The notes under the pieces: generated by a model
Told to the model about the DNA's origin: nothing
The model's database searches: none
Seen by the model: the letters and a program-made list of their open reading frames with translations, nothing else
Program-made: the position numbers and the translations under genes
Assembly: GCF_016106035.1 (NCBI RefSeq)
Contig: NZ_JADKPZ010000012.1
Coordinates: forward strand, 1 to 64,000
Direction: 5' to 3'
Length of the DNA stretch: 64,000 nucleotides
Origin: Arcobacter vandammei
Lineage (GTDB): Bacteria > Campylobacterota > Campylobacteria > Campylobacterales > Arcobacteraceae
Shown: piece after piece, positions 1 to 64,000 of the stretch
Position numbering within the stretch: the first letter of the stretch is position 1
Layout of the letters: the number at the start of each line of letters is the position of its first letter

Positions 1-56
1 AAAATTATATTATATAATAAATAAATTTGCTATTAAAAAATAATAAAATATTTAAT

Positions 57-581
57 TTATAAATTTTCTTTTTTTATAAAACAATCTTTTTCTTCTAATC
101 CATCTTTCAAAATAAATGTAAATCTATCTTTATACAATTTACCTTTTATTTCTACTGTATATGGAATTTTATATAATTTATCTTCTTTTTCACAATAATA
201 AGAAGTATCTTTTTTTATAATAGGTTTTATATTTTCGAAATTCTCATTTATCACAATATCTTCTTTTTTTAGTTCTAAAATTGAATCATCTTTTATAATA
301 TCTGTTTTTCTATCAATATTTACAGATTTGTCACTAGGTATCATAAGCATAAATATAAAAGACAAAATACTTAAAAATAAATTAAAACCAGTAATACCAT
401 ATAATATTAAAATTTGTTTTTCACTATTTTTATTTGATAAATTTTGCATACTTTTTTCAAGATTTGATAATTTAGTATTTAAGTCTTCTATCTTATTGCT
501 ATCTGTTAAAAAGTTTTGTCTATTTAATTGGTGAATTTGTTCTAGTAAATTTTGATATCTCTTTTCATCATTGTTGAACAT
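57..581 (-). CDS. Coiled-coil single-pass membrane protein of unknown function
   Basis: I do not recognise a named family. The 174-residue product begins with a polar, Gln/Asn/Leu-rich helical stretch (about residues 5-53, likely coiled coil), followed by one strongly hydrophobic segment (about 57-82, with YGITGFNLFLSILSFIFMLM). The rest is a Lys/Glu/Asp-rich region likely lying on the other side of the membrane, with a short Cys-containing C-terminal part (YYCEKEDKLYKIPY). The ATG has an AAGGA site just upstream. It lies 14 bp downstream of the M23 peptidase gene on the same strand, so an envelope or cell-wall role is possible, but this is only context. Its stop is 56 bp from the window edge. 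Confidence 0.7.
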   Translation of the reverse strand: MFNNDEKRYQNLLEQIHQLNRQNFLTDSNKIEDLNTKLSNLEKSMQNLSNKNSEKQILILYGITGFNLFLSILSFIFMLMIPSDKSVNIDRKTDIIKDDSILELKKEDIVINENFENIKPIIKKDTSYYCEKEDKLYKIPYTVEIKGKLYKDRFTFILKDGLEEKDCFIKKENL

Positions 582-595
582 ATAGTTATCCTTTT

Positions 596-1375
596 TTATT
601 TTAATGTAGATATTAAATTAGACCATTTTATATGGCTATTTGTATAAAAAATCGAATTAAAAGTTTTTTTATTCCAATATATAAAATCAATTGGATTTAT
701 ATGTTTATCCATAAATTTAACTTCATAATGCAAGTGAGGTCCTGTCGATCTTCCTGTATTTCCAGAGTATCCTATTAAACTATTTTTTGAAACAAAATCA
801 CCTTCTCTTACTAAAATATCATCTAAATGTGCAAATAGTGTTGAAAATCCAAAAGCATTTTGGATTACTATATATTTACCATATCCATTGTTATCATTAT
901 TTATAGCTTTAATTACAATTCCACTAGCAGTTGAATATACATCATTCCCAATTTTAGACTTTAAGTCTACTCCTGTATGTAAAGTTTCTACTAAAGTAAC
1001 AGGATGTATTCTATAACCGTAATTTGATGTTACTTGAATATCCTTGATAGGAAAACCATTGGGAACAAAAGTTAATAAACTATCTACAATTTTATCTTCA
1101 GTGAGTAATTTTGATTTAATTTTATCTTGAGAATTTATTGTTAAACCTACATTCATAATCCTATGTAAATCATTTATTTGTTGTGTTAATCCCATTATTT
1201 CATCAATTCTATTATTTATTTGAATTGAATAGATATTTTCTTGACTTTTTATATTTGATTTTAAATCAAATATTTGAAAATTTAGATAGAAAATATAAAT
1301 AATTAAAATAGAAAAAATAGCTAAAAGTATAAATAAAATTTTTCTTTCAGTTGAATTTAGTTCAAAAATAAACAA
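596..1375 (-). CDS. M23 (LytM-type) peptidoglycan endopeptidase
   Basis: A membrane-anchored murein hydrolase-like protein of 259 aa. An N-terminal membrane helix (about residues 12-32) is followed by a short coiled coil (about 35-70) and a C-terminal M23 domain (about 115-240). The zinc motifs are visible: RIHPVTLVETLHTGVDL carries the H...D pair and TGPHLHYEV the HxH pair, so the metal site looks intact and the enzyme may be active. The family cleaves peptide cross-links in peptidoglycan, and in Campylobacterota such proteins help set cell shape. I infer a TTG start: no ATG lies near the N-terminus, and a GAGAGA stretch precedes the TTG. It probably forms an operon with the downstream 174-aa gene. 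Confidence 0.88.
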   Translation of the reverse strand: MFIFELNSTERKILFILLAIFSILIIYIFYLNFQIFDLKSNIKSQENIYSIQINNRIDEIMGLTQQINDLHRIMNVGLTINSQDKIKSKLLTEDKIVDSLLTFVPNGFPIKDIQVTSNYGYRIHPVTLVETLHTGVDLKSKIGNDVYSTASGIVIKAINNDNNGYGKYIVIQNAFGFSTLFAHLDDILVREGDFVSKNSLIGYSGNTGRSTGPHLHYEVKFMDKHINPIDFIYWNKKTFNSIFYTNSHIKWSNLISTLK

Positions 1376-1512
1376 ATATCTCTCTTTTTTTAAATATAAT
1401 AAATTATATTATTGCTTAAAAAGCATTAATAGTAATTTAAATAAGAAATATGTTTTTATTTTATTTTTACTTATAACTATAATTAGAAAATAAAGAAAAT
1501 TATATTTTAGAA

Positions 1513-1518
1513 TATAAT
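1513..1518 (+). promoter_or_regulatory. Candidate -10 box for the carbonic-anhydrase-family gene
   Basis: A perfect TATAAT lies in the 228-bp AT-rich gap between two divergent genes, about 86 bp upstream of the start I chose. Campylobacterota sigma70 promoters depend mainly on this box, and no clear -35 is expected. The rest of this gap shows nothing else I can name. Confidence 0.4.
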
Positions 1519-1603
1519 TTAACTAAAAAACAACTTTGCCATTTTATTGCTATTTTTTTACTATAAAATAAGTGCTTATTTTAGTATGGAGTTCACAAAT
1601 ATT

Positions 1604-2104
1604 ATGATTTTAAAATTTAAAGAATTTTACCCACAAATAGAGCCATCAGCTTGGATAGCTCCAAGTGCTGATTTAATAGGAAATATACAAATTGGAGAAA
1701 ATAGTTCAGTTTGGTTTGGTTGTGTTATTCGTTCAGATGTAAATGAAGTAAGAATAGGAAAAAATACAAATATTCAAGATTTATCATGTATTCACACAGA
1801 TACAAACACAAAAACTATTATTGGAGATAATGTAACAATTGGGCATAAAGTAATGCTTCATGGCTGTAAAATAGAGGATAATTGCCTAATAGGAATGAGT
1901 GCAACTATTTTAGATAATGCTGTTATTGGTCAAGGAAGTATAGTTGGAGCAAACTCTTTGGTTACTTCAGGAAAAATCTTTCCTCCAAGAAGCTTAATTA
2001 TGGGAAGCCCTGCTAAAGTTATAAAAGAGCTAACACAAGAAGATGAAGAAAAATTCATAGCTCATGCACAACATTATGTAGATTATAAAAATAATTATAG
2101 ATAA
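1604..2104 (+). CDS. Gamma-class carbonic anhydrase / hexapeptide-repeat protein
   Basis: A left-handed beta-helix protein of the gamma carbonic anhydrase (YrdA/PaaY) family. Hexapeptide repeats run through most of the chain (IGENSSVWFGCVIRSDV, IGKNTNIQDLSCIHTD, IGDNVTIGHKVMLHGC, IGQGSIVGANSLV). The metal-binding histidines are visible in SCIHTD, TIGHKVMLHG. The C-terminal helix follows MGSPAKVIKELT. Length with this start (166 aa) fits the family. A longer reading from 1547 adds 19 hydrophobic residues that do not match the family and has no ribosome site; the ATG at 1604 has a GGAG upstream. Members bind zinc or cobalt and may hydrate CO2, though many show low activity. It stands alone and converges on the dUTPase gene. 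Confidence 0.88.
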   Translation: MILKFKEFYPQIEPSAWIAPSADLIGNIQIGENSSVWFGCVIRSDVNEVRIGKNTNIQDLSCIHTDTNTKTIIGDNVTIGHKVMLHGCKIEDNCLIGMSATILDNAVIGQGSIVGANSLVTSGKIFPPRSLIMGSPAKVIKELTQEDEEKFIAHAQHYVDYKNNYR

Positions 2105-2129
2105 ATAATAGGCTAAAAACCTATTATTT
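2103..2129. terminator. Bidirectional hairpin between convergent genes
   Basis: A perfect 10-bp inverted repeat AAATAATAGG / CCTATTATTT with a 7-nt loop spans the two facing stop codons. It likely ends both the carbonic-anhydrase gene and the dUTPase operon. The stem is AT-rich and lacks a long T run. Confidence 0.55.
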
Positions 2130-3050
2130 ACATTTAGAATACTCTTGTTTTAAACTATCATACAACTCTTCAAAACTTACATTTTCAATCTTTTCTAACA
2201 ATGATACCATTACAACATTATCTTCATTTCCATTCCAAACTTTTATATAAGTTCCTTCTTTATAGCCATTATCTTGTCTAAACTGATTTAAACAGTTTTT
2301 ACCAATATAAAGTTTTTGAAGCCAATTAAAAGATAATCCAGAGATTTTACAACATCTAAAAAATTGCTCAATAAATCTTTCAACTCCACTAAATGATGGC
2401 ATATTTCCCGTATCAATAGCCAAAGCAATATATGAAAGTTTTTCAGCTTCTCTTACCATAGCTTTTACATCTACATCAGAAGATGCTTCATAAATACAAT
2501 GAGTATTTACCAAAGATACTGCTTTTGGAACATTTGTCTCTTGTAAAATATAACTCATTAAAAAATGCCAAATATCCACTAATTCAACATGAATATTATT
2601 CATATCAGGTTCAGAATTTATATTTTTCCAATGTTTCCAAGGAGTTGATTCTATAAGTTCAGAAACTTCCATATGTATACATCTTAACCAGTTTATCTCT
2701 TTGCCAAATTTATTTAAACCTAGCTCCCAATTTTTACCATTTGTTGAATCATTTAGCTTTTTTTGTAATAAAAACATCTCCTCTAACTTATGAGGAAAAG
2801 ATGAAGCTTCTTCTAAAAGTGTTGCCAAAGGTAAGCACTCCTCAACAATATTATGTAAAGCCCAATTTGTAGGTAAAATATCTTTTTCACCTTTTAAAAT
2901 ATGCAGTAACAAAGATATTGTATAAGGAACTTCATTTTTTTCTTCCCACGATAAAATATCATCAGAACTAACTCCAGAATATTTTACAAAATCCTCAACA
3001 CTTGTAAATCCTAAACTCTTAATGCTTTCTTTAAAATCTTTATAAATCAA
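2124..3050 (-). CDS. dut: Dimeric dUTPase with N-terminal helix-turn-helix domain
   Basis: Hydrolyses dUTP to dUMP and pyrophosphate, keeping uracil out of DNA and supplying dUMP for thymidylate synthesis. Residues about 85-300 form the all-alpha dimeric dUTPase, the type used by Campylobacter. The metal-binding ExxE (E128, E131, in MEVSELIES) and ExxD (E156, D159, in VELVDIWHF) motifs are present. The first 60 residues look like a Cro/XRE-type helix-turn-helix (TSVEDFVKYSGVSSDDILSW, then a VPYTISLLLHIL helix), absent from the roughly 230-aa Campylobacter enzyme. The start is TTG with AGGAG 7 bases upstream, one base after the kinase stop. It is the last gene of a recR - Cys protein - kinase - dut run. 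Confidence 0.87.
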   Translation of the reverse strand: MIYKDFKESIKSLGFTSVEDFVKYSGVSSDDILSWEEKNEVPYTISLLLHILKGEKDILPTNWALHNIVEECLPLATLLEEASSFPHKLEEMFLLQKKLNDSTNGKNWELGLNKFGKEINWLRCIHMEVSELIESTPWKHWKNINSEPDMNNIHVELVDIWHFLMSYILQETNVPKAVSLVNTHCIYEASSDVDVKAMVREAEKLSYIALAIDTGNMPSFSGVERFIEQFFRCCKISGLSFNWLQKLYIGKNCLNQFRQDNGYKEGTYIKVWNGNEDNVVMVSLLEKIENVSFEELYDSLKQEYSKCK

Positions 3051-3051
3051 T

Positions 3052-4542
3052 TTATTCTCCTATTTTTAGTGGTAATTCTATAGTGAATTTTGCTCCAATT
3101 TCACTATTTTGCACATATATTTTTCCAAAACTATGTTGTTCTATTATCGTTTTACTCATATACAAACCTAATCCTGTACCATTTTTATTGTTTTTTGTAG
3201 AAAAATATGGGTCAAAAATCTTTGCTATGATTTTGCTACTTATTCCTCCACCATTATCTTCAAACTCTACAAAAAGTTTTCCATCTTTTTCAAAACAGTT
3301 TATAAAAATCTCTCTTTTTTCTATATTTTTTTCAACCATAATATCACAAGAGTTTTTAATTAAATTTATGAAAACTTGAACCATCTCATTTAAAAAGACT
3401 TCTATTTTAGAATTTGAACTATTTTTTATATTTATTTTTATAGAGTTTAATTTTAGCAAATATGATAAAAAATCTATTGATTTATTTAAAATATTCTCAA
3501 TTTTTGTCTCCTCTTTTCTCTTATTTGGCTTGAAATAATCTCTAAAATCATCTATTGTTTTTGACATATAATCTAACTGTAAATTTATTCCATTTGTTAC
3601 ATCTTCCAAATTTTCATCACTAATTTCACCTTTTAACATCTTCATCATTGGAAGTTTTTGGTTTAAAATAGAGATTGCTTGAAGAGGTTGCCTCCATTGA
3701 TGTGCAATAATACTAATCATCTCTCCCATGGCTGCTGATTTTGATTGCTCTATTAAGATTTTTTGCTTATTTTCAAGTTCTATATTTGAGCTTATATCTT
3801 CATTTATAGAGTCATAACCAATAATATTTGAATTTGAATCAAAAGTTGGAATAATAGTAGTTTTAAGCCAAAAAATATCGCCATCTTTTTTAATACTTTT
3901 TAAAGTTCCACTCCAAATTTTTCCAGATTTCAAAGTATATTTCATCTCTTCTAGCTTCTCTTCTTGAGCATTTGGATAGTTTAAAATATCAAAATTTTTT
4001 CCTATTAATTCAAAAGATTCATATCCTAAAAGCTTACAAAATGCTGTTGAAATAGAAGTTATTTTCCCCTCTATATCGCATCTAGTCATCAAAACATATC
4101 TATCTACTATATCTATAGATTTATTTAATGCACTCTCTACTTGCTCTATTGATTTTGAGTATATTTCAAGAAGTTCTGAAAGTATAGTTTTAAAGTAAAA
4201 ATCTACTCTTTTTTCTAAAAACGATGATTTTATCTTCTCATTATTTGCAAAATCAATTAAAGCATCTTTAAAAGCTAAAAACAGTAAAAAAAACTCATTT
4301 ATCTTAATATTATGTTTTTTTAAATATTTGATAAAATCGATTATTGCATAGTTATTTTCACTTTTATTATCACTTTTTACTACTAAAATATAGTATTCTA
4401 ATAAGGCAAAAGCATATCTTTTTATAAGTAGATTTTCATCCAAAGAGTATTTTTCTATTAACTCCAAAACACTAGAAGATGATACCCAAAGTCTAATTAT
4501 TGAGATTTTATTTTTTTGTATTTGTTCTAAAAAATCTTCCAT
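3052..4542 (-). CDS. Soluble PAS-domain sensor histidine kinase
   Basis: A cytoplasmic histidine kinase with no membrane helix. Numbered from the start chosen here, residues 1-140 are an all-helical N-terminal region that I cannot assign (RsbR- or globin-like in appearance), about 146-251 are a PAS domain (DIEGKITSISTAFCKLLGYE, ending in a PAC-like YDSINEDIS), then the phospho-acceptor helix MGEMISIIAHQWRQPL with H281. The ATPase domain shows N, G1 and G2 boxes (NLIKNSCDIM, EDNGGGI, GTGLGLYMSK). No regulator lies beside it, so it is an orphan kinase. The start follows the Cys-protein stop by one base and has GAGGAG just upstream; the ATG 12 bases earlier overlaps that ribosome site and is unlikely. 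Confidence 0.88.
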   Translation of the reverse strand: MEDFLEQIQKNKISIIRLWVSSSSVLELIEKYSLDENLLIKRYAFALLEYYILVVKSDNKSENNYAIIDFIKYLKKHNIKINEFFLLFLAFKDALIDFANNEKIKSSFLEKRVDFYFKTILSELLEIYSKSIEQVESALNKSIDIVDRYVLMTRCDIEGKITSISTAFCKLLGYESFELIGKNFDILNYPNAQEEKLEEMKYTLKSGKIWSGTLKSIKKDGDIFWLKTTIIPTFDSNSNIIGYDSINEDISSNIELENKQKILIEQSKSAAMGEMISIIAHQWRQPLQAISILNQKLPMMKMLKGEISDENLEDVTNGINLQLDYMSKTIDDFRDYFKPNKRKEETKIENILNKSIDFLSYLLKLNSIKINIKNSSNSKIEVFLNEMVQVFINLIKNSCDIMVEKNIEKREIFINCFEKDGKLFVEFEDNGGGISSKIIAKIFDPYFSTKNNKNGTGLGLYMSKTIIEQHSFGKIYVQNSEIGAKFTIELPLKIGE

Positions 4543-4543
4543 G

Positions 4544-4720
4544 CTACTCCTCATAAACTTTTGGTGTATAAAACTTGCAATCCTCTTTACTACTTCTCTT
4601 TACAACAACGGATGGTAATTGTGCTGATTTAAAACCGTAAGCTTTACAACCATGTCCACGACCTGCTTCCCAAGTTACAAAATAGTATATGCACTTTTGA
4701 CAAACAATCTTTTTTTCCAT
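4544..4720 (-). CDS. Small 4-Cys protein (58 aa), likely zinc-binding
   Basis: A short gene filling the gap between recR and the kinase. It reads MEKKIVCQKCIYYFVTWEAG at the start, with Cys residues at 7, 10, 25 and 48, and central GHGCKAYGFKSAQLPS. The CxxC plus two further cysteines suggests a metal site. Similar small proteins with a GC-AYGFKS-LPS core recur, as far as I recall, in Campylobacterota and other Gram-negatives, without a proven function. The ATG follows recR's stop by 6 bases, and the kinase gene begins 1 base after its TAG. Its last codons (GAG GAG TAG) supply the kinase ribosome site, so translation is probably coupled. Function unknown; a redox or nucleic-acid role is only a guess. 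Confidence 0.8.
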   Translation of the reverse strand: MEKKIVCQKCIYYFVTWEAGRGHGCKAYGFKSAQLPSVVVKRSSKEDCKFYTPKVYEE

Positions 4721-4726
4721 AAAAAA

Positions 4727-5299
4727 TTAAATCTCTACCTTACTTTGTATAGCTCTTGATAGTGATAATAAATCTACATTTTCTAAACTAACACCAGTTG
4801 GCACACCTTGTGCTATTTTTGTAAACTGCAAATCGTAATCTTTTAGTTTACTCTCTATAAATAGGATAAAAGCTTCATTTGCAATAGATGGTGTTATAGC
4901 AAATAGTACACTTTTAACACTATTATTTATTATAAACTTTTCTAATAAATTTATTTTGTCAAGTTCAAGTTCATCAATTACAAAATATCTTCCATCAAAT
5001 GTCTTAGAATCTTCTATTACAAAAATATCTTTTGCACTTTGAACTATACATAATTTTTCATTATCTCTATTTTCATCTAAGCAAAAATCACAAACTTCAT
5101 GCTCACTCATAGAGCCACATCTTTTACATTTTGTAATATTTTTTAGGGCATTTTCTATACTGTGAGATAGTTTTATTCCGCAATAATTATCATTCATTAC
5201 AATATGATAAGCTAGTCTTAAAGCTGATTTTTTACCAATGGTTGGCAAAGATTCAAAAGCTTCTACTAATTCATAAAATTTTTCTAATCCTCTGTTCAT
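4727..5299 (-). CDS. recR: Recombination mediator RecR
   Basis: RecR works with RecO (and RecF) to load RecA on SSB-coated single-stranded DNA at gaps. The 190-aa chain shows the helix-hairpin-helix region (SLPTIGKKSALRLAYHI), a four-cysteine zinc finger (C58, C61, C70, C73 in CKRCGSMSEHEVCDFC) and a Toprim domain (LCIVQSAKDIFVIEDS, then the YFVID strand). Length is slightly under the usual 195-200 aa. It heads an operon with the 58-aa Cys protein, a PAS kinase and dut. There is no ribosome site; a TATAAT box ends only 6 bases before the ATG, so the mRNA is probably leaderless. Confidence 0.93.
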   Translation of the reverse strand: MNRGLEKFYELVEAFESLPTIGKKSALRLAYHIVMNDNYCGIKLSHSIENALKNITKCKRCGSMSEHEVCDFCLDENRDNEKLCIVQSAKDIFVIEDSKTFDGRYFVIDELELDKINLLEKFIINNSVKSVLFAITPSIANEAFILFIESKLKDYDLQFTKIAQGVPTGVSLENVDLLSLSRAIQSKVEI

Positions 5300-5305
5300 T
5301 TTGGG

Positions 5306-5311
5306 ATTATA
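5306..5311 (-). promoter_or_regulatory. -10 box of recR, positioned for a leaderless transcript
   Basis: Read on the minus strand, GGATATAAT is followed by CCCAAA and then the recR ATG. With usual -10 to +1 spacing, transcription would begin at or next to the A of the start codon. No Shine-Dalgarno sequence lies upstream. Confidence 0.6.
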
Positions 5312-5415
5312 TCCAAATAAAAATTAATCAATTAATTTAGAATTATTATCTTTTTAGATAAAATACAGATTTTAAAATTTAAATTAAATTATTTTATATT
5401 ATTGGAGAGTTAATT

Positions 5416-6528
5416 TTGCTTGAAATTGATTATTATGAATTATTAGAAGTAGAAAAATCTGCTGATAAAACAGTTATAAAAAAAGCTTATAGAAAACTAG
5501 CTATGCAGTATCATCCTGATAAAAATCCAGGAGATAGTGAAGCTGAAGAGAAATTTAAAGCAATAAATGAGGCTTATCAAGTTTTAAGTGATGATGAAAA
5601 AAGAGCTTTATATGATAGATATGGAAAAGCTGGTTTAGAAGGACATGGTGGAGCTAGAGGTGGATATGGTGGCTTTGATGATTTAGGGTCAATTTTTGAA
5701 GAGATGTTCGGTTTTTCAAGGAATCATAGTAAAAAAGAGAGAAAAACATATAACTACAATCTTGATACAGCAGTTGATGTAACTTTAGAGTTTAATGAAG
5801 CAGTTTTTGGTTGTAAAAAAGAGATAAACTATAAATACAAAACAGCTTGTAGTCCTTGTAGTGGTACAGGTGCAAAAGATGGAAAGTTAGAAAATTGTAA
5901 AACTTGTGCAGGTCTTGGTCAAGTTCACTCAAGACAAGGATTTATGACATTTGCACAAACTTGTCCTACTTGTGCTGGAAGTGGAAAATCAAAAGCATCA
6001 GAGTGTAAATCTTGTAGTGGTCAAGGCTTCGAGGAGAAAAAAGATAGCTTCAAAGTTGATATTCCAGAGGGTATAAATGATGGAATGAGAATTAGAGTTT
6101 CAAATAAAGGAAATATCGCTCCAAACGGTCAAAGAGGTGATTTATATCTTCAAATAAGAGTAAAAGAAGATAGCCATTTTGTAAGACATGATGATGATAT
6201 TTACTTTGAAGCCCCTATTTTCTTTACTCAAGTAGCTTTAGGAGCAAAAATAAAAGTTCCTAGTTTAAGAGGTGAATTAGAGCTTGAAATTCCAAAAGGA
6301 ACAAAAGATAAACAACAATTTACATTTAAAAATGAAGGTGTAAAATCGGCTCAAGGATACGGTAAAGGTGATTTGATTATTCAAGTAAAAATTGAATATC
6401 CAAAAACTTTAACAGATGAACAAAAAGAGCTACTTTTAAAACTTGAAGATAGTTTTGGAATAGAAAGCACTCCTCATGAAACAAAGTTTGAGGGAATGTT
6501 TGATAAAGTTAAGAAATGGTTTTCATAA
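5416..6528 (+). CDS. dnaJ: Chaperone protein DnaJ (Hsp40)
   Basis: Co-chaperone that delivers unfolded proteins to DnaK and stimulates its ATPase. All class I features are present: J domain (residues 5-70) with the HPD motif at 33-35, Gly/Phe-rich linker (about 75-100), four CxxCxGxG-type zinc repeats ([32 protein letters not shown]) and the C-terminal peptide-binding domains. Length (370 aa) is standard. The start is TTG with GGAG at 5404-5407; the first residues ([11 protein letters not shown]) match DnaJ N-termini. A TAAAAT box near 5355 may be its -10. A 196-aa unknown gene follows after 22 bp. Confidence 0.95.
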
Positions 6529-6550
6529 AATTTAAAAACAAGGGAAAAAT

Positions 6551-7141
6551 ATGAATTTTGAATATATAGGTTTTAGACCAGTTATTAGCCAACACGGGGT
6601 ATCTTTTAAACAAGGAAAAAATGATAAATATATCTATTTACCTTATGCTTATGAGATTTTTGATGCTGTAAATAGTGATTATGATGTAAATAAAAATCAC
6701 TCTTACTCAGTAAAAATTGATGAAACAAATATAGATAAACTATACAAAGCTCTTTTATCAATAAAACCAAATTTAGATGATGATATAAATTCAAAACTTG
6801 AAGAGTACAAAAAACATTTAAAATCTAAACACAATGAGATAGAAAATCGTGAGCATATGAATGATATAGAGAGAAATATATATCTAAATAATCTTGATTC
6901 TATGAAGCTTTATAGAATAAATAGAGCAAAAAATAAAATTTTTTACTATATTGCAATGTACACAATTGCTGATTTAATTAGAAATAAAAGAATTAAAAAG
7001 CTAGATATTCCTTTTAATGAAAAATTTTGGCATACATTAAAAACTCTACAAGGTGTTTTATCTGCTGAAAAAGTAAGTTCAAATCTTACAACATATGAAA
7101 AAGATGGTAGAATAAACCTATTATTTACTACAAATCTATAA
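6551..7141 (+). CDS. Conserved hypothetical protein downstream of dnaJ
   Basis: A 196-aa soluble protein that I cannot place in a named family. It starts with an all-beta-looking region (MNFEYIGFRPVISQHGVSFK, then KYIYLPYAYEIFDAV), followed by a long charged helical part (about residues 60-105) and a C-terminal helical region (YYIAMYTIADLIRNKRI). There is no signal peptide or membrane helix. An AGGG ribosome site precedes the ATG. It sits 22 bp after dnaJ on the same strand, so it is likely co-transcribed, but this does not prove a chaperone role. Its stop codon lies in a hairpin shared with the convergent gene. Confidence 0.75.
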   Translation: MNFEYIGFRPVISQHGVSFKQGKNDKYIYLPYAYEIFDAVNSDYDVNKNHSYSVKIDETNIDKLYKALLSIKPNLDDDINSKLEEYKKHLKSKHNEIENREHMNDIERNIYLNNLDSMKLYRINRAKNKIFYYIAMYTIADLIRNKRIKKLDIPFNEKFWHTLKTLQGVLSAEKVSSNLTTYEKDGRINLLFTTNL

Positions 7142-7167
7142 TCAAAATTGTTTGATTATAGATTTTT
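7132..7167. terminator. Bidirectional terminator, 15-bp perfect stem
   Basis: AAATCTATAATCAAA pairs fully with TTTGATTATAGATTT across a 4-nt loop (ATTG), with A/T runs on both sides. It covers the 3' ends of the two convergent genes meeting at 7141/7142. Confidence 0.75.
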
Positions 7168-7783
7168 GATAACTCTCTAAATCCTTATATTTTTTCATAA
7201 TATCATCATACTCTTGGGCATAATTATTGTATAAAAAGGAGTATCTATTTTCATCATTTTTATATTTATCTGAGCCTTTTTTATAGTTTGAAGATAAGGC
7301 ACTTAAGAAATTAAAAGAGTTAACTTCAAGTAAAATTTCATCTAAATCATCTTTTGTTATCTCATTTTTATTTCCATTTATATTATAAGAGATAGATTTA
7401 AAAAGTAAATCACCTAGAGAATTCTTATCTGATTGAGATTTAAAGAAATTACTTTTATCACTATATTTGCTACTTAAATAGTCATATCCAAGAGATGAAG
7501 ACATATTTGAAACTGAACTAAAAAGTGTTTTACTTAAAATCTCATCTTTTGAAAACATTGTTGCTAGTTTTAAATTCTTAGCTAATGCCTTATCATCTTC
7601 ATTTTCATAGCTATTTTCAATCTCTTCAAGAGTTAAACTCTTTATAGTTTCATAAGTTAAAGATAAATTTGTACTATTCTTAATACTATTTATTGTATTT
7701 ATAAAAGCATCATTTTTTACTTTTATCTCATTTTGTTTTGACTCAAAAGAGCTAGTTAAAATATCAAAATTTGTATTTATCAT
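7142..7783 (-). CDS. Hypothetical protein, Ser/Asn/Lys-rich
   Basis: A 213-aa protein without signal peptide, membrane helix or a motif I recognise. Composition is rich in Ser, Asn, Lys and Asp, and the chain looks mostly helical (ESKQNEIKVKNDAFINTINS near the N-terminus; YNNYAQEYDDIMKKYKDLES near the C-terminus). It looks like the small export- or flagellum-associated unknowns common in Campylobacterota, but no specific match is claimed. It follows the 67-aa membrane protein gene with a 1-bp gap, so the two are likely one transcript, ending in the hairpin at 7132-7167. Confidence 0.65.
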   Translation of the reverse strand: MINTNFDILTSSFESKQNEIKVKNDAFINTINSIKNSTNLSLTYETIKSLTLEEIENSYENEDDKALAKNLKLATMFSKDEILSKTLFSSVSNMSSSLGYDYLSSKYSDKSNFFKSQSDKNSLGDLLFKSISYNINGNKNEITKDDLDEILLEVNSFNFLSALSSNYKKGSDKYKNDENRYSFLYNNYAQEYDDIMKKYKDLESYQKSIIKQF

Positions 7784-7784
7784 T

Positions 7785-7988
7785 TTAAAACCTAAAAATA
7801 AAAATAGTTGCTAAAGTAGAAAAAAACATAGCAAATAAAATAGAAATTTTTGTTGAATGTTTTTGTATAAAAGTATATTTAAGAGCCAATTTTTCACTAA
7901 TATATATAGCAGGAGATAGTGAACATGCCATTAAAGCTAAAATAAAAACTAAAAAAATCACCATTTGAGTTATATTAGAAAGTTCCAT
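7785..7988 (-). CDS. Small two-helix membrane protein
   Basis: A 67-aa protein with two hydrophobic segments (about residues 9-30, MVIFLVFILALMACSLSPAI, and 46-65, ISILFAMFFSTLATIFIF) joined by a short basic loop (SEKLALKYTFIQKHSTK). A GAGAGAAAA stretch before the ATG serves as ribosome site. It immediately precedes the 213-aa gene on the same strand. No function is recognised; the pairing suggests the two products act together. Confidence 0.65.
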   Translation of the reverse strand: MELSNITQMVIFLVFILALMACSLSPAIYISEKLALKYTFIQKHSTKISILFAMFFSTLATIFIFRF

Positions 7989-8058
7989 TTTTCTCTCTTT
8001 GATTAAAATAATTCCTATTTTATCAAATTAATATTTCTTATAACTTAATTTATATCAA

Positions 8059-8877
8059 CTAAAAACAATCCTCTTTTTTTGATAAAAACTTTAACTCATC
8101 ACAAGAAAAACCAGCCTCTTTTCTAGCCATAAAATTTAAATCCATCTTTCTTTTTGTGCTTCCTGGAAAAACTCTCTCAATAGCTTCAAAATAGGTTTCT
8201 TCATAATTTAACCCTAATCTATCACACTCTGTTTTAAACCAAAAATCTCCTTTTCTAACATGTTCAACCTCTTCTTCTAAAATAACACCTAAAGCTTTAA
8301 TAAATTTTGTATTAAAACTATCTCTATTTGAATTTAACTTTTGCATTATTTTTGGGTTTTGGTCAAGTCCATTTGCTTCTAAATATCTAGGAACACATGC
8401 CATACGACTTATAAAATCTGGAGTTTGTTGCATGGCTTCAAAAAGATTTTTATGCACATCAAATTCTCCATAAAAGCCTCCTAGCTCCTTTATTAACTCT
8501 TCTAGCATTAAGAAATGTCTTATTTCATCACTAGCAACTTCTAGCCAATCTTGATAGTACTTAAGTGGCATATTTTGGTATCTTAAAGCAGCATCTAGTG
8601 CTAAATCAATCGCACTATATTCAATATGCAAAATAGTATGAACTAAATATTTTTTTCCCTCAATTGATTTAAAATTTTTAATTTCTGGCAAAGCCGTTGG
8701 TTTTACAATATTTAAAAAAGTACTATAAGATGGACTTATTAAAATTGGGGCTATGTAATTATTGTCAAAGCTTATATTATTGTTTAAAAAATTTTTATAA
8801 AGTTTATTAAACATCTCAAATTTATTTTTTGGAGAGTTCTCAAGTAAAATAGCCTCCAAATTAGAAAAATAATCCAT
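8059..8877 (-). CDS. DUF455 ferritin-like protein
   Basis: A 272-aa protein of the DUF455 family, helical ferritin-like proteins distantly related to the tRNA hydroxylase MiaE. Carboxylate/His pairs expected of a di-iron centre are visible: HTILHIEYSAIDLALDAALR, DEIRHFLMLEELIKELGG and EEEVEHVRKGDFWF. The family's biochemical role is not established, although an iron-dependent oxidase or hydroxylase activity is plausible. It is the only gene of its strand between 8.0 and 8.9 kb and is divergent from the hydrolase gene at 8932, with a 54-bp shared promoter gap. Confidence 0.82.
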   Translation of the reverse strand: MDYFSNLEAILLENSPKNKFEMFNKLYKNFLNNNISFDNNYIAPILISPSYSTFLNIVKPTALPEIKNFKSIEGKKYLVHTILHIEYSAIDLALDAALRYQNMPLKYYQDWLEVASDEIRHFLMLEELIKELGGFYGEFDVHKNLFEAMQQTPDFISRMACVPRYLEANGLDQNPKIMQKLNSNRDSFNTKFIKALGVILEEEVEHVRKGDFWFKTECDRLGLNYEETYFEAIERVFPGSTKRKMDLNFMARKEAGFSCDELKFLSKKEDCF

Positions 8878-8931
8878 AAATTAACCTTTTTTTGATATAA
8901 TCAAGTAAATTTTAGCAAAGTAAGGTTTAAA

Positions 8932-9531
8932 ATGGATATAAAGTTTCATCCTATGGGAGACTATGGTACAAATTGTTATATAGTAACTATTGATAACAAA
9001 GATTTTATAATAGACCCTGGTGTTGGGGCTACTGCTTGGATTAAACAAAATGTTACAAATCCTGTTGCTGTTTTAAATACTCACGGTCATTTTGACCATA
9101 TTTGGTCAAATCAAGAGGTAAAAAAGCTTTACAATATCAAACTTTATACTCCAAAAGATGATGAATTTATGCTTACTTTAAATCCTTATAATCTTGGAAT
9201 GCCACATTCATTTGCAGATGTTTTAGTAAATCCAGATGAAGAGTTAGAAATTGCTGGTGTTAAAATAAAATTCCACCATTTTCCAGGTCATACACCAGGA
9301 TGTAGTGTTATACAAATAGGTGAAATTTTGTTTAGCGGTGATTTTATATTTCAAGGAACTATAGGAAGATTTGATTTTCCGATGTCAAATGCAAAAGATA
9401 TGAAAAAAAGTCTTCAAAAAATACTAAAATGGAAAGCTAACCACCATATTTATCCAGGTCATGGTTCAAAAACAACTCTTCAAAATGAGCTTGAAACTAT
9501 AGCTCAATGGGAAAAACATATAAAGGCATAA
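8932..9531 (+). CDS. Metallo-beta-lactamase-fold hydrolase (glyoxalase II-like)
   Basis: A 199-aa cytosolic MBL-fold hydrolase. The metal motif THGHFDHIW (H51, H53, D55, H56) is intact, followed by FPGHTPGC (third-metal histidine), FSGDFIF (bridging Asp) and YPGHG (last His). Size and motifs match the YcbL/GloB-like group that cleaves thioesters such as S-lactoylglutathione, although the true substrate cannot be read from sequence. TATAAT (near 8898) and AAGG precede the ATG. The first GGDEF gene starts 1 bp after its stop, so the three plus-strand genes 8932-11438 are probably one operon. Confidence 0.88.
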   Translation: MDIKFHPMGDYGTNCYIVTIDNKDFIIDPGVGATAWIKQNVTNPVAVLNTHGHFDHIWSNQEVKKLYNIKLYTPKDDEFMLTLNPYNLGMPHSFADVLVNPDEELEIAGVKIKFHHFPGHTPGCSVIQIGEILFSGDFIFQGTIGRFDFPMSNAKDMKKSLQKILKWKANHHIYPGHGSKTTLQNELETIAQWEKHIKA

Positions 9532-9532
9532 A

Positions 9533-10435
9533 ATGAGCTACTCTTGTGAATTAATAATGAATGAAAATGATAAGCTAAAGCTATCAGATTTAGATAAAAG
9601 TGCCTTAAATATATATGAATATTTAAAAATTCACCACGAAATAGATGCACTAAAAATTGAGATTTCAAAGCAAGAAGATAAAGAAAATATATTCTCTTTA
9701 TTTGACTTAGATAAAGATTATATTGAATTCTCTTTAGAATTTCCACAAAATATTAATACAAAAGTTATATTTATTTTCTTAGCAAACAATGAAGATAAAA
9801 AAGAAAAAATCATAGAGCAATTAGACAAAATAAAGATGTCTTTACATGTATTTTCTCAATCTTTATATAACAAATATATAGAAAAAACTATAAGTAATAT
9901 GTCTTTAATAGACCCTGTAACTGGCACATATAACAGAGCTTATTTAAATAATTATGTTACAAATTTATTAAGTCTTTCAAATAGAGAGCAAAAAAAAGTT
10001 GCTTTTATTAAAATCGGGATAGACCAGTTTAAGGCTGTTGTTGATGAATTCGATTATGAAACAGGAGATAAAGTTTTAAAAGCTTTAGCAAATACACTTA
10101 AAAATAGTGTAAGAGAATCTGATATTGTAATAAAAATATCAAACGATGAATTTTTAGTTATTTTATTAAATATTCTTTCAGATACAAATGCTGTTATGAT
10201 TGCTGAAAAGCTAATAAATAATTTTAGTAAAGAAGCCGTTGTTGTAGATGAAAATACAAAACAAATACTTATGAAAACTATTTGTGGTGGAATATCTATT
10301 TTCCCAGATAATGCAACTACAATAGATGAAATAATAAAAAAATCAGATATTGCACTTTATGAAGCTAGAAATAGAGGGCGAGGTAAAGTTTTTTTATTTA
10401 ATGATGAAGAGACAAATAAAATAGACCTTTTTTAG
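9533..10435 (+). CDS. Degenerate GGDEF protein, inhibitory site kept
   Basis: A 300-aa protein with an N-terminal GAF-like sensory region (about 1-115) and a GGDEF domain (about 125-290, beginning DPVTGTYNRAYL). The signature motif reads SNDEF (203-207) instead of GGDEF, so both glycines that contact GTP are gone, while the I-site RxxD (RESD, 194-197) sits at the canonical five residues upstream. That pattern is seen in c-di-GMP-binding effectors derived from diguanylate cyclases, so receptor function is more likely than synthesis. It shares long stretches with the next gene (FKAVxDEFDY, KQIL-KTIC, SDIALYEA), indicating tandem duplication. Confidence 0.85.
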   Translation: MSYSCELIMNENDKLKLSDLDKSALNIYEYLKIHHEIDALKIEISKQEDKENIFSLFDLDKDYIEFSLEFPQNINTKVIFIFLANNEDKKEKIIEQLDKIKMSLHVFSQSLYNKYIEKTISNMSLIDPVTGTYNRAYLNNYVTNLLSLSNREQKKVAFIKIGIDQFKAVVDEFDYETGDKVLKALANTLKNSVRESDIVIKISNDEFLVILLNILSDTNAVMIAEKLINNFSKEAVVVDENTKQILMKTICGGISIFPDNATTIDEIIKKSDIALYEARNRGRGKVFLFNDEETNKIDLF

Positions 10436-10442
10436 GATATAT

Positions 10443-11438
10443 ATGAAATATAATATGATGGAACTAATAAAATCTTCTGCAACAAATGAGTATGCTTATC
10501 ACTCTTTGGAAAGTATATTTGTACTGCAAGAACAACTATCTTATTCAACAAATATTAAACAATTAGCTGAAGATATTTTTAATTGGTTAAGAGATGAGTT
10601 TAAAATTACAAACCTTGAATTTAGCTTATTTGACATAAATAAAAATAGTAAATCTACTATACTTTCAAAAGGAAATGAGTTTTTTATGGATGATGAATTA
10701 TCTCATTTTTTTATTATAAATACTCATATAAGCTTAAATGCAACACTATCTTTTTGTGCAAATTCTAAATTACATTTTAAAATGATAGAAGATAATTATG
10801 ATACTATTCAAGCTGCATTTTTTCAAATTTCACCAATTATTCAAAGCTTAATTTTGAAAAAGAATTTTATAGATTCATCTTCTTTAGACTCTGTTACAAA
10901 TGTTTATAATAGAACTTATCTAATCCAAAACCTTACAAATCACTTGCGATTATTAAACAATAAACAAGAAGAGATATATTTTTTAATGATAGGAATTGAT
11001 AGATTTAAGGCTGTTATTGATGAATTTGATTATGATATTGCAGATAAGGTTTTAGTTGAATTAGCAAGAGTTATTCACTCAAATATAGATAGCTTTGATT
11101 TAGTAGGAAGACTTGGAACTGATGAATTTTTAGTTTCAATTTTAAGCAACTCAAATGAAGAAGAAATAGAGGCTCTAGCACTAAAAATAATTGATGATTT
11201 TGCAGATACAAATATAGTTGTAAATGATGAACATAAACAGATTTTGAAAAAAACAATTTGTATTGGAATGGATAAATTTATTTTAAGTTCTCAAAAAACC
11301 ATAAATGATTCTATAAAACATTCAGATATTGCACTTTATGAAGCTAAAAATAAAGGAAGATCACAATTTTTAAAATATAGTGATTTAACCGCTTCAGATG
11401 GTGTAGAGATTTTTGATGAATCAATAGAGCTTTTTTAA
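10443..11438 (+). CDS. Degenerate GGDEF protein, paralogue of the preceding gene
   Basis: A 331-aa protein with a GAF-like N-terminal region (about 25-135) and GGDEF domain (about 145-315; DSVTNVYNRTYL). The signature reads GTDEF (225-229), with the second glycine replaced by Thr, and the I-site reads DSFD (216-219), with the Arg lost. So it differs from its neighbour: a partly kept active-site motif but no inhibitory site. It might be weakly active or catalytically dead. It follows the first copy by 7 bp in the same orientation; the two probably arose by duplication and could form a heterodimer. Confidence 0.85.
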   Translation: MKYNMMELIKSSATNEYAYHSLESIFVLQEQLSYSTNIKQLAEDIFNWLRDEFKITNLEFSLFDINKNSKSTILSKGNEFFMDDELSHFFIINTHISLNATLSFCANSKLHFKMIEDNYDTIQAAFFQISPIIQSLILKKNFIDSSSLDSVTNVYNRTYLIQNLTNHLRLLNNKQEEIYFLMIGIDRFKAVIDEFDYDIADKVLVELARVIHSNIDSFDLVGRLGTDEFLVSILSNSNEEEIEALALKIIDDFADTNIVVNDEHKQILKKTICIGMDKFILSSQKTINDSIKHSDIALYEAKNKGRSQFLKYSDLTASDGVEIFDESIELF

Positions 11439-11446
11439 AAGCTCTA
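11425..11446. terminator. Inverted repeat at convergent gene ends
   Basis: TAGAGCTTTT and AAAAGCTCTA form a stem over the GGDEF gene stop codon, 5 bp before the tyrA stop on the other strand. It lacks a clean T run, so termination strength is uncertain. Confidence 0.4.
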
Positions 11447-11451
11447 AGATT

Positions 11452-12282
11452 TTATAAAATTTCGTGAAGAGTATTTGCTTTTTTCATCCACTTTTCTAAC
11501 TCTTCATAATTCTCATCTTCTATCATTTTCTTAGCAACATTAATTTGCTCTTCAAAAGATTTAATAGATTCAAGTAAATTAATTCTATTTTGTTTAAAAA
11601 TATCTCCCCACATTCTTGGGCTTGATTTTGCAATTCTACTCATATCTTTAAATCCACCAGCAGCAAGTGCTATAATCTCTTTTGGGTTTTGATGACTCAT
11701 AACAGTATTTGCTAGAGAAAATGATAAAAGGTGTGGTAAATGCGAAATATAACAAGCATTTATATCGTGTTCATGGCTATCCATAACCACTATTCTCATC
11801 CCTATTTCTTGAAAAATTCTAAAAGCTTTATTTACATGTTGATTTCCATTTGCTTCTAAATCACATAAAACAACTGTTTTACCTTCATAAAGATTGTCAA
11901 TTGCAGCTTTTGGTCCAGATTTTTCTGTTCCTGTCATTGGGTGTGCTGCAACAAAGTTTTTTCTTATTTTTTCTGGTATATTTTTTACTATATACTCTTT
12001 TGTTGAACCCATATCAATAATAGTTGTTTTCTCATCTATATCTAAGAAATTTGGAAACATTGCAATAATTGCATCAACAGGAATTGATAAAATAATTACA
12101 TCACTTACTTTTTTTAAAGTCTCTAAATCTACTATTTCATCAACTAAATTTAACTCTTCTATCTCTTTTTTATTTTTCTCACTATTTGTAAAACCATAAA
12201 CTTTTTGGGCAATTCCATATCTTTTTACAGCTTTTGCCAATGAGCCTCCCATAAGCCCTAAACCAATAATTCCTATATTCAA
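11452..12282 (-). CDS. tyrA: Prephenate dehydrogenase
   Basis: NAD(P)-dependent oxidative decarboxylation of prephenate to 4-hydroxyphenylpyruvate, the tyrosine branch. The N-terminal Rossmann motif is GIIGLGLMGGSLA; later motifs are DMGSTKEYIV, AAHPMTGTEKSGP (substrate-binding His and Thr), CYISHLPHLLSFSLA and GGFKDMSRIAKSSP. There is no chorismate mutase or ACT domain. I place the start at the TTG at 12282, which has AAAGGTAAG 7 bases upstream and puts the Rossmann strand at the very N-terminus. A longer TTG reading from 12312 adds 10 residues without homology. It is divergent from bamA. Confidence 0.9.
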   Translation of the reverse strand: MNIGIIGLGLMGGSLAKAVKRYGIAQKVYGFTNSEKNKKEIEELNLVDEIVDLETLKKVSDVIILSIPVDAIIAMFPNFLDIDEKTTIIDMGSTKEYIVKNIPEKIRKNFVAAHPMTGTEKSGPKAAIDNLYEGKTVVLCDLEANGNQHVNKAFRIFQEIGMRIVVMDSHEHDINACYISHLPHLLSFSLANTVMSHQNPKEIIALAAGGFKDMSRIAKSSPRMWGDIFKQNRINLLESIKSFEEQINVAKKMIEDENYEELEKWMKKANTLHEIL

Positions 12283-12388
12283 AATCTTACCTTTTATAAA
12301 TAAATTGGGCAAAATTATATCTTACTTTAGATTTATATAAACTATTTTTAGATATATTATTGCTTTATTATCCAAATTAAGGACACCT

Positions 12389-14665
12389 GTGAAAAATAAA
12401 GTAATACTTTTATCATTGACTTGTGCTACTCTGCTTAGTGCAACTACAATAAAATCTATTGAATATAAAGATGTAAATAAACTATCTCCACAAGTTTTAG
12501 CAGAAACTATAGATATGAGAGTTGGAGACAATTTAGATGAAAACAAACTAAATGAAGCCATTGTAAAGTTTTATAAATATGGTTATTTTGAAGATGTTGA
12601 AGTTGTAAATAACGATGGAAATCTTCTATTTACTTTCAAAGAAAATCCTTCTGTTGCTAGTGTTGATATTAAAGGATACAAAACAAGAAGTGAAGATATT
12701 GATAATATAAAAAATATTATTAAGTTTAAAAAAGGTTCAATGTACACTGAAAAAAGAGTAAAAGAGACTGAGAACAAGCTTCTTTCTATGCTTGAAAGTG
12801 AAGGATTTATCAACTCTGTTGTTGAAACAGAAGTTGAAACTTTAGGTGAAAATGCAAAAAAAGTTACTTTTTATGTAAATAAAGGTGATGAGATTATTAT
12901 AAATAAAGCTCAATATCATGGTGCAGAAAACTTAAGTCAAGGTGATTTCGATGATGTAACTGCAAATAAAGAAAAAGAGTTTGCTTCTTGGTGGTTTGGA
13001 CAAAATACAGGTGAATTAAAACTAGACCAACTAAAATATGATGCTAGAAGAATAAATGATTTATATTTTGAAAAAGGTTATTTGGATGCTGATGTAAAAG
13101 AGCCATTTTTGGATATTGATTTTGCATCAAATCAAGCAAAATTAGACTTCTTTGTAAAAGAGGGAGAAAAATATACAACTAGTGATATTAAGTTATTTTT
13201 AGATGCATCAATAGTAAATCCAGAAGAGATTCTTCCTGAATTAAAACTAAAAGTTGATAAAACATTTAATATTAAAAAATTAAGACAAGATCAAGAGTAT
13301 ATAAAAACTCAAGTTGCAAATCAAGGTTATGCTTTTGCTGATGTTAAATTTGATTTAAAGAAAAATGAAGCTGAACATAAAGTTGATGTTGTATATAGTG
13401 TTGTTCCTGGTAAAAAAGTATATATAAATGATGTAAAAATATCTGGAAACACTAGAACTCTTGATAGAGTTATTAGAAGAGATGTTTATTTAGCTCCAGG
13501 TGATTTATATAATATGAGTGATTTTAAGGACTCTACAAATAAACTTAAAAGATCAAGATTCTTTGAAGATGTACAAATCGAAGAGAAAAGAATTAGTGAT
13601 GATAAAATGGACATTATTGTAAAAGTAACAGAAGCTCCAACAGGAAGTTTAATGCTTGGTGGTGGTTATGGGTCTTACGATAAATTTATGGTAAATGGTT
13701 CTATTAGTGATGCAAATATTTTTGGTTCAGGACTTGCTCTTGGATTAAGTGCTGATTTATCAAAAAGATCTAGTAGATTTGAATTAAGCCTTAAAAATCC
13801 TGCAATAAATGATAGTGATTATAATGGAGAAGTTGAAGTTCACTCAACTAAAAATGAGATTAGAAGAAGTAAATATTATTCTGATGTAAAATCAACTGGT
13901 TTCTCTATTGGAGCTGGAAAAGAAGTTTTAAGGGATACTTATGTTGGTGCTAAATATAGCCTTGATTTTATAAAAGAGACTTATGATTATCAAGATGAAG
14001 TGGATAGACAAAGTATTAAAAACACTGGAAAACTTCCAAATGGAAAACTTCCATTTGAGGATCAAGACTATGTAAATAGTTCAATTACTCCTTATATAAA
14101 TTTTGATAATACAGATGATTTTTACTTTCCAAGAGAAGGTTGGAGAGCAAATATTTCTGCTGAATATGCTGGAGTTGGTGGAGATTCTAAATATATAAAA
14201 CCATCTGCTAGTGTTAGATATTTTTACTCTTTAGAAGATTTAACAGACCTTGATTGGATAGTTAGACTTAAATCTCAAGCAAGAGTTTTAATAGATAATG
14301 GTCAAATAAATCAAGGAGACTCTTTATATCTTGGAGGTCCTAGAACTTTAAGAGGATATAAATCTTATGCCTTCCCAAATAACGAAAGTGGAGAAAAAAC
14401 AGATCCATATAAAAAAATGTGGTCAAATCAATTTGAGATTAGTTTTCCTTTAGTTCCAAGTGCAAAAATGAGATGGGGAGTTTTCTATGACTATGGTATG
14501 ATAGGTCAAGATTCATTTAGTGATACGAAAAGATCAGGAACAGGAGCACTTTTAGAGTGGGTTTCACCTATGGGTCCACTACAACTTATCTTTGCTAAAC
14601 CAATTGGTAAAAAACCAGGAGATGATACATCTAGCTTTGAGTTCTCGTTTGGGGCTAGTTTCTAA
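12389..14665 (+). CDS. bamA: Outer membrane assembly factor BamA
   Basis: Core of the BAM machine that folds beta-barrel proteins into the outer membrane. The 758-aa product has a signal peptide (KVILLSLTCATLLSATT), five POTRA domains (about 20-400) and a surface-antigen barrel (about 425-758) with the RGY-type motif LYLGGPRTLRGYKSYAFP and the terminal aromatic residue (FEFSFGASF). The start is GTG with AAGGA at 12379-12383; the leader sequence follows at once. It leads a plus-strand series with mqnC (1-base overlap), the M16 homologue, gltX, yggT and the lytic transglycosylase. A TATATT about 30 bp upstream may be its -10. Confidence 0.95.
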   Translation: MKNKVILLSLTCATLLSATTIKSIEYKDVNKLSPQVLAETIDMRVGDNLDENKLNEAIVKFYKYGYFEDVEVVNNDGNLLFTFKENPSVASVDIKGYKTRSEDIDNIKNIIKFKKGSMYTEKRVKETENKLLSMLESEGFINSVVETEVETLGENAKKVTFYVNKGDEIIINKAQYHGAENLSQGDFDDVTANKEKEFASWWFGQNTGELKLDQLKYDARRINDLYFEKGYLDADVKEPFLDIDFASNQAKLDFFVKEGEKYTTSDIKLFLDASIVNPEEILPELKLKVDKTFNIKKLRQDQEYIKTQVANQGYAFADVKFDLKKNEAEHKVDVVYSVVPGKKVYINDVKISGNTRTLDRVIRRDVYLAPGDLYNMSDFKDSTNKLKRSRFFEDVQIEEKRISDDKMDIIVKVTEAPTGSLMLGGGYGSYDKFMVNGSISDANIFGSGLALGLSADLSKRSSRFELSLKNPAINDSDYNGEVEVHSTKNEIRRSKYYSDVKSTGFSIGAGKEVLRDTYVGAKYSLDFIKETYDYQDEVDRQSIKNTGKLPNGKLPFEDQDYVNSSITPYINFDNTDDFYFPREGWRANISAEYAGVGGDSKYIKPSASVRYFYSLEDLTDLDWIVRLKSQARVLIDNGQINQGDSLYLGGPRTLRGYKSYAFPNNESGEKTDPYKKMWSNQFEISFPLVPSAKMRWGVFYDYGMIGQDSFSDTKRSGTGALLEWVSPMGPLQLIFAKPIGKKPGDDTSSFEFSFGASF

Positions 14666-15738
14666 TGACAAAAAAAATTGAACTTGATTTAAAAAAAAGA
14701 TTAAGCAATGAAGATGCTCTATATTTAATAAAAAATGCTTCTTTATTAGAATTAAGTCAATTAGCAAGTGCAAAAAAGCTTGAATTTCATCCAGAAAAAC
14801 TGACAACTTTTATAGTTGATAGAAATATTAACTATACAAATGTTTGTTGGGTTGATTGTAAATTTTGTGCCTTTTATAGACATAAAAAAGATGAAGACTC
14901 TTATGTATTGAAGTTTGATGAAATTGATAAAAAAATTGATGAACTTCTTGCTATTGGTGGAACACAAATTCTTTTTCAAGGTGGAGTTCATCCAAACTTA
15001 AAAATAGACTATTATGAAGATTTAGTAAATCATATTCATACAAAGTATCCGCAAATCACAATTCATGGCTTTTCATCAATAGAGATAGCATTTATAGCAA
15101 AAGTTTCAAAAATATCAAAACTTGAAGTTTTAAAAAGACTTCAAGCAAAAGGTTTAAGCTCTGTTCCAGGAGCTGGAGCTGAGATTTTAAGTGATAGAGT
15201 AAGAGATATTATTGCTCCAAAAAAGATGGACACACAAGAGTGGTTAGAAGTTCATAGAACAGCACATAATATAGGTATGAAAACAACTGCTACCATGATG
15301 TTTGGAACAGTTGAAACAGATGAAGAAATTATTGAACATTGGGAACATTTACGAAAACTTCAAGATGAGACAGGTGGATTTAGAGCTTTTATTATGTGGA
15401 GTTTTCAAGGAGAAAATACAAAACTTTTAGAAGAGCATCCTGAAATAAAACCTCAATCTTCAAATAGATATTTAAAACTTCTTGCAGTTGCAAGATTGTA
15501 TTTAGATAATTTTGTAAATCTTCAAAGCTCTTGGGTTACTCAAGGTTCATATATTGGACAAATGGCTCTAAAATTTGGTGCAAATGATTTAGGAAGTACA
15601 ATGATGGAAGAGAATGTTGTAAAGGCTGCAGGAGCTGTAAATAGAATGAATCAAGATGAGATGATAAGATTAATCAAAGATATAGGTGAATTTCCTGCAA
15701 AAAGAGATACAGCTTACAATATAATAGAAAGATTTTAA
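14665..15738 (+). CDS. mqnC: Cyclic dehypoxanthinyl futalosine synthase
   Basis: A radical-SAM enzyme of the futalosine route to menaquinone that converts dehypoxanthine futalosine to its cyclic form. The 4Fe-4S motif is CWVDCKFCAF (C61, C65, C68). Other family stretches are ILFQGGVHPNL, GFSSIEIAFIAK, GAGAEIL, TTATMMFGTVET and the FRAFIMWSFQGENT segment. Length (357 aa) is normal. The ATG overlaps the bamA stop by one base (TAATG), so translation is coupled. No other mqn gene lies in the window, which matches the scattered mqn genes of Campylobacterota. Confidence 0.93.
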   Translation: MTKKIELDLKKRLSNEDALYLIKNASLLELSQLASAKKLEFHPEKLTTFIVDRNINYTNVCWVDCKFCAFYRHKKDEDSYVLKFDEIDKKIDELLAIGGTQILFQGGVHPNLKIDYYEDLVNHIHTKYPQITIHGFSSIEIAFIAKVSKISKLEVLKRLQAKGLSSVPGAGAEILSDRVRDIIAPKKMDTQEWLEVHRTAHNIGMKTTATMMFGTVETDEEIIEHWEHLRKLQDETGGFRAFIMWSFQGENTKLLEEHPEIKPQSSNRYLKLLAVARLYLDNFVNLQSSWVTQGSYIGQMALKFGANDLGSTMMEENVVKAAGAVNRMNQDEMIRLIKDIGEFPAKRDTAYNIIERF

Positions 15739-15744
15739 CAAAAA

Positions 15745-17034
15745 ATGAAAATTAGATATATTTTATATATTCTTTTAATATTACAAGGAAGTTTAATGAG
15801 TGCAACAATAAAGCATATAAATATTAATAATGTTGATATTCCAGTGATTTTTGAAGAGCAAAAAACTCTTCCTATTTTAAATCTACAACTAATTTTTAAA
15901 AATTCTGGATATATAAAAGATAAAGAGAACTTAGGATTAGCAAGTCTGTCTTCAAAAATTTTAAATGAAGGTACAAAAGAGCTAGGAGCTACAAAATTTG
16001 CTGAAAAATTAGATGATAATGCTATAACTATTCATAGTGCAATTGGCTTTGAAACTCTTACTATTGAGCTTTCAAGTTTAAAAGAGAAATCAAATTTAGC
16101 ATTTGAATTTTTAGATGAACTTCTAAAATCTCCAAATCTATCAAAAAATTCACTAGAAAAAATAAAAACTTTGAGTATTGGAAGCATAAAAAGAAAAGAA
16201 AACGACTTTGATGATGTTGCTAGTAAAGGTTTAAATGCCCTACTTTATAGTGGAACTCCTTTAGCAAATCCATCAAGCGGAACTATTGAAACAATTTCAA
16301 AAATTACATTGAAAGATATAGAGAAATTTTTAAAAGAGTCTTTAATTTTAAACAACTTAGTAATTGTTGCTGGTGGAGACATCTCTTTACAAGAACTTGA
16401 AACTGCAATAAATCCTATATTAAAAGCTTTAAAAGCTGGGGAAAAACAAGAAACTTCTAAAATAGAGTTTGTATCAGAAAAACAAGAAAAAGAGCTTATT
16501 AAACCAACCGAACAAGCATATATCTATTTTGGTTCAAATTTTAATGCCTCAACAAAAGATGAAGATAACTATAAAGCAAAAGTTGCCTCATTTATTTTAG
16601 GTGGAAGTGGTTTTGGTTCAAGATTAATGGAAGAAATAAGAGTTAAAAGAGGTTTAGCATACGGTGCTTACTCAAATATAAATATAAATAGATTGTATTC
16701 AAGCTTTAGTGGATATTTGCAAACAAAAAATGAAAGTGCAAATGAAGCTAAACAAATAGTAAGTTCTTTAGTTGAAGAGTTTGTAAAAAACGGTGTAACA
16801 CAAGATGAACTAAATGCTGCTAAAAACTTTTTAAGTGGAAGCGAACCACTTAGAACAGAAACTTTAGCTCAAAGATTAAATAGAGCATTTATGCTAGATT
16901 TTAGAGGATTAAGTCAAGATTACCCAAAAACTGAGCTAGAAAAAATCCAAAGTCTAAGTTTGGAAGATTTAAACAACTATATAAAAACTCATACAGAGTT
17001 AAATAATTTAACATTTTTTATTGTAAGGAAATAA
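15745..17034 (+). CDS. M16-family peptidase homologue without the zinc motif
   Basis: A 429-aa periplasmic or outer-membrane-exported protein with a signal peptide ([18 protein letters not shown]). Both M16 halves are recognisable. The N-terminal half should carry HxxEH, but the equivalent stretch is [13 protein letters not shown], with no histidines, so the zinc site is lost. The C-terminal half keeps the [13 protein letters not shown] motif with the Arg/Tyr pair that M16 proteins use for substrate binding. It thus resembles the non-catalytic partner of two-subunit M16 peptidases. No catalytic partner is present in the window. It sits between mqnC (6 bp) and gltX (4 bp). Confidence 0.85.
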
Positions 17035-17038
17035 GTTT

Positions 17039-18340
17039 ATGCTAAGATTTGCACCAAGTCCAACAGGTGATATGCACATAGGAAACCTAAGAGTTGCTAT
17101 TTTTAACTATATTGTATCAAAACAACTAAATGAAGGTTTAATTATAAGAATTGAAGATACGGATAAAGCTAGAAATATTGAAGGTAAAGATAAAGAGATT
17201 TTAGAAATTTTAGCTCTATTTTCTATAGATTACACAAGTGTTTTTTATCAAAGTGAAAATTTAAAATATCATCAAAAATTAGCTCTTCAGCTAATGACTG
17301 AAAAAAAAGCCTTTGCTTGTTTTTGTAGTGATAGTAAGCTTGAAGAGTTAAAAGAAGAGTGTATAAAAAAAGGAATACCTTTTAGATATGATGGTTTTTG
17401 TGAGACTTTAAGTGATGATGCTGTTTTAAATACAAATGCACCTTTTACTGTAAGACTTAAAAAACCTTCACACAATATAAAGTTTACCGATGTCTTAAAA
17501 GGTGATTTTGATTATGCACCTTTTGATGTAGATAGTTTTATAATTTTAAGACAAGATAAAACTCCAACTTATAACTATGCTTGTAGTGTTGATGATATGT
17601 TAATGGATATATCTATGGTTATAAGAGGAGAAGACCATGTTTCAAATACTCCTAAACAAATCCATATAAGAGAGAGTTTAGGTTACACAAAAGAGATAAA
17701 ATATGTTCATCTTCCAATTATTTTAAATGCACAAACTGGTAAAAAAATGAGTAAAAGAGATGATGCAAGTAGTGTAAAATGGTTAATTGAACAAGGATTC
17801 TTACCTAGTTCGATAGTAAATTATCTTGTACTTATTGGAAATAAAACTCCAACAGAAATATTTACTCTTGAAGAAGCTATAGAGTGGTTTAAAATAGAGA
17901 ATATTTCAAAAAGTGGAGCAAAATTTGATATTGATAAACTAAGATTTATAAATAGAAAACATATAGAACTTCTTGATTTGATGAGATTATCTAAAATTTT
18001 AGGTTTTGCAGATGAAAGTATAGGAAAATTAGCAAAATTATACCTAGAAGAAGCAAGTACAATAAAAGAGATAAAAGCAAAACTAGATGATATTTTTAGC
18101 ATAAAAACTACTTTAGAAGGCTTTGAGCAAGAGTGTCAACAAATAAAAGAAACTCTAAAAAATGCACCGTATTTTGAAAACTATGAAGATTTAAAAAATT
18201 ATGTAGTTGAAAAAACATCATTAAAAGGAAAAAATCTTTTCAAACCTCTTAGATATATCTTAACAGGTGTTGAAAATGGACCAAATTTAGCTGACATTTA
18301 TCCATTTATTAAAAATTATATAGGAGAGATTGTAAGATGA
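17039..18340 (+). CDS. gltX: Glutamyl-tRNA synthetase
   Basis: Charges tRNA with glutamate. The 433-aa chain begins [20 protein letters not shown], with the HIGH-type motif at residues 13-16, and has GKKMSKRDD as the KMSKS loop. Cys residues in FACFCSDS and GFCETL are placed for a zinc site. It is shorter than the 460-480 aa of many homologues. Campylobacterota usually carry two gltX genes, one of which mischarges tRNA-Gln for later amidation; I cannot tell which this is from sequence alone. It overlaps yggT by 4 bp. Confidence 0.92.
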
Positions 18341-18609
18341 TAGATGCACTTTTTAGTTCAATTCTGACTGTCTTATTTAGTATTATTTTTCTTTATAAAT
18401 GGGTTGTTATAATTTCAGCACTTTTAAGCTGGGTTAGACCAGATCCATATAATCCAATTGTTCAAATGCTCTACAGATTAACAGAACCTGTTTATGCAAA
18501 AATAAGAAAAATAATTCCAACAACTTTTGGTGGAATGGATTTAGCTCCACTTATTTTGATTTTTGCACTTATCTTCTTAGAGACATTTTTGCAAAAAATT
18601 TTAATGTAA
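18337..18609 (+). CDS. YggT-family membrane protein
   Basis: A 90-aa inner-membrane protein with two hydrophobic helices (about residues 5-28 and 65-88) separated by the family signature [21 protein letters not shown], then [11 protein letters not shown]. YggT proteins are linked by context to cell division and septum components in several bacteria, without a defined activity. It overlaps the 3' end of gltX by 4 bp (ATGA type) and is followed after 6 bp by the lytic transglycosylase gene, which suits an envelope role. Confidence 0.88.
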
Positions 18610-18615
18610 GTTGTT

Positions 18616-20283
18616 ATGACAAAAACGATATTAAAACTCTCTTTATTATCTAGTTTATCTTTAAATCTTCTTGCTTTGGAAAATCCAAAAACAGATTTTA
18701 TGCAGGAGAATTTTAAAGTTACACTAGATTGGTTAGAAAATAGACCTAAATCAAGTGCTAAAGATTTTTTCATACTTCAATACCTAGAAGATGAAAATCT
18801 ATCTTATGAAAATGCGAAAAAAGCTTATGATATGAGAAATGGTAGAAGCTCAATTTTGGATAAAGCTTTTAACTCAAAATTTAATACAAAACTAAGCCCT
18901 GAAGATAAATTCTGTTATAACGCAACTGTAAATGAGCTAAAAAATAGCTCCTCAAAATGTATTGCTTTAGGACTTGCTTCTTTAAAAAAAGCTTCTGATT
19001 TAAGTAAAAATGACCTAAATTTTTTCATAAGCAAACTTGAACCCTACCCTACTTTAAAAAAAGATTTACAAGCTATATCAAATTCAAATCCTATGCAAGT
19101 TTTAATAAATGGAGATATTAATTATTTTCTAAAAATATTTTTTGAAGTTAGTGATAACTTTAGATATAAATATTTTAATAAAACTTTAAATTTTGAACAA
19201 CTAAATAAAATATCAAATCATAAAGATTTTGAAAAATTTTTACGATATACTATTTTTGACAAAAGATTAAATAATATACAAAAATCTCTTTTTGCACTAA
19301 AAACAAATAAAAACTTAACATCTTATATCGAATTTTTGCTTGGAATAAACTCTGTAAATAATAATGAACTTGAAAGTGCAAAAGAGTTTTTTGAAACTTC
19401 TTTAAACAACTCTTATTTAAGAAGTGAAAAAGATAGAGCTCTTTTGTGGTTATATTTATTAAATAGAGATAAAAATTATTTATACGAGTTAAGTGAAAGT
19501 TTTGATACAAATATCTACACAATTTATGCAAAAGAGCTATTAAATATTCCTATAAATAATATTATTTATACTATTGAACAAAGCAATACATATAGTGATT
19601 ATGATGTTTATGATATTTTTAAATGGGATGAAATTTCAAATGACACAAAAAAATCTTTAGATGAAGTGAAACTAAATAAATACTACAATATGTTTACAAA
19701 TAAAGATACAGAGCCTCACCTAGCTTTTATTTTAGAAAGATTTTATAAATATAAAAATCAATATTTCATAACTCCTTATAGAGAGATTTTAAATCAATAT
19801 GATATAAGTAAACAGGTTTTAATATACTCAATTGCACGACAAGAAAGCAGATTTATTCCATCTTCTGTATCTTTTGCTTCAGCTCAAGGAATGATGCAAA
19901 TTATGCCTTTTTTATCAAAAGAGATAGCAAAAAAATTAAATGAACCATACAATATCTATAATCAATTTAATCCTAGAAAAAATATTCAATATGCTAGTTT
20001 TCATCTTGATAGTTTAAATCAACAGTTTGATAACAACCCTCTTTTTGTAGCATATGCATATAATGGTGGAGCAGGATATACAAGAACTCAACTTAAAAAA
20101 GGTCTTTTTAAAGAGAAAAATAGATTTGAACCATTTTTAAGTATGGAGATGATAAGTTTCACAGAGACAAGAGAGTATGGTAAAAAAGTTTTAACAAACT
20201 ATTATATTTATAATAACTATTTAAATAGTGAGAATAAAATCTCACTATCAACTATTTTACAAAGCTTAGTATCGCCTTATTAG
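18616..20283 (+). CDS. Soluble lytic murein transglycosylase
   Basis: A periplasmic enzyme that cleaves the MurNAc-GlcNAc bond, forming 1,6-anhydro ends. The 555-aa chain has a signal peptide (ILKLSLLSSLSLNLLALE), a long helical superhelix domain (about 30-390) and a C-terminal SLT domain. Catalytic Glu lies near residue 410 in ARQESRFIPSSVS, followed by AQGMMQIMP and VAYAYNGGAG, the normal Slt motifs. It ends a plus-strand series with bamA to yggT. Its last 32 bp overlap the 3' end of the convergent lipoprotein gene. Confidence 0.9.
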   Translation: MTKTILKLSLLSSLSLNLLALENPKTDFMQENFKVTLDWLENRPKSSAKDFFILQYLEDENLSYENAKKAYDMRNGRSSILDKAFNSKFNTKLSPEDKFCYNATVNELKNSSSKCIALGLASLKKASDLSKNDLNFFISKLEPYPTLKKDLQAISNSNPMQVLINGDINYFLKIFFEVSDNFRYKYFNKTLNFEQLNKISNHKDFEKFLRYTIFDKRLNNIQKSLFALKTNKNLTSYIEFLLGINSVNNNELESAKEFFETSLNNSYLRSEKDRALLWLYLLNRDKNYLYELSESFDTNIYTIYAKELLNIPINNIIYTIEQSNTYSDYDVYDIFKWDEISNDTKKSLDEVKLNKYYNMFTNKDTEPHLAFILERFYKYKNQYFITPYREILNQYDISKQVLIYSIARQESRFIPSSVSFASAQGMMQIMPFLSKEIAKKLNEPYNIYNQFNPRKNIQYASFHLDSLNQQFDNNPLFVAYAYNGGAGYTRTQLKKGLFKEKNRFEPFLSMEMISFTETREYGKKVLTNYYIYNNYLNSENKISLSTILQSLVSPY

Positions 20284-20734
20284 ATGCTTGGTTTTGTAAA
20301 ACCAAAGATAGATTTTTAGTATCATCTAAATTCTCAAATTCTACTAAATAGTAAGTTCCCCAGTGATTTTTAAGCATATAATCTTTATATCTTTCGTCGC
20401 TATTTTCAATTTTTTCAAAAGATATTGGTTCTTTTGAATTTAAAAATATTCTATAAGAGTTTTTTTCCATATCTTGTGAATTTTCTTTCGTAAAATATAC
20501 AAAAGCTAAGAATTTCTCTTTTTTTGTTTTATTTATATTTTCATCAAACATATTTAAGTGAGTTGCCATAAAAATAACATCAACTTCTTGATCTTTTACT
20601 ATATCAGTTTTTTTTGTATATTTAACTGCTTTTGTCTCTTCTAAGCCTTTATCAAAATATCTAAAAGCACTATTTTTTGGTGTACAAGATATAAATAAAA
20701 GTGAAACAGCAAATAAAAATAAACTTTTTTTCAT
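20252..20734 (-). CDS. Putative lipoprotein of unknown function
   Basis: A 160-aa exported protein. The start at 20734 gives MKKSLFLFAVSLLFISCTPK, a lipoprotein signal with the lipobox Cys at 17, and has AAGGGG upstream; the longer reading from 20767 adds 11 residues and no ribosome site. The mature part (VDVIFMATHLNMFDENINKT, FLAFVYFTKENSQ) may be a small beta-rich domain. No family is recognised. The gene overlaps the transglycosylase gene tail to tail by 32 bp and is divergent from mobB. Confidence 0.72.
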   Translation of the reverse strand: MKKSLFLFAVSLLFISCTPKNSAFRYFDKGLEETKAVKYTKKTDIVKDQEVDVIFMATHLNMFDENINKTKKEKFLAFVYFTKENSQDMEKNSYRIFLNSKEPISFEKIENSDERYKDYMLKNHWGTYYLVEFENLDDTKNLSLVLQNQASNKAILSFVK

Positions 20735-20819
20735 AAAAACCCCTTTTTTGAAGCAAAGATTATACATTAATAAGACTTTGAAAGATATTTCTATAAATAG
20801 AGTTTAACTATTCTTTAGA

Positions 20820-20825
20820 TAAAAT
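20820..20825 (+). promoter_or_regulatory. -10 box of mobB, positioned for a leaderless transcript
   Basis: GATAAAAT is followed by 7 bases and then the ATG at 20833. There is no purine-rich ribosome site, so transcription would start at or within a base of the ATG. Confidence 0.45.
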
Positions 20826-20832
20826 CTTGCCT

Positions 20833-21330
20833 ATGAATAAAAAAAGATTAGTAGTGGCATTTTCTGGCCCATCAAATAGTGGAAAAACAACGGCAATAGT
20901 AAGAGTCGCAAGTATTTTACAAGATAGCGATTTTAAGGTGTGTATTGTAAAGCACGATCCAAAAGATAAAGCAATGTTTGATAGAGAGGGAAAAGATTCA
21001 TTTAAATTCTCTCAAACGGGGGCCAATGTTGCAGTTGTTAGTCCAAATAAGACAACAATTTTCAAAAAAGGTACTTCAAGTATAGATGAGTTAATATCAA
21101 TCTTTGATGACTTTGATTATCTGCTTGTTGAGGGTCTTAAAACTTTGGAACTTCCTAGAATTTCTATCTTTAGAAACAAACTTGATGAGAGCTATTTTAG
21201 TGTTTCAAATGCACTTGCAGTTGATGATTCTATAAATAAAAAAGATATTCCAAAATCTTTGGATATTTTAGACTTAAACAATCCAGAAGAACTTATAAAC
21301 TGGATAGATAATAATGCAAAAAGGGTATAA
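20833..21330 (+). CDS. mobB: Molybdopterin-guanine dinucleotide biosynthesis protein MobB
   Basis: A GTP-binding accessory protein for attaching GMP to molybdopterin, made for Mo/W enzymes. The Walker A motif is FSGPSNSGKTTAIV near the N-terminus; VCIVKHDPKDKAMFDREGKD and LLVEGLKTLELPRI are typical MobB segments. Length (165 aa) is normal. I chose the ATG at 20833 over the in-frame TTG at 20827. Its stop abuts the ATG of fbp, so the two are co-transcribed although their roles are unrelated. Confidence 0.9.
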   Translation: MNKKRLVVAFSGPSNSGKTTAIVRVASILQDSDFKVCIVKHDPKDKAMFDREGKDSFKFSQTGANVAVVSPNKTTIFKKGTSSIDELISIFDDFDYLLVEGLKTLELPRISIFRNKLDESYFSVSNALAVDDSINKKDIPKSLDILDLNNPEELINWIDNNAKRV

Positions 21331-22173
21331 ATGCAAGAGATAATAAAAGCCATAGAAGAAGCTTCTAAAAAAATAAAATATTTAATTGAAACAGGCGATA
21401 CAGGGAAAAGTGAATCTGAAAACTCAACTGGAGATACTCAATTAAAACTTGATATTGAAAGTGATGAGATAATAGAAGAAATTTTTTCAAAGATTCCTAG
21501 CATTAAAGCAATAGTAAGTGAAGAGCAAGATAGTATTAAAAATATAAATGAAAATGGTGAGTATTTAATAGCTTACGACCCATTAGATGGTTCTTCTTTG
21601 GTTGATGTAAACTTAAGTGTAGGTTCAATTTATGGAATTTATAAAAATGAGTTCAATGCAAAAAATATCGTAGCTTCAGTTTATGTTGTTTTTGGTCCAA
21701 GAGTTGAAATGGTAGTTACAACAAATGATGTTAAAATGTATAGACTTTTAAATGGTGAATTTAAATTTATTCAAAATATAAACTTAAATGAAAAAGGTAA
21801 ATTAAATGCTCCAGGTTCAACACAAAACTGTTGGACAAGCTATCATAAACAACTAATTGATGATATATTTAATGACGGATATAGATTAAGATATAGTGGT
21901 GGGATGGTTCCAGATTTACACCAAATTTTACTAAAAGGTGGTGGACTTTTTTCATATCCAGCAACAAGTGATAGACCAAAAGGAAAATTAAGACAACTTT
22001 TTGAAGTATTTCCATTTGCTTTAGCTTTTGAAAAAGCTGGTGGGGTTGCAATTGATGGACAAAAAAGAGTTTTAGAAGTGGAAACTACTCATATTCACGA
22101 TACTAGCCCTTGTTTCTTTGGCTCAAATGTAGAGATAAATAGAGTTTTGGAAGTTTATAGTAAAAATGTCTAA
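21331..22173 (+). CDS. fbp: Class I fructose-1,6-bisphosphatase
   Basis: Removes the 1-phosphate from fructose 1,6-bisphosphate in gluconeogenesis. The 280-aa chain shows the metal motif [13 protein letters not shown], upstream AIVSEEQDS, and downstream [19 protein letters not shown] and [10 protein letters not shown], all typical of the inositol phosphatase fold. It is shorter than the 330-aa E. coli enzyme, as usual in Campylobacterota. It begins immediately after mobB and overlaps the small Cys-protein gene by 8 bp. Its role complements pckA at 40 kb, indicating gluconeogenic growth on organic and amino acids. Confidence 0.93.
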
Positions 22174-22369
22174 AGAAAATAAAGCTTTAGATGAGTGGGA
22201 AGAGAAGCTTGAAATTGTCTTAAAAGAGCTAAACTCTTGTCAAAATTCAAAAAATTTCAACTCATGTAAACCTTGTAGTGAATTTTTTGAGTGTGCTTTG
22301 CGAAAGAAATATGTTATTGCTGTTTATGAGTCGATGAACAAAGGCTCTGGCGGTGGATTTGAATTTTAA
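22166..22369 (+). CDS. Small Cys-rich conserved protein (67 aa)
   Basis: A 67-aa protein with a helical N-terminus ([20 protein letters not shown]) and a cysteine cluster [19 protein letters not shown], then [20 protein letters not shown]. Four Cys suggest metal binding. Similar small proteins precede metG in Campylobacterota as far as I recall, but no function is known to me. It overlaps fbp by 8 bp and ends 22 bp before metG, in one operon. Confidence 0.75.
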
Positions 22370-22391
22370 GAAATATAAATAGAGGTAGAAA

Positions 22392-24374
22392 ATGCAAGAA
22401 AATTGTAAACAAGAAAGCTGTAAAAATGTATATATCACAACTCCAATTTACTATGTAAATGATGTAGCTCATATAGGTCATGCCTATACAACAATCATTG
22501 CTGATATGTTAGCAAGATACTCAAGACTTATTGGTCATAACACATATCTATTAACAGGAACAGATGAACATGGTCAAAAAATAGCTCAAAGTGCAGAAGC
22601 TAGAAATAAAACTCCAAAAGAGTATGCAGATGAAATATCTTCTAAATTTAGAGCTTTATGGGATAATTTTGATATATCTTACAATAAGTTTATAAGAACA
22701 ACAGATGAGGAACACAAAACTGGTGTTCAAAAAGCATTTTTAGATATGTACAAAAAAGGCGATATTTACAAGGGTGAATATGAAGGCTTTTACTGTGTTC
22801 CTTGCGAGACTTTTTACCCTGAATCTCAACTTGTAGATGAACAATTTTGCCCTGAATGTGCAAGAGCTACAATTTTAGTAAAAGAAGAGAGCTACTTTTT
22901 TAAACTTTCAAAGTATGAAGATAAGCTTCTAAAATGGTATGAAGAAAACCCTGATTGTATACTTCCTAGAGCCAAAAAAAATGAGATTGTAAACTTTGTA
23001 AAAAATGGTTTAAAAGATTTGTCAATTTCAAGAACATCTTTTGATTGGGGTGTGAAACTTCCACAAGAGATGAATGAGCCAAAACATGTTATGTATGTTT
23101 GGCTTGATGCTCTTTTAAACTATACAACAGCTTTAGGATATGGAAGTGATGAAAAAAATATGAATTTTTGGCCAGCAAATATTCATTTAGTTGGAAAAGA
23201 TATTTTAAGATTTCATGCAATTTATTGGCCAGCATTTTTGATGAGCTTAGATTTACCTTTACCAAAACATATTGCTGCTCATGGATGGTGGACTAGAGAT
23301 GGTGAAAAAATGAGTAAGTCAAAAGGAAATGTAGTAAATCCAAAAGAGGTAGCAGATGCCTATGGACTTGATGCTTTTAGATATTTTCTTTTAAGAGAAG
23401 TTCCTTTTGGACAAGATGGAGATTTTTCACAAAAAGCTTTGATAGATAGAATAAACTCTGATTTAGGGAATGATTTAGGAAATTTATTAAATAGAATTAT
23501 GGGAATGAGTGGAAAATATTTTGACTTTAATGTAAGTTCAAAAGATGTGGAAAAATTCCATAAAAAAGAGTTAGATGAAGTACACAGTATCATCTCAACA
23601 CTTGAAACTTATATCTATAATATGCAGATAAATAGATACCTTGAAGAGATTTGGAAGATTTTAACTATTGGAAACAAAGCTATAAATGACTATGAACCTT
23701 GGAATTTGATAAAAGATGGCAAAAACGATGAAGCTATGGCTTTAGTTGCTCTTATTACAAATATTATGGCAAAAACAGCACTTCTTCTTGATAGTGTAAT
23801 GCCACATAAGATTAAAGATATAGCATCTTGTTTAGGGCTTGAAATTACAACACAAAACTACAATAAACTAATAAAAAATCAAGAACTTTTAGCTGATATA
23901 AAAATCTCTAAAATAGATGCCCTATTCCCACGAATTGAAGAGGTGCTTTTAGCTCAACCTGAAGTTTCAGATGTTACAGTTTTACAAAAAGATGAGAGCA
24001 AATATGAAGCAAAAGAGGAGTTAGAGCCTCTTGATTTAAATGGTGTAAACTTAATAACTATTGATAAATTCTTTGAAACTACTATAAAAGTAGGAACTAT
24101 TATTGAAGCTGTTGAAGTGCCAAAATCAAGTAAACTTCTAAAACTTCAAGTAGATTTAGGAGAAAATCGTCCACGACAAATCCTTGCAGGAATTAAAGAG
24201 TTTTATAGTGCTTCTGAGCTTGTAGGAACTCAAGCATGTGTTGTTGCAAACTTAAAACCAGCAAAACTAATGGGGCTTTTAAGTGAAGGAATGCTTTTAG
24301 CAGCCAAAGATGAAGATGGTTTAAGTCTTATTCGTCCAGAAAAGCCTAAAAAAATAGGTACAAAAATAAGCTAG
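22392..24374 (+). CDS. metG: Methionyl-tRNA synthetase
   Basis: Charges tRNA-Met. The 660-aa chain has the HIGH motif in YVNDVAHIGHAYTT, a four-Cys zinc knuckle (CVPCETFYPESQ then FCPEC), the KMSKS loop (GEKMSKSKGNVV), an anticodon-binding helical domain, and a C-terminal tRNA-binding OB domain (TIDKFFETTIKVGTIIEAVE, LKLQVDLGE, PAKLMGLLSEGM). The N-terminus carries an odd Cys-rich lead (MQENCKQESCKNVYITTPIY). A GAGGTAG ribosome site precedes the ATG. The next gene begins at its stop codon. Confidence 0.95.
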   Translation: MQENCKQESCKNVYITTPIYYVNDVAHIGHAYTTIIADMLARYSRLIGHNTYLLTGTDEHGQKIAQSAEARNKTPKEYADEISSKFRALWDNFDISYNKFIRTTDEEHKTGVQKAFLDMYKKGDIYKGEYEGFYCVPCETFYPESQLVDEQFCPECARATILVKEESYFFKLSKYEDKLLKWYEENPDCILPRAKKNEIVNFVKNGLKDLSISRTSFDWGVKLPQEMNEPKHVMYVWLDALLNYTTALGYGSDEKNMNFWPANIHLVGKDILRFHAIYWPAFLMSLDLPLPKHIAAHGWWTRDGEKMSKSKGNVVNPKEVADAYGLDAFRYFLLREVPFGQDGDFSQKALIDRINSDLGNDLGNLLNRIMGMSGKYFDFNVSSKDVEKFHKKELDEVHSIISTLETYIYNMQINRYLEEIWKILTIGNKAINDYEPWNLIKDGKNDEAMALVALITNIMAKTALLLDSVMPHKIKDIASCLGLEITTQNYNKLIKNQELLADIKISKIDALFPRIEEVLLAQPEVSDVTVLQKDESKYEAKEELEPLDLNGVNLITIDKFFETTIKVGTIIEAVEVPKSSKLLKLQVDLGENRPRQILAGIKEFYSASELVGTQACVVANLKPAKLMGLLSEGMLLAAKDEDGLSLIRPEKPKKIGTKIS

Positions 24375-25339
24375 TGAAAATCTCTTCAATAGTTGATATT
24401 ATAGATGGAGAGCTCTTAAACTCTCCATCTATCTCTTTTATAAATGATATAAAAACTGATGTAAACAAAGTTAAAACTTCTGATTTATTTATAGCAAAAA
24501 ATTTAGTTGATTTAAAAGAATCTATACAAAATGGTGCTTATGCAGTTATTTTTGAAGAAGATTTTCCAATACTTGATAGTGAAGTAGCATTTATAAAAGT
24601 AAAAGATTTAAATCTAAGTATTATTAAACTTCTTAGATATAAACTTTCAAATCTAAAACTTGAAGCATTTTTTTGCAAAGATGATAGTTTTGATATGTTA
24701 AAGCTTTATTATCAAAATCATAAAAAACCTATTTTTCTTGTACCAAAAAATATAGAAAAAATGTTTAGATTTATAGATGAGATAAAAGAAAATAATATTT
24801 TAATTTCCAAAAATCAAGAGATTTTAACTAGTATCTACCCAAAAAATGAAAAGTTTGAAAAAGATATTTCAAAAAAAGAGATTACAAACCTAATAAAACA
24901 CTCTTTATTTGAGATAAGTTTTTCATATAAAAATCACTATTTTTCAAGAATTAAATTAGCAAATATATATATTGATAGCTTTTTAAATATTTTTAACTTT
25001 TTTAACAAAGATATTGATATTTCAAAGCTAAAAAACTACTCAAACTTCAAAGCTATTTTTATAGATAAGAATTTTGAACCAATTGATTTTGGGAAAAGTG
25101 ATAGATTTATAATTTGTCAAAACAATATAAATTTAGTTGAAATAGAAAAAGAGTATTTAAATAGTGAGTTTAAGTATGCAAAAACTATATTTATTTCAAA
25201 AAATAGTATAAAAAACTTAGATGAGATAAAAGATATTTTAAAAAATCAAACTTTCAACTGTGCATATTTAATAGGATTTTCTTATAAAGAGATTTTTGAA
25301 TATCTTCAAAAATCTCAAAATTCCCCTACACTTTTTTAA
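24374..25339 (+). CDS. MurF N-domain-like protein lacking an ATP site
   Basis: A 321-aa protein. Residues 1-75 (SIVDIIDGELLN, then IKTDVNKVKTSDLFIAKN and IQNGAYAVIFEE) resemble the UDP-binding N-terminal domain of Mur ligases, especially MurF. The middle and C-terminal parts show no Walker A loop (no GxxGKT) or other catalytic Mur motif, so this is not an active ligase as read. No signal peptide or membrane helix is seen. The GTG start overlaps the metG stop by one base, implying coupling. A role related to peptidoglycan precursors is only a suggestion. Its last bases overlap the tpsB stop. Confidence 0.6.
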   Translation: MKISSIVDIIDGELLNSPSISFINDIKTDVNKVKTSDLFIAKNLVDLKESIQNGAYAVIFEEDFPILDSEVAFIKVKDLNLSIIKLLRYKLSNLKLEAFFCKDDSFDMLKLYYQNHKKPIFLVPKNIEKMFRFIDEIKENNILISKNQEILTSIYPKNEKFEKDISKKEITNLIKHSLFEISFSYKNHYFSRIKLANIYIDSFLNIFNFFNKDIDISKLKNYSNFKAIFIDKNFEPIDFGKSDRFIICQNNINLVEIEKEYLNSEFKYAKTIFISKNSIKNLDEIKDILKNQTFNCAYLIGFSYKEIFEYLQKSQNSPTLF

Positions 25340-26991
25340 AACACCCAACCAGCTTGAAATAGTAATTTACTATTTTGATGTGGTTCATTTTTATCTGAAA
25401 CTTCATGATTTATAGCCCAAGCCATTTGAACTCTTGCGAAAAAATCTTTATAGTTTGCATAGTATCCAAAACCAACATCTTGAAGAGTTTTTCTTTTAAA
25501 TGTTACATCTTGTTTCTCTTCATATACATTTCCCATATCATAAAACAGTCCAACTCTATGAGAATAAGAGTTTATTTTTGGAAGGTTTGAAAGAAGTTCT
25601 AGGTTTAGCATATATCCATTTTCTGCACTTTGTTCACTATCTGGATATACTTTAACACCATATGCTCCACCAAGATATATATCTTCATTTCCATTTAGGT
25701 TTTTATTTCCTAAAACTTTTTGAGCTGTTAGGTTTGATTTCAAAGAAAATATTTCACTAAAGTAAATATCATTTGCTATATAAGCATCTATTTTATTATA
25801 GTTTCCATCATTTACTTTATTTAGTGTTGAATTTAGATGTCCTGTTGTGAAATTTAAGTTTGCAAATACTCTAGCTGGAAGATTAAAGAAAGAGTAATTT
25901 TTATCATAATCCAAACTTGCAACAAAAGAGTTTATATTTCTTTTTTCATCTAGATTAAAACTAGAATCCATATAATCATTTAAATCTTTATGAAAGTATT
26001 TACCTTTTAGGTAAAGGTTTTCATTTGTAGATCTAATAAGTGGATAAGACAATCCTACTTCATAGATATTTGAGTTACCTTTAGCATCCAATGGTTTATA
26101 CTCTTTTACCAAATCATAGTTTGTTCTACTATAAGCAAAATCAGCTTTTAAGCCATAAGAGTTTAGAGGAACTTCATAGGCTAATTTACCATTTTTCAAA
26201 TCAGCACCATTTGAAATTAATCCTGAAAGGGATAGTTTATCACCAACACCAATTAAGCTATTTATATTTACCAAAGTTTGAAGTCTATAGTAACCTGTAT
26301 ATCTACTTCCATAATTATCTGCAACAACATATCCATCTACTCTAGGAGTTGCAAGAGTATAAACTGTTATATTACTTGTTCCTAGGCTATTTCCAGGTTC
26401 TATTACAGAGCTAGAGATTTGTACTCCTGCTCTATCATTTATAAGTAATAAGGCTCTTTCTATATCTTTTACATTTATAGTTTCATTTGATTTTGAATTA
26501 TTTAAAATAGCTTCTAAAGAGTTATCATTTACTAAAGAGCTATTATTTAGTTTTATATCTTCATAATTTCCTTCAACTATAGAGATTTGTAAAGCATTAT
26601 CATTTTTAAGCAAATCTTGTTTACCTAAATATGCTCTTGCAACGAAGTATCTTTTATCTCTATAAGTTTTAGTTACTATTGCTAAAACTTCTTGAATTTG
26701 ATTAAAAGTTAATTCTTTATTTACATAATTTTTAACTACATCAGAAAGTTCATCATTTGATATTTTACTATTACCTACAAAAGTAAAGTTTTTTACAAAT
26801 ACTTTTTGCGTACTATCATTAGTTTTTACGCTATCACTTTTTACACCTTCAATATTTATATCATCTTTTTTAAATGTTGGAATATCTCTTGGTGTTTGTA
26901 TTTGTCTATCTATTGTATTACTATTTGGAGTTGCTCCTAGTAGTAAAATACTACTTAGAAGCGATAATCCTATTATTCTATTTATTCTCAT
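25336..26991 (-). CDS. Two-partner secretion outer-membrane transporter (TpsB)
   Basis: An FhaC/ShlB/HecB-type pore that exports one large exoprotein across the outer membrane. After a signal peptide (IIGLSLLSSILLLGATP) come a short linker, POTRA domains (FVKNFTFVGNSKISNDELSD; LQISIVEGNYEDIKL) and a 16-strand barrel ending in an aromatic residue (KLLFQAGWVF). The VRVDGYVVADNYGSRYTG-like segment opens the barrel domain. The first ATG pair lies in AAGGAGATAATGATG; I take the second for better spacing. The gene begins inside the 3' end of the exoprotein gene (14-bp overlap), which is upstream, so its translation depends on the exoprotein mRNA. In Aliarcobacter butzleri genes of this type are called hecB. 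Confidence 0.9.
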   Translation of the reverse strand: MRINRIIGLSLLSSILLLGATPNSNTIDRQIQTPRDIPTFKKDDINIEGVKSDSVKTNDSTQKVFVKNFTFVGNSKISNDELSDVVKNYVNKELTFNQIQEVLAIVTKTYRDKRYFVARAYLGKQDLLKNDNALQISIVEGNYEDIKLNNSSLVNDNSLEAILNNSKSNETINVKDIERALLLINDRAGVQISSSVIEPGNSLGTSNITVYTLATPRVDGYVVADNYGSRYTGYYRLQTLVNINSLIGVGDKLSLSGLISNGADLKNGKLAYEVPLNSYGLKADFAYSRTNYDLVKEYKPLDAKGNSNIYEVGLSYPLIRSTNENLYLKGKYFHKDLNDYMDSSFNLDEKRNINSFVASLDYDKNYSFFNLPARVFANLNFTTGHLNSTLNKVNDGNYNKIDAYIANDIYFSEIFSLKSNLTAQKVLGNKNLNGNEDIYLGGAYGVKVYPDSEQSAENGYMLNLELLSNLPKINSYSHRVGLFYDMGNVYEEKQDVTFKRKTLQDVGFGYYANYKDFFARVQMAWAINHEVSDKNEPHQNSKLLFQAGWVF

Positions 26992-29900
26992 CATTATCTC
27001 CTTGTGTTGTTGAAAGGTCTGCTAGGTTTGTTGCTACATTTATTGGAGTATTTACTCCACCATTTATAATTCTTGTATTATTCATATTTCCAAAAGACAA
27101 TGTTTGTATATCGCCTATAATATTTGCAATTGGGTTATTTAAAATTTTTGGTTCTATACTATCTACTATTTTTCTAATTTCAGAATTTGAATCAACAGCT
27201 GGAGCAGGTTTTATATTTAAATCTCCAGCTAAATAAGTAATATCATAGTTTTGAGCAGATAATCCACTTCCATCTATTGTATATGTTCCAACAGCTGTCG
27301 CTCCTTGACTATCTCCACTATAAGACAAACTTCCACTTAATACACTCTCATCTTCATTATTTACAAATCCACTATAAGAAACTCCTTTACCACCACTATA
27401 AGCTACTCCATAATAAGTTTTTGAGTCATCATTTAGTGTTGCAGTTAGGTCTGCTTTATCTATAGTTAATTTACCATCTACAAATGTTAGATTATAGTTT
27501 TTATCTGTTCCACTTAATGTTGTTGTATAAGTTCCTGCATTTGTTCCACTTACACTAGCTCCAATTATTCCCGTTAATACTGAATTTGTCTCATTATTTA
27601 CTAATCCACTTGCTGTAAATCCACTTACACTTTGAGCTAATCCATTATAAGTTTTTATATCAGAGTTTGCTGTTACAGTTGCGTTTGCTTTATTTATAGT
27701 ATATGTTCCATCTGTATATGAGATATTATAATTATCTGCACTTAAACCACTTAAATTTGTAGTATATGTTCCTGCATCTTTAACTGATATTCCACCACTT
27801 AATGTTCCACCTAAAACAGAATTTGTTTCACTATTTACAAATCCACTATAATTTACATTACTATTATAAACCAAACCATCATAAGTTTTTGAGCCATTTG
27901 AAGAGCTAACTACTAAATCTGCTTTATTTATAGTTAATTTTCCATCTACAAATTTTAGATTATAGTTTGAATCTGTTCCACTTAATGTTGTTGTATAAGT
28001 TCCTGCATTTGTTCCACTTACACTAGCTCCAATTATTCCCGTTAATACTGAATTTGTCTCATTATTTACTAATCCACTTGCTGTAAATCCACTTACACTT
28101 TGAGCTAATCCATTATAAGTTTTTATATCAGAGTTTGCTGTTACAGTTGCGTTTGCTTTAGTGATATTTGCTGATAAAGTTCCATTAAAACTACCTATTA
28201 AATTATAGTTTCCTGCATCTGCACCACTTAAAGCGATATTTGAAATAGTTACATTTATATTATCTGCTACATTTTTATCATCAAAATTTGCACTTTGAGT
28301 AAATCCTATATTATCGTTTGCAATAAAATTACCAGAACTTCCACTTACACTTGCTATTGTAGTTCCATCATAAACTTTATTATTAGCTGTATAAGATACA
28401 TTGCTTACATCTTTTTTAGAAATACTTGCTGTTGTAGTAGCTGTTTTATCTGTTTCTTTTATTTTATAATTTGAAGCCAAACCTGTTCCAGTTCCCAAAC
28501 TATACTCTACATTTACAGTTTTTCCAGTTCCTGCATTTTTATCTTCAAATCCTGCTGAATAGTTCAAAGCTAAAGTTTCAGTTCCAACCAAACCAGTTAA
28601 TGTTCCAGCATTTGTAACTGTTGCATTTGTACCTCCATCATAAGTTTTGTTTACTCCTGCAATTGAACCATTTGAGATTTCTAACTCTCTTTGAGTGATA
28701 CTTGCTGTTAAGCTACTTGGTGCTATAACATTGTAATTTCCTGCATCATTACCAGTTAAATAAACTCCAGAAAGAGTTATATTATGAGTTCCTACATTTT
28801 GATTAGTAAATTGAGCTGTTGGTGTGCCACTTAAAGATACAACATCATTTTCAAATTTACCTTCATATCCAACAGTTTCTATATTTAAAGTTGCTATTGT
28901 ATTTCCGTTATAAACTTTATCATTTGCAGTTAATCCAGTGATTGTCAAATCTGCTCTAGAGATATTTGCTGTTGTAGTTTTAGAAGTTTGTTTTAAGTTA
29001 TAGTTTGAAGCTAGATTTGTATCTTTATCTGCAATTGTATATCCACTTATAGTTACAGTTTTTTCAGCTCCTACATTTTTATTATCAAACTCTGCACTAG
29101 TATAAGCCAACTCCAACTCTTCATCGTCAACCAATCCAACTAGCTTTCCAACATTTGACAATGTAGCATCTCTACTTGCATTATAAGTTTTATTTTCTGC
29201 TGTTACACTATCTATTGTCAAATCTTTTTTCAAAATATTTGCTGTTGTGGTAGCTGTTTCTTGTCCTGCTTTTATCTTATAATTTGAAGCTTTAACGCTT
29301 CCATTATCTGATAAATAATATTTTACATTTATAGTTTTATTTTCTCCTACATTTTTATCTTCAAAATTTGCTAAATAAGAAAAATTAATACTTTCACCAG
29401 GCACAAATCCACCCATTGTTGCAGAAACTGAAAGTGTTGCATTTGTACTTCCGTCATAAGTTTTGGTATTTCCTAAAATATAATCACTATAGATATTTAA
29501 TTCTTTTTGAGTGATACTTGCTCTTAAGCTACTTGGTGCTATAACATTGTAGTTTGCTGAATTATCACCACTTAAAGTAAATCCAGAGATATTTACTTGA
29601 TGAGTTCCTACATCTTTATTTGCAAATGTACCTGTTGGTGTGCCAATTAAAGATACACTATCGCCTGGGATTAATCCTGAATATTGAAGATTTCCTATCT
29701 TTACACTTGCTGTTGTATTTCCGTCATAAACTTTATTATCAGCAGTTAATCCACTGATGATTGTCAAGTTTGCTTTTGTAATTTCCAATTTACCTTGAGT
29801 GATATTTAAAGTATAGTTATCTGCAACTCCACTTTGTGTAATATTTGTATTATAAGTACCTACATTTTTACTAGAACTAGTTGTTGTTTCTCCACTTAAA

Positions 29901-32900
29901 GCAAAAACACTAGCTGTATCACTTCCTAAAAGTTTATTTGTTCCAAATGTATATCCACTAACACTTTGAGTTTGTCCATTGTAAACCTTGCTATCAGAAT
30001 TTGCGACAATATCAAGCTGTGCTTTATTTATAGTCAAAGTTCCTTTTGTACCAACTCCTGCAACTGTAAACTCGTCTGTTCCAGTTAAAACAACTCCAAT
30101 ATTTTCGTATGTTCCTGCATTTTGATACCCTAAAACATCGCCTTTATCATCTACAAATTTAAAACTCATACCATCTGTACCAAAAATAGCTTGTGAAGTA
30201 TAGATAGAACTTAGGTTTTGAAGTAAACCATTATAAGTAACTGCTTCATTTGACAAATTACCAGTGATAGTTTTTGGTGCTATTGCCCAAACATATTTAT
30301 TTGTCGCAGTATCCCATTTTAAAACGGGTTTTCCAGTAGTCAAACTACTATCTGCAACTATATCCCAACCAGCTGTTTTATATACAGTTCCATGACTCAT
30401 TTGCTCTGTTGTAAGTCCTGTAACTCCAGTTGTAGTTCCACCACCTACACCAGCTCCAGTGAATTTTTCATTATCATAAAAAGAGTTTGTAATTCCCCCA
30501 TAAGAATATCCAACCAAACCTCCTTTATAAGAAGCTTGTCCAACTAAAATTGTACTAGCATAAGAGTTTTCGATTGTTGCCCCTTGTTCATTTAATCCAA
30601 CCAAACCTCCTATATAAAAATCTCCTTTTACATCTCCAGCAGCATAAGAGTTTTTTATCGTTCCATTGTTTCTTCCACCAAATACTCCAGCATACTGTCC
30701 ATATACATCTCCAGTAACATAAGAGTTTTCAATTGTTCCATAGTTTTCTCCAAACAATCCACCAACTTGATAATTTCCACTTATACTTACACCAACTAAA
30801 CCAAGATTTTTTATAGTTGAATCAACTCCTATCCATCCAAAAAGTGCTTGCTCACTAGATGTTTTATTTATAACAAGATTTGAGATAGTATTTCCAAATC
30901 CGTCAAAATGCCCATTAAATTGATTTGAAATATTATTTCCTATCGCATTCCAGTTGTTTGTATATCCTACACTTCCATTATTTAGATTATTTACTAAAGA
31001 TAGATAATAGCCTTTTGTTAGGATATTTGCATTGTTTATATTTTGCAACTGTGTCCAGTTTGTAATAGTATATGGATTTGCTTCTGTACCATATCCACCA
31101 GCAAAAAGTGTGCTTGTAGGTTTATAAAAAGTTTTCAGTTGTGGAAGTAAAATAGTATCCGTAGCATAGCCTTCAAAATCAGCACCACTTGTAGCCCAAC
31201 CATCAACTCCTTTAAATGCTTCTAAAATCTCAGCTTGTGTTTTTCCTCTACTATAAGTATCATAACCAGGAAAATATACATTCTTATCATAGTATGAATT
31301 TTCAGTTGTCGAACCATAATATTCAATTCCAGCAAGTCCATCATTATACCAAGCTCCACTATTAATAATAGTGCTTGTATATGAGTTTTTTATTGTTCCT
31401 GCATTTACTCCAGCAATACCACCAGAATATCCTTGAAATCCCTTTATAGTCCCTTTTGTATATGAGTTTTCTATTACTCCACTTCCAATATAACCAACCA
31501 AGCCACCTACTTCTTTATCTCCCTCTACTTGTCCAGAAAAATAACTATTTTTTATATTACTACTTCCATTAGAACCAACCAATCCACCTACTTTTTCAGT
31601 TCCATAAACATTACCAGTTACAGATACATTTTCGATTAATGAATTAAGTCCATTGCTTCCAACCAATGCTCCTACATTATTACCACTCACTTGTACTAGC
31701 ACATCTCTTAAATTAACATTTCTTATAATTGCTCCCCAAGTTGCACCGAAAAGCCCTTTATTCTCTCCAAGACTAGAAACTGCAAAATTTGATATAGTAT
31801 GTCCAAGCCCATCAAACTTTCCCATAAAGTAATTACTAGGAATACCATTTGCTCCTGTTCCAATTGGTGTCCAGACAACACCGTTTAAGTCTATATTGCT
31901 TCCTAATACATAACTTAGTGATTTGTTGTTATTCATATTTTGTAAAGCACTAGCACTATTTACAATAGTCCAGTTAATCTCTGTATCTGTACCTTTTTTT
32001 GTTTTAAAACTTGTACCATTTGCTAGATTTACTTTTGCACCATTATTTACATAATAGTTTCCAGTTACATTTGTTTGTGCATAAACCAAAGATAAACCAC
32101 CATTTCCAGTTACATTTATCTCTTTGTTTATATTTATATCATTTCCAGCTTTTAGTTGTAATGTATTTATATCGTATGAGATAGCTTCATTTACATTTAT
32201 ATTATTATCTGCTTCGATAAATACATTTATATTACCAAGTATTAAAGCATTTTCAATTGCACTTGCACTTACACTTGCACCTGTTAAAGAATTTCCACCA
32301 TTTGACTCTATTGTTACATTCTCTGGGTCTAAAAGCCAAGTTTTAGCTTCTATTTTAAAACTATCTTTTACAGATAGCTTTTCTCCACTTGTTTCTACAA
32401 AACTTCCTTTTGCATTTATAGTTCCATCTATATTTGCAGTTCCACCATGAGCGAAGATTATCACTTCACTTTGAGTTAAATCATCTAGTGAAGCAGCTTC
32501 TATTATTCCTGTATTATTTACTACACCTTTAAGCAATTCATTTTTTGCATTTGTTGTAAGATAGATATTTCCACCATTTGCAATTAAAAGATTATTGTTT
32601 TCTACAAGTGCATCGAGAACACCTTTAGTTACTTTTAGGGAGATATTTGAGTTTTCATCTAGTGAAATAGTAAAATCATTTGCACCAGTAAGATTTATAT
32701 TTCCAGTATGTACTTTGATAGTACCGTTGTTTATTACAGAGTTTGCTATAAAAGAGGCATATTTTTCGCTATATATTTCAGCTAAATTTTCAATACTTGC
32801 ACTTGAATCTCCTTTGAAAGAGTAGTTTCCTTTTTGGAAATCATCATCGCTTAGGTTTTTAGTTGTTACGAGTAAACCACCTACATTTACTTTTGCATTT

Positions 32901-33256
32901 TTATTAAAAATTGTACCATTTTGGTTTATTAACCAAACTTGTCCATTTGCGTTTAATGCACCATCAATAATAGACTTTTCATTTCCTACAACTCTATTAA
33001 GTGTAATTGAGTTTTGGTTTGGTTGATTGAAATTTACTGTTTCATTTGATTTTATTGAAAAATCTTGCCAATTTATACTGGCTTTTTCGCTAGATTGATT
33101 TATGTTTGTTGTGTTGCCACTTTGATTTATAGTTGCATTTCCACTAGTCAGCGTTCCACCTGTTGGTGCTGCATATAAGTTTGAAGATACAACAAGGGAG
33201 ATAAGCCCACCTTTTAGTATCCTAAATCTGTTTTTATATTCATGATTTTGGTACAT
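26978..33256 (-). CDS. Giant two-partner secretion exoprotein (TpsA, filamentous haemagglutinin type)
   Basis: A 2092-aa secreted adhesin-like protein. It begins with an extended signal peptide (basic MYQNHEYKNRFRILKG, then a hydrophobic core to NLYAAP), then the TPS secretion domain (about 28-260) with NEKSIIDGALNANGQVWLIN and NQNGTIFNK as family motifs. Residues about 400-990 are a beta-helix with GLUG-type repeats (GGLVGSNGSSNIKNSYFSG). Residues about 1010-2020 hold about a dozen YDG/MBG-type beta modules (KVYDGNTTASV, KTYDGSTNATL, KTYNGLAQSVSG). No toxin domain or Cys hook is seen at the C-terminus. Two modules are exact 189-bp copies. Its promoter shares a 25-bp motif with the TonB-receptor operon. 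Such genes in A. butzleri are called hecA. Confidence 0.9.
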   Translation of the reverse strand: MYQNHEYKNRFRILKGGLISLVVSSNLYAAPTGGTLTSGNATINQSGNTTNINQSSEKASINWQDFSIKSNETVNFNQPNQNSITLNRVVGNEKSIIDGALNANGQVWLINQNGTIFNKNAKVNVGGLLVTTKNLSDDDFQKGNYSFKGDSSASIENLAEIYSEKYASFIANSVINNGTIKVHTGNINLTGANDFTISLDENSNISLKVTKGVLDALVENNNLLIANGGNIYLTTNAKNELLKGVVNNTGIIEAASLDDLTQSEVIIFAHGGTANIDGTINAKGSFVETSGEKLSVKDSFKIEAKTWLLDPENVTIESNGGNSLTGASVSASAIENALILGNINVFIEADNNINVNEAISYDINTLQLKAGNDININKEINVTGNGGLSLVYAQTNVTGNYYVNNGAKVNLANGTSFKTKKGTDTEINWTIVNSASALQNMNNNKSLSYVLGSNIDLNGVVWTPIGTGANGIPSNYFMGKFDGLGHTISNFAVSSLGENKGLFGATWGAIIRNVNLRDVLVQVSGNNVGALVGSNGLNSLIENVSVTGNVYGTEKVGGLVGSNGSSNIKNSYFSGQVEGDKEVGGLVGYIGSGVIENSYTKGTIKGFQGYSGGIAGVNAGTIKNSYTSTIINSGAWYNDGLAGIEYYGSTTENSYYDKNVYFPGYDTYSRGKTQAEILEAFKGVDGWATSGADFEGYATDTILLPQLKTFYKPTSTLFAGGYGTEANPYTITNWTQLQNINNANILTKGYYLSLVNNLNNGSVGYTNNWNAIGNNISNQFNGHFDGFGNTISNLVINKTSSEQALFGWIGVDSTIKNLGLVGVSISGNYQVGGLFGENYGTIENSYVTGDVYGQYAGVFGGRNNGTIKNSYAAGDVKGDFYIGGLVGLNEQGATIENSYASTILVGQASYKGGLVGYSYGGITNSFYDNEKFTGAGVGGGTTTGVTGLTTEQMSHGTVYKTAGWDIVADSSLTTGKPVLKWDTATNKYVWAIAPKTITGNLSNEAVTYNGLLQNLSSIYTSQAIFGTDGMSFKFVDDKGDVLGYQNAGTYENIGVVLTGTDEFTVAGVGTKGTLTINKAQLDIVANSDSKVYNGQTQSVSGYTFGTNKLLGSDTASVFALSGETTTSSSKNVGTYNTNITQSGVADNYTLNITQGKLEITKANLTIISGLTADNKVYDGNTTASVKIGNLQYSGLIPGDSVSLIGTPTGTFANKDVGTHQVNISGFTLSGDNSANYNVIAPSSLRASITQKELNIYSDYILGNTKTYDGSTNATLSVSATMGGFVPGESINFSYLANFEDKNVGENKTINVKYYLSDNGSVKASNYKIKAGQETATTTANILKKDLTIDSVTAENKTYNASRDATLSNVGKLVGLVDDEELELAYTSAEFDNKNVGAEKTVTISGYTIADKDTNLASNYNLKQTSKTTTANISRADLTITGLTANDKVYNGNTIATLNIETVGYEGKFENDVVSLSGTPTAQFTNQNVGTHNITLSGVYLTGNDAGNYNVIAPSSLTASITQRELEISNGSIAGVNKTYDGGTNATVTNAGTLTGLVGTETLALNYSAGFEDKNAGTGKTVNVEYSLGTGTGLASNYKIKETDKTATTTASISKKDVSNVSYTANNKVYDGTTIASVSGSSGNFIANDNIGFTQSANFDDKNVADNINVTISNIALSGADAGNYNLIGSFNGTLSANITKANATVTANSDIKTYNGLAQSVSGFTASGLVNNETNSVLTGIIGASVSGTNAGTYTTTLSGTDSNYNLKFVDGKLTINKADLVVSSSNGSKTYDGLVYNSNVNYSGFVNSETNSVLGGTLSGGISVKDAGTYTTNLSGLSADNYNISYTDGTYTINKANATVTANSDIKTYNGLAQSVSGFTASGLVNNETNSVLTGIIGASVSGTNAGTYTTTLSGTDKNYNLTFVDGKLTIDKADLTATLNDDSKTYYGVAYSGGKGVSYSGFVNNEDESVLSGSLSYSGDSQGATAVGTYTIDGSGLSAQNYDITYLAGDLNIKPAPAVDSNSEIRKIVDSIEPKILNNPIANIIGDIQTLSFGNMNNTRIINGGVNTPINVATNLADLSTTQGDNDENK
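27504..27692 (-). repeat. Exact 189-bp direct repeat in the exoprotein gene, copy B (3')
   Basis: Identical base for base to 27972-28160, offset 468 bp (156 codons, in frame). It encodes 63 residues of an MBG-type module, near residues 1855-1917, including KTYNGLAQSVSGFTASG. Confidence 0.93.
27972..28160 (-). repeat. Exact 189-bp direct repeat in the exoprotein gene, copy A (5')
   Basis: Partner of 27504-27692; falls near residues 1699-1761. One recombination event between the copies would remove or add 468 bp without changing frame. Confidence 0.93.
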
Positions 33257-33285
33257 TTTTTCTCCTTCTTTTAATATTTCACTAG

Positions 33286-33323
33286 ATTATAAACAAAGAG
33301 TGTGATGAAGTGTGAAGTTTTTT
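33286..33323 (-). promoter_or_regulatory. Exoprotein promoter: 25-bp shared motif plus TATAAT
   Basis: Reading on the minus strand, the motif at 33323-33299 contains TTCACACTTCATCACACT, with two TCACAC half-sites 10 bp apart. Then 7 bases and TATAAT (33291-33286). The same 25 bp and the same spacing occur upstream of the TonB-receptor gene at 39116-39153. It occupies the -35 region, the place where OmpR-family activators often bind. AAGGAG follows near 33262-33268 as ribosome site. Confidence 0.75.
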
Positions 33324-33375
33324 TGCTTTTTTTAAAGAAATTTTGAAATTCTTTTGTTTTTTCTTTTTTTTCTTA

Positions 33376-33426
33376 GGAACTAAGGTTTTCTCTCAGAGAG
33401 TTCTAAAGCACAAAAACCTTAGCTTT
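33376..33426. repeat. 51-bp palindromic repeat, left copy
   Basis: Begins GGAACTAAGG and ends CCTTAGCTTT. CTAAGGTTTT pairs with AAAACCTTAG to give a 10-bp outer stem. It differs from the copy at 33755-33805 at 6 of 51 positions, one pair of which (positions 11 and 41) is compensatory. It could also end the transcript coming from the left, but is better read as a mobile hairpin element. Confidence 0.7.
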
Positions 33427-33441
33427 TTTTGCTAAGATTAA

Positions 33442-33748
33442 AATCTCAATTCCAGAAAATTGCAAAATGAAATATTTGTAAATGATTTACTAAAATTAGC
33501 AAAAAAAGAAGTTGTTTTAATAGATAACTATATAGATGATACTGTTTTTACTCTGTTTGGAACTGGGACTGAAGTCCCAGCTATTGATTGGACTAAAGTC
33601 CAATTTCCTAAATTCTCACGATAGATTTTTAATTTTAGATAAAAAAGAGATTTATCATATTGGAGCTAGTTTTAAGGATTTGGGTAAAAAATGGTTCGCT
33701 TTTTCTAAAATGAGTTTAGATATAGATGAGATTTTGGGTAAATTGTAG
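33442..33748 (+). pseudogene. Decayed C-terminal part of an ORF6N/PLD-like protein
   Basis: Two pieces of one reading can be recognised. The first (from 33442) reads KLQNEIFVNDLLKLAKKEVV then LIDNYIDDTVFTLF; the second (about 33605-33748), in another frame, reads SHDRFLILDKKEIYHIGASF then KDLGKKWFAFSK. Both match the C-terminal domain of a family often annotated as ORF6N-domain or DNA-binding proteins in Campylobacterota, with the PLD-like HDR-x-L-x-D stretch. The middle of that domain is missing and a 50-bp double hairpin sits in its place; the N-terminal part is also absent. No start codon or ribosome site is sensible. I treat it as a remnant, not a gene. Confidence 0.65.
33555..33605. repeat. 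Double-hairpin insertion inside the pseudogene
   Basis: Two consecutive perfect 8-bp stems: CTGGGACT-GA-AGTCCCAG (33563-33580) and ATTGGACT-AA-AGTCCAAT (33587-33604). Both have a GGACT-NN-AGTCC core. The unit starts with GGAACT like the two 51-bp elements on either side, so it may be a variant of the same element. Confidence 0.65.
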
Positions 33749-33754
33749 GAGTTT

Positions 33755-33805
33755 GGAACTAAGGATTTCTCACAGAGAGTGCTTTAGCACAAAATCCTTA
33801 GCTTT
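33755..33805. repeat. 51-bp palindromic repeat, right copy
   Basis: Direct-orientation copy of 33376-33426. The outer stem is CTAAGGATTT / AAATCCTTAG; an inner perfect stem GTGC-TTTA-GCAC is present here but imperfect in the left copy. It begins 7 bp after the pseudogene stop and lies just outside the toxin gene's 3' end. Confidence 0.7.
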
Positions 33806-33820
33806 AAGAAATTAAAAATA

Positions 33821-34186
33821 TCAAGAATTTAACAATTTATAAACTGGATTTAAAGTTTTCATAATAGTGCTATGAATTTGAAATAAAAGAGCCTTATCTA
33901 CTTGTCCAATTTTTTTCTCAAATCTTTCAACCGAAAAACTTTTTATTTGAAAACACTCTATCGAAGACTCTTTAGATAATCCATTTTCACTATTTGGATT
34001 AATTCTTATAATCCAAGGATAGTTACTATAAAAATCTTTCCATTCAGTAATCGGAACTACAATTTTTATTCCAAATCTTCCAACTCTATCATCATTTACA
34101 ACTATTGCTGGACGAAGTTTTTTTATCTCACTTCCAATACTTGGTTCAAAATCTATCAACCATATTTCACCTTGATTAATATTCAT
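33821..34186 (-). CDS. MazF/PemK-family toxin (mRNA interferase)
   Basis: A type II toxin of 121 aa, expected to cut mRNA at short sequences. MazF hallmarks are INQGEIWLIDFEPSIGSEIK at the N-terminus, RPAIVVNDD, the VVPIT strand and the later KSFSVERFEKKIGQVDK. I start at 34186 because GAGGA lies 5-6 bases upstream; an ATG 12 bases earlier overlaps that site. It overlaps the antitoxin gene by 11 bp, the usual coupled arrangement. The pair lies between the regulator gene and the palindromic repeats, in what looks like a patch of accessory DNA. Confidence 0.88.
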   Translation of the reverse strand: MNINQGEIWLIDFEPSIGSEIKKLRPAIVVNDDRVGRFGIKIVVPITEWKDFYSNYPWIIRINPNSENGLSKESSIECFQIKSFSVERFEKKIGQVDKALLFQIHSTIMKTLNPVYKLLNS

Positions 34187-34415
34187 AAATATCCTCATTT
34201 GAACTAGCTAATGTTTTAGATAACTCTTTATATTCTTTATCTTTTGAAGCCAACAATGCACCTTTTTCCCATTTTTCAAGCTCTTTTTTTTCCAAATAAT
34301 TCTCTAAAGCCTCTTTATATATAGCTGAAATAGATGTTTTTAACTCATCTTTTACACTTAAAAGTCTATTTTTCAATTCAAAAGGGATAGTAACTGTGAT
34401 TTTTTCTGATACCAT
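34176..34415 (-). CDS. Ribbon-helix-helix antitoxin
   Basis: A 79-aa antitoxin partner of the MazF-type toxin. The N-terminal KITVTIPFELKNRLLSVKDE forms a typical ribbon-helix-helix DNA-binding unit; the acidic C-terminal tail (EKWEKGALLASKDKEYKELS) would wrap the toxin. An AAGGAG precedes the ATG. Such antitoxins usually repress their own promoter, and the AT-rich 56-bp gap up to the regulator gene at 34472 would hold it. Confidence 0.85.
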   Translation of the reverse strand: MVSEKITVTIPFELKNRLLSVKDELKTSISAIYKEALENYLEKKELEKWEKGALLASKDKEYKELSKTLASSNEDIYEY

Positions 34416-34471
34416 ATTTATCTCCTTATTTTTTGCCTTATTATATCAATGTACAATTTATATGTCAAATA

Positions 34472-35161
34472 TTATTTCACCCTCAAACTATACCCAATAC
34501 CATAAACACTTACAAGGCTATCTTTTGGAAGTTTTTTTCTCAAAGAACTAACCAAAGATTTAACACTATCAATAGAAATTTCACTATTAAAATCACTCCA
34601 ACAACAAGCCATAATATCTTCAATACTTATAGATTTTTGCACATTTTTTACAAAAAGTTCTAGTAAATCTGCCTCTTTTTTGCTTAGTTTTAATTCAAAC
34701 TCTCCTATATAAAGCTTTTTATTTATCATATTAAAATGCAAATTTTCATCAATTTTTACTATCTTTGTAGAGTTTCTTTCCAAATCAAGGGAGATTTTAT
34801 CTAGCATATCTTTTATTTTTTGCAAGCTTGCTGGTTTTGTAATATAGTAGTTTACATCTGTATTTATCGCATCTAAAAGCAAAGAATCTTTTGAAAAAGC
34901 TGTTATTAAAACTATTTTTGTTTTATGGTCATTTTTTCTTATTATTTTTGTTAATTCCATACCACTTAAAAATGGCATATAAATATCTAGTACCAAAACA
35001 TCTGGTTTTTTCTCATCATAAAGTTTCAAAGCCTCTTTTCCGTCATCACAAACAAAAACCTCTTTAAAATAGCTAGAAAAATACTCCAACATCTCTTTTT
35101 GTATAGCCTTATCATCTTCTGCATAAAGAAGTGTAAAATTTTTTAGGTTTTCTTTACTCAT
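34472..35161 (-). CDS. OmpR-family response regulator of the TonB-receptor operon
   Basis: A 229-aa transcription factor. The receiver domain (about 9-122) has the acidic pair in YAEDD, phosphorylation site D59 (DVLVLDIYMPFLSGME) and YYITKPAS with the conserved Lys. A winged-helix DNA-binding domain follows (about 140-229; FELKLSKKEADLLELFVKN, SVKSLVSSLRKKLP, VYGIGYSLRVK). The start overlaps the kinase stop (ATGA); an in-frame GTG 9 bases upstream is less likely. It is the natural candidate for binding the direct-repeat motif found before the receptor gene and the exoprotein gene. Confidence 0.9.
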   Translation of the reverse strand: MSKENLKNFTLLYAEDDKAIQKEMLEYFSSYFKEVFVCDDGKEALKLYDEKKPDVLVLDIYMPFLSGMELTKIIRKNDHKTKIVLITAFSKDSLLLDAINTDVNYYITKPASLQKIKDMLDKISLDLERNSTKIVKIDENLHFNMINKKLYIGEFELKLSKKEADLLELFVKNVQKSISIEDIMACCWSDFNSEISIDSVKSLVSSLRKKLPKDSLVSVYGIGYSLRVK

Positions 35162-36537
35162 AGTTCCCACCCCTTAATATCTGCTTTTGGGATAATTAAA
35201 GTAAATTTTGCTCCTTTTTGGCTATTTTCTACTTTTATATCTCCACCAAAACTATTTAACATAATCATTTTTGCTATATAAAGTCCCATTCCAGTTCCAC
35301 CACTTTTATATTTTGTTGTAAAGTATGGCTCAAAAATCCTATCGATATTTTTATCCTCAACTCCTAGTGCATTATCTTCAATTTGTACAAAAATTCTATT
35401 TTCATCTTCAACTATATCTATATTTATCACTTTTTCCTCTATATTTCTCTCTTTAAAAATATCTATCGAATTTGATAAAATAGATATAAAAATCTGCATA
35501 AATTCACTCTCAAAAGCATCTATAAAAATCTCTTTTTTATTTAAATTTATATTCACATCTTTTAGTGAAGTGTTTAAAACTTTTAGGCTTTTTTCTATTG
35601 CAGAAGATATTTCAAAGTTCTGTTTTGCTTTGTTTGGGTTTAAAAACTCTCTAAAAGTTTCTATTGTATTTGACATAAAATAAACTGTGTTTGAAATATC
35701 TTCAAGTCTTTGTTGCAGATACTTTTCATCGTACTTATTAAGCTCAATATTTCTATCTACATTTAGTAAAATAGCACTTATTTTCATCAAAGGTTGTCGC
35801 CATTGATGAGCTATGTTATCAAGCATTTCTCCCATAGAAGCCAAACGATTTTTTTGCATAATATCTTTTTCGTAAATAATTCTTTTTTCAACTTCCTCTT
35901 CTATCTTTTTTATCATTTTAAAAGCACTGTTATTTATGATAGAGACTTCATTTTTATAGTTCTCTTCTTCAAAAATACTCTTTTGGTTTAGGCTATAATT
36001 TAGCATTTTATCTTTTAGTTGCATTAGAGATTTTAGATTAAACCTTATCAAAAAAGATGAGATAAGAAGAGAGAAAATAAAGAGCAAAACAATATAAAAC
36101 AAAAAAACATAAAACTCATTTAGAAGTTTTGAGTAGATAGATGAAAAAGTGTAGTAAATGTACAAATCCCCTATTTTATCTTTTAAAATAGTATCGCTTA
36201 AAGTCAAATAGTAAATTCTAGAACCTTTTATACTATCTTTATACTCTTCATGAACAATTTTTTTATCAATATCAATTATTTTTATACCGATTACCTCTTT
36301 ATGCTCTTTTAGGTTTTCTCTTACAAACTCTTTTATATTTTCTTGCAAACCCAAAGTAAGATTTATTGATATTATCGGAGCTAAAGTTTTAACTATTGAG
36401 TCGATTTTTTCATCTTCAAGTACAACTAGCTGATTTGATACTATTGAATAATTTCTTTGTATAAGAATAGCTATAAAAATAGTAAAAACTATTATATTTA
36501 TAAGTGCAATTTGAGTTAAGATACTTAAGTTTTTCAT
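35158..36537 (-). CDS. Membrane sensor histidine kinase
   Basis: A 459-aa kinase with two membrane helices (about residues 8-27 and 141-166) enclosing a periplasmic sensor domain of about 110 residues (SIVSNQLVVLEDEKIDSIVK, VIGIKIIDIDKKIVHEE, CACHE- or YfiN-like). A linker with a coiled coil follows, then the phospho-acceptor MGEMLDNIAHQWRQPL with H244, and an ATPase domain (ILSNSIDIF, EDNALGV, GTGMGLYIAK). It is partnered by the overlapping regulator gene downstream and overlaps the YfiR-like gene upstream by 4 bp. The periplasmic domain probably receives a signal from the YfiR-like protein. Confidence 0.9.
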   Translation of the reverse strand: MKNLSILTQIALINIIVFTIFIAILIQRNYSIVSNQLVVLEDEKIDSIVKTLAPIISINLTLGLQENIKEFVRENLKEHKEVIGIKIIDIDKKIVHEEYKDSIKGSRIYYLTLSDTILKDKIGDLYIYYTFSSIYSKLLNEFYVFLFYIVLLFIFSLLISSFLIRFNLKSLMQLKDKMLNYSLNQKSIFEEENYKNEVSIINNSAFKMIKKIEEEVEKRIIYEKDIMQKNRLASMGEMLDNIAHQWRQPLMKISAILLNVDRNIELNKYDEKYLQQRLEDISNTVYFMSNTIETFREFLNPNKAKQNFEISSAIEKSLKVLNTSLKDVNINLNKKEIFIDAFESEFMQIFISILSNSIDIFKERNIEEKVINIDIVEDENRIFVQIEDNALGVEDKNIDRIFEPYFTTKYKSGGTGMGLYIAKMIMLNSFGGDIKVENSQKGAKFTLIIPKADIKGWEL

Positions 36538-37064
36538 CTTATTTTTACCACATTAAATATTGAATTTTGAAGCTCAATTTCGCTATTTTTTAAAGCTTGA
36601 AGATTTAAAAATATATCTATTTTTGCACTAATTTTTAAAGCAAAAATTACTCCAAAATCCAAATAACTATCATCATAAGCAAAACTTAGACGGCTATTTT
36701 TTTCTAAAATATTAGAAATTTGAGTAATATTCTCTTTTTTTCCAAGTAAAAATAGATATGCTGTTGATAAATTATCACTTCTAAAATCACTATATTTTTG
36801 CAAATTTACTTCAAAAGGCAAATCTTTTAAAATTTCATAGTTTTTCTCTATTTTTTCTTTCAAACTTTGTGCTGTGTTTAAATCTATCTCTTCATAAAAC
36901 AAAGTTAAAACTATTTTATTGTCTATTAGTTTTTTCTCGAAGTCATTATCTGAAATTATAATTTTTGGAAATACTTTTGCTTGAATATCAAGAATTTTTG
37001 GATTATAAACTACATTTGCAAATAAAGATGTAGAAAAAAAACAGAGTAGTAGTCTAAAAATCAT
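36534..37064 (-). CDS. YfiR-like (DUF4154-type) periplasmic protein
   Basis: A 176-aa exported protein with signal peptide MIFRLLLCFFSTSLFANVVY. The mature part resembles YfiR: an early VFPKIIISDND segment, VLTLFYEEIDLNTAQSLKEK, then STAYLFLLGKKENITQISN, LSFAYDDSYLDFGVIFALKI and IDIFLNLQALKNSEIELQNS, the last matching the conserved YfiR C-terminal pattern. In Pseudomonas, YfiR binds the periplasmic domain of a membrane enzyme and represses it. Here it lies between a TonB-dependent receptor and a membrane kinase, overlapping both, so I infer it gates the kinase. The ATG at 37064 is preferred over an upstream TTG. The family call rests on pattern only. Confidence 0.7.
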   Translation of the reverse strand: MIFRLLLCFFSTSLFANVVYNPKILDIQAKVFPKIIISDNDFEKKLIDNKIVLTLFYEEIDLNTAQSLKEKIEKNYEILKDLPFEVNLQKYSDFRSDNLSTAYLFLLGKKENITQISNILEKNSRLSFAYDDSYLDFGVIFALKISAKIDIFLNLQALKNSEIELQNSIFNVVKIR

Positions 37065-39087
37065 AAGTAAACCCAGCAAACCAAGTTCGCCCCTCTCTTA
37101 GCATTGTTTCATCTTTTGTTTTATGTCCAAAATAGTAATAATCTTTGTCTAAAATATTTTTAGCTCCAAAAGTAAGTTTTGAATCTTTTGAAAATCTATA
37201 TGTCAAAGTCATATCAAGAAGAGTAAAATCACCTATTTTTCCACCTTGTTCTACTTTTTGTCTAGTTCCATAATATCGCAAAAGTGGGCTAATAGTAAAC
37301 TTTGAATTAATAGCATAAACATATCCCAAAATTGATGTAAGCTTTGGAACAACAGGAGTATTTAAATCCAAATTATTGTAGCTGTTTTTGTACTCAAAAA
37401 TATTGTAAGAGCTATTAAAGAAGAGTTTTGAACGATTTTCAAAAACTTTGCTATATTCTAACTCAACTCCATAGTTGTCTAAATCGCTTTTGTTGTTTGT
37501 AAACTCAAAATTGCTTCCTTTTTGTTTTAAATCAATAGAATTTTTATATATATTATAAAACAAATTTAGCTTCAATTTATCACTACTATTTGCATAAATA
37601 TACATCAATTCAGCACTTTGTACATCTTCATTTTTTAAACTGCTATTTCCATAAGTTGCCAAGTGTCCAACCATAGAGTTTTCAATTAAAGATGGAGTTT
37701 TAGAAGATTTTGAAAGGATAAATTTGTATATATTTTGATTGTCTTTTGAGTAAACTACACCTGCTTTAAAGTTATAAGCATTGTCAAAGCCTTCAAAATC
37801 ATCAAGTTTTGCTAAAAAAGAGAAACTTAAATAATCAGTCGCTGTGTAGGTGTCATTTATATAATATGAAACATTTATTCTATTTTGTATATCAGCTAAA
37901 AAACCATCTTTCCCACTAAATTTTGTTAAGTTTGGAGTATTTGGAAAGTAAGTACCAAGAATTGAAACTCCTACATCATACAGATCATCAACATTTGCAT
38001 AAAAGTTGTTTTTTTCTATACTTGTTCTTGTTACTTGTACTCCATAAGCTATTTCCTGATTATTAAAAGTTGTGTTTTTAAGTAAAAGTGATAAATATAT
38101 ATCTCTTTGAGTGTGGTTCGTTTTAAAATGTGGATTGTAAACATCAATACCTAAAATATTTTCTGGAAGTTTATAAAGATATGTATTGAGTTTGTAGTTA
38201 TTTTGTAAAAATCCTACCTTGCTCTCTAAAAGATTGTTTTGAGAGATATTTTTTATATATTTTAGCTCACTTGAAATTGTCTCATATTTTGTATAACCAG
38301 CATCGTTAAAATCAAGTAAACCAATAAAACCATAGTTATTTTGTTTATTGTTTTTTATATATCTGTTTGAAAACTCTAAATTGTCATCTTTAAAACTAAT
38401 CCCAAAAGCAATATCCTCTTTCCCATCCAAAGACTCTTGTTTTCTATCAAAACTTGTACCAAAATCCTCTGTTGATAAAATCGCACTTGGGGCATATACT
38501 TTTTTGTTGTCTTTTAAGTAGTAAAAGTCAAGACCCATATCATAAGATCCTACTTTTTGATTTATTGAAGTTGAAGCTACTCTTTTATCAAAACTTCCCG
38601 ATTGAAAAGAGATACTATTTTGATTTGGTATAGAGCTTTTTGTAACTATATTTATACTAGCAACAAAACTATAAGGGTTGTTTAATCCCAAAGTAGAACC
38701 TTTTGAGATTTCTATTCTATCTATTAGCGATATTGGAAAACTATCAAAATAGTTTGCACCAATACTAATACCATTTAAAAAAAAGCCTATTTTTTCATAA
38801 ATAGAGTGAAAAGGTTGTGTTTGTCCACGAACTGAAATTAAAGAAGAAGTAGCTGTACTAGAAAAAGTCTGAATACCACTAGCAAAATCCAAAGCTTCAG
38901 CTAAGGTATTTATACCTAAATTTTCTAAATCTGATGAGTATAAAACTGTCATAGCTGTTGGTTTGTAGTCTATGTTTAAGTGTGTTTTATCACTATATTG
39001 GTTCAAATCATATAAGACATTTTCAAGCTCAAAAGAGAACAAAGATAGTGGTAAAACAGAAATAAAAAAGGCTTTTTTGAAACTCAT
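37054..39087 (-). CDS. TonB-dependent outer-membrane receptor
   Basis: A 677-aa receptor with signal peptide (KKAFFISVLPLSLFSFEL), plug domain (about 40-160: MTVLYSSDLENLGINTLAEA, QTFSSTATSSLISVRGQTQP, FLNGISIGANYFDSFPISLI, RIEISKGSTLGLNN) and a 22-strand barrel ending in a terminal Phe (WFAGFTYDF). Ligand cannot be read from sequence; iron chelates, haem, cobalamin or a sugar are all possible. No N-terminal STN signalling domain is seen, so a sigma-factor type relay is unlikely. It leads an operon with the YfiR-like protein, kinase and regulator, with overlaps of 4-11 bp. No tonB or exbBD lies in the window. Its promoter carries the 25-bp motif shared with the exoprotein gene. Confidence 0.9.
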   Translation of the reverse strand: MSFKKAFFISVLPLSLFSFELENVLYDLNQYSDKTHLNIDYKPTAMTVLYSSDLENLGINTLAEALDFASGIQTFSSTATSSLISVRGQTQPFHSIYEKIGFFLNGISIGANYFDSFPISLIDRIEISKGSTLGLNNPYSFVASINIVTKSSIPNQNSISFQSGSFDKRVASTSINQKVGSYDMGLDFYYLKDNKKVYAPSAILSTEDFGTSFDRKQESLDGKEDIAFGISFKDDNLEFSNRYIKNNKQNNYGFIGLLDFNDAGYTKYETISSELKYIKNISQNNLLESKVGFLQNNYKLNTYLYKLPENILGIDVYNPHFKTNHTQRDIYLSLLLKNTTFNNQEIAYGVQVTRTSIEKNNFYANVDDLYDVGVSILGTYFPNTPNLTKFSGKDGFLADIQNRINVSYYINDTYTATDYLSFSFLAKLDDFEGFDNAYNFKAGVVYSKDNQNIYKFILSKSSKTPSLIENSMVGHLATYGNSSLKNEDVQSAELMYIYANSSDKLKLNLFYNIYKNSIDLKQKGSNFEFTNNKSDLDNYGVELEYSKVFENRSKLFFNSSYNIFEYKNSYNNLDLNTPVVPKLTSILGYVYAINSKFTISPLLRYYGTRQKVEQGGKIGDFTLLDMTLTYRFSKDSKLTFGAKNILDKDYYYFGHKTKDETMLREGRTWFAGFTYDF

Positions 39088-39115
39088 CTTCTCTCTCTTT
39101 CTAAAAAATTTAGCA

Positions 39116-39153
39116 ATTATATTTAAAAAGTGTGATGAAGTGTGAAGTTTTTT
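39116..39153 (-). promoter_or_regulatory. TonB-receptor operon promoter: 25-bp shared motif plus TATAAT
   Basis: On the minus strand the motif (39153-39129) contains TTCACACTTCATCACACT, then 7 bases, then TATAAT (39121-39116). The 25 bp match the exoprotein promoter exactly and start 42 bases from the ATG, as there. The spacer and flanking bases differ, so this is not simply a copied promoter. Confidence 0.75.
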
Positions 39154-39186
39154 ATAAAATTTAAAAATTTACTGAAAGAATTTATT

Positions 39187-39843
39187 TTAATAAATTCTTC
39201 CAAAAGAGCTTACAACTTTTCCTAAGACATTTAACTCATCTTTATTTAAAACTTGAATTGGATAATCTTTGTTGTCCGAAATAATATCCAAAAGCCCATC
39301 CACTCTTTTTTGTACTCTTTTTACAAAAAGTCCGTGATTTGTAGTAAAGGCATAAACTCCATCTTTACTTACATCATTTTTTGTTTTATCAACAAAGATA
39401 ATATTATTTGAATTTAAAGTTGGTTCCATAGAATCTCCAACAACATTTATAGCTTCAATATTTTTTATATTATCCTTTCCACCCAAAATTGCCAAAAAAT
39501 ACTCTGGAAGTTCAAGACTTTCATACTCATCTTCATTTTCAAAAGCACCACCACCAGCACTTACACTTACACTCGGATAGTATTTTATCCAGTATCTATC
39601 TGTACTATCTATCAAAGAGTTTGGACTTTGATTATATAAAAGCCAATTTATAGAGATTTTTCTTTTTGCACAAAAGTTTAAAATATTTGAGTATGGAATT
39701 TTTCCTCTATTTTTCATAGTTGCAAAATTTGCCTGAGTTAAATCCAAAGACTCTGCAACATCCTTATCAAAGATTTTTTTGCCCCTATTATCAGTATTTA
39801 AGATACCTTTTAATTTATCAATAATATCTTCAACTATAAACAT
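39187..39843 (-). CDS. S24-family (CI/LexA-like) transcriptional repressor
   Basis: A 218-aa regulator. Residues about 20-70 form a helix-turn-helix (DVAESLDLTQANFATMKNRG then IPYSNILNFCAKR), and about 125-215 an S24 self-cleaving domain with nucleophile S138 (VVGDSMEPTL) and base K175 (LFVKRV). A cleavage-site-like Ala-Gly pair lies at 96-97 (SAGGGAF). Layout equals phage repressors that are inactivated after DNA damage through RecA. AAAGGAGTAGAA precedes the ATG. It is divergent from a 31-codon ORF, and palindromes lie between the two. Campylobacterota lack a classic LexA, so this could be a phage-type switch or a stress regulator. Confidence 0.87.
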   Translation of the reverse strand: MFIVEDIIDKLKGILNTDNRGKKIFDKDVAESLDLTQANFATMKNRGKIPYSNILNFCAKRKISINWLLYNQSPNSLIDSTDRYWIKYYPSVSVSAGGGAFENEDEYESLELPEYFLAILGGKDNIKNIEAINVVGDSMEPTLNSNNIIFVDKTKNDVSKDGVYAFTTNHGLFVKRVQKRVDGLLDIISDNKDYPIQVLNKDELNVLGKVVSSFGRIY

Positions 39844-39874
39844 TTCTACTCCTTTTAAATAAATTTATTAAATT

Positions 39875-39893
39875 ATATTACAATTTGCAATAT
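39875..39893. promoter_or_regulatory. Candidate repressor operator 1
   Basis: ATATTACAATTTGCAATAT is a 19-bp near-palindrome (mismatch pairs at positions 6 and 14). It lies 32 bp upstream of the S24 repressor start, the position of an autoregulatory operator. Confidence 0.4.
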
Positions 39894-39912
39894 TTTTCAA
39901 TAGTTTTAAAAA

Positions 39913-39926
39913 AATATTGTAATATT
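39913..39926. promoter_or_regulatory. Candidate repressor operator 2
   Basis: AATATTGTAATATT shares the ATTGYAATAT half-site with operator 1, 20 bp away, and lies 26 bp upstream of the 31-codon ORF. Two related sites between divergent genes resemble a phage switch region. In this AT-rich DNA chance similarity must be kept in mind. Confidence 0.35.
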
Positions 39927-39951
39927 TTGGAAATTTAATCAAAGGATTGAA

Positions 39952-40047
39952 ATGTCAAGAAAAATTATAGAGACAAAAAATAATTTAATTAACATCTTAA
40001 GAAAAATAGATGATTTCATATATATTATCGGAGATAAGGTTCTATAA
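39952..40047 (+). CDS. Possible 31-aa small protein facing the S24 repressor
   Basis: A short ORF with a good ribosome site (AAAGGA, 6 bases before the ATG) in the otherwise empty 330-bp gap between the repressor and pckA. It reads MSRKIIETKNNLINILRKID followed by DFIYIIGDKVL, basic and amphipathic at the N-terminus. It is divergent from the repressor, with two candidate operators between. It might be a cro-like or leader peptide, or a remnant. Length and AT-rich composition keep confidence low. The following 126 bp before pckA contain a T9 tract and a GGATAAAAT box likely serving pckA. Confidence 0.4.
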   Translation: MSRKIIETKNNLINILRKIDDFIYIIGDKVL

Positions 40048-40173
40048 TCTTAAATAATGTATAGAAAAATTAAAGAAAATATGTTTTTTTTTAAATAATT
40101 ACTAATATTTCAGAAAGTTTTATATATTTTTGGATAAAATTTCGCATTAAAAATTAGGATAGGAATTTAAATT

Positions 40174-41754
40174 ATGTCTAATATTAAAGACTCATTAGGT
40201 TTAGAAAACGTTGGTACGGTATTTAGAAATTCGGATATTGATTTTTTAATCGATTTTGCAGTTAAAAATGAAGGTGCTAAAATATCTTCAACTGGTGCTT
40301 TGATGATTGATACTGGTATCTTTACAGGAAGAAGTCCTAAAGATAAATTTTTCGTTAATCAAGACCCATCAAATAAATATATTGCTTGGGGTGAGATAAA
40401 TAGAAAAGTTTCTTCTGAAGTTTATAGTGACTTATTAAAAACTTCAAAAAAACAACTAAGCAACAAAGATATTTTTGTTACTGATGTTTATTGTGGTTCA
40501 TCTATGGATTCAAGAAGAGCAGTTAGATTTATAACTGAAGTTGCTTGGCAAGCTCACTTTATTCAAAATATGTTTATTCTTCCTACAAAAGAAGAATTAG
40601 AAAACTTTAAACCAGAATTTACAATTTTTAATGCTTGTAAAACTGTAGATATGGCATATGTAAGCCACGGTTTACACTCTGAAGTTTATGTAATCTTTAA
40701 TGTTGAAGAGAATCAAGCAATTATTGGTGGTACTTGGTATGCAGGAGAGATGAAAAAAGGTGTGTTCTCAATGATGAATTACTGGCTTCCTCTTGAAGGT
40801 AAACTTCCAATGCACTGTTCAGCAAATATAGGAAAAGATGGTGATACAGCGCTATTCTTTGGACTTTCTGGAACTGGAAAAACTACACTTTCAACAGACC
40901 CAAATAGAGCTTTAATTGGTGATGATGAGCATGGTTGGGATGATAAAGGTGTATTTAACTTTGAAGGTGGTTGCTATGCAAAGGTAATCAATCTTGATCC
41001 AGATAGCGAACCAGAAATTTTTGGTGCTATTAAAAAAGGTGCAATATTAGAAAATGTTGTTGCTGATGAAAATGGTGTAGTTGATTATAATGATAAATCA
41101 AAAACAGAAAATACAAGAGTTTCTTATCCAATAGATCATATAGAAAACCATGCTCCAACAATGAGAGGTGGACATCCAAAAAATATTATTTTCCTTTGTG
41201 CAGATGCTTTTGGAGTTCTTCCTCCAGTTGCGAAACTTGATAAACAACAAGCTATGTACTACTTCTTAAGTGGATATACAGCAAAAGTTGCAGGAACAGA
41301 AAGAGGAATAAATGAGCCATTGGCTACTTTTTCATCTTGTTTCGGAGAAGCATTTTTACCACTAAATCCAACTGTTTATGCAGAACTTTTAGGTAAAAAA
41401 ATAGATGAACATAATGTAAATGTATTTTTAGTAAACACAGGATGGACTGGTGGTCCTTATGGTGTTGGAAAAAGAATGAGTATTAAAAATACAAGAGCTT
41501 GTATAAATGCTATCCTAGATGGTTCAATAAATGATTCAGAATTCCAAAATATGACAATATTTAACCTACAAATTCCAAAAACTTTAAAAGGTGTAGATAC
41601 TCATGTATTAACTCCTAGATATACTTGGAGTGATCCTTTAGAGTACGATAAAGCTAAGAAAAAATTGGCTGAAATGTATATAGAAAACTTTAAAAAATAC
41701 TTAACTTTAGAAAGTGAGTATGACTTTACAGCAGCTGGTCCTAGATTAGACTAA
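40174..41754 (+). CDS. pckA: ATP-dependent phosphoenolpyruvate carboxykinase
   Basis: Converts oxaloacetate and ATP to phosphoenolpyruvate, CO2 and ADP, the entry to gluconeogenesis. The 526-aa chain has the kinase-1a motif [12 protein letters not shown], preceded by the metal ligand region MHCSANIG, and followed by [20 protein letters not shown] and [16 protein letters not shown] near the N-terminus is also typical. It has its own promoter (GGATAAAAT near 40130) and ribosome site (AGGATAGGAA), and a strong double hairpin follows. With fbp it marks a gluconeogenic metabolism. Confidence 0.95.
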
Positions 41755-41810
41755 TTTTTGTCTAATCTAAAAAAAAGGCTAAGAATTTAAAATTCTTAGC
41801 CTTTTTTATT
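41742..41810. terminator. Two tandem hairpins between pckA and cheB
   Basis: First stem TAGATTAGAC / GTCTAATCTA (41742-41769) overlaps the pckA stop and is followed by an A run. Second stem GGCTAAGAATTT / AAATTCTTAGCC (41777-41801) has A runs before and TTTTTT after, so it can end transcription in both directions. Confidence 0.85.
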
Positions 41811-41814
41811 TATA

Positions 41815-42885
41815 TTACTTTCTTTTTCCTCTTGAAAAATCAATAATATATGAAGCAATATCATCTAAATGTACAATATCTTTAACTGCTCCTGCTTGGA
41901 TAGCTTTCATAGGCATTCCAAAAACTACACAGCTCTCCTCATTTTGAGCAACAGTATAAGCACCATTATCAAAAAGTTCTTTCATAGCTATCATACCATC
42001 ATCACCCATTCCTGTCATCATAACAGCCATAGCTCCACCACCAACACTGTTATTTACTGATCTAAATAATACATCAACACTTGGTTTATGTTGGCTTACT
42101 TTTTTTGTATCTAAAAGTTTAGTTCTAAGTTCATTTCCAACTCTTTCTATTGTTAAATGCATATTTCCAGGAGCTAAATATGCATTTCCTCTTTCTAAAA
42201 CCATTCCATCTTTAGCTTCACAAACTTCTACATCTGAATTATCATTTAATCTTTGAGCAAATGAGCTTGAAAATCCATAAGGAATATGTTGAGTTATTAA
42301 TATTGGAGGTAAATCTGATGGTAATTTTCTAAAAACTTTCAATAAAGACTCAACTCCACCAGTTGATGAACCAATAGCTACTAACTTTTGACCAGCTAAT
42401 TTTGCTGCTCTAAGTGGAATAACTTCATCTGGATGTACTTTATAATCAACATTTATTGTTAAAGGTACTTGTTTTAAAGGTTTTGGTTTTTTAAGAGTAT
42501 ATCTTTTTAGTAAGAAAGTAAGGCTAAGAAGTGTATCTTTTATTCTATCTGAAAAAGAACTCATAGCTTCACCCATTTCAGGTTTTGGGATAAAACCAAC
42601 AGCTCCATCATCAAAGATATCGTTTCCTCTTACACTCTCTCCTGATATTACAACAGCAGGCATTGGATGAAGTCGCATTAAATTTCTTAAAAATGTAACT
42701 CCATCCATTTTAGGCATATTTATATCAATAGTTACCAAATCAGGCTCAAACTCTTTGATTTTTTCTCTTGCTTCATAGGCATCATTTGCAACACCAATAA
42801 CTTCAAACTCATCAATAGAGCTAATCATATCTTTTAATACTCTTCTCATAGAAGCAGAATCATCTATAATCAAAACCGTGTACAT
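41815..42885 (-). CDS. cheB: Chemotaxis response regulator and methylesterase CheB
   Basis: Removes methyl groups from chemoreceptor glutamates and deamidates glutamines. The 356-aa chain joins a receiver domain (phospho-acceptor D54 in LVTIDINMPKMDG) to a CheB esterase domain with the Ser in AIGSSTGGVES (S174), H200 in ITQHIPYGFSSSFAQRL and Asp in MTGMGDDGM. A full receiver domain differs from the shorter receiver-less CheB of Campylobacter jejuni. It is the last gene of the cluster, 20 bp after cheD, and ends at the bidirectional terminator. Confidence 0.94.
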   Translation of the reverse strand: MYTVLIIDDSASMRRVLKDMISSIDEFEVIGVANDAYEAREKIKEFEPDLVTIDINMPKMDGVTFLRNLMRLHPMPAVVISGESVRGNDIFDDGAVGFIPKPEMGEAMSSFSDRIKDTLLSLTFLLKRYTLKKPKPLKQVPLTINVDYKVHPDEVIPLRAAKLAGQKLVAIGSSTGGVESLLKVFRKLPSDLPPILITQHIPYGFSSSFAQRLNDNSDVEVCEAKDGMVLERGNAYLAPGNMHLTIERVGNELRTKLLDTKKVSQHKPSVDVLFRSVNNSVGGGAMAVMMTGMGDDGMIAMKELFDNGAYTVAQNEESCVVFGMPMKAIQAGAVKDIVHLDDIASYIIDFSRGKRK

Positions 42886-42905
42886 TTTATAACCCTAAAT
42901 ATATT

Positions 42906-43583
42906 TTAAAAAAGCTCAATTTCCATTTCTGGTTCAACATCTTTATTTGTAGACCCAAAAATTTCAACTGCACCACTATATTCTTTGATAACAGGAGCTT
43001 TTGTAATTTCTGTTTGTAATTGTTTTTCATCAGAAAGAATTTTACTATCAGTATCAGATTTTTGAGTAACTTTAATAAAAGTGTCAAAATCATCTGCTAA
43101 AAGTATTAATCTTCCATGTTCTCCTCTTGTATGCTCGGATAAAACTTTAAACCCTTCAGATCTACAAAACTCTTTTGCAAACTCAACATTTCTTTGACCT
43201 ATAGATGTATTTGATAAATTCAACTGCATAATATCAGCTCCACCAGATATTTTAGCTACCATACTTTGTTTTTTACAACCCATTTTATACATCTCATTTA
43301 ACATAGCCTCAACAGAATAAAGACCATATTTCATATCATCAATTGTATTCTCTGTTTTTGGTAACAAAAAATGGTTCATAGCTTTTATTTTCTTATCTTT
43401 ATCATAAAACATCAAAGCTACACAAGAGCCTAAAAGTGTTTTAAAGGCAACATCATCATCATCTCTTCCAACAGCAAACTCACCACCTATAACAGTATGT
43501 GTATTGTAACCTTTTGTTTGCTGTGTAAACCTAGAAGAAGAGACTTTTTCTATACTACCATCCTTATGTCCTATTACTATCAT
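42906..43583 (-). CDS. cheD: Chemoreceptor glutamine deamidase CheD
   Basis: Deamidates receptor glutamines and in some species binds CheC. The conserved catalytic Cys lies in LLGSCVALMFYD and the His in AMNHFLLP; KISGGADIM and IGQRNVEFAKEF complete the family pattern. The 225-aa length exceeds the usual 160-200 because of an N-terminal extension (GHKDGSIEKVSSSRFTQQTK) and a variable acidic C-terminal tail (EIFGSTNKDVEPEMEIELF). It overlaps cheR by 4 bp. No cheC lies in the window. Confidence 0.9.
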   Translation of the reverse strand: MIVIGHKDGSIEKVSSSRFTQQTKGYNTHTVIGGEFAVGRDDDDVAFKTLLGSCVALMFYDKDKKIKAMNHFLLPKTENTIDDMKYGLYSVEAMLNEMYKMGCKKQSMVAKISGGADIMQLNLSNTSIGQRNVEFAKEFCRSEGFKVLSEHTRGEHGRLILLADDFDTFIKVTQKSDTDSKILSDEKQLQTEITKAPVIKEYSGAVEIFGSTNKDVEPEMEIELF

Positions 43584-44425
43584 ACTATCTCTTTTTCTTT
43601 GATAAAGATATTTTGTCCAACTCTTTTAACATAATTAATCAAATCTTGAGGATTTTCAGAATGACCTATATATAAAGTTCCACCAACTTTAAGATGACGG
43701 AAAAGCTTTTTTAATATCTTATTTTGGTCTTCAACTGAAAAATAAATAAGAACATTTCTACAAAAAATAACATCAAATTGATTATTTGCAAAGCTGTAAC
43801 TTGAATCATTTAAATTTAACTCATGAAAAGTTATCATTCTTTTTAATTCATCATTTGCTTTAATTAAAACTTCATCTCCAGCTAAAGTCTTTTGAACTCG
43901 TCTTTTAAAATACTTCTGTGGTTTTATCCAAACTGGAAACTCTTTTGATGATTTTGAATATCTATAAATACCATTTGCTGCATATTGTAAAACATTTGTA
44001 TCAATATCTGTAGCTATTATTGAAGCATTTATATTTCTATTGCACTCATTTACTGCTTCAAGAACAGTTATTGCCATTGAATATGGTTCTTCTCCTGTTG
44101 AAGAAGCTGAACACCACATAGATATTTTCTCACCACTTTGAGCAAACTTAGGCAATACTCTATCTTTTAAATCTACAAAATGAAAATCTTCTCTAAAAAA
44201 GTGTGTTTTATTTGTAGTAAATGTATTTATGAAATCTGTCTCATATTTTCCCTGCTCAACCATATCAAGCAGTTCCATAATATCACCATAGAATTTGCAA
44301 TTTCTTTTTAATTTATCAATTCTATTTGAAATCATAATCTCTTTATTCTCTGTAAGTGTAATTCCTGTAAGAGAATAAAGAATTTTTTTTACCCTATTAT
44401 GTACATCATCTACTGAATAAGACAT
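43580..44425 (-). CDS. cheR: Chemoreceptor methyltransferase CheR
   Basis: Transfers methyl from S-adenosylmethionine to receptor glutamates. The 281-aa chain begins with the helical N-domain (DVHNRVKKILYSLTGITL) and has NKTHFFREDFHF, the SAM loop WCSASSTGEEPYSMA, IIATDIDTNVLQYA and FDVIFCRNVLIYF, all typical. It lies 3 bp after cheA and overlaps cheD by 4 bp. No C-terminal receptor-binding extension or TPR is present. Confidence 0.94.
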   Translation of the reverse strand: MSYSVDDVHNRVKKILYSLTGITLTENKEIMISNRIDKLKRNCKFYGDIMELLDMVEQGKYETDFINTFTTNKTHFFREDFHFVDLKDRVLPKFAQSGEKISMWCSASSTGEEPYSMAITVLEAVNECNRNINASIIATDIDTNVLQYAANGIYRYSKSSKEFPVWIKPQKYFKRRVQKTLAGDEVLIKANDELKRMITFHELNLNDSSYSFANNQFDVIFCRNVLIYFSVEDQNKILKKLFRHLKVGGTLYIGHSENPQDLINYVKRVGQNIFIKEKEIV

Positions 44426-44428
44426 ATC

Positions 44429-46516
44429 TTATGAGGCCCTTTTTATAGAATGCATATCTTTTTCTATTTTAATTTGTGCATTTATAATGCCTACAACATC
44501 TAAAATAAGACCGATACTTCCATCTCCTCTTACAGTTGCAGCTCCAATTCCTTGAACACTTCTAAAGTTTTTATCAAGAGGTTTTACAACAACTTGATGT
44601 TGATTTAAAAATTCATCAATTGATAATGCAACTTTTGTATTTCCAGATTTCACAACGATTAGCATTCCATCTTCTAAATGTTCAAAGCTATCTTTTAATC
44701 CAAATAGTTGATGAAGTCTTACTATTGGAATAAACTCTTCTCTTAGCATTAATAAATCTCTAGTTCCATCACCAATTTTTTTAATCATATCAGATGTTGG
44801 TTGAAGTGATTCAACAATTGAACTAAGTGGTAAAATATATTTTTGATCTCCAACTTTAATATCAAGACCATCCAAAATAGCAAGAGTTAAAGGTAACATA
44901 ATAGTTATTCTTGTACCCTCACCTATTTTTGTGTCAAGTTTAATAGCTCCACCCAATTTATAGATATTTGTTTTAACAACATCCATTCCAACACCTCGAC
45001 CTGAAATATCAGTTATCTCATCAGCAGTTGAAACACCTGCTCCAAAAATCAACATAGCTTTTTCATTATCAGTCATATTGCTATATTGATGTTCATCTAT
45101 TTGACCTTTTTCTAAAGCTCTTTGTGCAACTTTTTCACAATCAATACCTTTTCCATCATCTTCAATTGTGATAATCATTTGACCATTTGCTTGTTCTGCA
45201 CTAATTGAAATAGAACCTGTTTCAGGTTTTCCTGAAGCTTCTCTAACTGTTGGCATCTCAATTCCATGATCAAGAGAATTTCTAATAATATGCATTAAAG
45301 GGTCTGTTAATCCTTCAATCATAGCCTTATCAATCTCAACATTATCTCCATAATGTTTAAATTCAACTTTTTTACTAAGTTTTCTTGAAATATCACGTAC
45401 TACTTTTGGGAATTTTGAGTAAATTGATTCCATTGGAACCATTCTGATACTCATAATACTATCTTGCATATCTCTAATATGTCTTTCAAGAAGTTCTAAT
45501 CTTTCTAAAACTGAAGATCTTGTTTTTGTCTCTTCAATAGAAGATGAAAATTGTGTAAGCATAGCATTTGTAATAACTAAATCTCCAACATTATTCATTA
45601 ATAAATCAATTTTATCAAGATTAACTCTAATACTATTGTTATTATTATTTGCTATTGATTTTTTATTATCATCTTCTTGTTCAGCTCTTGGCTTTCTAGT
45701 AACAACTTTTGTTGGCTCTTCTACTTTATTTTCGATAGTAGGAGTTTTAACAACTTTTTCTTCTTCTATATCATTTGATTTCATAACAGCATCAGGAGTA
45801 ATAGATGGAACATCATCAAAGAAACCAAAATGCTCTTTTTCTTCTTTTATCTCTTCTGGTTCATTTTCAACCAATTCAGAAATTCTTTCTAAATCATCTT
45901 CAAAAAAACCATAAGATTTATGTTCTTCATTTATTTCATCGTCCATAAATAGACCAAAAGCTGGGTTTTCCTCATCTCTTAAACCATTCATATCTTCATC
46001 AAAAAATCCAAAATTCTCTTTTTCTTCATCGTGTTCTTTTGAAATTTCGCTTATTTGTTCAACTTTTTTTTCAACAACAACTTCTTTTGGTGCAGCTGCT
46101 TGTTTTACTACATTTTCACCTTTTGAATAAGCTCTAATCTCTTCAAGTAAAGCAGAAGTCATATCTGTAAATTTTTCTCTATTAATTTGGTTTGCAACTT
46201 CTAAATCTAAAATCTCTTTCATTACATCAAGACCATCTAAAAGAGTCTCTGCCATTTCTGGAATAAATTCAATTTTATGGCTTCTTAATTTATCCATTAA
46301 ATTTTCTACATCATGAGTAAACTCTGCAAAAAAAGCCAACTCTACTGAAGCTCCACTACCTTTTAAAGTATGAACATCACGGAACAATTGTCCCATCTCT
46401 TCATCAGTTAAAGTACCATTATTTTCAGCTTCTAGTAAAACATTATCAGCCGATTCAAAAAGCTCAGAAGCCTCTTCTAAAAACATCTCTCTATATTTAG
46501 AAATATCAAATGACAT
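44429..46516 (-). CDS. cheA: Chemotaxis histidine kinase CheA, no receiver domain
   Basis: Autophosphorylating kinase that feeds CheY and CheB. The 695-aa chain has an Hpt domain with phospho-acceptor H49 (FRDVHTLKGSG), an acidic linker (about 140-290), a dimerisation domain (NLDKIDLLMNNVGDLVITNA), an ATPase domain (NSLDHGIEMP, DDGKGID, GRGVGMDVVK) and a CheW-like regulatory domain to the end. The linker carries four repeated motifs: FGFFDED (169), FGLFMDD (187), YGFFEDD (202) and FGFFDDV (230). Unlike Campylobacter and Helicobacter CheA there is no C-terminal receiver. It lies between cheY (14 bp) and cheR (3 bp). Confidence 0.93.
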   Translation of the reverse strand: MSFDISKYREMFLEEASELFESADNVLLEAENNGTLTDEEMGQLFRDVHTLKGSGASVELAFFAEFTHDVENLMDKLRSHKIEFIPEMAETLLDGLDVMKEILDLEVANQINREKFTDMTSALLEEIRAYSKGENVVKQAAAPKEVVVEKKVEQISEISKEHDEEKENFGFFDEDMNGLRDEENPAFGLFMDDEINEEHKSYGFFEDDLERISELVENEPEEIKEEKEHFGFFDDVPSITPDAVMKSNDIEEEKVVKTPTIENKVEEPTKVVTRKPRAEQEDDNKKSIANNNNNSIRVNLDKIDLLMNNVGDLVITNAMLTQFSSSIEETKTRSSVLERLELLERHIRDMQDSIMSIRMVPMESIYSKFPKVVRDISRKLSKKVEFKHYGDNVEIDKAMIEGLTDPLMHIIRNSLDHGIEMPTVREASGKPETGSISISAEQANGQMIITIEDDGKGIDCEKVAQRALEKGQIDEHQYSNMTDNEKAMLIFGAGVSTADEITDISGRGVGMDVVKTNIYKLGGAIKLDTKIGEGTRITIMLPLTLAILDGLDIKVGDQKYILPLSSIVESLQPTSDMIKKIGDGTRDLLMLREEFIPIVRLHQLFGLKDSFEHLEDGMLIVVKSGNTKVALSIDEFLNQHQVVVKPLDKNFRSVQGIGAATVRGDGSIGLILDVVGIINAQIKIEKDMHSIKRAS

Positions 46517-46530
46517 TATAAACCCCCTGC

Positions 46531-46899
46531 TTATCTGCTTAATACTATATTTACAGCTTTTAATAGCTGGTCTGGAACGAATGGTTTAACAATCCATCCA
46601 GTAGCACCTGCTGCTTTTCCTTTTGCTTTCATCTCATCACTTCTCTCAGTTGTTAATACCAAAATCGGTTTTTTAGAATATGCTGATAACTTTCTTAGTT
46701 CGCTTATTAAAGTTAATCCGTCCATATTAGGCATATTTACATCAGTTATTACTAAATCAAATTCAGCTGTTTTTGCCTTTGCTAAACCATCAACTCCATC
46801 AATTGCTTCAACAACATCAGTATAACCACCTTCATTCAAAGCATAGTTCAACATATCTCTTAGCATTGTAGAGTCATCTACTATTAAAAGTTTGGCCAT
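46531..46899 (-). CDS. cheY: CheY-type single-domain response regulator
   Basis: A 122-aa stand-alone receiver. The acidic pocket is in LLIVDDSTMLRDML, phosphorylation site D53 in LVITDVNMPNMDG, the Thr in VLTTE and Lys in WIVKPFVPDQ. It starts the cheY-cheA-cheR-cheD-cheB cluster, 127 bp upstream of which pnp ends on the same strand. Without a flagellar locus nearby I cannot tell whether it binds the motor switch or serves another output. Confidence 0.9.
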   Translation of the reverse strand: MAKLLIVDDSTMLRDMLNYALNEGGYTDVVEAIDGVDGLAKAKTAEFDLVITDVNMPNMDGLTLISELRKLSAYSKKPILVLTTERSDEMKAKGKAAGATGWIVKPFVPDQLLKAVNIVLSR

Positions 46900-47007
46900 A
46901 AAAACCCCTTAAAGTTTACATTTAAAAAATTATTTTTACTATATTATCGTAAGAAATATTAATTTGTGATTAGATTTGTTAGTTATTTTATGAAGATTTG
47001 GTGAGAA

Positions 47008-47033
47008 AAATTAATCCAAAAAAGGATTAATTT
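47008..47033 (-). terminator. Terminator of the purD-pnp operon
   Basis: On the minus strand AAATTAATCC pairs with GGATTAATTT around a six-T loop, followed by TTTTTC-type bases. The hairpin contains the pnp stop codon. Confidence 0.65.
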
Positions 47034-49171
47034 AAACCTAATTCTATTTTATCTTTTTGAACTTTTAGAACTTTTACTTCTATTTCTTGTCCAACGCATA
47101 AAACATCACTTACTTTTTCTACTCTTTGCTTTGATAGTTTAGAGATATGTAAAAGCCCTTCTCCACCTTTTGCAAGAAGAATAAATGCTCCAAAATCAAC
47201 TACTCTTTCAACTTTTCCAGCTACAACTTCATCTAAACTATAAAGTTTTTCAAAATCAATTTTTGCTGGGGCTTTTTGAGAATTAGAGTTATTTACTAAC
47301 TCTTTTATAAAATTACTTGCTTCAGTTATTTTATTTTTATCATCACCACTTACTTTTACAGTTCCGTTATCTCTATTTAAGTCAATATTTACAGAGTATT
47401 TTTCAATAATCTCTTTAATTGTAGCTCCACCTTTTCCAATAACTATCATCATTTTTGAGCTATCTATTTCAAACTCTTCAACTTTTGGTAAAGCAGGACT
47501 TGAAACTATATCTTTAGAAGCTTCTTCCATAATATTTAAGATATGAACTCTTCCCTCTTTTGCTTGATTTAATGCCTCTTGAAGTACATTTAACTCAATT
47601 CCCCCAAGTTTTATATCCATTTGAAGTGCTGTAATTCCATTTATAGTTCCTGCAACTTTAAAGTCCATATCACCATCATGGTCTTCAAGTCCCATAATAT
47701 CTGTTAAAATTGAGTATTTATCACCCTCAACAACCATTCCCATAGCAACTCCAGCAACCAAAGAAGAAACTGGAATATTTGCAGCTTTAAGAGCCAAAGA
47801 ACCACCACAAACAGTTGCCATAGATGAAGAACCATTTGACTCTAAAATCTCTGAAACTATTCTAAAAGTATCTTTGAAGTTTTTATTAATTGTAGCTTCA
47901 AGAGCTTTTTTTGCTAGATTTCCATGACCTAATTCTCTTCTTCCTACTCCAAAAATTGGTTTTGCTTCACCTACACTAAATCCTGGGAAATTGTAGTGAA
48001 CCATAAAGTTTTCCATAGATGTTGATTTATCTGTTAAAACTTCATACATCTGCCCATCTTTTGCTCCTGCAATTGTCCCTACAACTAAAGCTTGAGTTTC
48101 CCCTCTTGTAAATAGGCAAGATGAGTGAGCTGATGGTAAAATATTTGTCTCTATATCTATTGGTCTTACATCTTTTAAACCTCTTCCATCTGCTCTTACT
48201 TTTTCATTTACAATCATAGAACGAACTAGTTCTCTTTTTACAACATTTACAGCTTCATAAATAGTGCTATATTCAAGCTCATTTGTAGTGCAATAATCAT
48301 TTTTTGCTATTGCTTTTGATAGCTCTTTTAACTCAACTGCTCTTTCACTTTTTGCAAGTTTTTTTATAGCATCTTTAATATCATTTGAAAAATTATCTCT
48401 TACATAAGAGATAACTTCAGTTGGAATTGTAAACTCAACTAATTCAACAGTTGCCATTGTTTTACAAGCTTTTTCAAAATTATTTTCATAAGCAAGATTT
48501 GCATTTTTTAAAGCCTCTTGTGCAAAAGCAATTGCTTCAACTAAAGTTTGCTCTTCCATTTCGTTTGTAGAGTGGTTTGAGTCATTTAAAGAAGATATAG
48601 TTTTCATCTCAATCATAAGTAGTTCATCTTTAGAACCAGCCACATATAAATCTAGTGTAGAGTTATTTAACTCATCGCTTGTAGGGTTTATTACTAATTT
48701 ATCATTAATCTTTCCAACTCTAACACCACAAACAGATTTTTTAATAGGTAAGTTTGATGTATATAGTGCTGCATTTGCTGCATTTAAAGCCAAAGTTTGT
48801 AAATCTACATCTTTATCAGCACTTAAAACCATAACAGTTATTGTTGTTGGATATACAAAACCTTTTGGAAAAAGTGGTCTTAAACTTCTATCAATTACTC
48901 TTGAAGTTAATGTTTCAAAATCGCTAGGTTTTCCTTCTCTTTTTATAAATCCACCTGCAAGTTTTGCAGCTGCATAAGTTTTTTCAATATATTGAACAGT
49001 TAAAGGTGTAAAATCTTCACTTACAGGGTTGTCAAATTCACTTGCAACAGCTGCTAAAATAACAGCATTTCCCATTTTTGCTAAAACAGCACCATTTGCT
49101 TGTTTAGCAACTTTTCCAAACTCAAAAATCTCTTTTTGATTATTTAACTCTAATTCGCATACTATTGCCAT
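47027..49171 (-). CDS. pnp: Polynucleotide phosphorylase
   Basis: A 3'-5' phosphorolytic exoribonuclease of mRNA decay. The 714-aa chain shows the two RNase PH-like halves (NAVILAAVASEF; RADGRGLKDVRPIDIE), FGVGRRELGHGNLAKKAL, GLEDHDGDMDFKVAGT, then KH (MMIVIGKGGATIKEI) and S1 (GKVERVVDFGAFILLAKGGE) domains. It is the last gene of a minus-strand set with purD, an RDD protein, lptD and a phosphoribosyltransferase-like gene (2 bp gap). Confidence 0.95.
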   Translation of the reverse strand: MAIVCELELNNQKEIFEFGKVAKQANGAVLAKMGNAVILAAVASEFDNPVSEDFTPLTVQYIEKTYAAAKLAGGFIKREGKPSDFETLTSRVIDRSLRPLFPKGFVYPTTITVMVLSADKDVDLQTLALNAANAALYTSNLPIKKSVCGVRVGKINDKLVINPTSDELNNSTLDLYVAGSKDELLMIEMKTISSLNDSNHSTNEMEEQTLVEAIAFAQEALKNANLAYENNFEKACKTMATVELVEFTIPTEVISYVRDNFSNDIKDAIKKLAKSERAVELKELSKAIAKNDYCTTNELEYSTIYEAVNVVKRELVRSMIVNEKVRADGRGLKDVRPIDIETNILPSAHSSCLFTRGETQALVVGTIAGAKDGQMYEVLTDKSTSMENFMVHYNFPGFSVGEAKPIFGVGRRELGHGNLAKKALEATINKNFKDTFRIVSEILESNGSSSMATVCGGSLALKAANIPVSSLVAGVAMGMVVEGDKYSILTDIMGLEDHDGDMDFKVAGTINGITALQMDIKLGGIELNVLQEALNQAKEGRVHILNIMEEASKDIVSSPALPKVEEFEIDSSKMMIVIGKGGATIKEIIEKYSVNIDLNRDNGTVKVSGDDKNKITEASNFIKELVNNSNSQKAPAKIDFEKLYSLDEVVAGKVERVVDFGAFILLAKGGEGLLHISKLSKQRVEKVSDVLCVGQEIEVKVLKVQKDKIELGLN

Positions 49172-49173
49172 AT

Positions 49174-49839
49174 TTATCCTTCTTTTTTAATTCTTTCTAA
49201 ATCTTCTATTGTAATCTCTTCAAGCTCTTCATAATAATGATTAGCTTCAACAAAATGTTCCAAACTTTTAATATAATATAAATCATCAGTAATTGAGTCA
49301 ATAGCTGGAATACTTGCAGTTGAAAGTATTGGAGTTGCTACACAAATAGACTTCACTTTTTGATTTATAATAGTTTTTATACAAGCCATCATTACTAAAC
49401 CTACATTTATATCCTCATCAACAATTAAGATATTTTTACCTTCAAGATGATTGAGTTTTTCTCCAGCTCTAAAAGCTGATATTCTTGGTTTTAAAATATC
49501 TTCATAAATAATTTTTGATTTTGAATATATATAATTTAAATCTATCTCAAAAGATTTTACTAACTCTTCATGTATTAAAACTTCCTCAAGCTCTGTAACA
49601 ACTGCAATTTCACAATCTTCATTATTTGGAGCATAAATCTTTTCATTAAACATAATATCAAAAGTTGCATCTAATTTCTTTGCTATTATTTTTGCAATTT
49701 TATATCCACCATTTGAAGCAGATATTACTATCCAATTTTCTAACTTCATAGTATCTATTGGCAAAACTTCAAGCAATCTATTTGCTGCATCAGTTCTATT
49801 TTTAAAACAAATACTATTTAAAATCATTTGAGTTGTCAT
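49174..49839 (-). CDS. Phosphoribosyltransferase-like protein
   Basis: A 221-aa protein of the PRTase fold: N-terminal WIVISASNGGYKIAKIIAKK, IMFNEKIYAPNNEDCEIAVV, and GKNILIVDEDINVGLVMMAC. The last matches the PRPP-binding loop by position, but the usual D-D-x-x-T-T-G is replaced by D-E-D-I-N-V-G, so PRPP binding may be impaired. Substrate is unknown. The start lies within the lptD 3' end (26-bp overlap); the exact ATG (49839 or 49827) is uncertain as no clear ribosome site is seen. It precedes pnp by 2 bp. Confidence 0.78.
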   Translation of the reverse strand: MTTQMILNSICFKNRTDAANRLLEVLPIDTMKLENWIVISASNGGYKIAKIIAKKLDATFDIMFNEKIYAPNNEDCEIAVVTELEEVLIHEELVKSFEIDLNYIYSKSKIIYEDILKPRISAFRAGEKLNHLEGKNILIVDEDINVGLVMMACIKTIINQKVKSICVATPILSTASIPAIDSITDDLYYIKSLEHFVEANHYYEELEEITIEDLERIKKEG

Positions 49840-51958
49840 CAATTCTATATTTTTGTCTTATTCCACCAACTGGTTTTAAAGTTAAGAAAGCATAAAGTAT
49901 AGTTTGTTCATAGCTATCATAATCTCCATTAATATTTTTTCTACTTCTTGGAGTTATCTCTTTTTCAACCATCAAATCTAAATTCCAACAGCTATCATCA
50001 ATATTTAATCCTATTCCTTGTCTACTTCTTACTTTCTCTTTAATATTATAATTTTCATAATATTTTAATGAATAATCTTTTGCAAACTTATATGAAGCAC
50101 TATATCCATAAGATTCTAAATCAACTCTATCATTAAAATCATTTTCTGTTGCTCTTGTATTATTATAATTTGCAGTTAAAACAAAATCTTCATATTTAAA
50201 TGAAGTACTAGCACTACTTTCTACTATAGTTTTATCTTGCATATTATAGATAACTTTCCCAGAGATAGAACCATAATCATGATTAAGTTTAAGATAATTT
50301 TCATAATCTTGAGCTTTTGCTTCATCAAAGCTATCATAGATTATTGATTGACTCATTTTATGATTTACAATTTGTTTTAAACTCTCTTTATCATATATAG
50401 ATTGATTTAAGTTTAAATCAACTGTCTTATTATCTTTAATAGTTGGAAAATCTTTCAGTTCATCATATCTAGCAGCATCATTTTTTGTAACAGTAATACC
50501 ATAAATATCGCCATCTTTTCTTATATTCTTAGGAACATCATAACTAGCTCTTAAATTTACTGTGTGAATATAGTCTGTATATGGTCTTATTAAATCACTT
50601 CCTATAAAAAATGAAGTTTTATTTTGAATAAGTGTTCCATTGTCATATTTATATTTTGAGTTATCATAATTGTATTGAGTTAAAGTAGAGCTATTTTCAA
50701 CTCCTATATACATATAATCATCTAAAATATTTTTACTATATGAAATAGGAAGATTTAACTCATATATATCAGCTGTTATTCCTTCTCTTCTTGTATAGTT
50801 GTAATATTTAGCATCTAAAGAGTAGATTAAACTATCTAAAAATAGCTCTTGATTATAAATATGCCCATGAAGTTGTGGTAATTCTTGCATAGTTTGTGCA
50901 TTTGATTTTCTACCAGCATCTATATAATATTTCCCATAAGCTCCACCATAATAGTTTGGAGTATTATAAAAATAGTTTAATTTTGATTCAACTTTTTTAT
51001 CAGTTGTTGTTTCATAATCATTATCTTCAAGAGTAATATATTCAACATCATTTAAATATCTTAAAGAGGCATAAAGTCCATCTTCATGATTATTTTTACT
51101 TGCTAATATTCCTCTTCTTTCATAATTCAAATTAACACCATAATGTTCAGAGTTTTCTAAGCCCTCTTTTTCTTGATATTTTGGTTTTTCTTTAAAATAT
51201 CCAGTTTTAATCTTAAGCATAGAGTTTGGTGAATCAGCATATCTAAAATATGAGTAAACTCCAGCTCCTCTTAAAGTTCTAACTTGTGGAATTACTTCAA
51301 TATCATAATTATCAGCAGGTGCAAAAAATATCGGTTGAGAGTAATAGATACCTTCACTTTTTGAGTATCCAATTAAAGGGAGTAAAAGTCCTGTTCTTCT
51401 TGTTGTATCTGTTGGAAATCCCCAATAAGGAAGATAAAAAACAGGAATATTTTTAAAATACAATCTTGGATTATAAGCATTTATCCACATATTTTCTGTA
51501 TCATAATCAGCACTTGAAGTTCTAATACTCCAATCTGGGTCTATACAATCACAAGATGAGATTATTGTACCATCTAATTTTACTATCTCTTTATTTTTTC
51601 TTGACTCTTTTGCATTTGTCCAAATACTATTTTTTTCCTCCATTAAAAATGTTGGAGATTGATTAAAAATTTCATTTTTTAAATCAACATAAGCATAATT
51701 ACTTTGTGTTTGGATATTGTTATCTTTTATTATTAAAACATTATCAAAGAGTTCAAAATTTTCACTATCTTGATGAAAAACTACCTTATCTGCACTTAAA
51801 TAATATGTAGGAGAATAAATTACAACATTTCCTGTTGCTGTTATAATATTATCTTTTGTATCAACATTTTGAGCAAGTAACTGATATTTTTCATTTTTTA
51901 TTTCAACTGAATAAAGTAGTGAAGAAGTTATTATTAAAGAGCTTATAATTCTACGCAT
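49814..51958 (-). CDS. lptD: LPS assembly outer-membrane protein LptD
   Basis: Inserts lipopolysaccharide or lipooligosaccharide into the outer membrane with LptE. The 714-aa chain has a signal peptide (RRIISSLIITSSLLYSVE), an OstA-like jellyroll (about 25-140: VDTKDNIITATGNVVIYSPT, YYLSADKVVFH) and a large barrel starting near PVFYLPYWGFPTDTTRRTGL, the classic LptD motif. Two Cys (SCDCIDP) near residue 135 and one near the end (DDSCWNLDLM) could form disulphides. It overlaps the RDD gene by 8 bp. Confidence 0.92.
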   Translation of the reverse strand: MRRIISSLIITSSLLYSVEIKNEKYQLLAQNVDTKDNIITATGNVVIYSPTYYLSADKVVFHQDSENFELFDNVLIIKDNNIQTQSNYAYVDLKNEIFNQSPTFLMEEKNSIWTNAKESRKNKEIVKLDGTIISSCDCIDPDWSIRTSSADYDTENMWINAYNPRLYFKNIPVFYLPYWGFPTDTTRRTGLLLPLIGYSKSEGIYYSQPIFFAPADNYDIEVIPQVRTLRGAGVYSYFRYADSPNSMLKIKTGYFKEKPKYQEKEGLENSEHYGVNLNYERRGILASKNNHEDGLYASLRYLNDVEYITLEDNDYETTTDKKVESKLNYFYNTPNYYGGAYGKYYIDAGRKSNAQTMQELPQLHGHIYNQELFLDSLIYSLDAKYYNYTRREGITADIYELNLPISYSKNILDDYMYIGVENSSTLTQYNYDNSKYKYDNGTLIQNKTSFFIGSDLIRPYTDYIHTVNLRASYDVPKNIRKDGDIYGITVTKNDAARYDELKDFPTIKDNKTVDLNLNQSIYDKESLKQIVNHKMSQSIIYDSFDEAKAQDYENYLKLNHDYGSISGKVIYNMQDKTIVESSASTSFKYEDFVLTANYNNTRATENDFNDRVDLESYGYSASYKFAKDYSLKYYENYNIKEKVRSRQGIGLNIDDSCWNLDLMVEKEITPRSRKNINGDYDSYEQTILYAFLTLKPVGGIRQKYRIDDNSNDFK

Positions 51959-52394
51959 TTACCACCAACGTTTTCCCTGTAAAATCATGGAATGTTTTTC
52001 TTCCATCATTAAAAAATCCGATTAAAAAACCAACATAAAAGAACATCTCTGAAACAACTCTTCCAATTCCTCTAAATAGAGCTTGGAAAAAACTTGCTCT
52101 CCCCCAATAATTTGAATCAATTACTCTAATTTTTGCAACTTTTTTCCCAATAGTTTGCCCACTATACCAAACAAAAAAAGTGTGATAAAAAATTTTCAGA
52201 ACCATAAAAGGTAAAAATAGTGTAGTTTGCATTAAATAAACCAGTGCTTCACTATCATGACTAGAAGCAACTATCATATCCCAATAGGCAAACATTATTA
52301 ATAAACTAACAATAACATCATCAATGACAAAGGCAAAAGCCCTACTTCTCATAGATGCTAATTCTAGTTTTGATGTATCAATTTGTTCTTGCAT
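51951..52394 (-). CDS. RDD-family membrane protein
   Basis: A 147-aa inner-membrane protein of the RDD family. The signature Arg-Asp-Asp pattern is close to RAFAFVIDDVIVSLLIM, with hydrophobic segments about 22-42, 52-75 and 115-130, and the later GQTIGKKVAKIRVID motif. Function of the family is unsettled; transport has been proposed. It lies 4 bp after purD and overlaps lptD, so may relate to envelope assembly or merely share transcription. Confidence 0.85.
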   Translation of the reverse strand: MQEQIDTSKLELASMRSRAFAFVIDDVIVSLLIMFAYWDMIVASSHDSEALVYLMQTTLFLPFMVLKIFYHTFFVWYSGQTIGKKVAKIRVIDSNYWGRASFFQALFRGIGRVVSEMFFYVGFLIGFFNDGRKTFHDFTGKTLVVNA

Positions 52395-52398
52395 AAAA

Positions 52399-53667
52399 CT
52401 ACTTTAATGCCTGATATGCAATATCAGTTCTGCATTTTTTACCTGCAAAATGAACTTGACCACATAGGGCATAAGCTCTATTTCTTGCCTCTTTTATACT
52501 ATTACCAGTTCCTACACAAACTAATACTCTTCCACCTGTTGCAAATAGTTTTCCATCTATTAACTCAACTCCAGCAAAAGAGATATGAGAGTTGTTTTTT
52601 AAATCTTCATCTACAATTTTATCTATTATAATCTCAGCTGCTTTACTTGAACTATATGGATAGTTTTCACTTGCCATCACAACACCAACTGCAAACTCAT
52701 TTTTAATTTTTATATCTAATTTATCAAGTTGTTTTGTAGCACCATAGTAAAATAGTTCAGATACAGGTGATTCAAGAAGAGGCATTAAAATCTCACACTC
52801 AGGATCTCCAAATCTTACATTATATTCTAAAATAATTGGTTCACCTTTTACAACCATAACTCCAATAAATAAAACTCCTTCAAAAGGTGCACCTTCAGCT
52901 TGCATCCCTTTTAAAGTTGGTTTGATTACTCTATCTTCTATTTTTTTATAGATTTCATCATTAACTAGTGGTGTTGGAGCATAAGCACCCATTCCACCTG
53001 TGTTTGGTCCTGTATCACCATCGCCTACTCTTTTGTGATCTTGAGCTGCTGGTAAAACTTTATAGTTTTTTCCATCACAAATAGCAAAAACAGATAGTTC
53101 ATATCCATCTAAAAACTCTTCAATTACTACATTTGTTCCAGCATCACCAAAAGAGCTACCATTAAGCATATCTAAAGCAGCTTGTTTTGCCTCTTCTTTA
53201 CTTTGTGCAATAATTACACCTTTTCCAGCACAAAGCCCATCTGCTTTTACAACTATTGGAGTGTTTTGCATACTATCAATAAAGTTTAAAGCCTCTTCTT
53301 TGCTAGTAGTTTCTATAAATGCTGCTGTTGGTACATTGTATTTTTTTAGAATATTTTTCATATAAGCTTTTGAACCCTCAAGTTTTGCAGCAGCTGCAGT
53401 TGGTCCAAAAATTACTAAATTATGTTTTCTAAATATATCAACAACACCATCTACAAGTGGAGCTTCTGGTCCAACTATTGTTAAATCAATGTTATTTTCT
53501 TTTGCAAAGAGTGCAAGTTTTTCATAATCAGTTATATTAATATTTGTTCCTAAATCTGAAGTAGCACCATTTCCTGGCATAAAATATAAGTTATGAGATT
53601 TTTCTTTTGTTAATGCTAATCCAATAGAGTACTCTCTACCACCACTTCCAAGTATTAATATATTCAC
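52399..53667 (-). CDS. purD: Phosphoribosylamine--glycine ligase
   Basis: Second step of purine synthesis, joining glycine to phosphoribosylamine with ATP. The 422-aa chain has an [14 protein letters not shown] start, the ATP-grasp domain ([33 protein letters not shown]), [20 protein letters not shown] and [14 protein letters not shown]. The start is GTG with AAAGGAAC upstream. It leads a minus-strand operon and is divergent from the probable 6S RNA; the palindrome TTTTATAAAA at 53684-53693 could serve as -10 on both strands. Confidence 0.95.
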
Positions 53668-53694
53668 GATTGTTCCTTTGAAATTTTATAAAAG

Positions 53695-53868
53695 TTCCCG
53701 AGTAGCCGTTACCATAAATTTGGCCCTGAAAAGTCAGGACAGTAAGCAAGAGAAATATTTAAGGAGCAAAAACAAAAAGAATCGCTACACACCATATTAC
53801 TACAATTTGCCTACAAAAATAAGTTATCGGACCTCTCGTCAATGGAAATCACGAACTACTTAGGTTAA
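53695..53868 (+). ncRNA. ssrS: Probable 6S RNA
   Basis: The 243-bp gap between purD and hemD folds as a 6S-like rod on the plus strand. A closing stem CCGAGTAG (53698-53705) pairs with CTACTTAGG (53856-53864, one bulged A); then CGT/ACG and CCAT (53712-53715)/ATGG (53842-53845). An open central region contains a small hairpin CCTGA-AAAG-TCAGG, and an apical stem GTAAGCAAG pairs with TTTGCCTAC. Two pairs are G-U only in this orientation. Size (about 170 nt) fits. 6S RNA traps the sigma70 polymerase in slow growth. A TATAAA box (53687-53692) lies immediately upstream. Ends are estimates. Confidence 0.65.
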
Positions 53869-53910
53869 ATATTGAGATAGATTTTATCTAAATTATCTTT
53901 AAAATTATGT

Positions 53911-54552
53911 TTAACTATAATACAACTTTGCAAGTTTTATACATTCAGATACATTTGTAGTTTGGCTAATTTGATAGTTTTTTATCTCCTTTGGAAGATA
54001 ATAAGCAGTTGTTTTTCCAATTACAATAGCCTTAAAGCTACTATTCCAAGAAAATTTCTTAAAAAAGCACTCTACACTAGAAGGAGAAGTAAAAATTATA
54101 GTTGAATCATCTTCTAATTCAATCTCTTTTAGATTTTTATTACAAATAGTTTCATAAGATACCAATTCATCTATATTTATACCATTATCTTTCAAAATAG
54201 ATAGTAAATTTGAAACTGTTTTACTAGCTTTTACATATAAAACTTTTTTATCTTTTAAGTAAGGAATTAGCTCTTTTGCAAACTCATTTCCATGTCCATT
54301 TTCTCCAGTAAAAACAACATTTGCACCATATTTCTCTGCTATTTGCGAAGTTGCTTTTGCTATTACATAAGATGCTTTATTTTTCCAATCTATTTTATTC
54401 TCTTCAAGAGCAAAAATTGCACTTTTTGAAGTAAAAATCAAAGCATCATAATTAGTTAAATCTATATCAAATTTCAAACTTTGAACTTTGAAAACTTCAA
54501 GATTTACAACATCATCAAATTTTTGATTATTTAAAAGATAAATTTTTGCCAT
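53911..54552 (-). CDS. hemD: Uroporphyrinogen-III synthase
   Basis: Closes hydroxymethylbilane to uroporphyrinogen III in haem synthesis. The 213-aa chain is divergent as usual for HemD but shows the expected pattern: YDALIFTSKSAIFALEENK near the N-terminus, YVIAKATSQIAEKYGANVVF, KVLYVKASKTVSNLLSILKD, DSTIIFTSPSSVECFFKKF and AIVIGKTTAYYL. It follows the sulP gene after 1 bp on the same strand and converges on the 6S RNA. Confidence 0.85.
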   Translation of the reverse strand: MAKIYLLNNQKFDDVVNLEVFKVQSLKFDIDLTNYDALIFTSKSAIFALEENKIDWKNKASYVIAKATSQIAEKYGANVVFTGENGHGNEFAKELIPYLKDKKVLYVKASKTVSNLLSILKDNGINIDELVSYETICNKNLKEIELEDDSTIIFTSPSSVECFFKKFSWNSSFKAIVIGKTTAYYLPKEIKNYQISQTTNVSECIKLAKLYYS

Positions 54553-54553
54553 T

Positions 54554-56101
54554 TTATAACTCTTCTTTTATATGTATTTTTGCATGTTCTAGGGTTCTAT
54601 ATATTTTAATTGTGTTGAAATTCTCTCCAATTTTTAATAGTTTTTTCTTATGCATATATTTTATAACTATTATAATCTCAACACTTTTATCTTTATATTT
54701 TTCTATAATATCTTCAAATTTAAATATAGCTGACATATCAACATAGCTTACTTCAGTACAATCAATAATGATTTTTTTGTATTTTGCTCTATTTAAAACT
54801 CTTTCAAGAAGTGTTGCTGTTGCAAAGAACAGAGCACCTTTTACTCTAAAAACATCAATATTCTCTTCATTTTTATTGTTTTTTATTAAAGTTTTATAAT
54901 GCTTGATTTTCAAATTTTTTGATATTTGATAAACTGCCATAATTGAAGATATTACAACTCCTGAAGCAACAGCCATAATTAAATCCACAAAAACTGTCAT
55001 AAAAAATACAACTAACATAATTAAAAGGTCATCTTTTGAAACTTTTCTTATTATTTTAAGAAACTTGTAGTCTAAAATATCAAAACCTACTTTAATTAAA
55101 ATTCCAGCAAGAAGAGCTAATGGAATTTTTGAAGCAAGAGGAGCAAAAACTAAAACTATTAAAAGTAAAACAATAGCATGAGTTACTCCTGAAATTCTAG
55201 TTGTTGCTCCATTTTTCATATTTACAACAGTTCGCATAGTTGCCCCTGCTCCTGGAATTGCTCCAAAAAATGAACACATACTATTTCCAATACCTTGAGC
55301 TATTAGCTCCTTTTTTGAATTATGATTTGTTTTTAATTTAGAGTCTACATAAACAGATGTTAATTGAGTATCAACTGAACCTAAAAGTGCTAAAGTTATA
55401 GCAAAAGTTAAAATTGTACTTAAATGTATAATTTCAAATGCAGGAATAGTAAATTCTGGCAAAGAAGATGGTATCTCAACTATTGTTGCAATATTTAGAT
55501 TTAAAAATACTGATAATATAGTTATACTAAATAGAGCAATTAATGCAGGAGGTATGATTTTACTAATTTTGCTAGGTGTTAAAAACATAATTAAAAGTGT
55601 TAATATTGTTACAACTAAAGCTTCATAATTTATATTATTAAAGGTATTTGATAGATTTGATAAAATATACAAAATAGAGCTACTATTTTGTACACCAAAC
55701 ATAGGATTTATCTGTAAAATTATAATAATAACTCCTATTCCGCACATAAATCCAGATATTATAGGGTATGGAATAAACTTTATCCATTTTCCTAAATCTA
55801 AAATACCAAATAAAATTTGTATAAGTCCAGCAAACAAAACAACTGCCATAACAGATGTTAAATCATGCGGAAAAGCAACTATAGCAGAAGCTGTAACAAC
55901 TGTCATAGGACCAGTTGGTCCTGATACTTGAATAGAAACTCCACCAAAAAGTGCTGCAAAGAAGCCTAAAATAATTGCTCCATAAAGACCAGCACTAGCA
56001 CCTGCACCACTTACAACTCCAAAAGCTAATGCCAAAGGTAAAGCAACTATTGCAACTGTTATTCCAGCTAAAATATCATTTTTTATAGTTGTTAATTGCA
56101 A
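54554..56101 (-). CDS. SulP-family anion transporter with STAS domain
   Basis: A 515-aa inner-membrane transporter of the SLC26/SulP family, for sulfate, bicarbonate or another anion. Around 10-12 membrane helices (about 5-395) include ISGFMCGIGVIIIILQINPM, GIGNSMCSFFGAIPGAGATM (a typical SulP segment) and VFVDLIMAVASGVVISSIMA. The C-terminal STAS domain (about 420-515) has KIIIDCTEVSYVDMSAIFKF. The carbonic anhydrase gene is far away, so context does not settle the substrate. It lies between der (9 bp) and hemD (1 bp). Confidence 0.88.
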   Translation of the reverse strand: MQLTTIKNDILAGITVAIVALPLALAFGVVSGAGASAGLYGAIILGFFAALFGGVSIQVSGPTGPMTVVTASAIVAFPHDLTSVMAVVLFAGLIQILFGILDLGKWIKFIPYPIISGFMCGIGVIIIILQINPMFGVQNSSSILYILSNLSNTFNNINYEALVVTILTLLIMFLTPSKISKIIPPALIALFSITILSVFLNLNIATIVEIPSSLPEFTIPAFEIIHLSTILTFAITLALLGSVDTQLTSVYVDSKLKTNHNSKKELIAQGIGNSMCSFFGAIPGAGATMRTVVNMKNGATTRISGVTHAIVLLLIVLVFAPLASKIPLALLAGILIKVGFDILDYKFLKIIRKVSKDDLLIMLVVFFMTVFVDLIMAVASGVVISSIMAVYQISKNLKIKHYKTLIKNNKNEENIDVFRVKGALFFATATLLERVLNRAKYKKIIIDCTEVSYVDMSAIFKFEDIIEKYKDKSVEIIIVIKYMHKKKLLKIGENFNTIKIYRTLEHAKIHIKEEL

Positions 56102-56110
56102 AGCATTCCT

Positions 56111-57574
56111 CTATCTTTCTAAATACTCTTCATCACCAATTTTATCATTTTTACCACGAGCAATTATATGAATTGGTGTTCCTTCAAAATTAAATTTTTC
56201 TCTTAAAAAGTTTATTAAATATCTTTTGTATGAGTAGTGTAAAAGTTGTGGTTTATTCATAACAAGAGCAACTCTTGGAGGTCTTGAGCTAAATTGTGTA
56301 GAGTAATAAATTCTTAAATATGCTCCATTTGGACTAGGTAATGAGTGTCTAATAACTGCTTCTTCAATTACTTTATTTAATTGTGAAGTTGGAATTCTTT
56401 GAGTATAGTTTTCAAAAATCTCTACAATTTTATCTTTTAATCTATCAATACTTCTTCCTGTTTTTGCTGAAACTGCAATAATTGGAGCATAAGATAAAAA
56501 TCTAAATCTTCTTCTAACTTCTTCTTCAATTTTTTGGAAACTATCCATATTTTCATCCCATTTATTTAAAACAATAATTGTTCCTAAACCATATTCATCA
56601 ACAAGCCCTGCAATTTTTTCATCTAAATCTGTTAATTCTCTTGAGGCATCAAGAACAACTAAAGCAACATTTGCCTTTTCAAGCATCTCTTTAGTTCTCA
56701 TTAAAGCATATTTTTCAATTCCTTCTATGCTTCCTCTTCTTCTAAGCCCTGCTGTATCAACAAAAGTTATATCTTTATCTTTATATGAAAATTTCTCATC
56801 AACTGGGTCAATTGTAGTTCCAGCTATACTAGAAACAACTGATCTTTCCATTCCAACTAGTGAGTTTAAAATAGAAGATTTTCCTACATTTACTCTTCCA
56901 ATAATTGCAACATTTATAGAAGTATCATCAACTATCTTTTCATCTTCAATTTTTTCTAAGCCCTCAAGAGAGAAATCCTCATCTTCGTCAAACTCTTCAT
57001 CAAAAAACTCATCTTCTAGCTCTTTTTTTCTCTTCTCTTCTTCTAATTTTGCAAGAGTTTCTGGGTTTTCTGGAAGTTGTTTATAAATCCACTCATAAAG
57101 TGCTTTTGTACCACGATTGTGAGAAACTGATATTCCAAAAAGGTTTTCATCACTTATTCCAAACTCAAAAAATTCCCAAAGTCTCTCTAGCTCTTTATCA
57201 TTATCAATCTTGTTTACGACTAAAGCTAACTCTTTTCCTAACCTTTGAAGCTCATAAAATAGTTCTTTATCCTTATCATCTGGAATATTTTTTCCATCTA
57301 CCATAAAAAGTATTATATCAGCCTCTTTTGCAGTTTTTATAGCCTTTTTCTTTACACTTGAAAAAATTTCATCATTTGTCTCATCTATTCCACCAGTATC
57401 AAGTAAAAGTGCCGACCTATCTAAAATCTCAATTTCATGTTTTTTTATATCTCTTGTTGTTCCTGCAAGATCTGAAACAATCGCTATTCTTTTGTTTGCA
57501 ATTCTATTAAAAAGTGACGATTTTCCAACATTTGGTTGCCCTATTAGTGCAACTTTTTTTAAACTATTTTGCAT
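56111..57574 (-). CDS. der: Ribosome-assembly GTPase Der (EngA)
   Basis: A double GTPase for maturation of the 50S subunit. Two G domains are seen: GQPNVGKSSLFNRI (start), DTGGID, NKIDND; and GRVNVGKSSILNSLVG (about residue 228), DTAGLRRRG, NKWDEN. A C-terminal KH-like domain follows (ILARGKND-type end). The linker between the domains is very acidic (ELEDEFFDEEFDEDEDFSLE), longer than in many homologues, giving 487 aa. It heads a minus-strand set with sulP and hemD. Confidence 0.95.
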   Translation of the reverse strand: MQNSLKKVALIGQPNVGKSSLFNRIANKRIAIVSDLAGTTRDIKKHEIEILDRSALLLDTGGIDETNDEIFSSVKKKAIKTAKEADIILFMVDGKNIPDDKDKELFYELQRLGKELALVVNKIDNDKELERLWEFFEFGISDENLFGISVSHNRGTKALYEWIYKQLPENPETLAKLEEEKRKKELEDEFFDEEFDEDEDFSLEGLEKIEDEKIVDDTSINVAIIGRVNVGKSSILNSLVGMERSVVSSIAGTTIDPVDEKFSYKDKDITFVDTAGLRRRGSIEGIEKYALMRTKEMLEKANVALVVLDASRELTDLDEKIAGLVDEYGLGTIIVLNKWDENMDSFQKIEEEVRRRFRFLSYAPIIAVSAKTGRSIDRLKDKIVEIFENYTQRIPTSQLNKVIEEAVIRHSLPSPNGAYLRIYYSTQFSSRPPRVALVMNKPQLLHYSYKRYLINFLREKFNFEGTPIHIIARGKNDKIGDEEYLER

Positions 57575-57601
57575 ATATTATTTAATCCTATTTTGTAAAT
57601 T

Positions 57602-57634
57602 AAAAAAGGTATTAGCAAAAGCTAATACCTTTTT
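57602..57634. terminator. Terminator between hpf and der
   Basis: GGTATTAGC-AAAA-GCTAATACC forms a perfect 9-bp stem with an A run before it and T run after it, so it works on both strands. Its main role is probably to end hpf transcription on the minus strand before der. Confidence 0.85.
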
Positions 57635-57651
57635 GCATCTTTTTATCATTT

Positions 57652-58194
57652 CTAGTAAAGTCCAAACTTTCCAGCTACATTTGCTTTATAAAGAACTCTC
57701 ATATTATCATCTTTATCATAAAAAACTTTAAATTGAGCAGTTGAATTTTTCAAATCTTCTAAAGCCTCTTCAATATCAATTGGTTTATAAGAAACAAGTC
57801 TTTGTGGAATAATCTCATCCTCAAATTTTTCAAGCTCTTTAGCTATTTTATCTTCAACCTCATTTAACTCAACTTCACTTAATTTTGTAGCTTTGTGAGC
57901 AGAAATTTTATCATGATGTCTTCTTAAAACTTTAGATACTCTATCTACAGCTATATCAATAGCAGCATATAAATCTTTATCTTTTTGTTTTACAACAACA
58001 GTATCAATATTTGCAATATTCAGTGTAAATTCAAATGTAAAACTATTTTTACCTTGTTTTTCATCGGCACTAATTGTTGAAGCCACTGAGATAATATCTA
58101 AGTTATATTTTTCAAATGCATTTATAGAACTATTTACATAATCTTTTATAGCATCTGTTAATTTTATGTGTCTTCCTACGATACTTGTATTCAT
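57652..58194 (-). CDS. hpf: Long-form ribosome hibernation promoting factor
   Basis: Binds the 30S subunit in stationary phase and joins ribosomes into inactive 100S dimers. The 180-aa product has the N-terminal S30AE domain (SIVGRHIKLTDAIKDYVNSS, LYAAIDIAVDRVSKVLRRHH) and the C-terminal dimerisation domain of the long form (PQRLVSYKPIDIEEALEDLK, FKVFYDKDDNMRVLYKANVA). I place the start at the ATG with AAGGAG 7 bases upstream; an in-frame TTG 6 bases earlier is unlikely. It stands alone, divergent from the PAS kinase. Confidence 0.92.
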   Translation of the reverse strand: MNTSIVGRHIKLTDAIKDYVNSSINAFEKYNLDIISVASTISADEKQGKNSFTFEFTLNIANIDTVVVKQKDKDLYAAIDIAVDRVSKVLRRHHDKISAHKATKLSEVELNEVEDKIAKELEKFEDEIIPQRLVSYKPIDIEEALEDLKNSTAQFKVFYDKDDNMRVLYKANVAGKFGLY

Positions 58195-58269
58195 AATCAA
58201 CTCCTTGTAATGTGATTAAGGCATTGTAACATAAAAATTATAAAATGAGAACTCTTCAAAGAAAATTGA

Positions 58270-58275
58270 TATAAT
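58270..58275 (+). promoter_or_regulatory. -10 box of the PAS kinase gene, positioned for a leaderless transcript
   Basis: GATATAAT ends 6 bases before the ATG at 58282, and no ribosome site is present (TTCAAAT between). Transcription would start at the ATG. Confidence 0.55.
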
Positions 58276-58281
58276 TCAAAT

Positions 58282-59358
58282 ATGAATAATTACCAAAAAG
58301 CAATAGAAAATTCAAATATAGTTTCAAAAACAGATATAAAAGGTAATATTACCTTTGTAAATGAAGAGTTTATAAAGCTTTTTGAGTATAGTAACGATGA
58401 GCTAATAGGTCAAAATCACAATATAATCAGACATCCAGATACTCCAAAAGAAAACTTCAAAGAGCTATGGAATACAATTTTAAATAAAAGAGTACATAAA
58501 GCAACAGTTAAAAATCTTTCTAAAAGTGGAAAAACTATCTATTTAAATACTACAATTATCCCTATTTTAGATGAAAATGAAGATATTTTTGAGTTTATTG
58601 CTATAAGATATGATATTACAAATGAAGTTATGCTTCAAAAAGAGTTAGAACAAAATCAAAAAATAATCTTTTTACAATCAAGAATGGCTAGTCTTGGGCA
58701 AATGTTAGCAAATATTGCTCATCAATGGAGGCAACCTTTAACAGAACTTAATTTAAATCTTTTTAATCTAAAAAAGACTTTTAATAAAAAAGATACAAAA
58801 GAGTTTGAAAAACTATATGAGAATAGTAAAAACTTGATACTTGGAATGTCAAATACAATTGAAAACTTCACAAATTTCTTTACTCCTCAAAAAGAAAAAG
58901 AGTTTTTTTTACTAAATTTAAGCATAAATGATGCTTTAAAAATTTTAACTAGAGTTTTAGAGGATGAGCAAATATCCATAAAATTTGAAATAGAGAAGAA
59001 TTTAGAGATTTTTGGGGTGAAAAATGAGCTTACTCAAGTTTTATTAAACCTTATAAACAATTCAAAAGATGCTTTTGTTACAAAAAATATAGAAAAAAAA
59101 GAGCTAAAAATTAGAACTTATACAAAAGATAATTTTATCTATCTTGAATATCTTGATAATGCTCAAGGGCTAAATAATGAGCTATTTGATAAAATTTATG
59201 AACCATATTTTACAACAAAGCATAAAAGTAGTGGAACAGGACTTGGGCTTTTTATTTGTAAAATTATTATTGAGAATAGTTTTGGAGGTGAAATTATGCA
59301 TAAAAATATAGAGCAAGGCTTAAAATTTACTATAAAATTTACAAAAGTCAATTTATGA
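58282..59358 (+). CDS. Soluble PAS-domain histidine kinase with adjacent regulator
   Basis: A 358-aa cytoplasmic kinase with no membrane helix. PAS/PAC domain 5-115 (TDIKGNITFVNEEFIKLFEY, HNIIRHPDTPKENFKELWNT, FIAIRYDITNEV) is of the kind that often binds a haem or flavin in aerotaxis proteins (the RHPDxP motif is also seen in Aer). Then MLANIAHQWRQPL with H147 and an ATPase domain (LLNLINNSKDAF, LDNAQGL, GTGLGLFICK). It overlaps its regulator gene by 4 bp. No ribosome site; probable leaderless mRNA. Confidence 0.9.
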   Translation: MNNYQKAIENSNIVSKTDIKGNITFVNEEFIKLFEYSNDELIGQNHNIIRHPDTPKENFKELWNTILNKRVHKATVKNLSKSGKTIYLNTTIIPILDENEDIFEFIAIRYDITNEVMLQKELEQNQKIIFLQSRMASLGQMLANIAHQWRQPLTELNLNLFNLKKTFNKKDTKEFEKLYENSKNLILGMSNTIENFTNFFTPQKEKEFFLLNLSINDALKILTRVLEDEQISIKFEIEKNLEIFGVKNELTQVLLNLINNSKDAFVTKNIEKKELKIRTYTKDNFIYLEYLDNAQGLNNELFDKIYEPYFTTKHKSSGTGLGLFICKIIIENSFGGEIMHKNIEQGLKFTIKFTKVNL

Positions 59359-60026
59359 AAAATCTAAAGATTTTGATTGTAGAAGATGAAAATAAACTGG
59401 CACAATTAATAAAAATCTCAATTAAAGAGCTATTTTTCAAAGTAGGTATAGCAAAAGATGGTGAAGAAGGTCTCAAAAAATTTCATAGTTTTAAACCAGA
59501 TATTATTATAAGTGATATTACTATGCCTAATCTTGATGGCTTAGAAATGTGTAAGAGAATAAGAGAAATAAGCAATATTCCAATAATAATTCTAAGTGCA
59601 TATAGCCAACAAGAGAGGCTTTTAAAGGCTATTGATATTGGAGTTAGCAAATATTTTATAAAACCATTTGATATAGAAAATTTTATAGAATATTTAAAAG
59701 AGTTATCAAATAAAATTGATTTGGAAAAGAGATTTATTTTAAAAGATGGTTTTATTTTTATGAAAAAATCTATTAGTTTATATAAAGATGATATTTTAAT
59801 AAACCTTACAAAAAGGGAACGAGAGTTTATAAACCTTCTTATTTTAAATAAAAATGAGTTAGTAAATCTTAATTCTATAAAAAATTTATTGTGGACTGAA
59901 GAGAAAATTAGTGATGAAAGAGTAAGAACATTTATAAAGAGATTAAGAGTAAAAACTTCAAAAGAGTTAATAGAAAATATATCTTCTCAAGGATATATGA
60001 TTTCAGTTTTAGAAGTAGAAGCTTAA
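59355..60026 (+). CDS. OmpR-family response regulator
   Basis: A 223-aa regulator, partner of the preceding PAS kinase (4-bp overlap, ATGA). Receiver domain with VEDENK, phosphorylation site D54 (IIISDITMPNLDG), ILSAYS and YFIKPFD; then a winged-helix domain (LINLTKREREFINLLILN, VRTFIKRLRVKTSKELIENI, GYMISVLEV). The gene ends 11 bp from the convergent DUF475 gene. Its targets cannot be read; no motif like the one at 33.3/39.1 kb precedes this pair. Confidence 0.9.
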   Translation: MKNLKILIVEDENKLAQLIKISIKELFFKVGIAKDGEEGLKKFHSFKPDIIISDITMPNLDGLEMCKRIREISNIPIIILSAYSQQERLLKAIDIGVSKYFIKPFDIENFIEYLKELSNKIDLEKRFILKDGFIFMKKSISLYKDDILINLTKREREFINLLILNKNELVNLNSIKNLLWTEEKISDERVRTFIKRLRVKTSKELIENISSQGYMISVLEVEA

Positions 60027-60036
60027 GCTTTTACTT

Positions 60037-61113
60037 CTAATTTGGATCTATTATAAACTCCCTGTTTTTATAAATAGAGTGTACAAAGGCTAAAGCAATA
60101 GGAACTATTGCAAAAGTTGTAATAAGCATTGCTGGAAGATGATAGAAAATTTGAACCATCATTGATAGAGCCAAAAGACCTATAGACCACATAGCTCCAT
60201 GTTCAAGATAGATATATTTTGAAACAACTTCTCTTTCAACCATATAAATAGTAAGACTTCTTACAGCCATAGCACCAATACCAAGACCCAACATAATAAT
60301 AACGATATTTTGTGTAATAGCAAAAGCACCTAAAACACCATCAAGTGAAAAGCTCATATCAATCATCTCAAGATACATAAAAGAGATAAATCCACCTGTT
60401 AATTCTGTAACTTTTATATCGCTATTTTGCTCTTTTTCTTCATTTTTAAACTCTATTGCACCTTTTAAAAGTTCAAGTAAGTAAAAGGCAATAACTCCAA
60501 TAATCATAGGAACTATAATTTCAAGTTTATTTACTTGAACCATATTATCGCCCATAACAACTTCATTCGGAGCAACATATGTAATTGCAAGCATTAAAAA
60601 CATAACAAAAAGAGCTTTTATATCCCCTACTTTTGATAATTTTGTAGCAAAAGATTCTATATATTTAACCCAGTGAGTATCTTTATTTTCATCAAAAATG
60701 AATTTTAAAAATAACATTAATAAAAACATTCCACCAAAAGACATAATTACATGGTGAGAACTCTGAATAATTTTTTCATATTCTTCAGGATTTTTAATAG
60801 CTAATTCAAAAGAATCAATAAATCCCATAGATGTTGAAAAATATACAATTAAGATTGGAAATACAAATCGTACTCCAAAAACAGCAATTATCATTCCCCA
60901 AAGAAGAAACCTTCTTCTCCAAACAAGTGCCATGGTTGCTAAAATTGTAGCATTTACAATAGCATTATCAAATGAAAGGCTTAGTTCTAAAACAGATAAA
61001 ATAGTCCCTTGATAAAGGGCAAAAAAGCCACCATACAAAAAAAGTAATACTGAAGCTACTGCCCAAACGGCGAAAAAACCATAAAAATAAGATATGAGAG
61101 GTTTTTGTTTCAA
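60037..61113 (-). CDS. DUF475 (TerC-like) integral membrane protein
   Basis: A 358-aa inner-membrane protein with about nine helices. Signature stretches are LSVLELSLSFDNAIVNATIL and, in the second half, FMYLEMIDMSFSLDGVLGAF, both with acidic residues within helices (FDNA and FSLDGV) as in TerC/DUF475 proteins, where they suggest metal-ion handling. Some relatives export manganese or aid tellurite resistance; for DUF475 itself the role is unproven. It stands alone. The -10 box probably lies within the hairpin loop at 61140-61152. Confidence 0.87.
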   Translation of the reverse strand: MKQKPLISYFYGFFAVWAVASVLLFLYGGFFALYQGTILSVLELSLSFDNAIVNATILATMALVWRRRFLLWGMIIAVFGVRFVFPILIVYFSTSMGFIDSFELAIKNPEEYEKIIQSSHHVIMSFGGMFLLMLFLKFIFDENKDTHWVKYIESFATKLSKVGDIKALFVMFLMLAITYVAPNEVVMGDNMVQVNKLEIIVPMIIGVIAFYLLELLKGAIEFKNEEKEQNSDIKVTELTGGFISFMYLEMIDMSFSLDGVLGAFAITQNIVIIMLGLGIGAMAVRSLTIYMVEREVVSKYIYLEHGAMWSIGLLALSMMVQIFYHLPAMLITTFAIVPIALAFVHSIYKNREFIIDPN

Positions 61114-61125
61114 AATAATTCCTTG

Positions 61126-61166
61126 AATCTATAATTTTTGCGGATTATACCTAAAAATTATAGATT
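61126..61166. terminator. 14-bp hairpin after brnQ, with a -10 box in the loop
   Basis: AATCTATAATTTTT pairs fully with AAAAATTATAGATT around a 13-nt loop. It covers the brnQ stop codon and ends its transcript on the minus strand. The loop, read on the minus strand, holds AGGTATAAT, a plausible -10 for the DUF475 gene downstream. Confidence 0.6.
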
Positions 61167-62453
61167 TTTAGCTTTTACTTTCATAAAGAAACCAATAAAA
61201 CCAGAAATAAATGCTGGTAAAATCCAAGCTAAGCCCTCATTTGAAAAAGGTAATAACTTCAAAAAATCCATATTTATATTAGTTGTAGATGATACTACTT
61301 CTAAAAAACAAAAAATCATAGCACTAAAAGCTGCAAATTTATAGACATTATCGTTTTTTATATATTTATCAAAAAAGGTTAAAATAACTAAAATAATAGC
61401 TGCAGGATAAACTATACTTAAAATTGGAGCTGCAAAAGAGATAATTTGCTCTAATCCAATATTTGTAACAAAAATGCTAAATAAGGTTACAATAATAACT
61501 AAAAATTTATATGACAATTTTCTCTTACTTAACTTTGAGAAATATTCAGCAGTAACACTAACAAGTGCTGCACCTGTTGTAAAACAAGCCAAGAATACAA
61601 CTGTTCCTAAAAATAAATTACCATAATTTCCAAATAAAAGATAAATTATTTTATTTAAAAGTTCAGCCTTTTGAATATTTGCTTCAAATAAACTTGAAGA
61701 TGTTGCACCCAAATATGATAATCCAAAATATACAAACATTATTCCAAAAGCTGCTAATACTGAAGATAGACCAACTAATTTAAAACTTGTTTTTTTATCG
61801 CTATAACCCTTCTCTTTTACAATTTTTATAATAATAATTCCAAAAGCTAAAGCGGCTAAAACATCTAGTGTTTGGTAACCTAAAATTAAACCATCAAAAA
61901 ATAGATTACTATTTGAATCATTAATTTTTATCTCTCCAATTGGAGTTAAAAAACCTTTAAAAATCAAGAACATTAAACCAAAAAATAGCAAAGGAGTCAA
62001 GATTTTTCCAAGAATTTCAATCATTGTAGTTGGTCTAAAAGTAAAAAACATAATTAAACTATAATATACAATTGAAGTAATAATAGAATTTGAAAAACTA
62101 GCTCCAAATATAGGTACAACAAGCATTTCATAAGTTGTAGCACCAGTTCTTGGAAGAGCAATTAAAGGACCAATGCACAATACAATTGCTGACATTAATA
62201 AAATACCAGAGAGCTTCCCAAGTTTATTTGTTAAATCGTCTACATTTCCACCAACTTTAAGCAATGCAAACATAGCAATTGTAGCAAATCCAATATCAGC
62301 TAAAAAATAAGAGAAAAATGAAATATACCAGTCACTAGCACTTGTTAAGCCTAAGTATGGTGGGAAAATAATATTTCCAGCTCCAAAATACATTGAAAAT
62401 ATTGCAAACCCTAAGATTATGGCATCTCTTGTAAAGTTATTTTTTGTTTGCAT
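61158..62453 (-). CDS. brnQ: Branched-chain amino acid carrier BrnQ
   Basis: A sodium-coupled Leu/Ile/Val importer of the LIVCS family, 431 aa with about 12 membrane helices. Family stretches: GFAIFSMYFGAGNIIFPPYL near the N-terminus, GPLIALPRTGATTYE, GYQTLDVLAALAFG and LACFTTGAALVSVTAEYFS. It begins directly after the stop of the small NifX-like gene, on the same strand, and ends at the hairpin at 61126-61166. Confidence 0.92.
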   Translation of the reverse strand: MQTKNNFTRDAIILGFAIFSMYFGAGNIIFPPYLGLTSASDWYISFFSYFLADIGFATIAMFALLKVGGNVDDLTNKLGKLSGILLMSAIVLCIGPLIALPRTGATTYEMLVVPIFGASFSNSIITSIVYYSLIMFFTFRPTTMIEILGKILTPLLFFGLMFLIFKGFLTPIGEIKINDSNSNLFFDGLILGYQTLDVLAALAFGIIIIKIVKEKGYSDKKTSFKLVGLSSVLAAFGIMFVYFGLSYLGATSSSLFEANIQKAELLNKIIYLLFGNYGNLFLGTVVFLACFTTGAALVSVTAEYFSKLSKRKLSYKFLVIIVTLFSIFVTNIGLEQIISFAAPILSIVYPAAIILVILTFFDKYIKNDNVYKFAAFSAMIFCFLEVVSSTTNINMDFLKLLPFSNEGLAWILPAFISGFIGFFMKVKAKNL

Positions 62454-62750
62454 TTAAATTCTTTTTAATCTATTCAATAATATTGCCTCAACAATTTCAT
62501 CAATACTTTTCTCTTTTTCTGCTATAAAAACATCTATTTTTTCCTCTACAAAAGGCCAAATATACTCCATATTATTTATAACAACTAACTTATTTATTAA
62601 GCAAAAAATATCTTCATATCTATCAAAAAACTCAACATTTATAATTTTTGCCCCATCTAGGCTTACTAATGCCCAAGCATTGTTCTCTTCTATTGAAGAT
62701 ATTATTGATAAATATCTATCTTTTTTATCTATTGGAATTAAAATCTTCAT
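62454..62750 (-). CDS. Small protein with NifX-like appearance
   Basis: A 98-aa soluble protein. The start MKILIPIDKKDRYLSIISSI and the alternating strand/helix pattern (AWALVSLDGAKIINVEFFDR, EYIWPFVEEKIDVFIAEK) recall the dinitrogenase Fe-Mo cofactor (NifX/NafY) fold, but cysteine ligands are not conserved. Function is unknown. It is 15 bp after ftsK and abuts brnQ, so all three are probably transcribed together. Confidence 0.68.
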   Translation of the reverse strand: MKILIPIDKKDRYLSIISSIEENNAWALVSLDGAKIINVEFFDRYEDIFCLINKLVVINNMEYIWPFVEEKIDVFIAEKEKSIDEIVEAILLNRLKRI

Positions 62751-62765
62751 CTATTAAACCTTAAA

Positions 62766-64000
62766 TTATATTAAAATTTCTCTATTTCCTCTTGCATCAA
62801 CTTCACTTAGAACTCCTGTTTGCTCTAACTGTTCAATAATACTTGCAGCTCGGTTATAACCAATTTTTAATCTTCTTTGAAGATAAGAAATAGAAGTTTT
62901 TTTATCTGTGATTATCACTTCTTTTGCATCTTCATAAAGTTCATCAATCTCTATATCATCATTTTGACTAGAACCTTTTAAAGAGGAAGAGCTTGAAGAT
63001 AGATTTTTATCTTTGATAAAATTCATATCATACTCTACTTCTCTTTGCTCTTTTAAAAATTCAACAACTTGTTCTATTTCAGTTTCTGTACTCCAAGGAG
63101 CATGAATTCTTACAATTCCAGGAGTTCCAGGAGGTGTAAATAGCATATCTCCTCGACCAAGAAGTGATTCAGCACCCATAGAATCAAGTATGATTTTTGA
63201 ATCTATTTTTTGCCCTACTTTATATGAAAGACGACTTGGAAGATTTGCTTTAATTAATCCTGTTACAACATCAACCGATGGTCTTTGAGTTGCAACTATT
63301 AGGTGAATTCCACTAGCTCTTGCCATTTGAGCAAGTCTTGCTATTGAATACTCTACATCTTTTCCACTTGTCATCATTAAATCAGCTAACTCATCAATAA
63401 CTACAACTATATAAGGCATAGTTTCATAACCCTCTTTTTTTGCCTTTTCATTATAGTTTTCAATATTTTTTGTTCTTGTTTTTGCCATAAGAGAGTATCT
63501 TCTCTCCATTTCACCAACCATATTTGCTAAAGCATTTATAGCATCAACGGCTTTTGTGATAACAGGAGTTAGAAGATGTGGAATATCATTGTACATAGAA
63601 AATTCCAGCATTTTTGGGTCAATCATCACAAGTCTTAAATTATCTGGTGAATTTTTGTATAAAAGAGATAAAATCATTGAGTTTATTCCAACTGATTTTC
63701 CACTTCCTGTTGTTCCAGCTATTAATAAATGCGGTAATTTTTTTAAATCTGTTACAAAAGGTTTTCCAACAATATCTTTTCCTAAAATCATAGTAAGAGG
63801 TGAAGCTGAATTTTGGAAAAGTTCACTATCTAACATCTCTTTTAGATAAATTGTTTGTGTATCTTCATTTGGTACTTCAATTCCTACTACATCTTTTCCT
63901 GGAATTGGAGCTTGAATTCTAATTGTTTGGGCTTTTAAAGCCATTGCTAAATCATCTTGAAGACTTAAAATCTTTGAAACTTTTACATTTGGAGCTGGTT
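62766..64000 (-). CDS. ftsK: DNA translocase FtsK, C-terminal part (cut by window edge)
   Basis: Pumps chromosomal DNA at the division septum and activates dimer resolution. The visible 411 residues continue past the window edge without a start. They hold the beta/alpha motor with Walker A (LIAGTTGSGKSVG), Walker B (YIVVVIDELADLMM), ATQRPSVDVVTGLIKANLPS and LLGRGDMLFTPPG, a variable Ser-rich linker, and the gamma winged-helix (ISYLQRRLKIGYNRAASIIE) that reads polar KOPS sites. Upstream in-frame residues (PNVKVSKILSLQDDLAMALK) show that Met at 63944 is internal, not the start. Confidence 0.93.
   Translation of the reverse strand, partial: PAPNVKVSKILSLQDDLAMALKAQTIRIQAPIPGKDVVGIEVPNEDTQTIYLKEMLDSELFQNSASPLTMILGKDIVGKPFVTDLKKLPHLLIAGTTGSGKSVGINSMILSLLYKNSPDNLRLVMIDPKMLEFSMYNDIPHLLTPVITKAVDAINALANMVGEMERRYSLMAKTRTKNIENYNEKAKKEGYETMPYIVVVIDELADLMMTSGKDVEYSIARLAQMARASGIHLIVATQRPSVDVVTGLIKANLPSRLSYKVGQKIDSKIILDSMGAESLLGRGDMLFTPPGTPGIVRIHAPWSTETEIEQVVEFLKEQREVEYDMNFIKDKNLSSSSSSLKGSSQNDDIEIDELYEDAKEVIITDKKTSISYLQRRLKIGYNRAASIIEQLEQTGVLSEVDARGNREILI

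Follow-up and report, generated by a model that had tools for sequence, protein, structure and literature searches.

The window analysed here, a stretch of 64,000 nucleotides of Arcobacter vandammei, carries an operon of four minus-strand genes, encoding a TonB-dependent receptor (TBDT), an exported protein of 176 aa, a membrane histidine kinase and an OmpR-type regulator:

37054-39087, minus strand: TBDT, 677 aa, plug and barrel, no STN domain (ORF list, Pfam)
36534-37064, minus strand: YfiR-fold periplasmic protein, 176 aa, ATG start, signal peptide, no cysteine in the mature part (family profile, AlphaFold model, structure match)
35158-36537, minus strand: sensor histidine kinase, 459 aa, with a transmembrane segment, a periplasmic CHASE8-like sensor, a second transmembrane segment, DHp (His244) and HATPase_c (Pfam, profile comparison)
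34472-35161, minus strand: OmpR-family response regulator, 229 aa from its ATG, a GTG start at 35170 being possible (Pfam)

Successive genes overlap by 11, 4 and 4 bp (the last overlap becomes 13 bp with the GTG start of the regulator), and all the open reading frames lie on the minus strand as given in the preliminary description of this DNA, which had reported four genes overlapping head to tail by 4-11 bp. A survey of other genomes found that the gene order is indeed kept elsewhere: it recurs in five other Aliarcobacter genomes, where the overlaps are identical or almost so, and in a genome of another family (G389), where a 99-bp gap separates the receptor gene from the YfiR-like gene. Since other species keep both the order and the overlaps, chance does not account for the arrangement.

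Pfam finds in the receptor a plug and a barrel and no STN domain, for which the mature protein would be too short, with only about 26 residues before the plug. No anti-sigma or ECF sigma gene adjoins the operon, which has an S24 repressor-like gene as a neighbour. The claim that the STN domain and these partners are missing was therefore correct. The N-terminal arm of the receptor, ELENVLYDLNQYSDKTHLNIDYKPTAMTVLY, is short and of a type common to the receptors linked to the YfiR-like family; the arm of these linked receptors is unlike the classical TonB-box start of other receptors in the same genome. Comparison of the receptor with PDB sequences gave no match, and hence no clue to the ligand. 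The kinase matches HATPase_c and possesses the catalytic landmarks (His244 within HQWRQPL, an Asn-box and GTGMG), and the regulator matches Response_reg and Trans_reg_C, with the phospho-acceptor Asp62 and Lys112 in place (numbering from the GTG start).

By itself, the 176-aa protein has nothing significant in Pfam, DUF4154 (PF13689) included, and its E-value against the NCBIfam YfiR model is 0.16. Within its family, 31 of 67 members match PF13689 at E-values up to 0.1 (best 5.5e-9), and the profile of the 67 sequences aligns with that of DUF4154 at E 6.9e-5 (hhalign), a signal that was missing from the same comparison with a small alignment and appeared with the 67 sequences. The proposed check against DUF4154 was thus negative for the single sequence and positive for the family. 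The AlphaFold model based on the 67-sequence alignment has a pLDDT of 92.2 (42 for a shallow model from 9 sequences), and its best structural match is Pseudomonas YfiR (4yna_C, Z 15.3 over 142 residues). The YfiR chains (Z 14.4-15.3) rank above all other structures, with a TM score of 0.79 by target length for YfiR 4zhu_B; a search of PDB sequences with either family profile, small or 67-sequence, returned no YfiR match. Structure and relatives together bear out the early description of this protein as YfiR-like. Unlike Pseudomonas aeruginosa YfiR, it has no stabilising disulfide cysteines, its only cysteine, Cys8, lying in the signal peptide. The family of the window protein forms a divergent branch of YfiR/DUF4154, paired with a sensor-region branch of its own. 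Two other candidate members, L010 and L011, were dropped for their marginal E-values and lack of a receptor context.

The genomic context of the family was counted over 66 loci encoding it in the Campylobacterota. A TBDT is the immediate neighbour at 55 of these loci and lies within two genes at 61, where chance adjacency would be about 1% per locus, because the genome of the window encodes roughly 9 TBDTs (11 matches to the plug domain, some of them split). All 66 have, within three genes, a membrane output protein that shares the N-terminal sensor region of the kinase and carries GGDEF-EAL domains in 34 cases, GGDEF in 12 and a kinase in 18, the other 2 being sensor-only fragments. Compared with genuine CHASE8 proteins, the N-terminal region of the kinase gives a profile-profile E-value of 1.8e-14, part of which reflects generic transmembrane and HAMP-like segments; the window kinase has no direct Pfam match to CHASE8, and only 7 of 68 members match it on their own, weakly. 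Since 61 of the 66 loci have a TBDT and all share the sensor region, the operon is best regarded as a modular YfiBNR-like relay with one of several outputs and with the TBDT in the position of YfiB. The wiring proposed at the outset, from receptor through YfiR-like protein to kinase, thus draws support from the context, as kinase, GGDEF and GGDEF-EAL neighbours have the same sensor region; the relay is a widespread modular family. One adaptor family may in this way serve interchangeable kinase and c-di-GMP outputs. Neither this widespread family nor the adjacent two-partner-secretion (TPS) adhesin operon, the probable target, figured in the preliminary description.

In the YfiBNR (TpbB/YfiN) system of P. 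aeruginosa, YfiR has a partner on either side, one in the outer membrane and the other an inner-membrane protein whose periplasmic sensor is CHASE8/PAS-like (PMC4655355). The window operon would resemble it in placing a YfiR-fold periplasmic protein between a partner in the outer membrane and a sensor in the inner one, but the partner is a TBDT instead of the OmpA-like lipoprotein YfiB, and the output is a histidine kinase with a DNA-binding regulator instead of a diguanylate cyclase. True DUF4154 proteins of the Arcobacteraceae also have TBDTs as neighbours, the outputs there being CHASE8-GGDEF, CHASE8-kinase or fused DUF4154-GGDEF proteins; these DUF4154 proteins match DUF4154 directly, whereas the window protein does not. 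A TonB-type outer-membrane component that signals to transcription is likewise found in STN receptor/anti-sigma/ECF signalling, especially in PUMA3 (VreA-VreR-VreI) of P. aeruginosa, which controls a two-partner-secretion pair near its own locus (PMC2729926). Such signalling employs an STN domain, an anti-sigma factor and an ECF sigma factor, in place of which the window operon has a YfiR-fold protein and a two-component pair, and may therefore represent another route from a TonB receptor to the cell interior. No published TBDT-YfiR-kinase operon was found in a search made largely without subscription journals, which is weak evidence of novelty.

Next to the operon lies a TPS pair, and a tandem repeat precedes both transcription units:

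39116-39145, minus strand: operon promoter element, tandem repeat TCACACTTCATCACACT (39129-39145), 7 bp, TATAAT; proposed regulator site (motif search)
33286-33315, minus strand: tpsA promoter element, repeat TCACACTTCATCACACT (33299-33315), 7 bp, TATAAT (motif search)
26978-33256, minus strand: TpsA, two-partner-secretion exoprotein, 2092 aa, with TPS domain, YDG, MBG_2 and GLUG repeats; proposed regulated output (domain matches)
25336-26994, minus strand: TpsB, outer-membrane transporter of ShlB/FhaC/HecB type, POTRA and barrel (domain matches)

The domain matches of the pair include PF05860 (E 6.1e-31), PF03865 (E 1.5e-22) and POTRA_2. By protein type it resembles HecA/HecB of Arcobacter butzleri RM4018, a filamentous-haemagglutinin-type exoprotein and its transporter listed among putative virulence genes, to which the relevant part of that report assigns no regulator (PMC2147049). 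The distance from the repeat to TATAAT or TACAAT is exactly 7 bp at all 15 motif sites (six loci, six genomes), and in the 2.2-Mb genome of the window the operon and tpsA promoters are the only 2 sites within two mismatches. Among 31 genomes of the genus, exact copies occur only at the operon/tps cluster, in five of them (G000, G007, G008, G014 and G030), and a site with one mismatch lies upstream of a receptor gene relic in G009. The control in which the repeat was read backwards is not independent, as the motif is nearly symmetric in that direction. TpsA adjoins 5 of the 7 loci of the regulator type, as against none of the 59 other loci; one of the 5 is in G389, where the TpsA/TpsB genes are placed divergently. 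The intergenic region there lacks TCACACTTCATCACACT and has a different, 11-bp repeat, AGTATCATCGG, instead. The repeat in both promoters makes the adjacent tps operon the probable target of the operon regulator, and the operon together with a large putative TPS adhesin would form a concrete regulon.

From what could be computed, namely gene content and order, the YfiR fold, the conserved sensor region with its context, and the fixed-spacing repeat confined to the cluster, we infer the contacts, the sign of each step, the binding of the repeat by the operon regulator and the adhesin role of TpsA. The whole would be a trans-envelope relay from the TBDT through the YfiR-fold protein, the kinase and the regulator to the repeat and thereby to the operon and tpsA-tpsB, a reading that we hold to be rather likely. 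Binding or transport of a ligand by the TBDT would alter the availability or state of the YfiR-fold protein, the short N-terminal arm of the receptor being the simplest link. This protein would gate the CHASE8-like sensor in the periplasmic part of the kinase; its action would probably be inhibitory and end when a stimulus causes it to be released or sequestered, by analogy with YfiBNR. The kinase would then phosphorylate the OmpR-family regulator. By binding the 10-bp tandem repeat, which overlaps the -35 region, the regulator would activate both its own operon and tpsA-tpsB next to it. Surface sensing would thus control the display of a large secreted putative adhesin.

It is also conceivable, if somewhat unlikely, that the YfiR-fold protein is a small ligand-binding protein, so that the receptor imports a ligand which this protein then binds, and the kinase sensor responds to the complex, with no mechanical coupling to the receptor. 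TBDTs are ligand importers, and the similarity of the YfiR fold to ABC substrate-binding proteins (PMC4655355), which score nearly as high against our model (3lkv, Z 14.3; 3lft, Z 13.6), means that the YfiR-fold protein may itself bind a ligand. Against this, the YfiR entries come above the substrate-binding proteins in the structure ranking, and an arm that is common to the linked receptors and departs from the classical TonB-box start suggests a signalling contact. We think it improbable that the repeat is bound by some other regulator and that the operon regulator acts elsewhere. Genome G005 might be cited for this, as it retains a copy of the repeat with one mismatch although its regulator gene is truncated to 162 aa and ends inside the DNA-binding domain; yet a half-site of that copy is changed and tpsA/tpsB are lost, no exact copy is found in a genome without the operon, and a direct repeat over the -35 region suits activators of the OmpR family. 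Least likely of all is a plain transport role of the receptor, for a nutrient or iron, with a two-component system that regulates it, the 176-aa protein as a transport accessory and accidental TPS neighbours: regulators beside receptor genes are common, but here a sensor protein with varying output domain is always near the YfiR-like gene, the same fixed-spacing repeat stands before tpsA and the receptor gene and is confined to the cluster, and the linkage with TpsA is found in another family too.

Beyond the relay proposed for the window, a LuxI/FeeM-like acyltransferase is encoded in 19 of the 34 GGDEF-EAL variants, which suggests self-made signals. A search for the acyltransferase of these sister loci, run with no positive control, gave no match in the genome of the window, and we do not claim an autoinducer synthase beside the window operon. 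One might speculate, as a tentative generalisation, that in modular relays of the Campylobacterota the TBDT is the signal receptor and the YfiR-fold protein a universal adaptor for outputs of either kind, kinase or c-di-GMP, and that the GGDEF-EAL branch senses an acylated molecule made by the cell's own LuxI/FeeM-like acyltransferase near the receptor, which would amount to quorum sensing via a TonB receptor. In any case, these acyltransferases are candidates for synthases of acyl signals associated with TonB receptors in the Campylobacterota.

The conserved unit at this locus is a triad of receptor, YfiR-fold protein and membrane sensor, with an interchangeable output. In the window it lies in a four-gene operon. 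The preliminary description had claimed four overlapping genes and a receptor without an STN domain; we confirmed both the overlaps (11, 4 and 4 bp) and the domain make-up:

37054-39087, minus strand, TonB-dependent receptor
36534-37064, minus strand, exported protein of 176 aa
35158-36537, minus strand, sensor histidine kinase
34472-35161, minus strand, OmpR-family regulator

The phosphotransfer residues of the kinase/regulator pair are intact. The genome (2.2 Mb) is that of an Aliarcobacter, and a close relative of the operon is present in Aliarcobacter vitoriensis.

The proposed likeness of the 176-aa protein to YfiR held for its fold and for many of its relatives, but not for the single sequence, which had no significant family match in Pfam or NCBIfam. 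Relatives were gathered from 397 Campylobacterota genomes, of which 47, spread over 11 genera, gave matches. PF13689 (YfiR/HmsC-like) is matched by 31 of 67 aligned members (best 5.5e-9), and an alignment of the family profile to true DUF4154 proteins from Arcobacteraceae gives E 6.9e-5. For the AlphaFold model made with the 67-member alignment (pLDDT 92.2), P. aeruginosa YfiR ranks first by Z (15.3, with rmsd 2.9 over 142 residues); Foldseek places YfiR level on E-value with a small substrate-binding protein, TM-scores being higher for YfiR. As modelled, the protein has the YfiR fold, and it is a divergent sister branch lacking the disulfide cysteines of YfiR.

Among the 66 family loci whose neighbourhoods were read, which share ancestry and are not independent events, a TonB-dependent receptor directly adjoins the family gene in 55 and is at most two genes away in 61, and a membrane protein with the N-terminal sensor region of the window kinase lies within three genes in all 66. 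This region is joined to GGDEF-EAL (34 loci), kinase (18) or GGDEF (12) domains, or occurs in fragments (2). It aligns with proteins that carry CHASE8, the periplasmic sensor found in YfiN-type proteins (E 1.8e-14, TM/HAMP contributing part of the score). In the same bacterial family, genuine DUF4154 genes also adjoin such receptors, and there the partner is a CHASE8-GGDEF, CHASE8-kinase or fused GGDEF protein. It is because of the 66 neighbourhoods and these independent loci that we regard the triad as conserved and its output as interchangeable. In five Aliarcobacter loci (L050, L051, L052, L053 and L055) a fused DUF4154-GGDEF protein directly 3' of the receptor makes up a receptor plus one-piece YfiR/cyclase system.

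The linked receptors share an N-terminal arm (typically ...IATKTKLNIDYxPSVVTVL..., with variants), a candidate contact site; in the window genome, the remaining receptors whose N-terminus can be read begin with an LDEI/V-type box of the classical kind or a near variant of it. In 19 of the 34 GGDEF-EAL loci, and in no kinase or GGDEF locus, the surroundings of the receptor gene include one for a LuxI/FeeM-superfamily acyltransferase, in most cases immediately upstream, for example:

L039, 2068-2706, LuxI/FeeM-superfamily acyltransferase
L091, 2607-3194, LuxI/FeeM-superfamily acyltransferase
L104, 7733-8329, LuxI/FeeM-superfamily acyltransferase

Two of seven scanned against Pfam exceed the Autoind_synth cut-off, and a search of the window genome for such an acyltransferase gave no match. 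This distribution suggests that the receptors of the acyltransferase-bearing loci sense a self-made acylated signal, the enzyme being a candidate synthase of the ligand.

The strongest functional clue is the adjoining gene for TpsA, an exoprotein that has a TPS domain and YDG, MBG and GLUG repeats and is transported by TpsB. TpsA is found next to 5 of 7 regulator-type loci, against 0 of the 59 others, and in G389, a genome of another family, TpsA/TpsB is divergent from the receptor. Judging from this gene order and from a repeat shared by the two promoters (below), the relay probably controls a secreted adhesin-like protein, TpsA. The closest known mechanisms are YfiBNR, in which YfiR bridges outer-membrane YfiB and inner-membrane YfiN (PMC4655355), and surface signalling of the STN/ECF type; one such system, PUMA3, likewise controls a TPS pair (PMC2729926), the kind of output proposed here. 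The window system might be likened to a cross of the two and is a member of neither, because YfiB is missing, as are STN, anti-sigma and ECF sigma, whose absence had been noted at the outset. TPS-type hecA/hecB of A. butzleri are known as putative virulence genes (PMC2147049). We found no description of a receptor-YfiR-kinase operon in the open-access literature.

A tandem repeat, TCACACTTCATCACACT, lies upstream of both the receptor gene and the adjacent tpsA, followed after 7 bp by TATAAT; this spacing to the -10 box recurs at 15/15 repeat sites in six Aliarcobacter loci. These two are the only sites in the window genome with up to 2 mismatches allowed, and among 31 genomes of the genus only the five with the full cluster carry exact copies, all of which lie at the cluster. 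In G005, a relative that has lost tpsA/tpsB and whose regulator is cut to 162 aa, a single one-mismatch site is retained (locus L035) ahead of an NMT1/SBP_bac_3-GGDEF sensor gene; G009, another relative, has one near-match, ahead of a receptor relic. In PhoB-type promoters the OmpR-family activator overlaps the -35 region, and by analogy the repeat geometry fits such an activator.

Several minor features were seen around these promoters. The sensor gene of G005 (L035, 373-2640), between repeat and receptor, was apparently inserted at the operon head. Between regulator and tpsA the window carries a PemK/MazF-type toxin gene with a small upstream antitoxin-like ORF (33821-34420, minus strand), replaced in other species by small ORFs that the promoter repeat precedes in a third copy; between toxin gene and tpsA a repeated element takes the form of two related imperfect palindromes, GCTAAGGATTTTGTGCTAAAGCACTCTCTGTGAGAAATCCTTAG-like (about 33740-33790 and 33370-33420). 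In the related locus L034 a small ORF after the regulator (1903-2576, minus strand), preceded by the TCACACT promoter repeat, contains an 18-bp tandem repeat, (EIEEEF)n, whose copy number varies among L034, L036 and L037. The divergent tpsA/receptor intergenic region of G389 (L181, 7070-7281) has a single 11-bp tandem repeat, AGTATCATCGG, a candidate site of the diverged regulator there.
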